A DNA stretch of 30,238 nt from a virus. The stretch lies in the IMG/VR virus record IMGVR_UViG_3300008459_000249, positions 1 through 30,238 of that record, one strand, 5' to 3'. The notes beneath the pieces are model-generated. The model was given only the letters and a program-made list of their open reading frames with translations, was not told the origin of the DNA and did not search any database. The position numbers and the translations under genes were made by a program. Below, in pieces: positions 1 through 30,238 of the stretch (within the stretch, counting starts at the first letter, position 1; each line of letters starts with the position of its first letter).

Positions 1-30
1 GTCAAAGGCTTTTTGGACGATTGGATCCAT
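1..30 (-). CDS. Start of a further gene, only ten codons in window
   Basis: On the minus strand an ATG at 28-30 opens a reading frame (MDPIVQKAFD) that runs off the left edge. A good Shine-Dalgarno AGGAG lies at 36-40, five bases before the ATG, and a consensus promoter lies just upstream of that. The combination of promoter, ribosome binding site and open frame makes a real gene likely, but ten residues are too few to assign a function. It has its own sigma70-type promoter, unlike the structural genes to its right, so it may belong to a different expression class from the late tail genes. That last point is inference. Confidence 0.6.
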   Translation of the reverse strand, partial: MDPIVQKAFD

Positions 31-53
31 GACAACTCCTAGATTTAATAGTT

Positions 54-82
54 ATTATACTATTTTATCTAAAAATTGTCAA
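54..82 (-). promoter_or_regulatory. Perfect-consensus sigma70-type promoter
   Basis: On the minus strand TTGACA (77-82) is followed by exactly 17 bases (60-76) and TATAAT (54-59). Both hexamers match the sigma70 consensus without mismatch and the spacer is optimal. The expected start of transcription is near 46-48, giving a leader of about 17 bases that contains the AGGAG at 36-40 and leads to the ATG at 28-30. The site lies in the gap between the stop of the 328-residue gene (103-105) and the next gene. T4-like phages use such host-type promoters for early genes. Confidence 0.85.
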
Positions 83-102
83 GTATATTGTAGAAACTGG
101 TA

Positions 103-1089
103 TTAAAGTGCTGTAGCAGAGCCAGTTGGTGCAGGAACATCTACGTTAGCACCCGACGGTCTTGTACATAGGCAAGAACTAGTTATAGTTCCAGTAACTG
201 GCTCGTCAACTGGTGGTCCTAATCCTGTTTGATCGCCAGCATCATTATCGGTGAAAGTTATAGTAAATGCCAACGTGTTAGCAGTAGGTCTGCTTACACC
301 AACCAAATATCGATTTTCAGCATATTGTGTTACGCTAGAAGATTGAGTAAGGATATTACTGGCTGCGGCGCCAATGGTCAATGTTTGAAAACCTACAGCA
401 GATCCTACGCTACCGCCAGCATTAACTCCCCCGGTGATGTTTGTGCTAGATGCTCTAAAGTTAAGAGTACCAAAGCCGCTTAACATATTAGTCCAATCTG
501 TGTCTTTGGTAGTTGCGGCAGCACCTGTTCTAGAAGCAGTAATCTGAATTGATCCGCCAGCGTTAAAGAAACAACGAATATGATCTGCTGCTGGTACTGT
601 AAGACTTCCTGAAGTGTAACCTGCAAATGTCAGGGTGACGGTATGTGTAATGCTAGCCCCTAAAGCTGATGTACCCCAATTTGTACCCCTAGTTGTTGAT
701 GTTAAAGATACACCCGAAGTAGTTTGTGCTGCTGCAACCACTGCTCGGTTAGCATTTACACCATTATCTGCAAAGTCTTGGTATTGGAGTCGAATAGCTT
801 CTTGTACCACAGTTGACGGTGTAACATCAAATAAGGTCTGCCATGGGCTTCCAATGGTAGTACTAGCAGTAGAAACTCCAGTGTTAGTTTGATGTACCCT
901 TGCTTTAGTAAGATCGTCCCTTAACTGGTCCCATTGAGTAGAAGTCATTGTAGTACTTTGACTCACTGGGCTACTTGCAATTGGTTGACCATAACCTGTC
1001 GTACCAGTGCCAATCCCCATTACTGATGAGATCACAGCCTGGATATTATTATAATCTTGAGCCGTTGCTCTTGTTCCTGATCCTGCCAT
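103..1089 (-). CDS. Probable virion structural protein, 328 aa, function unknown
   Basis: This 328-residue protein is dominated by Ser, Thr, Gly and Ala and by short alternating strand-like stretches, the composition of fibre or capsid-decorating proteins. It has no signal peptide, membrane segment or recognisable catalytic motif. The N-terminus (about residues 1-60) is hydrophilic, with an YNNIQ stretch and a GIGTGTTGYG glycine-rich turn. Cysteines are few: one in a CFF stretch in the middle and a close pair (SCLC) near the C-terminus. The ATG at 1087-1089 is supported by AAGGA, which overlaps the TAA stop of the upstream fibre gene, so translation is probably coupled. It is last in the tail-fibre cluster. 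A fibre-associated or decoration role is inferred from position and composition only; I do not recognise a family. Confidence 0.8.
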   Translation of the reverse strand: MAGSGTRATAQDYNNIQAVISSVMGIGTGTTGYGQPIASSPVSQSTTMTSTQWDQLRDDLTKARVHQTNTGVSTASTTIGSPWQTLFDVTPSTVVQEAIRLQYQDFADNGVNANRAVVAAAQTTSGVSLTSTTRGTNWGTSALGASITHTVTLTFAGYTSGSLTVPAADHIRCFFNAGGSIQITASRTGAAATTKDTDWTNMLSGFGTLNFRASSTNITGGVNAGGSVGSAVGFQTLTIGAAASNILTQSSSVTQYAENRYLVGVSRPTANTLAFTITFTDNDAGDQTGLGPPVDEPVTGTITSSCLCTRPSGANVDVPAPTGSATAL

Positions 1090-1099
1090 TTTATGTTCC

Positions 1100-2884
1100 T
1101 TACAATATTATTGCTTCAACTAGTTTTACATCTTCAGAGTCGTTGGTTTCTAAAGCTATAGCAAACGTATCTGGAAAATTGCCGGCTAATATAGCTGTGT
1201 TTCTTAAAACATTTCTAGCTGCACCTGCATATCCATTTCCTGCTGCTACTAATTTGTCGCCTTTCTTTACAGATCCAATAACTTTTACAGGAACACGACC
1301 TTTAAGAGCTACATAAGTACCACCTTCTAGACCAGCATTCATCATATATGCAGGATTTGCACTCACTGCACCAAATGCTCTGTCACCAAATCTACAGGCT
1401 GTAACTTCAGCGTCGCCGCCGACAGTCATTACTGTTCCTACTTCATATTCATCATCAGCTAGATATTTTTCTGCCAAGTCAGCAAACAATGCACTGGTAG
1501 CAGTACCTTGGAATAGTACAGCATTAAGGTTTCCAGCACTGTCTCTGCAAGGAACCGTAAACGGTGTTCCACTGCTGGCTGTGTCTATTGCAGTTGATCT
1601 GTAATTTGCACCAACCAATAATGTGTTAGCTTGAGTAGCTGTTACTGCTGTAGTAGCTGAAGTTGCATTGCCTAAAAATCCAGCAGCACAAAGTCTGCCT
1701 GAAGAATCTCTTACTGCAACTGTGTTAACTGTTCCAACTCCTGCAGAATCAACAGCAGCGGATCTATAGTTTGCTCCAACTTTTAATTCATCTGCTCTTG
1801 TAGTTGTTCCAACAAACTCATTAGCATAAACTTTGTTAAAAACTGCGCCAGGAGCTCCGAGATTAGTATTTCCTGCAACGTCTGGAACTAATGCTGGAGC
1901 AGTTAGTCCAGTATAAGGTGCTGCTGATGCTTGTGAAGCTGTTATGAATCTAAATTTAGTAAGGTTACTAGGCTGTGTATTATCAGCTAATCTTACGTCA
2001 ATACCTTGATTTAAAGTTTTTCTTTCAATAATTACATCATTACTTGAAACTTTAACTTCTAAATCATCATCGTTACCTAGAGTATAACCTACGTCACCAA
2101 ACTTAACATTAATATTTGGTGGACCAATAAAAGAAGTTGTACCTGTGCCTTTTTCAATAAAGTCGTCGGCGGTTCTTGTTTGACCGGCGCTGTTAACTAA
2201 TCTTCTAGAAGCACTAGCAGTACCCCAAAATGCAATGGAAGGTACTGGGCCACCCGGACTTACGTCTTCAGGCTGTAAGTTAGCCAGTGTAATACCTTTC
2301 TTAATTGCAGTGAAAGCGCCTGCGTTTCCTACGTTTAAAATATCTTGGCTAGCTGTGTTGAGTGTATACTCGCTGGACATAGAAATAGTATACGCTACTT
2401 TGCCGTCTACAAAGGCAGCAATTACAGCATATGGATTATTAGATGTGTCATATACTTTAATTGATTTTAATTGTGTTGTGCCAACGCCTGATAATCCCTG
2501 TGGACCTACTAGTACAAAACTAGTCCCATTGTACACAAACAGCTGATTATTAGCAGTATCAAACCAAAAATCACCAGAACTTAACCCTGTTGGTTCGCTG
2601 CTACTGGATTCTGAGCCGCCACTAGTTTTCCATTTAGTAGTGCTCTGATCATAAAATTTAATCTTTTTAGCAGAGCTGTCGTACCACATTTGTCCGTTTA
2701 TAGGACGCGGAGGAGCACTAGGACCGGCAAAATTTTCTAGCATGTGTACTAGATTTTCATTTTGCGCTTCTCCGTAGCCAGCGTAATTTTTTCCTATAAG
2801 CTTAATATCTAACGTACTATCGATAGTTCCGTCTTCAACAACAGCTACAGTAGTTCCGTTATACTTATCTATGGTATATGCCAT
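1100..2884 (-). CDS. Tail fibre with shared N-terminal docking module, 594 aa
   Basis: Third of three paralogous fibres. Residues 1 to about 230 match the other two: a MAYTI start, IGKNYAGYGEAQNENL, LENFA, PI-GQ-WYD, then a second WFD-NQLFVYNG unit ending in LVGP. The middle (about 230-370) holds shaft-like sequence including NLGAPGAVFNKVYANEF. Residues of about 370-480 contain two copies of a 55-residue unit. The C-terminal part (about 414-594) is paralogous to the whole of the separate 179-residue protein at 9484-10023 and contains the ADLAEKY block. That block loosely recalls the DYAE block of Peptidase_G2-type self-processing tail proteins, but I see no convincing catalytic set. The start at 2882-2884 has AGAGGT at 2891-2896 and a late promoter motif 23 bases upstream, so this gene and the next can be transcribed on their own. 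The role in host binding is inferred from architecture. Confidence 0.88.
   Translation of the reverse strand: MAYTIDKYNGTTVAVVEDGTIDSTLDIKLIGKNYAGYGEAQNENLVHMLENFAGPSAPPRPINGQMWYDSSAKKIKFYDQSTTKWKTSGGSESSSSEPTGLSSGDFWFDTANNQLFVYNGTSFVLVGPQGLSGVGTTQLKSIKVYDTSNNPYAVIAAFVDGKVAYTISMSSEYTLNTASQDILNVGNAGAFTAIKKGITLANLQPEDVSPGGPVPSIAFWGTASASRRLVNSAGQTRTADDFIEKGTGTTSFIGPPNINVKFGDVGYTLGNDDDLEVKVSSNDVIIERKTLNQGIDVRLADNTQPSNLTKFRFITASQASAAPYTGLTAPALVPDVAGNTNLGAPGAVFNKVYANEFVGTTTRADELKVGANYRSAAVDSAGVGTVNTVAVRDSSGRLCAAGFLGNATSATTAVTATQANTLLVGANYRSTAIDTASSGTPFTVPCRDSAGNLNAVLFQGTATSALFADLAEKYLADDEYEVGTVMTVGGDAEVTACRFGDRAFGAVSANPAYMMNAGLEGGTYVALKGRVPVKVIGSVKKGDKLVAAGNGYAGAARNVLRNTAILAGNFPDTFAIALETNDSEDVKLVEAIIL
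1471..1800 (-). repeat. Two tandem 55-residue units in the 594-aa fibre
   Basis: The segments around 1761-1780 and 1596-1615 encode the same VGANYRS stretch 165 bases apart. The flanking residues also match: ADELKVGANYRS-AVDSA against ANTLLVGANYRS-AIDTA, then V-RDSSGRL against CRDSAGNL, and LGNATSA against FQGTATSA. The unit therefore repeats with a period of 55 residues. A third copy forms the N-terminus of the 179-residue protein (KVGQLYREA, CRDADGNLNAG, FQGVATS). The boundaries given are approximate. Confidence 0.85.
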
Positions 2885-2906
2885 CTTTTAACCTCTTAAT
2901 CTTATA

Positions 2907-2914
2907 TATTTATA
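2907..2914 (-). promoter_or_regulatory. T4-type late promoter motif TATAAATA
   Basis: The minus strand carries TATAAATA, an exact match to the late promoter element recognised in T4 by the phage sigma factor gp55 with its clamp-linked co-activator. It lies in the 40-base gap between the stop of the 1079-residue fibre and the ATG of the 594-residue fibre (2882-2884). A transcription start about 6-7 bases downstream would give a leader that just includes the AGAGGT at 2891-2896. Position, exact match and spacing all agree. Confidence 0.75.
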
Positions 2915-2924
2915 TCTTACTGCA

Positions 2925-5900
2925 TTAGTGCAGATCTACCCACGAGCCCGGAGCAACATAGGCTTGAACTCTATTAGCATCGCTATTGTAAATTAATTCC
3001 CCATAATTTAAGAAATTAAACACTCTAGCCGCTAATTGTGCATTTGTATAAGTTGGTAATCTAAAACTAGAACCGCTAATATTACTTGTGCTAGTGTTAG
3101 AAATAACAATATCACCGAATAAATTAGTAGTAGGTCGTAGCCCAAATGCAGCACCAGGTGTAACCTGCATCACGTACTGTTCTTGTACGCTGGTATTATC
3201 AAATGCACTTATTCGAAGACCGGATCCTCCAGAACGAATAGTAATAGCATTGGTGCCAGAAATAAGATTAAGTGTGCTAGTTCCTGTTACATTCAATGCT
3301 GGATTTGTAATATTTCCTGTTACGTTACCTGATACGTTACCTGATAAATTACCGTTAATACCGCCCGATACTGTTAGACTCGTTAGCGTTCCTAAACTAG
3401 TAATATTTGGCTGTGCTGGTGTCAGTACATTTCCTGTAAGGTTTCCAGATACACTACCTGTTAGTGATCCAGTTACTGCGCCACTTAAATTACCCACAAA
3501 CTGTGCCACAGGACCAACAGTACTAATTACTGTTCCGCCCGTGTTTGTTGACAGCATGTTACCTCTTAAATTACCTACAACGTCTACTAAAATTGTGTTA
3601 GGCAATGGAAGAGTTTCTAAATATTTCCAACCAATTGATCCGCCAGTATAAATGAATCCAAGTGCGGTATCTTTTTCATTTAAGATAACATCGTCGTCTG
3701 CACCTAACAACATATCTAATACTAGTTTGAATGACAGGTCGTTACCATCATACATAGTAAATGCCAGTCCAGGTGCAAAACTGTATGTGCCGCTTACATC
3801 AAATCTAAATGCGCTGCCTGTGTCAACAAAGTTAGTTGGTGTAAGTACCGTTGATTCGCCGGTAAATGTAACACCGACAGGAGTTGGATGATCGGTTAAA
3901 AAGTTAGGATATGTAACTTTATCAACTGTAACTCGTGTTACGCCCGGAGAAGGGTTAGTTGCAGACACTAATACATAGTCTTTAAACCCACCACTTACGC
4001 CGCTTACAGGATCAATTAGTGCTCCGTCAATGGTTATTGTGTCGTTAGTTCTATAAGCATAACCGTGATTATTAGGATCAATATTAATATTAACTTCAGA
4101 GTAAATTCCAACTACACTAATGTCTAGATCAATAGTAAGGCCAGCGCCTGAAATAGAATCAGTTGTTGTAGCTAAATTTAATTTTGAAAATGGAACTGTA
4201 ACGTTCGGTGATACGCCTCTGATGGTCCCAGGGTCATAATCTCTATATCGAATTAATCGTAAATTGTCTGTGTCAAATGCTGAATCAGCATCAACAATTC
4301 TTACAGTACTACCAATTGCTCGTAAAGAATCTCTTGGTAGAACAAAATCTCTACCTCCTGTACTTCTTGTTCTAGCTAAAATTCTATCAGAAACAACTAG
4401 TTCATAATCGGCTGATTGAGAAATCCAAGGGCGATTAAAATCGTCAACATACTTTTTAGTAACTAATGTATCGTCCGTATCGCCGCCAATAGTAATAACG
4501 CCAGAGCCTACAACTTTAGAACCTAGTAAGTCAACTTGTCCTGTGCTAGGAAGAAGCTGTAAGTCGCCTCGAGAATAAATCTTGTCATCTGTAATTGTAA
4601 GGTTAGCAGTATGTATAGTTTTAATACCAATAGTTCTTACATTGTTAATGTTGCCTTCTGCTGGCACTGTTCCGCCAGTGGCAGTTACTGCTAATGTTGA
4701 ACTAGTCTTTGCAGTAACTATATGATAGTTGTTTGTACCAAGATTACCTCCACCACTATCAGCTGTGATATACGATCCAACAACAAACTGAGTAGTAGAA
4801 CTTAATCCTGTAATATTATAGGTATAAATTTGAGAACCTGTGTCAACTAAATCGCTGACAAATCCGTTGCTCACCGGAGCTGAGGTAATACCAGTAATAC
4901 CAAAACCTGCCGCTTTTGTAATGCTATTAGCAATTACGTTTGCTGAAAGAACTGTTACATCATTAATTCTGTATTCTTTAGTATCTGCAACATTAAAATG
5001 TTCTGAGCTATGCCAAGATCTTTCAGTATAGTTATAAACTAATTCATGATTGATAGGACCGTCTATTAAATTTCCACCTTTTAGAACAATGCCACCAAGG
5101 TCGACTAAAGCACTATCAGTATTTCCATCAGCTAAAATTATATTTTTATCTTTTACAATTAAATCATTAGTGGTAATAGATGTTGTTGAACCTGTTACTG
5201 TAAGATTGCCGTCAATCCTAGCATCACCACCAACATGCAATGTAGCGGTAGGAACTGTTTTAAACACGCCTAGGTACTGAGAACTTGCATCAATAGAAAT
5301 AGCATCATATTGTGTGCCTGCATTAAGTGTAGTAATCTTAATGTCTTGGCCATTTCTGTTACTTTGTAATCTAAAAGTAGCAGCATCAACTAAAATAGTA
5401 TTTTCTTGGTTAACACCTAACTTCAAAGGATTAATATTTTGAATTGACAGTGTACCAAACAGGGTATTATTTTGTGTAGCTAATAACACATCTGCAGGAG
5501 AAATTAGTGTGCCGGTTGCAGAAACTAGAGCATCGGCACTAGTAGCTCGTGTATTAAATTTAAATACGTTTAATGGATCATTAAACACGCCCTGTGTAAA
5601 TCCAGGTTTAATTACACCAGCAAAGTCTCCAATTTGTCCAACTAATGTAAACTGTTCGTGCTTACTAAAGATACCCATGACTTTACCAGCAGACCAAAGT
5701 GCTGTAACAGTACGTTGATTACCCTGACTGTCGGAGACTGTTACTACATCAAATCCGCTCTTACCTTGACTGTCTTTCCATATTTTACCAGCAGGATACT
5801 GTCCCACGCCTGTATAAAAATATAATTGATTCTCAACGTTATCAATCCAAAAGTCTCCTTGACCTGGAGTAATTGGGGCGGTGTTACTTACTATTGGACC

Positions 5901-6164
5901 TGCGCCAATTCTAAATACTGTACCGTCGTAGACCTTTAATCTGTTATCGCTAGTGTCGTACCATACTTGACCTACAATTGGATTATTTGGTTCGGTTGTT
6001 GAAGCAAAATTTTCTAGTAATTTTACAAAATTTTCATTGATGTATTCGCCGTAGCCAACTACGTTTTTGCCAATCAATGTTAAATCTGTAGCACTGGTGT
6101 CTAGGCCATTATCAACAATATCTGCTAATAAGCTTCCATCAGTTTTATTAATCTTATAAGCCAT
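2925..6164 (-). CDS. Long tail fibre with shared N-terminal docking module, 1079 aa
   Basis: Middle member of the three-fibre set. Residues 1 to about 230 carry the shared module (MAYKI, IGKNVVGYGEYINENFVKLLENFA, NPIVGQVWYD, then FWIDNVENQLYFYTG). Residues of about 318-350 hold the shaft block NLTVTGSTTS-NDLIVKDKNIILADGN, of a type common in marine T4-like fibres. The remainder is strand-rich, with two clusters of GN-(L/V)-(S/T) short repeats near residues 890-950 that suggest a trimeric beta-structured shaft. The C-terminus (about 1045-1079) ends in NYGELIYNSDANRVQAY and WVDLH, a compact terminal domain without a chaperone or lectin motif I can name. The ATG (6162-6164) overlaps the TAA of the preceding gene as TAATG, with TAGGAT upstream. 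A distal host-binding role is inferred. Confidence 0.9.
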   Translation of the reverse strand: MAYKINKTDGSLLADIVDNGLDTSATDLTLIGKNVVGYGEYINENFVKLLENFASTTEPNNPIVGQVWYDTSDNRLKVYDGTVFRIGAGPIVSNTAPITPGQGDFWIDNVENQLYFYTGVGQYPAGKIWKDSQGKSGFDVVTVSDSQGNQRTVTALWSAGKVMGIFSKHEQFTLVGQIGDFAGVIKPGFTQGVFNDPLNVFKFNTRATSADALVSATGTLISPADVLLATQNNTLFGTLSIQNINPLKLGVNQENTILVDAATFRLQSNRNGQDIKITTLNAGTQYDAISIDASSQYLGVFKTVPTATLHVGGDARIDGNLTVTGSTTSITTNDLIVKDKNIILADGNTDSALVDLGGIVLKGGNLIDGPINHELVYNYTERSWHSSEHFNVADTKEYRINDVTVLSANVIANSITKAAGFGITGITSAPVSNGFVSDLVDTGSQIYTYNITGLSSTTQFVVGSYITADSGGGNLGTNNYHIVTAKTSSTLAVTATGGTVPAEGNINNVRTIGIKTIHTANLTITDDKIYSRGDLQLLPSTGQVDLLGSKVVGSGVITIGGDTDDTLVTKKYVDDFNRPWISQSADYELVVSDRILARTRSTGGRDFVLPRDSLRAIGSTVRIVDADSAFDTDNLRLIRYRDYDPGTIRGVSPNVTVPFSKLNLATTTDSISGAGLTIDLDISVVGIYSEVNINIDPNNHGYAYRTNDTITIDGALIDPVSGVSGGFKDYVLVSATNPSPGVTRVTVDKVTYPNFLTDHPTPVGVTFTGESTVLTPTNFVDTGSAFRFDVSGTYSFAPGLAFTMYDGNDLSFKLVLDMLLGADDDVILNEKDTALGFIYTGGSIGWKYLETLPLPNTILVDVVGNLRGNMLSTNTGGTVISTVGPVAQFVGNLSGAVTGSLTGSVSGNLTGNVLTPAQPNITSLGTLTSLTVSGGINGNLSGNVSGNVTGNITNPALNVTGTSTLNLISGTNAITIRSGGSGLRISAFDNTSVQEQYVMQVTPGAAFGLRPTTNLFGDIVISNTSTSNISGSSFRLPTYTNAQLAARVFNFLNYGELIYNSDANRVQAYVAPGSWVDLH
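3311..3497 (-). repeat. Two clusters of degenerate 12-base repeats in fibre gene
   Basis: Within the 1079-residue fibre, 3311-3356 and 3424-3497 each contain imperfect 12-base units (plus-strand form near ttacctgatacg). They encode GN-V-SGN-V-TGN and GSLTGSVSGNLTGNV type runs. The two clusters are separated by about 70 bases of non-repetitive sequence encoding TPAQPNITSLGTL. Such repeats are coding and form part of the shaft, and their near identity makes them likely sites for slippage or recombination between fibre genes. A related run lies in the 897-residue fibre near 7525-7580. Confidence 0.75.
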
Positions 6165-8857
6165 TATATAATCCTACCAGTAAAAATAACATAGTTAATT
6201 GCTTGATAAGGGTTCATAATATCAAACGGTTGTCCAACTGCTCCGACAACATCAATATCGCCAGTTGTTGGTAATAATTGAGCGTTTGAAAGAGAGTTGT
6301 TAATGTTAGTTGTTATAGCTCCGGTATCTGCAGGAGCTCCAACTGCAAATCGCAAAGCATAATATTGATTACCGGCACTACCAATTAAATCATGGGAGTG
6401 TTGCGGTAATTGATTTACAGTTAATGTCTGTTGTCTTGATCCACCTACTATTCCAGGAGCATTGGCTGAAGGTACTCTAGGTACTACTGGTGCACCACCA
6501 CCACCGTCAATATTTCCTAGCGAAGTAAGTGTCAGTCCTGACAATGACGGGTATGTAACCGGCTGTGGTTGGCAACTGCATATAATAGTTGTAAATCCAG
6601 GACTTGGAGTGTTATTAGATATAGAAGTAATAACAACTGGAGCATTGGTAGTTAACAGGCCGTGACCCAATACAACTTTACCCAGCTGGAACGGTCCATT
6701 AATTATTAAACTATTCTGAACTACTAACTCTACAGAGATAGCACTGATTGTAGTAATTGCGTTACGTGTTGCAGAAGTTACAGATGTTTCAATATTGACA
6801 GTATTATTATTGTCCATATTTTCAACACCTATGGCAAATCGTCCTCTGAGATCAGGTAATGCAAAACTTTGATAACCTTGCAATAAGGACTGAGATTTAT
6901 AAGTGTACCCGATCGCAGCAAATAATTCAGGATATAAAGACTGGCGTTGTTCACTGCCGTCACACAACAGATACCCTGGTGGAGGTGTTAACCCTGCATA
7001 AGGAAACACAGCGCCCGGAGGAACTGTACCTAAATTTTGAAATAGTGTAGTCTTGCTTATTTTTCTTAATGGTGGAGACAAAGACGGTCTGTACACCAAG
7101 AAATAATCACTGTTTAAAGAATCAGCAACTGGTTCTTTTGAATTAATAATATCATCGCTGATGGTAGTAACAAATGCGCCACCTGACTGCGGAGTCACTG
7201 TTCCTGTAACTGTTGCTGCTGCAATAGTGCCGGCAGTCGCTGTTGTATATTCAAACCAATATCCGTAAGTTATATCTTGTCCAATAGCTGTGATAGATTG
7301 ATTGGTTATGCTAAACAGTGAATTGCTACAAGAAACACTGATAAACCAGTTTACTTGAAACTGATGATCTACTGCACCTGTGAAAACTCTTGCAGTAAAA
7401 TTTGATCGTTGTGCTCTAGTAAGTGTTCTAGTAGGTGTAGGTTGACTGCCGTTAAACTGAATTAACGTACTGTTAACATCACCGGTCATTCTAAAAACAG
7501 TACTAGCTGCTAATCTTGCTGCAGATCCTGTGATACTACCTGTTACATTACCGGTAAAGCTACCTGTAAAGCTATCACCAAAATAGTTTTTAGCGTAGAT
7601 ATTTCTAAAACGTTTGTTGCCGCTGCCAACAATACTCGAGTCAGCACCAATATCATGTGCTTCGTTTGTTCTAGCATTAATAGCAACACCGCCTAGAGTA
7701 GTTCCTACTGTGAGATGTCCTGTAACACTGATATCTCCACCAACATAAGCATTACCAGCCACACCTACTCCGCCAGTAGTTACAATACTACCAGTAATTG
7801 TTGATGTTGAATTAGTAGTGTCAGTGGTATAAATTTGTCCGTTTGTTAATAAATTTCCATTAATATCTAAACTAGCTCTTTCGCTCTGATAGGGCGCTGG
7901 CATAAAGTCAGGGTTACTTTTGTTAATACCAATTTGACTTAAACCTGTAATTGTAATTACATCTTTAGGTGCATTAAGCAAGTCTGTAGTTCTTAATACA
8001 ATAGAAGAACCTAGTGCTTTATTTCCTAAAATTGTCTGCTTGTTAGTTGTTGAAATAAGTGTAGTTTCTAACGAGTCACCAATTCTTACACCAGCTGCGT
8101 TTCGAATATTAAAAGGAAAGTTAGTAGTACTAGACTGGTCGTTCCTTAAAAAATTTGCAGCAGGAACAGTATCATTACCTACAATTAAGGAGTTAGATTT
8201 TTCACTTATTCCCCAAAATTTAACTGAATTAGTACCATCGGTATCAAAGTCTTCTGTAGTTAAATTGACACCTTGTTTTATTTTTTCGAACCCAGTAATA
8301 ACTGATTTAGGAAAAAATTCGTCTTTGCTAATAATAGCAACACGTAGACCGTTTATGTATAATGTAAGAACAGTTCTTTTAGTATTAGTATCTCTATCAT
8401 CAATCTCTTCTGATTTGAGACCTGATGCAGTTCCGCCTTTAAACTCAGGGCCAACTAGCACCCATAAAGAACCGTTATATAGATAAAGTTGCTGATTAGT
8501 TGTATCAACCCATAAGTCGCCTGTTACACTTTTATCTGATCCCGGAGCAGTATTAGCTTTAATAATATTACCTGCTTCTCTCCAATTTGTACCGTCGAAC
8601 AATCTTAATTGAGGGCGAGGTGGAGTTGAGTCCGAATCTGTATCGTACCATAATTGTCCAACTATTGGATTAGGAGGAGAATTTTTGTTTGCAAAATTTT
8701 CAAGTAGATGTAGGAAATTTTTTCCTACCGGAATAGCAAATTCTGGATAATTTTTTCCTACAAATGTAATACTGGTTGTTTGGTCGAGTGTTTGATCCTC
8801 AACTGTAACACCATCTGGGTAAGCTGCTGTATCTGAACGCGGAATATTATAAGCCAT
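6164..8857 (-). CDS. gp12-like short tail fibre with collar domain, 897 aa
   Basis: First of the three paralogous fibres and the one with a recognisable tip. Residues 1 to about 230 are the shared N-terminal module (MAYNIPR, FVGKNYPEF, HLLENFA, NPIVGQLWYDT, then LWVDTTNQQLYLYNG). The shaft includes GGVGVAGNAYVGGDISVTG, a RFRNIYAKNYFGDSF stretch and GSFTGNVTGSITGS repeats near residue 430. Residues of about 614-680 form a phage tail collar domain: PPGAVFPYAG, GYLLCDGSEQ, YPELFAAIG and LPDLRGRFAIG. About 130 residues later come NQLPQHSHDL and the terminal NPYQAINYVIF. The HSH matches the HxH pattern by which the T4 gp12 trimer binds a metal ion. T4 gp12 has 527 residues, so this protein is much longer. 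The ATG (8855-8857) overlaps the upstream stop as TAATG, with GAGGT before it. It probably makes irreversible contact with the cell surface. Confidence 0.9.
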   Translation of the reverse strand: MAYNIPRSDTAAYPDGVTVEDQTLDQTTSITFVGKNYPEFAIPVGKNFLHLLENFANKNSPPNPIVGQLWYDTDSDSTPPRPQLRLFDGTNWREAGNIIKANTAPGSDKSVTGDLWVDTTNQQLYLYNGSLWVLVGPEFKGGTASGLKSEEIDDRDTNTKRTVLTLYINGLRVAIISKDEFFPKSVITGFEKIKQGVNLTTEDFDTDGTNSVKFWGISEKSNSLIVGNDTVPAANFLRNDQSSTTNFPFNIRNAAGVRIGDSLETTLISTTNKQTILGNKALGSSIVLRTTDLLNAPKDVITITGLSQIGINKSNPDFMPAPYQSERASLDINGNLLTNGQIYTTDTTNSTSTITGSIVTTGGVGVAGNAYVGGDISVTGHLTVGTTLGGVAINARTNEAHDIGADSSIVGSGNKRFRNIYAKNYFGDSFTGSFTGNVTGSITGSAARLAASTVFRMTGDVNSTLIQFNGSQPTPTRTLTRAQRSNFTARVFTGAVDHQFQVNWFISVSCSNSLFSITNQSITAIGQDITYGYWFEYTTATAGTIAAATVTGTVTPQSGGAFVTTISDDIINSKEPVADSLNSDYFLVYRPSLSPPLRKISKTTLFQNLGTVPPGAVFPYAGLTPPPGYLLCDGSEQRQSLYPELFAAIGYTYKSQSLLQGYQSFALPDLRGRFAIGVENMDNNNTVNIETSVTSATRNAITTISAISVELVVQNSLIINGPFQLGKVVLGHGLLTTNAPVVITSISNNTPSPGFTTIICSCQPQPVTYPSLSGLTLTSLGNIDGGGGAPVVPRVPSANAPGIVGGSRQQTLTVNQLPQHSHDLIGSAGNQYYALRFAVGAPADTGAITTNINNSLSNAQLLPTTGDIDVVGAVGQPFDIMNPYQAINYVIFTGRII

Positions 8858-9468
8858 TACTGTACCTCATTCAATCCAGTTAAACTCTGTATACGAACTG
8901 TATAGTCAATTTGAATAAGTCTATTCAAAGACTTTTGCACAGGGTGGAAAATAACATGTGTAAGCAATCTTGGATTTCCTGTTGTACTGTAACTTACAAG
9001 TCCTAGTTCATCAAATACAAACCTACTTTCATTGTCGCTGGTGTTATCAAATGCATCTTGTCCTGCGGGCTCGCCGTAGTCTAATAAGCAAGTTACAAAC
9101 ACGTCAGTGTAGTATTTTCCAGAAACGTGTCTAGTTTCTATTCTGTTTCGTGTAGGGTCTAGATTAGATGAAGATCTATCATTTACAATTTTAGAATATG
9201 TTTGATTATACAAACTTGCGTTTGTACCAATTGAGTTTGGAGTGAGGTAGGTGATGATGCCAGTTGGGTCAACTGTAGTACCACCATTTCCAAACGCCAT
9301 CGAATTTATAAATCCTTGACCAGCATCAGCAATACTTTCTGCTAGCGCAATACTCATATTTTCATAATGAATAGCATTACGCTTATTAACAAAAACTTGT
9401 TCTGATACAGGGTCAAAAATCTTTATGTGGCCTTCGATATGAATTCCTGATAGATCTTTACCTTGCAT
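8857..9468 (-). CDS. Probable baseplate or fibre-associated structural protein, 203 aa
   Basis: A 203-residue soluble protein without signal peptide or membrane segment. Visible landmarks are GHIKIFDPVSEQVFVNKRNAI near residue 12-32, an amphipathic stretch HYENMSIALAESIAD, the glycine-rich GFINSMAFGNGG, and a C-terminal strand-rich part with FDELGLVSY and LTHVIFHPV. This arrangement resembles small structural proteins found beside fibre genes in aquatic T4-like phages, but I cannot name its T4 counterpart. It might occupy the place of gp9 or gp11, which join fibres to the baseplate, since it lies between the giant baseplate gene and the fibres; that is inference from order only. The gap to the upstream gene is 15 bases, with AAAGAG near 9475-9480 as a weak ribosome binding site. 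Confidence 0.82.
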   Translation of the reverse strand: MQGKDLSGIHIEGHIKIFDPVSEQVFVNKRNAIHYENMSIALAESIADAGQGFINSMAFGNGGTTVDPTGIITYLTPNSIGTNASLYNQTYSKIVNDRSSSNLDPTRNRIETRHVSGKYYTDVFVTCLLDYGEPAGQDAFDNTSDNESRFVFDELGLVSYSTTGNPRLLTHVIFHPVQKSLNRLIQIDYTVRIQSLTGLNEVQ

Positions 9469-9483
9469 ATTAGACTCTTTAAA

Positions 9484-10023
9484 TTATAGACGACCAACTA
9501 CGATTTCAATAACACCTTCTTCGCCATCAAAATCTTCTAACGCTTTTCCAATAACTGAACCTAGTTTTGGATTTTCAGCGGCTTTGGCTCGACCGTTACC
9601 AGCACTGATCATAAGGTCTCCCTTTTTAACTGCGCCGTAAACACCAACAGGAACTCGTCCTTGTAGTGCAACTACTGCGGTATGTTCACCAAGAGTTACA
9701 GCACATTCTAACTGGCTGTTCATAATAAATCCTGGGTTAAAGGAAACAACTCCTGCTATTCTTGCAGTATCTTCTGCTGCTATAGTAACTTCGTGAGCGC
9801 CACCGAACATAAGAACTATTCCGGGCTCATAGACTGCATCAGCAACGTATTTTTCAGCTAAATCGGCGTAACGACTTGACGTTGCTACTCCCTGAAAAAG
9901 ACCTGCATTTAAATTTCCATCAGCATCCCTACATGCTATAGTGAATGGTGTACCTGTACTTGCGCTATCAATGCTAGCTTCTCTGTAAAGCTGGCCTACT
10001 TTTAATGTATCTGCTTGAGACAT
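9484..10023 (-). CDS. Free-standing fibre-tip-like protein, 179 aa
   Basis: The whole protein is colinear with residues of about 414-594 of the 594-residue fibre. Shared blocks in order are KVGQLYREA, STGTPFTIACRDADGNLNAG, FQGVATS, YADLAEKYVAD, FNPGFIMN, ALQGRVPV, VKKGDLMISAGNGRAKAA and a closing acidic strand EGVIEIVVG. It lacks the N-terminal docking module and shaft. It could be a separately made tip, a baseplate-bound adhesin or an assembly factor. A remote link to Peptidase_G2-like self-processing domains is possible through the DLAEKY block but weak. The ATG (10021-10023) has AGGAGT at 10031-10036. It is preceded by the longest gap of the window, 83 bases, which contains a perfect hairpin and adjoins a GATAAATA motif, so its expression may be set separately from the giant gene. 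Confidence 0.88.
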   Translation of the reverse strand: MSQADTLKVGQLYREASIDSASTGTPFTIACRDADGNLNAGLFQGVATSSRYADLAEKYVADAVYEPGIVLMFGGAHEVTIAAEDTARIAGVVSFNPGFIMNSQLECAVTLGEHTAVVALQGRVPVGVYGAVKKGDLMISAGNGRAKAAENPKLGSVIGKALEDFDGEEGVIEIVVGRL

Positions 10024-10059
10024 AATAAAGACTCCTAATATTTTTATATTTAGTTAAAT

Positions 10060-10077
10060 CAAAAACTACGGTTTTTG
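10060..10077. other. Perfect hairpin, 7-bp stem and 4-base loop
   Basis: CAAAAAC at 10060-10066 and GTTTTTG at 10071-10077 are exact reverse complements around a TACG loop (CGTA on the minus strand). The hairpin sits in the gap after the giant gene and before the 179-residue gene. The stem is mostly A-T and is not followed by a run of T on the minus strand, so an intrinsic terminator is doubtful. It may be an mRNA end or processing structure, or part of the leader of the next gene. Confidence 0.5.
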
Positions 10078-10106
10078 TCGTGATAAACTGCTACTTTGAT
10101 TTCCTT

Positions 10107-13100
10107 TTAATATTTATCTTGATACTTATTTGGCCAAACTGACGGAGTATCTTTTAAGAAATTAGCCACTGTATTAGTAGATTTAGCTAACCTCTGTCCT
10201 AGATCATTCCACAGTCTGCCCTGCTTTTTAACTACTACAACCTTAAGTTCAACTTTTGCACCGTTGGTTAATGTTTTAATAGGTAACGCAGTTAGCTGTA
10301 AACGTGTTGTTCCAGTGGTGTTAAATTCTTTAACAACTGTTTGATCACCTTCTGGGCTATAAGGGTATTCAGTATTAAGATACTCTGTGTATTCTGATTT
10401 TCGTAGTCGTCTTCCGCCTACGAACACTTCAATTTCGTTAAGTTTTGGTATGTAAGGCAATTCAAGTATACCTTGAGAGTATAATAATGGATCATCAATT
10501 GCATTACCGGTTTTAATTACTTCGGTGTCCTTATAAGGAATTGTTTCTGAAGCGCCAATACCTTGGATTATACTGCCTGCTTCGTGGTAAGTTGGAAGTC
10601 CTGTTCCCAGTGTTCCGCGACGTAATTGACTTAATTTGTTACCAGTTTTGATAAAATATTCAATTCGTTCTCCGTTAATTTCAATAATTCCGGGTATGTT
10701 TTTAGCAGGATTCGGATCATCTAATTTTGAAGAATCAGCAACTGAAATTGTGTTATCTCCTTGATATAGATTTTCTGTTAAAGAAGTAGCTTTGTTTTTG
10801 TTAAGTCTCTTATAGTGAACTCTGTTTAATATATCTTTAAACTGCATGTAGCCAAAACTTTCGTGTACTACGGTATTTGTAAAGGCAATAATTTGAACAG
10901 CGTCTGTATCTAACAGATAATCTTTTAACCTTATAGTAATGTGATCTTTTTCAAGATAATAATCGATATTGTTACTTAATAACTTATTATTCTTAATTAC
11001 CCACACAAAATCTCCAGACACCGCAGTTTTACGCAGTCTAAAGTTACCGCCTAGTTTGCCAGCAAGCTCATAGAAGTCTGGAGTACCCGGAGCAACTTGT
11101 ATGATTGGTACTAGTGTATCAACGGTTCTTTCTACATCTAAAATATTATGATTATAGAAACTAATTACTTCAAATTTAGTTTGATTTGGATATGTATTTT
11201 TAAATGTAATTGAATTAGTTGTTGTAGTATAATCTCCAGTGTTATCTATTACTACAACAAAATCTTTGCCTTCCTGGTAGGTAGTCTGATTGAGAATTAC
11301 TGTAATATTTGGAGGGTTTGCTCGTACAACAAAATTAGCAGTGATTGTGCCGCCAGTACCAGAGCCGCCTGTGATTGCAAACGGACTTGCTGGAGGTGTA
11401 ACATATACACCTAAACCTACAACAATAACATCTTGTATTTCACCTGTAAATTGATTAATACGTGTAACTTCTAATTTAACAGGCGAACCAGAAATACCTT
11501 GGTCGCCTCCAACGGCATCAATAATGTTGCCTACTGCATAACCAGTGCCACCGTTAGGAACAACAGAATCTTTTTCAACTTCATAGGTAAAAATTGTATA
11601 GTCTAATTCAACGTTAAAGTCTGGACCTTGTACTAATTCTTTTTCGTCAATATAAACTTTTACATCGTTAGTGTTAATTAAACTAGGATCATATTTGTGA
11701 TCTTTTAAACTATACGACAGCAGATTGTTAGTCATAGTAAAATAATCTGCTGCTCTAGGAGTAAGGAAATTTTGACCTTGTTTTACTAGCACATTCTGAT
11801 CATAAGGTTTAGTTGTACCAATTCTGTTTGAAAGATTATAGGTAGACTGGCCTGTTAGATATACTATTTCTTCTGACTTAACAATCGTAGCATTGTTTTC
11901 TATGTTGCCAGAATCAATAATATAATTTATTACTGCACCTACTGCCGGCGGCGTAGCAAACTGTATACCAACTCTTGATCTCCAAGATTGATCTATTTTA
12001 TCTGTGTACTCATCATCAGTACTGAACAGTGAATATTCTGCTGGTTCACCGTTGACCAATACTATAGCGGTAGCAGTTGCAAACCATCCTGCTTTAGTAA
12101 TAAATTCTTTAGTAACTCCGTCACCTACAAAATAATCAGTATCAAGCATGTCAGACGACACAAATCCAATACTTATAATTGATATTATTTGATTTGTTGA
12201 AGGAATTGTTGTAAATTCTATTTTGTTATTTTGATAGTTAATTGTATAATCGTCTTCAATTTTTTTAATTTGATCATCTATTTTAACAATCACTGACGTA
12301 GCGTTACCAAAATATTGACCAATTAAATATCCCGTGCTTGCACCGTCAGCTACGTGATTTTTAAACATGATGTTAGGACAGCCGCCGCTAGGTCTATGAT
12401 ATACTTTAACTGATAGTGTATCATTGATCTGCCCAGGAACGAGTTCTTCTGTGCCGCCATTACGTTCTACAGAAACAAAATCATCTCCATCTAATACAAT
12501 GTCGTCAGGTGCAAGACCAGTTGCACTAGTTAATGCACCATTGGCAAACAATCCGCCTGATAACTGTGTATCGTAGGTGTCTTCGTCCATTGGATAGCTA
12601 CCATCTGACTCTTGCTTTCTAAATATGATTCGGTCACCGTATTTTCCAGCGTACACCGTAGTTTGAATTTCTCTTAATTGTAGATTTACAGATGTTGGAA
12701 CGTTGATAATATCAAATGCATTGTTTCCAGTAAATGTTAACATTACAGCATCTGTATTTGTCTGTAAAGGAGTATTATAGTAAGGATCATCAATTCGCAC
12801 TGGAGTATCGTATTTGTTACCCCAAACATAACCACCTATACCTAGTTGCGGTGTATTTTCTAAAATAATAATAAACTCTTTGCCTGATACAAGTCGTTTA
12901 ACAGTATGAATACCGTTGCAGTTAGGATCAGGGTCGCTAGGATCGGCTTTTACAATTCCTTCAATGATAATAGTTGCGCCGAGATCTAATTTATGATCTT
13001 CTTGTGTTACAATTTTTACTGCGTTAGACTCACTGTTAAACACAGTAATCGAATCAATTAAAGAAACATTAAATCTAGAAACGTAAATGTTTACCTGTTG

Positions 13101-16100
13101 ATTATTTGATGGAACATACGGTAGTCTAAACTCTGTAATTCCAGATTGTGTAACTGTAGAAATGTAATCAGTAAATTTTGGATTATAATTGTCCCACAGA
13201 CCAACACCCCAAGGAACTGCGTTCCAGCCATAGTTAATACCTAGGTCAATCCCACTGATAGTTGCTCCACCGTAGTCAACTCCCTGCATTAATTGATCTA
13301 AATCTTTTCCGAATTGACCAGTTACAGGGTTGTAATAGTAGTTAATTCTATCAGTTGCTGACAAGTGGTTAAAGTTTTTAGTGTACTCAATGGTGATAAC
13401 ACTACCAGCTGCTGGTGCAGAAGTAAATGTAATTAATCCTGAATAACTAGTATACCCTCTGTTAGTTGAAGTAACTGTAGATAGTTTATAGTCGCTTCGT
13501 AAAAGTTCTACGCCATTAATTGTTACGAACGATTTTCCATATTCTATTTCAGGACTCCATCGTAAAGGAAATTGTGTCTTTGACCCCGAAATAATATTTC
13601 CAGAGAACGTTTCATTTTCAATTAGGTCAGCTAACAAGTATGTTCCAGAAATTCGATCAAACTTAACAGTAATTTGATTTGATCTTATTAACGGATTGCC
13701 TATTACAGCTATTGCTTTTGCCTGCGTACCTGTTGAACTTAATCCACCCTTAATTTCAACAGTAGGTGCTTTACTAAAGTATCCACCGTAGTTGGTAATT
13801 TCAATTCTATTAATTTTACCATTTGAAATATAAGCCTTTGCTGTGGGATTTATTGTAACAAGCTTTTGATTATTTTCGTTAGTGCTTACACCCACGCCTG
13901 TTATTTTTACCACTGGCGGAGTCACATACCCATTGCCGGCATCTAAAATTTTAATTTCAATTAAAGAAAATCCAATGTTCTTTACAGTAAAGTTATTAAA
14001 ATAATCTAAATTATCTAAATTAGTTGTCTGACTAGTAACAACACCATCTTCGCCTACTATGATGCTCTTGTTCTGAATTTGATAGTTTTCAGTAACAGTT
14101 GGCAACAAATCAAAGTCTGAAATAAAAGTTTTACTAGGATCAATTGCATTATAATTACTGACGAATTCTCTTATCTTTGTTCTATAAGGTTTTACTTCTT
14201 TGATGTATTCTTCAAAGAATTCAAGATTATCGCTGTTATATGTAACTTTCTGTTTGAGTTCACCGACGTTATGCTGCCCTTTAACAAAGCTTGTTTTGAA
14301 AGCCCAGTCAACGTATATCTGCTCTGTAAGTGCATATCGTACACCAGCAAAGAATAATTTTAAATATTCTCCCTGTAGTTCGTCAACTAAAATTTTACTT
14401 TTAAGTGTGTTTAGAATAATTCTTAATTCAGATTCTGGATTACCGTCAAAGCTAAACGTATCGTATAACGGGCCGTCATATCCTAATGTATTTGTAGCAA
14501 ATTTATACAGACTTGAACTAAACTGAATTGATCCGTTCTGTCTACCAACTACAACATAATTATTTTCTGTGAGGTAGAAAGACTGCGCTATCTTTTTAAA
14601 TAACACCCAGCCACCAGATCCAAGATTAGCAACTTTAACAATACTACCAATAGGAATTTCTGTAGTAATTAGTTCGTAGGTATTGTTAACTAGATAATCA
14701 ATTTTTGTAAATTCATTATAAGTTTCTACTATCCCAGTTGTAGGATCAGTATAAGAACCATACCAGTTTATGTACGACCAATACTTTCTTACATCATAGC
14801 TTTGTGATTTGATCTTACTCCAAATTCTGTTGATAGGATCCCAAGTATAGATCGTCCATGTGTCATTATTGGTAGAATCTGACTGTACTAGTACACAGAA
14901 ATTTCTTACTACAATTCTTGTGCCAGATGAATATCCTTCGCCGGAGTTTTCAATAAGTATCTCAATAATTTTTCCTTCAGCATCAATAACTGATTTTAGT
15001 GCTGCTCCTTGACCGCTGCCAGTAACTGTCAATGACGGACCGTACCAACTTAAAGGATCATTGTTTACATCAACTTTGTAAACTTTTAGTCTACCATAAT
15101 TTTTACCAGAGTCAACAATATTGGCAGAAACTATTCTACCATTAAGCAACACTGGCGTAATAACAGCTTGGCGAATTAAAGTTGTCTGTACAAATCTTAA
15201 TTCTTCTTCAGTGTCAATTTTTTGATCCCATAGGCCAGAAACAACCGTTGGCTGCATTTCAAATTTCTGTAATGCTGATAGGTCGTAATCATCAGCCAGT
15301 AACTTGTCTTTAAGAATCATGTTAACTCTTTCAACGAATTGTTTTAGAGCTTCAATTCTGTTGGCAAACATGCCCTGTCTAGGTCTAAATTCTATACCGT
15401 AACGTTTCTTTTCAGGCAATGAAATATCTGGAACTAATCTTCCATTTTCATCTCTACCAACTAGACTATGGAACCATTTTTGTTCAATAGCATACGGAAT
15501 TTCAGTGCTTCTGTTAGTGCTTAATAATTTCCACTCGCTGTGATAATTGCTTTCTTTATATTCAGATTTCCAATATTGAATATTAACTGCAACATTTTTA
15601 GCATTTAGATATTTTTTACAATTTACTAGACTAAAACTATTTGGTCCTGTAAACGCAATGTAGCTATATCCGTAGGATGTTGGATCTGCTATTATTTTTG
15701 CAACGTCAAGGGCTGTTAAATTTCTACCTTCAACGTTTGGTACTGTGGTTTTATTTTTTACCCAGAAATAATAAGTTTCTTTGAATGTTTGACTTACCGA
15801 ATCATATCGTTTCTTTACACTATAAACTGAGTCGTCATATTTTGTAGTGCCTGTAATTCCTTGTGAAAGTCCTTTATCTGTACCAGATAACTTATTCCAC
15901 TGTGATGGCAGGATAGAACTTTCTACCCATTCATATACATCAATGCTGGCAAAAGGATGTGCTTCATTCCAATTAGTTGTTCTATAATTTACATCTCCTG
16001 ATTGAGGATCTGTAAATCTTGCAGTAGATAAATCCCACCACAGAGCACCAACCACTGACTTTGTCCAGTTTGCAGTCTCATCAACATTTACAGAATCTGT

Positions 16101-19100
16101 TCCTACAGAATAGTTTGCAGGATCAAAGTAAGTTTTATATTTGATTTCTTGATCGGCAATGCCGGGTATTTTACCGTAGATAGGATCTACTACATCAAGG
16201 TATTTAATAAGCTTACCTGTTTCTGTGCTGTATAGATAAACTTTTTTAATTTTAGTTACGTCAACACTTGGTATTTGTTCGTAATGTTTTTGCCAACTGC
16301 TTTCGCTAGCAGATTTAACATACGAATATACTCTACCAGAGCTTGTATAGTTAATAGAAGATACTACTCGATCAATATCAGATTCTGCTGCAAAAGACAG
16401 CAATAGAGTATTTTTATAACCAGAAATACTTGTAATATTTACTATTCGTCTAGCTGTCAACGAACCTGAGACAAAAGTTCTTGTGCCTGCAATCGTATAA
16501 GTGCCAGTTAGGCCTAAACCAGTTCCGTTAGAAATAATTTTTACAGGCGTAAGATTACTTCCGTAGATTGTAGCACCAACTTCAATTCTACCTAGCGTAA
16601 CATCAGTTACAGTTAGTGTTGTACCAGAAATAGAACCAACAAACGCAGCATCAGAAGTAGGAGTGATTGTTTCTCCAAAGATAAATGTTGAGTCTAATAG
16701 ATCAAAAATATCAATCTTGTTTTCATTAGAGGTTCTTTCAAATACAGTTAAGTTAGAATCAAATGTAGTTGAATTTGAATCAAACAACGTAGCATCAATT
16801 CCCGAACTTACAGAATAAGAGTATAGACTCTTATCATCATTTAAAAATCCGATGTCTGTGCCAAATTGCTCAGATCTATATTCTCTAGGACTTCTTAACA
16901 CTTGCCCTATACCAGCTGCCGGGTCGTGTACAAATCCTGTGTTTATATATTTGTAAATTCTTATTTCGCCTACATCAGCTTTTCCGTTTACATCTGTCCT
17001 AGCTGCACCGATGGCTAGAGTAAGACCGTCATTGGACAATGCCACTGATTGGCCTAGCCTTTCTTGATTTAGTCCTAGGAAAGATACTGGGCTAGTATAG
17101 CCGCTGTTAAATTCATAGACAAATACCTGTCCAGAGTTTAGGCCATCTCCAGGAGCAGAAATTACTAATATTTTTCCGGTGTTTGAACACGCAATATCAA
17201 ATCCAAAATATTCATTTGTTGATATACCTGCTGGTGCCGGTATCGATGTTCCTGCGCTCCACCCAACATTAGTATAGTTATAATAATAAGCTCTACCTGT
17301 ATTGCTAGTATAGCCAGTGGCTGCTACAAACAATCTGTATTCGTTGCCTGTAGTTGACCAAGCAAGACTACTGCCAAATTTATCACCGGCTGTTTGGCCT
17401 ATTAATGTTGCATTTATTTCAAATGTTCCAGATTTTTGTCTAAAATAAATCTGTACTTGGCCTTTGTCAGAATCATGTGTTGGTACGCCCACAGCTAACC
17501 AACTTCCGTCATGACTAAATTTTAAAGTGGTTGCAACTACATCGGTAATTCTATCAAACAATGACCAAGAATTGTCGCTTGAACCTTTTTGATATAATGC
17601 TACATATTCAGCTGTAGCTACTGCGGCTAAATTACCAGATCCGTCTATTGCTATACAGCGACCAAAATTAAACGAATTTGCAGGTTCTAAATTAACTAAA
17701 TTATCTTTTCTATAAACAGGATTGTTCTTGTAAACAATATAGTTACCTGCTTGATTACTATCAATCCATGCTAATTCATTTGGTTTAAACTCATCCGGAA
17801 GATAAGAGTTTAAAGTAGTAATGTGAGGAGAACGTTGTTTAAAAACTTTATATGTTACAATAGTATCTGCATCGGCAAAAGATTGCCAACCTTGAACGTC
17901 TTTAACAAATTTAAATTGATTACCGTTAACTACTGTAACTTTATGGAATCCATTTAATTTTTCTGTTCCTTTAATACCAATTATGTCACCCACTGCCAAT
18001 GGAGGCAATGCAAAGGATGTTACAGTTACTTGTTTAGAAGAATTTTCATAGGCTACTGTTTTAACTTTTAAATCATACAGACTAAATCTATACACTGACC
18101 AATCTCTAGACTCAAAAGCTGCCCAGATGTAATCACCGTTAGAAAAATCATTTACATTTAAAGTAATAACATTGGCTATTGATCTTACTGTAGCTTTAAC
18201 ATCTTCAACTCTTACATAACCGCTAGTTCTTAAAAATCTATTAGTAGTATAAGTTGGCCAAATGTTATTTGTGTAGCTCAGAGGTTTAACATAAACATCT
18301 GTAGGTTTATATCTGTAGACAAAATCTTTTTCGTTAATATCAATTGAATCAACTAGTTCAACCGGCTGTGGATTGATTTTAAATTTATTTTCATCTAAAA
18401 TAAATTCTACCTCATCAAAGGTATCAACTGCTCCGTACTCCCCTACACGGAAAGCCCACTCTTCGTCAAACGTTAAACTTTCTTGACCGTCAGCACTTAA
18501 CACATCAAACAGTTTGTTCAATACATTCTGCGTGCCTTTTTCAATAATCATACCCTGATAGAACTTGTATTGACTTACATCATTCTGAATAATGTTTTCG
18601 AGGTATTGACGTTTCTGATAACCAATTAAATGCTGTGCTACTTTTTGCTGACCTGCATCAAAATTGTCAGTATCAAGGTCGTAGAAATCTGTAAACTGTT
18701 CAGCACGATAATCCCAGTTAGGTAATAATTGAGATTTAGGAGTTTCTTCTAAAATCACCCAAGTATCGTCATTGAATTCACGTACACCCTGAATTCTTTC
18801 TTTGGCAGCATAATAAAACTGTTTATATTTTACAATATCACCGAGATTATAATCAGTCCATGGTTCCCACTCTTGAATTTTAGCTTCGTCGTAGATGAAC
18901 CCTTTAATTTCAAACCCTCCGGTCCAACCAGCTGCTATATAACCTATAACTTTAATTCTTTCTTGATGATAACCTGCTTCAATATCGTAGATGGTATCAT
19001 TAAACAAAGTCTTGTTATCAAGGACAACTACGTGTTCCTTCTGTATTAGGTGCAGAGTAATTCCGTAGATACCATAGTTGGTATTTTCTGGTTCGATTAC

Positions 19101-22100
19101 AAATTGATTTTCATTTCTATAAACTTTTATAAATTCTTCATCTAACTTTTGTCCGTCAACTCGAAGAACACTATAGGTATAAAAATTATCTGTCAAATCA
19201 GCAACCACTGAATTTTGAGATTGGAAAATAAGTTTATTAGCACTAGGACTTATACTGAGCACTGAACCCTCTGCCCAGTTCTGTGTAGTCCAGAACGCAA
19301 ATTCTTTTGCACTAGTTTCCCAGTTTGTTACTGTTCCCAGATTATTATTAAAATCATCAAAGACAAAACCTTGATCTTCTAGATAGGCACCGTAGCCCAT
19401 GATGATGTCAACTACTTCTTGTACTGTTGCAATTCTTTTGCCATATGGTATCTTGTCAACATTGTTAGCATTAAAATTCTTTTTTAACTCTATTTCTCTA
19501 CCGCCAATAATTGGTAGTTCTGCAAGTCTAGCATACAGGCGATCATCAAACTCTGTTGAAGCAGTGTGAGTAGTTTTTGCTCTGTAATATAAATTATTAT
19601 ATCTTACAATTTTGCCAGAAGTATAAATTTCTCCTGCTTTCCACTCAAGGAAACTTTCACTGATGCCACCAACTTTAATCACCCTGTCTACTAATTTAGA
19701 CTTGTAAACAATGAAGTAAGGATTTTGAGTATTATAACCTTTTACTTCGTAGCCGTTACTAAATCTTGTAATCAATATACCGCTGTAAATTACTTTTCTT
19801 ATAGCACTTGATGTATTAAGACTAACTGAATAATTTTCTTCAGGCACAAAAACTCCGCCAGCACTGGTTGGAGTTTTGCTGTCTAATAGAATTTTAAATT
19901 TTTCTTTATTAGTGTAAGATCCTAATCTTGTTGACATTTTATTAGTCAACGATGCTAGATCATATTTGTATTGGGTTAATCTTGCTGTATTTTTACTAGT
20001 AAGATATTCAACAACATAGTTTACTAGCCCCGAAGTAAATCTTCTGTCTGTTTCTACTTCATCAGCAACAGAAGGAAAAATAAGATCTTGTAATCTAATA
20101 CGAAGGCCAGTTTCAGAATACACTAATTGGCCAGTATTATTTTTTACAATCCTGCTTCGGTCTATGCATCGTCCAAGGATATCATTTGGTTTTAACAATA
20201 GTATTGTACTAATTAATGCAAATGGATAATAACTGCTTTTTCTCCAAGCAGCTTCAACAGGGCCTTGGTCGCCAAAGACATAAAAAGAATCTGTTGAATT
20301 TTGCATTAGTCCTGCTACATAGCCTGCGTTTAACGGATCAAGTAAAATTCCATTAGTGTCAGCTGGCGGACCTTGGTCTAAAATTAATCTAGCAAATTGT
20401 TTGTTAAGTCTAGGAGGTTTACCAGGCTCTCTAATTAGACCTTCTTTAAGGTCATCCCATAAAACTAGGTTATCGCTAGTATATGGAGCAGGTCCGTAGA
20501 CATCTTGCCACCAAATTGGTTCAATAAAAAATCCTAATGATTCCCAAGGTGTAAGATGAGGCGTGTCTGTATCAAAGAACCATTTGTATATTCCTCTCCA
20601 ATATGCAGGTGCAAGTCTACCATCAGGTGCTACATGATCTCTATAATTGTAAGTAAACGCATTTTCTCTGTCATAGAACAACGGACGAGAATAGTCTTCT
20701 TGAATATTAAGAGTCCATTGATAAAAATATTTTGATAGTACTGAATTAAATTCATCTACTGTATAATCATTTTCTCTACTGTAACTTGGAATATAATTGA
20801 ATATATTAAACAATTCAGTATCATAAGATACTTTTACATTGTTAAAAATTCGTTTTTCTAATTCTAAAATTAAATCGTCTCTATAATCATCAAACGCAAT
20901 AGTAATACTACCGTCATGTCCTTGTATAACTTTGACTGGTTCAATGTATGTGTCGTCAACATAGATTGAAGGTTCAAATAATGGATACAATCCTAGCTTA
21001 CTAGGAGTAGGTGGTACAAAGCATCCATCAGTTGATTCGTATTCATATACTTCAATAATATCGTTTTCGCTTAACTCTGCTAGGAGTGTAACAAACTCAG
21101 TGTCTCCAAATACATAGTCTCGACCGTGTACTAATTGAACATCATTAAGGTATACTCCGACAGCACGATTAGACAATGTTTTTAAATTAAACAATTGACT
21201 TAAAGGATACGATGTAGTTCTAGCATCTAATACTGTGTATTCTGTACGATTTGCTGCGGTATACCCGAACATATCAGAAAGATAATAAGGACTAGATTTA
21301 GGTTTATTTGCAAACATATTTTGCAATATAAAATCTACGTGTCTTCTTGGCTCAGCATCAAAACCACTGTCAGATGCAGCAATAATAAATGCTCTTTTAA
21401 ACTGTGCATAGTCAGTACGTGCAGTATCTAATGCCTTGAGTAGGTTAGCAGACTTATTACCAAGATGATATAAAGAAAGGTTCATTGGACCTGTATGCTG
21501 TACGAATCTTGTTCCGTATTCGCTTAATCGTCCAGCATCTCTTAAGATTGCTTTAGGGCCGTTATTAAAAAATACCAACGGATTGTTACCAATGATAGAG
21601 TCAACGTGATCAATTACTTCACCAAGGGTAAAGTCTTGAATGTTGTTGTTCAACGGATTATTTTCTAAATTAATTGGTAATTTATAATAGCCGTTTTGAT
21701 TTTTATGTTTCTTTGTAAAGCATTCTATAGTAACCATTGAGTCAACAGCATCTGTGGTCAATCTTACTAGTTTGTAAACAACGTCATCAACAATAGAAAA
21801 CTTTGACGGAATTAATCGTGTACCGTTAACATAAACTTTGACTAATAAATCTTCTAGTCCATCTTTAGTATCAAAAACATCTAATGGAAAATCGTTTACT
21901 ATTGACACTGTAGATCTTACACCATTTTCGTCAACTACTGTTTTAGTTTCATTTTTATAAGTTCTTACAATAGGCTGCACGTTGGACAATACATTTTTAA
22001 TCCAGCCGTTTTCATACTTAATACTGTCTAAATTATCAATTATTTTGAGAAAGCCATTGCTAATCGATTTAGAAATTAAACTAGATCCTAGTTTGTATTT

Positions 22101-24257
22101 GAATTCAGGATCGGATGCTAGGTTAAAATTGAATAAGATGTCGCCTATGTTATTGATATTTTGATAGGTTAAGGCAAACCCTAATACTGTGTCTACAGAA
22201 CCAACACCTGTTTTATAAGAAAAAATCTTATTACCGGCAAAGGTAGATCCGCTGTATTTTGTAAGATCAGAAAAGCTTACACCGCTGTCGTCAAATATAT
22301 CAAACAACGGAGCCTGATTTACTGCTGTTTTTTCCTGGGCAGCTTTCCAACTTGTTCCATCAAACCAAAATGTTTTAGATTGATTCTGTATTCCTAAATT
22401 AACTGTAACAGTTTCATATTCCACAGGAGAAGAATCTTGAGTTTCTTCTAGGTAAATTTGCTTACGCGGATACTTGAATAATTCAAATTTATGCGTACCT
22501 TCTCCCTTGGCCAATATATCTACTCTTACAGAAAGGTCAGGTTTAGTGTATAATTCGATAGTTACTGCATCAATGACATTTACATAATATACTTGTCTAT
22601 GAGTAAGTCCTGGGACCGAGTCTAATGTAACGTTATTGTAAACTACTCTGCTTTTTACTGTGAGGCCGTGATTAGCACCAAACGTGATAGTGTTTAAAGC
22701 AGGATTAACTTGTGTGGCATCAAACAACAGTTCTGAAGTTTGAGGTGTTACATCAATAAAATTAACTTTATAAATTTTATTTTTTACTAACGAATCGGTG
22801 TCTGCGGTGAACAGGACACGCATACCTTGTATTAGATCTATGCCGTCTATGTTATAGCCAAGGCTTCCTTCGATAGTACTAAAAATGTCTTTGGTAAAAG
22901 TATCAATTACATCAACTGGAGTTTTAGCCGCATGACCGTAGTTGAATAATTTAATACCTGGTCTAAATTCAATAATAGGTCTAGTAGCTCTAAAATTTTG
23001 ATCTAAATTTGGTTCTTCACCTATTACTTGGGCGCTGGCGATAATAACATCTTGATGGAACCAGCGATTATAACGAGACCATGGATTTTGATCAGGACTT
23101 GTTCTACTAATTGTTACATAGTCAGGTCTCACTGGATAAGTTCCAACTTCACTGAACGGCAGTTGATCAAACGGTGTATCATCAAACAATATACTTTTAT
23201 CTGCTGAGAATGTTGATCTTATTTCAAGGGCACGCTCTGCTACTATTCGTATAGCAGTACCAACACCTTCGATATAATATGCGCCGTCGGCGTAATTGCT
23301 AGGAATAACTTCCCCACCAAATCTTACTTTCATTCCGTTACTAACACGCAGACCTTCTGCGGTACCGTTAGGAATAATGTATTCTTTTTTTCCTAAAAAA
23401 TCTGCATTAAGATCAATAACTGTGTTTTCTTCAATATCTAATATTTGAAAGACTCCGCCGGTGTCTACTGAATTTTCACTAACATAGAATAATACGTTTG
23501 GTGCATCAAGTGGTACTTCAAACGTAATAATACCTTCTTGTACTGCAATACCAGTAACTCCTTTAACATATCTATCGTTAGATCCGCCCGATCTTGCTGA
23601 CTTAATACTGAAAGGATGGCCAGGTGCATTAATTTCAAAATTATAAGTTTGACCTCTAAATAATTTTAGTGTTGGATTTCTTGTAAGGCCGTTAGGCGTA
23701 AAAAGATAAGCTACATTATCTGTTTCGTCAACACCTTCAACTGTATAGGTACTTTGTATTGCTTTATCGGCACCAAAAATTGTAATAGTGCTGGGACCAA
23801 ATGGCAACCAATAGTACTGTTGATAATTAACAAACTTATCCCAACAGATATGCGGATCCCATGAATAAAACTCCTGACTGTTTAATCTATTATGGTTACT
23901 TACAATACCGTCATTTGTTTCAATATGATTAATATGATCAATGTAGTCTTTAAAGAATGTTGTATTACCTAGATAGTCTTGAATAATTGCAGCCGGTTCA
24001 AACTGATAATTTTGTCGTACTGTATCTACTGCTGTTACAAAGATGTCATCAGTTTTTACAGCTTTAGCTGTTTGACGGCCCATATAGCCGTTAATTTTTC
24101 TAACACTACCGGGTTGAATAAGTTGATCAAGCGTTGCCTGTAAAAATTTCTTATTACTATTTGTTCTATAATATCTAGGTAATAGATCTGAAGAATTACG
24201 TTTTTCAGAATTTGAAATTGGCAATTTTGGCTCGTTTTGATCATTGGTGAATGCCAT
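10107..24257 (-). CDS. Giant 4716-aa modular baseplate/tail structural protein
   Basis: An uninterrupted frame for a protein of roughly 0.5 MDa. Approximate parts in order: 25-160, a conserved N-terminus (RYYRTNSNKKFLQ to YYWLPFGPS); 186-275, a cupredoxin-like fold; 520-570, a NHGL-type strand repeat; 1215-1290, a Trp/Pro-rich block (YWRGIYKWFF, EPIWWQDVYGPAPY); 1340-1513, a mixed alpha/beta block; 1537-1579 and 1793-1836, CBM5/12-like modules; 2190-2665, an FG-GAP-like propeller with an insert at 2535-2605; 3043-3118, 3433-3508 and 4233-4320, GxGY-type strand repeats; 3286-3366, a helical block with VKPYRTKIREF; 4489-4579, an INGERIEYF-LRRGTLGTG domain. Strand units like VYVNGTRL recur near 801, 1031, 3575, 4061, 4196 and 4606. 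There is no signal peptide. The ATG overlaps the gp6 stop as TAATG, with GGGAG upstream. It follows gp6 and precedes the fibres, the place of T4 genes 7-11, so an outer-baseplate role is likely but inferred. Confidence 0.92.
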   Translation of the reverse strand: MAFTNDQNEPKLPISNSEKRNSSDLLPRYYRTNSNKKFLQATLDQLIQPGSVRKINGYMGRQTAKAVKTDDIFVTAVDTVRQNYQFEPAAIIQDYLGNTTFFKDYIDHINHIETNDGIVSNHNRLNSQEFYSWDPHICWDKFVNYQQYYWLPFGPSTITIFGADKAIQSTYTVEGVDETDNVAYLFTPNGLTRNPTLKLFRGQTYNFEINAPGHPFSIKSARSGGSNDRYVKGVTGIAVQEGIITFEVPLDAPNVLFYVSENSVDTGGVFQILDIEENTVIDLNADFLGKKEYIIPNGTAEGLRVSNGMKVRFGGEVIPSNYADGAYYIEGVGTAIRIVAERALEIRSTFSADKSILFDDTPFDQLPFSEVGTYPVRPDYVTISRTSPDQNPWSRYNRWFHQDVIIASAQVIGEEPNLDQNFRATRPIIEFRPGIKLFNYGHAAKTPVDVIDTFTKDIFSTIEGSLGYNIDGIDLIQGMRVLFTADTDSLVKNKIYKVNFIDVTPQTSELLFDATQVNPALNTITFGANHGLTVKSRVVYNNVTLDSVPGLTHRQVYYVNVIDAVTIELYTKPDLSVRVDILAKGEGTHKFELFKYPRKQIYLEETQDSSPVEYETVTVNLGIQNQSKTFWFDGTSWKAAQEKTAVNQAPLFDIFDDSGVSFSDLTKYSGSTFAGNKIFSYKTGVGSVDTVLGFALTYQNINNIGDILFNFNLASDPEFKYKLGSSLISKSISNGFLKIIDNLDSIKYENGWIKNVLSNVQPIVRTYKNETKTVVDENGVRSTVSIVNDFPLDVFDTKDGLEDLLVKVYVNGTRLIPSKFSIVDDVVYKLVRLTTDAVDSMVTIECFTKKHKNQNGYYKLPINLENNPLNNNIQDFTLGEVIDHVDSIIGNNPLVFFNNGPKAILRDAGRLSEYGTRFVQHTGPMNLSLYHLGNKSANLLKALDTARTDYAQFKRAFIIAASDSGFDAEPRRHVDFILQNMFANKPKSSPYYLSDMFGYTAANRTEYTVLDARTTSYPLSQLFNLKTLSNRAVGVYLNDVQLVHGRDYVFGDTEFVTLLAELSENDIIEVYEYESTDGCFVPPTPSKLGLYPLFEPSIYVDDTYIEPVKVIQGHDGSITIAFDDYRDDLILELEKRIFNNVKVSYDTELFNIFNYIPSYSRENDYTVDEFNSVLSKYFYQWTLNIQEDYSRPLFYDRENAFTYNYRDHVAPDGRLAPAYWRGIYKWFFDTDTPHLTPWESLGFFIEPIWWQDVYGPAPYTSDNLVLWDDLKEGLIREPGKPPRLNKQFARLILDQGPPADTNGILLDPLNAGYVAGLMQNSTDSFYVFGDQGPVEAAWRKSSYYPFALISTILLLKPNDILGRCIDRSRIVKNNTGQLVYSETGLRIRLQDLIFPSVADEVETDRRFTSGLVNYVVEYLTSKNTARLTQYKYDLASLTNKMSTRLGSYTNKEKFKILLDSKTPTSAGGVFVPEENYSVSLNTSSAIRKVIYSGILITRFSNGYEVKGYNTQNPYFIVYKSKLVDRVIKVGGISESFLEWKAGEIYTSGKIVRYNNLYYRAKTTHTASTEFDDRLYARLAELPIIGGREIELKKNFNANNVDKIPYGKRIATVQEVVDIIMGYGAYLEDQGFVFDDFNNNLGTVTNWETSAKEFAFWTTQNWAEGSVLSISPSANKLIFQSQNSVVADLTDNFYTYSVLRVDGQKLDEEFIKVYRNENQFVIEPENTNYGIYGITLHLIQKEHVVVLDNKTLFNDTIYDIEAGYHQERIKVIGYIAAGWTGGFEIKGFIYDEAKIQEWEPWTDYNLGDIVKYKQFYYAAKERIQGVREFNDDTWVILEETPKSQLLPNWDYRAEQFTDFYDLDTDNFDAGQQKVAQHLIGYQKRQYLENIIQNDVSQYKFYQGMIIEKGTQNVLNKLFDVLSADGQESLTFDEEWAFRVGEYGAVDTFDEVEFILDENKFKINPQPVELVDSIDINEKDFVYRYKPTDVYVKPLSYTNNIWPTYTTNRFLRTSGYVRVEDVKATVRSIANVITLNVNDFSNGDYIWAAFESRDWSVYRFSLYDLKVKTVAYENSSKQVTVTSFALPPLAVGDIIGIKGTEKLNGFHKVTVVNGNQFKFVKDVQGWQSFADADTIVTYKVFKQRSPHITTLNSYLPDEFKPNELAWIDSNQAGNYIVYKNNPVYRKDNLVNLEPANSFNFGRCIAIDGSGNLAAVATAEYVALYQKGSSDNSWSLFDRITDVVATTLKFSHDGSWLAVGVPTHDSDKGQVQIYFRQKSGTFEINATLIGQTAGDKFGSSLAWSTTGNEYRLFVAATGYTSNTGRAYYYNYTNVGWSAGTSIPAPAGISTNEYFGFDIACSNTGKILVISAPGDGLNSGQVFVYEFNSGYTSPVSFLGLNQERLGQSVALSNDGLTLAIGAARTDVNGKADVGEIRIYKYINTGFVHDPAAGIGQVLRSPREYRSEQFGTDIGFLNDDKSLYSYSVSSGIDATLFDSNSTTFDSNLTVFERTSNENKIDIFDLLDSTFIFGETITPTSDAAFVGSISGTTLTVTDVTLGRIEVGATIYGSNLTPVKIISNGTGLGLTGTYTIAGTRTFVSGSLTARRIVNITSISGYKNTLLLSFAAESDIDRVVSSINYTSSGRVYSYVKSASESSWQKHYEQIPSVDVTKIKKVYLYSTETGKLIKYLDVVDPIYGKIPGIADQEIKYKTYFDPANYSVGTDSVNVDETANWTKSVVGALWWDLSTARFTDPQSGDVNYRTTNWNEAHPFASIDVYEWVESSILPSQWNKLSGTDKGLSQGITGTTKYDDSVYSVKKRYDSVSQTFKETYYFWVKNKTTVPNVEGRNLTALDVAKIIADPTSYGYSYIAFTGPNSFSLVNCKKYLNAKNVAVNIQYWKSEYKESNYHSEWKLLSTNRSTEIPYAIEQKWFHSLVGRDENGRLVPDISLPEKKRYGIEFRPRQGMFANRIEALKQFVERVNMILKDKLLADDYDLSALQKFEMQPTVVSGLWDQKIDTEEELRFVQTTLIRQAVITPVLLNGRIVSANIVDSGKNYGRLKVYKVDVNNDPLSWYGPSLTVTGSGQGAALKSVIDAEGKIIEILIENSGEGYSSGTRIVVRNFCVLVQSDSTNNDTWTIYTWDPINRIWSKIKSQSYDVRKYWSYINWYGSYTDPTTGIVETYNEFTKIDYLVNNTYELITTEIPIGSIVKVANLGSGGWVLFKKIAQSFYLTENNYVVVGRQNGSIQFSSSLYKFATNTLGYDGPLYDTFSFDGNPESELRIILNTLKSKILVDELQGEYLKLFFAGVRYALTEQIYVDWAFKTSFVKGQHNVGELKQKVTYNSDNLEFFEEYIKEVKPYRTKIREFVSNYNAIDPSKTFISDFDLLPTVTENYQIQNKSIIVGEDGVVTSQTTNLDNLDYFNNFTVKNIGFSLIEIKILDAGNGYVTPPVVKITGVGVSTNENNQKLVTINPTAKAYISNGKINRIEITNYGGYFSKAPTVEIKGGLSSTGTQAKAIAVIGNPLIRSNQITVKFDRISGTYLLADLIENETFSGNIISGSKTQFPLRWSPEIEYGKSFVTINGVELLRSDYKLSTVTSTNRGYTSYSGLITFTSAPAAGSVITIEYTKNFNHLSATDRINYYYNPVTGQFGKDLDQLMQGVDYGGATISGIDLGINYGWNAVPWGVGLWDNYNPKFTDYISTVTQSGITEFRLPYVPSNNQQVNIYVSRFNVSLIDSITVFNSESNAVKIVTQEDHKLDLGATIIIEGIVKADPSDPDPNCNGIHTVKRLVSGKEFIIILENTPQLGIGGYVWGNKYDTPVRIDDPYYNTPLQTNTDAVMLTFTGNNAFDIINVPTSVNLQLREIQTTVYAGKYGDRIIFRKQESDGSYPMDEDTYDTQLSGGLFANGALTSATGLAPDDIVLDGDDFVSVERNGGTEELVPGQINDTLSVKVYHRPSGGCPNIMFKNHVADGASTGYLIGQYFGNATSVIVKIDDQIKKIEDDYTINYQNNKIEFTTIPSTNQIISIISIGFVSSDMLDTDYFVGDGVTKEFITKAGWFATATAIVLVNGEPAEYSLFSTDDEYTDKIDQSWRSRVGIQFATPPAVGAVINYIIDSGNIENNATIVKSEEIVYLTGQSTYNLSNRIGTTKPYDQNVLVKQGQNFLTPRAADYFTMTNNLLSYSLKDHKYDPSLINTNDVKVYIDEKELVQGPDFNVELDYTIFTYEVEKDSVVPNGGTGYAVGNIIDAVGGDQGISGSPVKLEVTRINQFTGEIQDVIVVGLGVYVTPPASPFAITGGSGTGGTITANFVVRANPPNITVILNQTTYQEGKDFVVVIDNTGDYTTTTNSITFKNTYPNQTKFEVISFYNHNILDVERTVDTLVPIIQVAPGTPDFYELAGKLGGNFRLRKTAVSGDFVWVIKNNKLLSNNIDYYLEKDHITIRLKDYLLDTDAVQIIAFTNTVVHESFGYMQFKDILNRVHYKRLNKNKATSLTENLYQGDNTISVADSSKLDDPNPAKNIPGIIEINGERIEYFIKTGNKLSQLRRGTLGTGLPTYHEAGSIIQGIGASETIPYKDTEVIKTGNAIDDPLLYSQGILELPYIPKLNEIEVFVGGRRLRKSEYTEYLNTEYPYSPEGDQTVVKEFNTTGTTRLQLTALPIKTLTNGAKVELKVVVVKKQGRLWNDLGQRLAKSTNTVANFLKDTPSVWPNKYQDKY
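10111..10118 (-). promoter_or_regulatory. Candidate late promoter GATAAATA at end of giant gene
   Basis: The minus strand reads GATAAATA, fitting the NATAAATA late consensus described for T4-like cyanophages. It overlaps the last codons (Asp-Lys-Tyr) of the giant gene. Transcription from it would start near 10104 and give the 179-residue gene a leader of about 80 bases holding the hairpin at 10060-10077. The match is coding as well, so chance is possible. Confidence 0.4.
16260..17705 (-). other. FG-GAP-like beta-propeller region of the giant protein
   Basis: Residues of about 2190-2665 contain repeated units of the form FG-x-(S)-(I/V)-A-x-(D/T)-G-x-x-LA-(V/I)-x-A followed by G-x-V-x-(I/V)-Y. 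Visible blade starts are FGRCIAIDGSG, LKFSHDGSWLAVG, FGSSLAWSTTG, FGFDIACSNTG, LGQSVALSNDG and FGTDIGFLNDD; closing strands include GQVQIYF, GRAYYYN, GQVFVYEF, GEIRIYKY and KIDIFDL. A further strand set with GRVYSYVKS and SSWQKHYEQI would make seven. This is the FG-GAP_2 / integrin-type pattern, in most units without the calcium-binding DxDxDG loop. Such propellers usually bind proteins or glycans. Confidence 0.7.
16444..16654 (-). other. Small repeat domain inserted in the propeller
   Basis: Residues of about 2535-2605 read AAFVGSISGTTLTVTDV, GRIEVGATIYGSNL and GTGLGLTGTYTI. This is a strand-rich unit of a type I recognise from many phage fibre and adhesin proteins, unrelated to the FG-GAP units on either side. 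It falls between the sixth and the proposed seventh blade. An inserted, separately acquired domain is the simplest reading. Confidence 0.6.
18751..18880 (-). other. Second CBM5/12-like module of the giant protein
   Basis: Residues of about 1793-1836 show the chitin-binding type 3 pattern: W-x-x-W, then YNLGDIVKYKQFYYAA, and a closing DDTWVIL. The spacing of Trp, Tyr, Gly-Asp and Tyr-Tyr matches the small CBM5/12 fold. These modules also occur as generic structural units in phage tail proteins, so carbohydrate binding is possible but not shown. Confidence 0.5.
19522..19650 (-). other. First CBM5/12-like module of the giant protein
   Basis: Residues of about 1537-1579 read LEWKAGEIYTSGKIVRYNN, LYYRAKTTHTAS and FDDRLYARL. 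This follows the same W, Y-x-x-G-x-x-V-x-Y-x-x-x-Y-Y-x-A pattern as the second copy about 256 residues later. The paired arrangement supports a genuine repeated module. Confidence 0.5.
23434..23700 (-). other. Cupredoxin-like domain with lost copper ligands
   Basis: Residues of about 186-275 follow the pattern of cupredoxin-like domains of aquatic phage structural proteins: FRGQTYNFEINAPGHPFSI, GIAVQEGIITFEVPLDAPN, LFYV and TGGVFQI. The first ligand-type histidine is present (His214 in GHPF). The usual C-x-x-H-x-x-M loop reads S260-E-N-S263-V-D-T266, so Cys, His and Met are all replaced. The fold is probably kept as a structural element without copper. Confidence 0.6.
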
Positions 24258-27200
24258 TAGTTACTCCCTGAGCTGTTTACAGACTGTTTGCTTGCCAGTG
24301 TTGATTCAACGGCAATTTGACCTGCACTTTTAATTTTACTTGCAGTAATAGCTGTTATAATTTCTATATCATCTATTGTAGCGCCATTGATGAATAATTG
24401 ATCTTTTTCGCTTCTTATTTCATATAAGCTACCAAAACTTAAATCACTTTGTTTTGGCACAACAATAAAGTTTACAATGTTTGGTGAAAGTCTATTCATT
24501 ACATAAGTTGACAACTCGCTAAAATAGAAATTGTCTCCAAATTCCCAATTTTCTAAACTAAAGAATTCAGCTATGGCTGTAAGAACTCTAGATTTAATAT
24601 CGTTATCACTGATAACAATTTCATCATTCTTAACAACCTTAAATGTAGCCTGTACATCTGAAGTAGCTTTGCTACCAAATAAAACTTTATACTTTACAGG
24701 ATGATAGATAATTTCATCGCTGATAGATTTAATTTTGTTTAATTCAGGACTTAACAAATTAAACAATTCATCACTGCTAGGAGCTAAAGGCTCTACAGTT
24801 TTTGAACCGTTTATATATTGGCGATATTGAATGTCATACTCTTTGGTCAACACATAGATATCAATTAGATTTGTTAATCCAGGATCAATTCTTGCTTCGT
24901 AGTCAGCGTTATGAATGTATTGAAATTTTAATCCGCTTCTTCCTGCATAGACTTTATAATTTAAACTAGGTTCAAATACATCATCTGCATTTAATTGTGC
25001 AACAAAATTTTCTTCAACAAAATAAAAATAACTGCCTAACTTTTGTAGGTCTCCAGAGCTTACAGATAGTTTATTCTGACGAATTAAAATTTTATCATCA
25101 TCGTTTGATATAAATCTGTAGTCTTCTTGTCCCTGTGTTATTACGTACTTTTCTAATACAATAAATTGATTCTTTACAGGAGGAATAGTCACTGTTGGAA
25201 CTATCTCTTCGAACAAATTAGGATTATCAACTATACCGTCATCGTCACTGTCGCTGAATGTGATTTGAATTTTTTTAGTGTCAATGTATCCGTCAAGTCC
25301 TTTAAACTCTTCGGTAACTTCCCAGTCTCTATCATAGGTAAAAGATGTAATGTTGTTTGGCTGTGTGTTTATACTTAAAATTTTAATTTTGTCTTTGACC
25401 ACTGTGTTAGTTCTTGAATCATAAATTTTATCACTAGAATCAAAATAGAATCTTACCTGCTGGTTGCTTTCAAAGATATATCTAACTAATCGAGAAGTAA
25501 CTGTGTATTGCTCGCTGTCTGTGTTAAACAACAGCAACCAACTTGAATCAACATTTTGATTTGTTGCGTCGCCTGCTCGTCCTAGACTGAACACGTTAAT
25601 TGTGTTTAGGTTACTGCTGATAATAATTTTCCAAGAACGTGATTCTGAATCATATCGTAGACCAAATGATTTATTTGCAAAAATTAAATCAACCATAGAA
25701 GCTACTGTGGCACTGTCTAGTGCAGTTTTCCATGCTGGAATAATTTCTTCTAACTGAGGAGCTGTCTGCAACTCAGTGGTTGATGTTGTTTTGTTGTAAG
25801 CTGAAGGAATAATATCGTTGAGTACAATAGGACCAGAACCGTCTACTAGTTCACCGGTGCCACCAGAAGTACCATCACCTGAAATTGCCACTACCTTTGT
25901 CCACAAAATTTGTGTTGCGTTAGTACTTGTTGGATTGCCCAACACTAATTTATTATTATTTGATTTATCAAAGTAATAGTTTGCCGGAGCTCTAAATTTT
26001 AACAACGATCCAACAGTGATGTACTTTAGTGTGTTAGTACCAGTGGCAAATGTTCCTACTTTCTGTATTGTAGTTGTGATGTCATCTTTAAAATAACCAG
26101 TAACTTGATTAGTATCAGAAGTTTTAATAATCCATTTAATACCTAATTCAGAAGTATTTGGTCTGTCAAATTTACTATAATAAAAATGTTTTAAGTTTGT
26201 TAATTTTAAATTATCAGTAACTTGATTATAAATTACAGCTTCAATGTCTGTTCTAGTTGCATAAGAAAATTTAAAACTGTCAATGTATTCTTGTTTGTAA
26301 ACAATGCCGTCGTCAGCAAATAAATTTGTCTTTGAATATTTGCCTGTAGGATCAACTAGATCAAAATAGCGACTGATGCCACTGGCTGATCTATTAACTG
26401 CTTTAATTTTACCAATTTGTTGACTTACGCTTAATGGGCTAATGTTATAGTCCTCAGCAGTAATCATTCTGTTCTGCGTATAATAAGTTGCAGGAGCACG
26501 AGCTTTGATGTTGTCGTTGGTTTCAGCAGGACTTGAATTAGACACTGAACTTTGTAATCCTAAAGTTACTGTCATTGTCTCAAGCTGTCCGGTGTTGCTT
26601 ACATAAGGAATATCAATTGTGATATTTTTTACATCTTTAGGATTGATAGTATAATTTAATCCGTTACTTGTTCTATAATATACTCTAAAAGTTCCTAGAG
26701 GTAAATTACCAAATACACCATCACTGAACACTAGACTAATTTTGTCGTTGGCTCTAGTGACTACACCGTAGATATTTCGTATGCTTTTGTTTAAACTATT
26801 ATAGATAATATTGTTGCCTTCAAAGCTAGGAACTTGTGCCCAGTATTCGTTTTCAATACCGTTTTGATCTAACTTATAAAGCCAAACATCGTTATTGTTG
26901 ATGTTAACTGCATCAACATCTACTGTTTCGTCGGTAGCAGGCTGTGTAACTGCAAAAGTACCTTGATTTAATGTGCCCTGTCTAAAATGTAGGAAAAATC
27001 CTGTGTTAGAGCTGCCATTGCCTTTGCCGTCATCTCTGTAGATAAAACTTAAACGATTAGCAATACTTGGAGGTTCTTCATAGATTTCAGACTCGCCACT
27101 AAACGCTGTACTTACTACTTCAAATGTCATGCTACGACCGTCTACTGTTTTAGTAAAACTATAAACAGGTACATCAGTATTAGCACCTTGGAATCTATAT

Positions 27201-27757
27201 TGTTCGCTAGGTATACCGTAGATTGTGTCTTTTGCATCAGGATTGCCAAACTTTCGTGTTGCTGGCAAGGCTGCATTTATTATTTTGATAAACTGATCGT
27301 ACCAGTTAGGGTTTGCAGGATCGTTCCAGCTAATTGTCTGCCCTGTTAAATTTCTGCCGTTGCTGTCGTAGACAATCTGTGTTGTACTTACTGAAGTAAA
27401 CTTTAAAAACCCGCTAGCAGGCACATTTCTTTTGGCTTTATAACTTAATAATCTAGCTAGACGTAGCACTGACTCGCGGCGTTCTGCCAGCTCTAGGAAG
27501 TTTTCTCGAGCATTTAGATCCGTGCGGAAACTTATGCTTTGTCCTAAAAAGGCTATAAGATCAATTAGAGCAAGGTACTCAGAACTTTCAATGTAATCAT
27601 TAAAATCTTCAGGATAGTTTTCACGGATGTAACTGATCATTACCCTGCGAAGGTTTTCAAAGTCGTAGCTTTGAAAATCTGCGTTTTGAAAACTTTGGTA
27701 AATTCTTTTCCAGTCTTCTGCTACTAAAAGTCTATTTTGGCGATCGGTTGCTGACAT
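24257..27757 (-). CDS. gp6: Baseplate wedge protein gp6, enlarged (1166 aa)
   Basis: The N-terminal part (about residues 25-125) has the gp6/baseplate-J type helical start: FENLRRVMISYIRENYPEDF, YLALIDLIAFLGQSISFRTD and ARENFLELAERRESVLRLA. Around residues 380-440 come NYTINPKDVKNITI and ETNDNIKARAPATYYTQNRMITAEDY, the Baseplate_J core. The C-terminus (about 1092-1132) has NFIVVPKQSDLSFGSLYEI and IDDIEIITAITASKIK, characteristic of T4 gp6. gp6 dimers join neighbouring wedges into the inner baseplate ring around the hub. T4 gp6 has 660 residues; the extra 500 lie mainly between residues 500 and 1050, in strand-rich sequence I cannot assign. The ATG (27755-27757) is preceded by GGGAAA, a 53-base gap and an AATAAATA motif. 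Its stop overlaps the start of the giant gene, so the two products are probably made in linked amounts. Confidence 0.93.
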   Translation of the reverse strand: MSATDRQNRLLVAEDWKRIYQSFQNADFQSYDFENLRRVMISYIRENYPEDFNDYIESSEYLALIDLIAFLGQSISFRTDLNARENFLELAERRESVLRLARLLSYKAKRNVPASGFLKFTSVSTTQIVYDSNGRNLTGQTISWNDPANPNWYDQFIKIINAALPATRKFGNPDAKDTIYGIPSEQYRFQGANTDVPVYSFTKTVDGRSMTFEVVSTAFSGESEIYEEPPSIANRLSFIYRDDGKGNGSSNTGFFLHFRQGTLNQGTFAVTQPATDETVDVDAVNINNNDVWLYKLDQNGIENEYWAQVPSFEGNNIIYNSLNKSIRNIYGVVTRANDKISLVFSDGVFGNLPLGTFRVYYRTSNGLNYTINPKDVKNITIDIPYVSNTGQLETMTVTLGLQSSVSNSSPAETNDNIKARAPATYYTQNRMITAEDYNISPLSVSQQIGKIKAVNRSASGISRYFDLVDPTGKYSKTNLFADDGIVYKQEYIDSFKFSYATRTDIEAVIYNQVTDNLKLTNLKHFYYSKFDRPNTSELGIKWIIKTSDTNQVTGYFKDDITTTIQKVGTFATGTNTLKYITVGSLLKFRAPANYYFDKSNNNKLVLGNPTSTNATQILWTKVVAISGDGTSGGTGELVDGSGPIVLNDIIPSAYNKTTSTTELQTAPQLEEIIPAWKTALDSATVASMVDLIFANKSFGLRYDSESRSWKIIISSNLNTINVFSLGRAGDATNQNVDSSWLLLFNTDSEQYTVTSRLVRYIFESNQQVRFYFDSSDKIYDSRTNTVVKDKIKILSINTQPNNITSFTYDRDWEVTEEFKGLDGYIDTKKIQITFSDSDDDGIVDNPNLFEEIVPTVTIPPVKNQFIVLEKYVITQGQEDYRFISNDDDKILIRQNKLSVSSGDLQKLGSYFYFVEENFVAQLNADDVFEPSLNYKVYAGRSGLKFQYIHNADYEARIDPGLTNLIDIYVLTKEYDIQYRQYINGSKTVEPLAPSSDELFNLLSPELNKIKSISDEIIYHPVKYKVLFGSKATSDVQATFKVVKNDEIVISDNDIKSRVLTAIAEFFSLENWEFGDNFYFSELSTYVMNRLSPNIVNFIVVPKQSDLSFGSLYEIRSEKDQLFINGATIDDIEIITAITASKIKSAGQIAVESTLASKQSVNSSGSN

Positions 27758-27778
27758 ATCTGTTTCCCATTATACAGA

Positions 27779-27786
27779 TATTTATT
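27779..27786 (-). promoter_or_regulatory. Candidate late promoter AATAAATA upstream of gp6
   Basis: The minus strand reads AATAAATA, fitting the NATAAATA late consensus of T4-like cyanophages. It lies in the 53-base gap between the gp25 stop (27811) and the gp6 ATG (27755-27757), 22 bases before the ATG. This is nearly the same distance as for the exact TATAAATA before the 594-residue fibre. It would start a transcript for gp6 and the giant gene. Confidence 0.6.
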
Positions 27787-27810
27787 GAAATTTATTATGT
27801 GAGTATTTAA

Positions 27811-28254
27811 TTACCCTAGTAGACCGTTGGCTTCATCGAATCGTAAACGAAGAGATTCTTGAATGTTATAAGGCAAGTAAACAAGATCGCATTCTATCTG
27901 TATGCCTGTTTCATACGCAGTGACAGTAACACTCTGCGCTACAATTCTTGGATCATAGTTAATGATTGTTTCAACGTTTTTAACAATAATTTCTTTAATA
28001 TCTTCTGTGAGTGGCTCAAATATCAAGTCCCAGATCACAGTACCAAATTCAGGCTGTTCTAATCTTTCTCCCATTCTTATGTGAAAATGGTTGATTAAAT
28101 CTTGTTTGATCAATGCAAGATCAAACAAGGCAAAACTCTTGCTGTCTCCGCTAATTGTGCTGAAACCTTTGTAGGTTTTTGAACCGGGCACATTAGGACG
28201 GCCGGCTGGACCGTTAACAACAATTTTATCGTAGAGTTTTTGATTAGCTGTCAT
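27811..28254 (-). CDS. gp25: Baseplate wedge protein gp25
   Basis: A 147-residue member of the GPW/gp25 family, the baseplate component shared by contractile phage tails and type VI secretion (TssE). Landmarks are ALIKQDLINHFHIRMGERL, then the family signature EFGTVIWDLIFEPLTEDI, then NYDPRIVAQSVTV near the middle and a final strand pair. T4 gp25 has 132 residues; the difference is an N-terminal extension of about 30 residues (KLYDKIVVNGPAGRPNVPG). In T4, gp25 sits at the inner baseplate, clamps the gp6 dimer and nucleates the sheath, which fits its place directly before gp6. The ATG lies at 28252-28254, ten bases after the hub gene. AAGAG overlapping that stop is a rather distant ribosome binding site, so coupling to the upstream gene is likely. 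Confidence 0.94.
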   Translation of the reverse strand: MTANQKLYDKIVVNGPAGRPNVPGSKTYKGFSTISGDSKSFALFDLALIKQDLINHFHIRMGERLEQPEFGTVIWDLIFEPLTEDIKEIIVKNVETIINYDPRIVAQSVTVTAYETGIQIECDLVYLPYNIQESLRLRFDEANGLLG

Positions 28255-28264
28255 AGTATAGTAT

Positions 28265-29926
28265 TTACTCTTCTAAACCTTCTTGGCCAGGAGGTTGTAT
28301 TTTAGCAAAAGTATCCGTTATTGTACTGTATTTTTTCCAGTAATCTGGCACTGGAATAGCTGCGCCGGCTTCTCTATCGGTGAGTTCTGGTTTAAAGTTC
28401 AGCGGATCTAAATTCTCATGATGCGGCCACGGTTCATGTGTGGGTATACGCAACATAATGCTTTCTGGTAATGTTCCGTCTGCTTCATCTGGGTTTTCAA
28501 AAGTAGACAACGGCTCAGGTGGCGTTGCAGGTGTTGCGGGTCCTGCATCCTCAGCAATGCCTGAGTTAAAATTAATATTTCCGCCGTCTATAGCTGTATT
28601 TGCCGCTTTAATTGTAAAGTCGCCAGAACTAGATACTACACTTGCTCCGCCTACATTAAGGTTAAGATCTGCGCCTGTTGTTACATTAACAGCACCGCCT
28701 GTTGTGACATCCAAAGTAGCTGCAAACGATTGTGCCACTGCTCCAGTTACAGTTTCGTCTTTTGTTCCATCAACTTGAATTGTAACTTTTCCATTTACAA
28801 TACAAATTTTATCTGTACCTACTTCTGTTTGGTGTCGCTCTTTTACTTTTAAATTAAAATTACGACCAACTTCTATGTTAAAATCTCTATCAGCATAAAA
28901 GTTAAAATCTTGTTTAGTATGTACACTTATGCTGTCTTCAGCATAGATATCTATTTTTCCATCACTGCTTAATTCAATCCAACTTGTGCCTCGACTGTTG
29001 CTGATGTAGATTAAATCTTCACTGTTGTGTAACAGAATTTGATGTCCTGTTCTTGTACGAATACGGAATAGTTCATTGTGAGGAGCATCTGGTAAGCCAT
29101 CTATTTCATCTTGCTCAACAGCAGCATAATCTGGCGGACCTTCGCTGGCTGTAGTTCGTCTTAAAAATTTGTCGTCGCCGTCGTCCATGACAAAACTAGT
29201 TCCGCCTAGTCGACTTACAAAAGCCGCAGCAATTTTGTGCTCTGCTTTACCTACTTTGGCTTTTTTGGCGCCGGGGCGTTTATCTACAGGTCCTGGAGTA
29301 CTGATACCAAACACTGAACTAGGAATTTCTCTACGAGCACTACTGGTAGTAATACCTCTAGTGTCATCTTCTAACAATCCCTGAGTGTCTAAAGCTGTCT
29401 TCAGTGGAGAAGAAGGTTTAAGAATGGCTGTAGGATCGGCTGTTGTAGCCTGTGCTATTTTATTATATTCAGCTGCGGGTAAACGTTTTGCATCACCGTG
29501 TCTCGAGTTAGTTTCTTCGTCTAAATTAAACTCAGTGGCAGCATGTCCCGGTACTGCAAAATTCATAGCATTGTCTCGAACACATCCTATCCAGTAACCC
29601 TGTTTAGCATCGCCGTCAACAAATATCACCATTACCAGTGTTCCAACATCTGGAGGAACAAACCAGAATCCATAACTCTTTTGTGTGTTGTCGTAGTCGT
29701 CTGGATCTTCACCCACAAAGTCAACATTAGTTTGTCCAGCAAACGGACTCAGATATTTTACCTGGTGTAATTGGCCTGTTCTAGCTTCGTCATTGCCTAC
29801 TTCGTGCAATAACTGCACTTCTAGAATGCCCATATATGTTGGGTCTAGATGACTGACAATCTTTGCTAGATAAGGACCCGGGCTAGTTTTTTGACCGCCG
29901 GGCAGGTCTCTTATTTCTTCTGGCAT
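28265..29926 (-). CDS. gp5: gp5-like baseplate hub/spike without lysozyme domain, 553 aa
   Basis: Residues of about 10-130 form the gp5 OB-fold (SPGPYLAKIVSHLDPTYMG, VKYLSPFAGQTN, KSYGFWFVPPDVGTLVMVIF, KQGYWIGCV). Residues 130-280 are a polar linker with STPGPVDKRPGAKKA and TSFVMDDGDDKFLRR. From about 290 (RTRTGHQILLHNSEDLIYI, GTSWIELSSDGKIDIYAED) to 465 runs a VgrG-like repeat of short strands typical of the trimeric beta-helical needle. A tail from about 480 contains IPTHEPWPHHENLDP. T4 gp5 has 575 residues with a lysozyme domain between OB-fold and needle; here that place holds only the linker and I see no lysozyme catalytic signature. The protein should form the membrane-piercing needle at the hub. 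The ATG overlaps the previous stop as TAATG, with GGGAGG upstream. Confidence 0.92.
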   Translation of the reverse strand: MPEEIRDLPGGQKTSPGPYLAKIVSHLDPTYMGILEVQLLHEVGNDEARTGQLHQVKYLSPFAGQTNVDFVGEDPDDYDNTQKSYGFWFVPPDVGTLVMVIFVDGDAKQGYWIGCVRDNAMNFAVPGHAATEFNLDEETNSRHGDAKRLPAAEYNKIAQATTADPTAILKPSSPLKTALDTQGLLEDDTRGITTSSARREIPSSVFGISTPGPVDKRPGAKKAKVGKAEHKIAAAFVSRLGGTSFVMDDGDDKFLRRTTASEGPPDYAAVEQDEIDGLPDAPHNELFRIRTRTGHQILLHNSEDLIYISNSRGTSWIELSSDGKIDIYAEDSISVHTKQDFNFYADRDFNIEVGRNFNLKVKERHQTEVGTDKICIVNGKVTIQVDGTKDETVTGAVAQSFAATLDVTTGGAVNVTTGADLNLNVGGASVVSSSGDFTIKAANTAIDGGNINFNSGIAEDAGPATPATPPEPLSTFENPDEADGTLPESIMLRIPTHEPWPHHENLDPLNFKPELTDREAGAAIPVPDYWKKYSTITDTFAKIQPPGQEGLEE

Positions 29927-30238
29927 TAGATAGTGCCTCCCGGTAATACATCTCTATCTGTTGCCGGTGTTGATGTTCTGCTGCCGTCAGTACCAACTGC
30001 CAGTGTTGACCCATCATCATATGTTGTTAGAGTTGACCCGTCATCTGATATTACTGTTGGACCTACAAACGGATTTCCAGGAGTAAATGTCAACGATGGT
30101 TTTGTTGGTGCTGGAATTTCTTGCCCCATTAATCTAACCATTTTTAAGCTTTGTGTAAATCTGCCGCGTTGGAAAAAACTTTCTACTCTTAACACTCTAT
30201 ATATTCCACTAAATTTTGAAATTGAACTTGTAGTTGCA
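29926..30238 (-). CDS. C-terminal end of a probable baseplate hub protein (partial)
   Basis: The frame is open to the right edge, so only the last 103 residues are present and the real start is outside the window; the GTG at 30193-30195 is internal to the open frame. The visible part begins with FSGIYRVLRVESFFQRGRF and TQSLKMVRL, the type of closing strand pair seen at the end of gp27/gpD-like hub proteins (a G-x-Y-x-V motif followed by F-T-Q-x-L). A low-complexity tail with two DDGSTL units and a GTDGS follows. Position immediately before the gp5-like spike supports a hub role, since gp27 and gp5 form the hub complex in T4. The family cannot be fixed from this fragment. Confidence 0.65.
   Translation of the reverse strand, partial: ATTSSISKFSGIYRVLRVESFFQRGRFTQSLKMVRLMGQEIPAPTKPSLTFTPGNPFVGPTVISDDGSTLTTYDDGSTLAVGTDGSRTSTPATDRDVLPGGTI

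Follow-up and report, generated by a model that had tools for sequence, protein, structure and literature searches.

The 4716-residue protein encoded directly after gp6 in the window (the whole stretch of DNA analysed, a 30,238-bp contig that is a fragment of a virus record, its own genome being incomplete) is probably a huge jumbo-phage wedge scaffold that stands in the place of T4 gp7. Judged by its sequence, it is a new member of an already known family, PHROG 10938. The giant appears ordinary in kind, yet our modelling suggests that it has a large, confidently predicted core lacking a solved counterpart. An earlier note on this DNA had proposed that T4 genes 7 to 11 were fused here and supplemented with adhesin-like modules. 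What that note said of the size, continuity and position of the gene, of the absence of gp7-gp11 from the window and of the modules holds up, whereas the fusion itself does not.

The reading frame and its surroundings

The giant virion protein gene (10107..24257, minus strand, as are all the genes and segments placed below in the window) runs uninterrupted from an ATG to a single terminal stop. Its ATG overlaps the gp6 stop codon (TAATG, with the start one base into the stop) and is preceded by an AGGGAG ribosome site. On the gp6 side lie gp6 itself (24257..27757; phrog_10646 E 3e-294, phrog_219 E 6e-18), the baseplate wedge gene gp25 (27811..28254; GPW_gp25 match) and a gp5-like hub gene (28265..29926). 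An open reading frame at 29926-30237 was considered as gp53 and rejected by eye; it resembles the end of another hub or structural gene, and in relatives gp53 is a separate short upstream gene. On the other side of the giant are small genes, among them a conserved 203-aa gene (phrog_11259; 8857..9468) that lies downstream of the giant in relatives too, followed by three fibre genes, at 6164..8857 (with a tail-collar domain), 2925..6164 and 1100..2884. The three share an N-terminal domain (IGKN...ENF..LLENFA...GQ.WYD), also found across relatives, which may anchor these fibres to the baseplate. In two relatives, the region downstream of the fibres (L196:12014-19063 and L197:195-12235) holds a run of genes that by eye resemble glycosyltransferases and radical-SAM proteins.

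We compared the frame across independent copies. Two contigs of the same virus (L002, L004) are 100% identical over the query and have the same 4717-codon frame, and a further contig that is (near-)identical to the window (L017) has a single frame of about equal length. Closed non-redundant copies (n = 36, the window's included) span 3326-5174 aa; a larger set holds 106 closed single frames of 2121 to 5612 codons, with a few odd ones among them. About 110 contigs assembled independently have a closed frame, and almost all of these carry a single giant at the locus, typically of 4000-5200 residues, which rules out the misassembly or missed stop that the earlier note had allowed for. The 4716-codon frame between gp6 and the fibre genes is real and no artefact.

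Some copies depart from the single frame. On the 74.6-kb contig L219, the giant is two adjacent genes, 5350-13692 (2780 aa) and 13726-17631 (1301 aa), split just ahead of the VDWAFKTS helix, at about window residue 3299; the C-terminal part is therefore separable. At L275:4250-6733 (also in L277 and L280), about 2.5 kb interrupts the propeller part of the gene and includes, besides other open reading frames, a TnpB-like fragment (CPSCGTKHDRDLNASVNI); a mobile element may have landed there. Finally, the frame is broken in L007 and L049 within roughly the same blade of the propeller, near window residues 2310-2340. L007 lacks about 135 bases at the break and otherwise matches the window exactly over the compared stretch; the break reflects either a collapsed assembly or a genuine hot spot of deletion.

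A conserved backbone with exchangeable inserts

The best family of the giant is PHROG 10938, 'virion structural protein' (E 0, 1069.8 bits, 5 stretches), with homology running segment by segment along the chain and a locus directly after gp25 and gp6. Homologues follow gp6 in RaK2 (ORF070, 3326 aa), GAP32 (GAP32_230, 3341 aa), PA5oct (PQE65_gp355, 3857 aa), Atu_ph07 (AUZ94962, 4449 aa), Phosso (XYS97451, 4555 aa), XaC1, 121Q (gp582) and others; SCTP-2 has a homologue of 3807 aa. The order gp25-gp6-giant is kept in RaK2, GAP32, PA5oct, Atu_ph07, Phosso and others. In Vibrio phage 2.275.O, a long gene in gp6's place, ahead of the giant (L201:12022-15885), has a CBM5/12 module in its own annotation.

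Family members have been found in virions. In phAPEC6, gp245 (381.88 kDa) was identified by 17 unique peptides at 7.6% coverage and adjoins the wedge gene product gp244 (PMC7247149); in CBB, CBB_236 was identified by 21 peptides at 7.72% coverage and adjoins the wedge protein CBB_237 (PMC5259590). We equated gp245 and CBB_236 with the giant gene by their adjacency to these wedge genes. The PA5oct database record carries an ESI-MS/MS note on its giant. By analogy with the published proteomics of phAPEC6 and CBB, the window giant would be a virion protein as well. It shares with the PHROG 10938 phages its place after gp6 and its core segments, and differs from its relatives there in being longer and in having more or other inserts (an FG-GAP propeller and C-terminal modules).

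Matching a profile of window-type giants to remote lineages recovered, in nearly all of them, seven segments with a total of about 2100 residues. These core matches are nearly all at E 1e-14 or better, and the inserts between them differ in sequence and in whether they are present at all. Core segment 1 (residues 20-150; 23808..24200) matches RaK2, GAP32, Atu_ph07, PA5oct and Phosso at E 5e-17 to 1e-43. After it comes a beta-module insert (residues about 190-280; 23418..23690), absent from the RaK2 group and also present in cyanophage baseplate or tail proteins, whose fold, named by eye, would be YHYH/cupredoxin-like. Core segments 2 (residues 377-500; 22758..23129), 3 (609-1000; 21258..22433) and 4 (1075-1790; 18888..21035) each have profile matches in jumbo lineages. 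Inside segment 4 lies a chitin-binding-type CBM_5_12 module (residues 1538-1568; 19554..19646) at E 1.3e-5 and 25.6 bits, just under the Pfam cut-off of 26.2. A second CBM-like stretch (1794-1836; 18750..18878), where the profile region matches the CBM position of L104, cross-matches the first.

Core segment 5 (residues 1843-1970; 18348..18731) bears a helix-helix-strand motif, FYxGxIxxKGT...EEWA, and is a candidate gp7/tail-protein-I core. It is followed by a variable, beta-propeller-like insert (residues about 2000-2600), of which an FG-GAP repeat (2346-2381; 17115..17222; E 2.6e-7, over the Pfam cut-off) is part. Core segments 6 (2640-3000; 15258..16340) and 7 (3145-3390; 14088..14825; VDWAFKTS and KPYRTKIRE motifs), the former matched in jumbo lineages, the latter likewise by profile, are each neighboured by an insert of GxGY-type repeats. 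The first of these (3030-3119; 14901..15170) and the second (3430-3510; 13728..13970) are of a type that recurs many times in the giant of Prochlorococcus phage P-SSM7. The C-terminal part of the giant is variable. The adhesin-like modules that the earlier note had claimed are thus borne out by the CBM5/12 and FG-GAP matches, the one just under its cut-off and the other over it.

Comparison with the T4 wedge proteins

Because the window is a fragment of a genome, its silence on genes that may lie elsewhere weighs little, and we used near-complete relatives instead. The other open reading frames of the window match none of the gp7-gp11 families. In the large near-complete relatives gp7 was not found by sequence, nor were gp8 and gp11; phrog_438 (gp8) matches in the giants proved to be a shared repeat module and not gp8 proper. 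All large relatives searched have gp6, and in them the gp53 core is a short separate gene, with weak matches in a consistent place. Among the T4 homologues in CBB are gp4, gp6, gp13, gp15, gp25 and gp53, with gp7-gp11 unnamed in the available text (PMC5259590).

For gp9 and gp10 the relatives are informative. In PA5oct, Gp10_C (E 1e-23) is carried by a 581-aa protein encoded separately, a few genes downstream of the giant, and in several near relatives T4_gp9_10_N belongs to genes other than the giant. Many relatives have the gp9/gp10 N-terminal domains in genes of their own, one of which is a 373-aa gene immediately downstream of the giant in one genome (G006, L194:4959-6080); the domains also occur in very long open reading frames of relatives, of 2545-4015 aa. 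The relatives' fibre gene next after the 203-aa gene, which corresponds to that at 6164..8857, has weak Gp10_C similarity. Thus, gp9/gp10-type parts lie outside the giant, at least in those relatives. The gp10 homologues elsewhere which the earlier note had thought would count against its reading are present in relatives, though none is seen in the window's own incomplete genome. The window and its identical contigs, all of which are fragments, yielded no gp9/gp10 domain; the common N-terminal domain of the window fibres aligns with the gp9/gp10 N-terminus in the right register (INENF), at a similarity that is not significant.

Within the giant itself, 23 overlapping 400-aa slices were compared with alignments of the T4-family proteins gp6-gp12 and gp53. 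The best probability was 4%, and the slice-wise comparison with gp7-gp11 that the earlier note had suggested yields nothing above this value; the limited diversity of the alignments on both sides reduces the power of this test. Searched by sequence against the PDB, the full-length protein gave no match. For structure prediction, two slices of the more compact RaK2 homologue (63-65 diverse rows) were modelled in place of the window protein. The first, a 1200-residue core equivalent to window residues about 20-1490, had a pLDDT of 85.7 and a pTM of 0.83; a Foldseek search of the PDB with it found no match (best E 0.21). Among predicted viral structures its strong matches were large phage proteins, including the Atu_ph07 giant, and there were weak partial matches to fibre-type proteins. 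Since the PDB includes T4 baseplate proteins, this result speaks against gp8-gp11 folds in residues about 20-1490, and the N-terminal core would, as modelled, have a fold without any solved counterpart. The second model (window residues 1592-3425), of moderate confidence (pLDDT 71.7, pTM 0.46), had no PDB match below E 0.1 and would be weaker evidence of the same kind. No gp8, gp9, gp10 or gp11 domain was found inside the chain, the fold test being strong for residues about 20-1490 and the comparison after about residue 3425 being one of sequence.

T4 gp7 (1032 aa; phrog_964; Pfam Gp7_helical, Gp7_5th and Gp7_6th) and the giant both directly follow gp6, with a vague resemblance in motif, and show no significant similarity in sequence or fold: phrog_964 is silent in all jumbo relatives, and neither core model has a PDB match to the gp7 fold, the motif-bearing part being modelled at moderate confidence. 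The motif lies in an invariant cluster of the jumbo giants near residues 1878-1942 (IGY..R.YL......Q.KFYQGMI.EKGT......L........EEWAFRVGEYG), predicted as helix-helix-strand-strand, and its FYxGxIxxKGT..EEWA unit recalls DFYSTKG of T4 gp7 and HKGT..EW of P2 gpI. Its hhalign probability against gp7 was about 1%, no better than that of other slices. Profiles of the gp7 motif (T4, cyanophage or both) run against 150-aa slices and 180 giants gave scattered best matches, mostly off the motif, and a larger motif alignment found the right register at E 0.04. Tail_P2_I (PF09684) had no match in 20 genomes, a result that carries no information because this profile misses T4 gp7 too. The resemblance to the DFYSTKG core is suggestive, a lead below significance.

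A cyanophage provides a precedent for expansion of gp7 itself. P-SSM7 (NC_015290 54052-75426, L113) encodes directly after gp6 a 7124-aa protein, PSSM7_090 (phrog_701), whose residues 689-716 match the gp7 motif significantly (E 1.3e-6; P-SSM7 VKDFYSTKGTSFSIAYLFKLLYGEQV against T4 YDFYSTKGIEASYKFLFKVLYNEEV), with an hhalign probability of 97% for T4 against cyanophage. It looks, from this motif, like a hugely expanded gp7; its annotation is merely virion structural protein. The P-SSM7 and window giants are alike in position, giant size and GxGY-type repeats. Unlike the window giant, that of P-SSM7 has the significant DFYSTKG motif and is followed by separate gp9 and gp8 genes, and the core homology is absent from it by sequence.

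A probable role in the baseplate wedge

Taken together, equivalence of the giant to gp7 is likely by position, and we favour a wedge scaffold in gp7's place. Gp6 and the giant would be made in step by coupled translation, and the chain would join the baseplate wedge, presumably as one copy per wedge and six per virion. The roughly 2100-residue backbone that jumbo lineages share would form the wedge body and hold the wedge together. The lineage-variable inserts (CBM5/12, FG-GAP propeller, GxGY repeats, YHYH/cupredoxin-like) would probably face outward, touching host-surface sugars or bracing fibres, with fibres and gp9/gp10-type connectors supplied by separate genes. Against this stand the lack of a significant gp7 match and the functions of gp8 and gp11, for which it does not account. 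A scaffold with its own fold, unrelated to T4 gp7, might instead replace gp7, gp8 and gp11 together, its exchangeable inserts making the baseplate itself a sugar-binding surface; this we regard as possible, if doubtful.

Another way to view the giant is as a peripheral carrier of adhesins or fibres on the wedge, with gp7's structural job done by another protein or by gp6, which is enlarged as well (1166 aa against 660 in T4). The several adhesin-like inserts and the unproven gp7 similarity fit this view. However, all lineages examined have the backbone in well-conserved form, as one would expect of a structural core more than of a part that sets host range, and no alternative gp7 candidate was seen, so that we consider it unlikely. 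Cleavage of a polyprotein into several virion parts during assembly is much less credible: the extreme length, a weak match to Peptidase_G2 (autoproteolytic chaperone-type) in a 179-aa gene downstream and the low peptide coverage given for phAPEC6 and CBB (PMC7247149, PMC5259590) could be read this way, but nearly all relatives keep one intact frame, the same sources list each giant as one protein, and no cleavage site was identified.

T4 genes 7-11 together encode 2475 aa, in agreement with the earlier figure; of their products, gp9, gp10 and gp11 function as trimers and gp8 is dimeric. Fusion of these five genes with adhesin modules, to which the position and size of the giant, the undetectable gp7, gp8 and gp11 in near-complete relatives and the separable parts of the L219 giant had lent some appeal, is the least probable reading and highly improbable, since no slice has a gp7-gp12 profile match, the confident N-terminal model has no counterpart in the PDB, relatives encode Gp10_C and the gp9/gp10 N-terminal domains apart from the giant, neither L219 part matches a T4 gp7-gp11 family, and a single chain in each wedge would provide neither the trimers nor the dimer.

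Size and position alone, then, do not justify calling such giants fusions. Little of the baseplate is annotated in T4-like jumbo phages, and a conserved giant in gp7's place, with a shared backbone and exchangeable modules, is a target for structure work. The core model without a PDB counterpart suggests that the jumbo-phage wedge may be built unlike that of T4.
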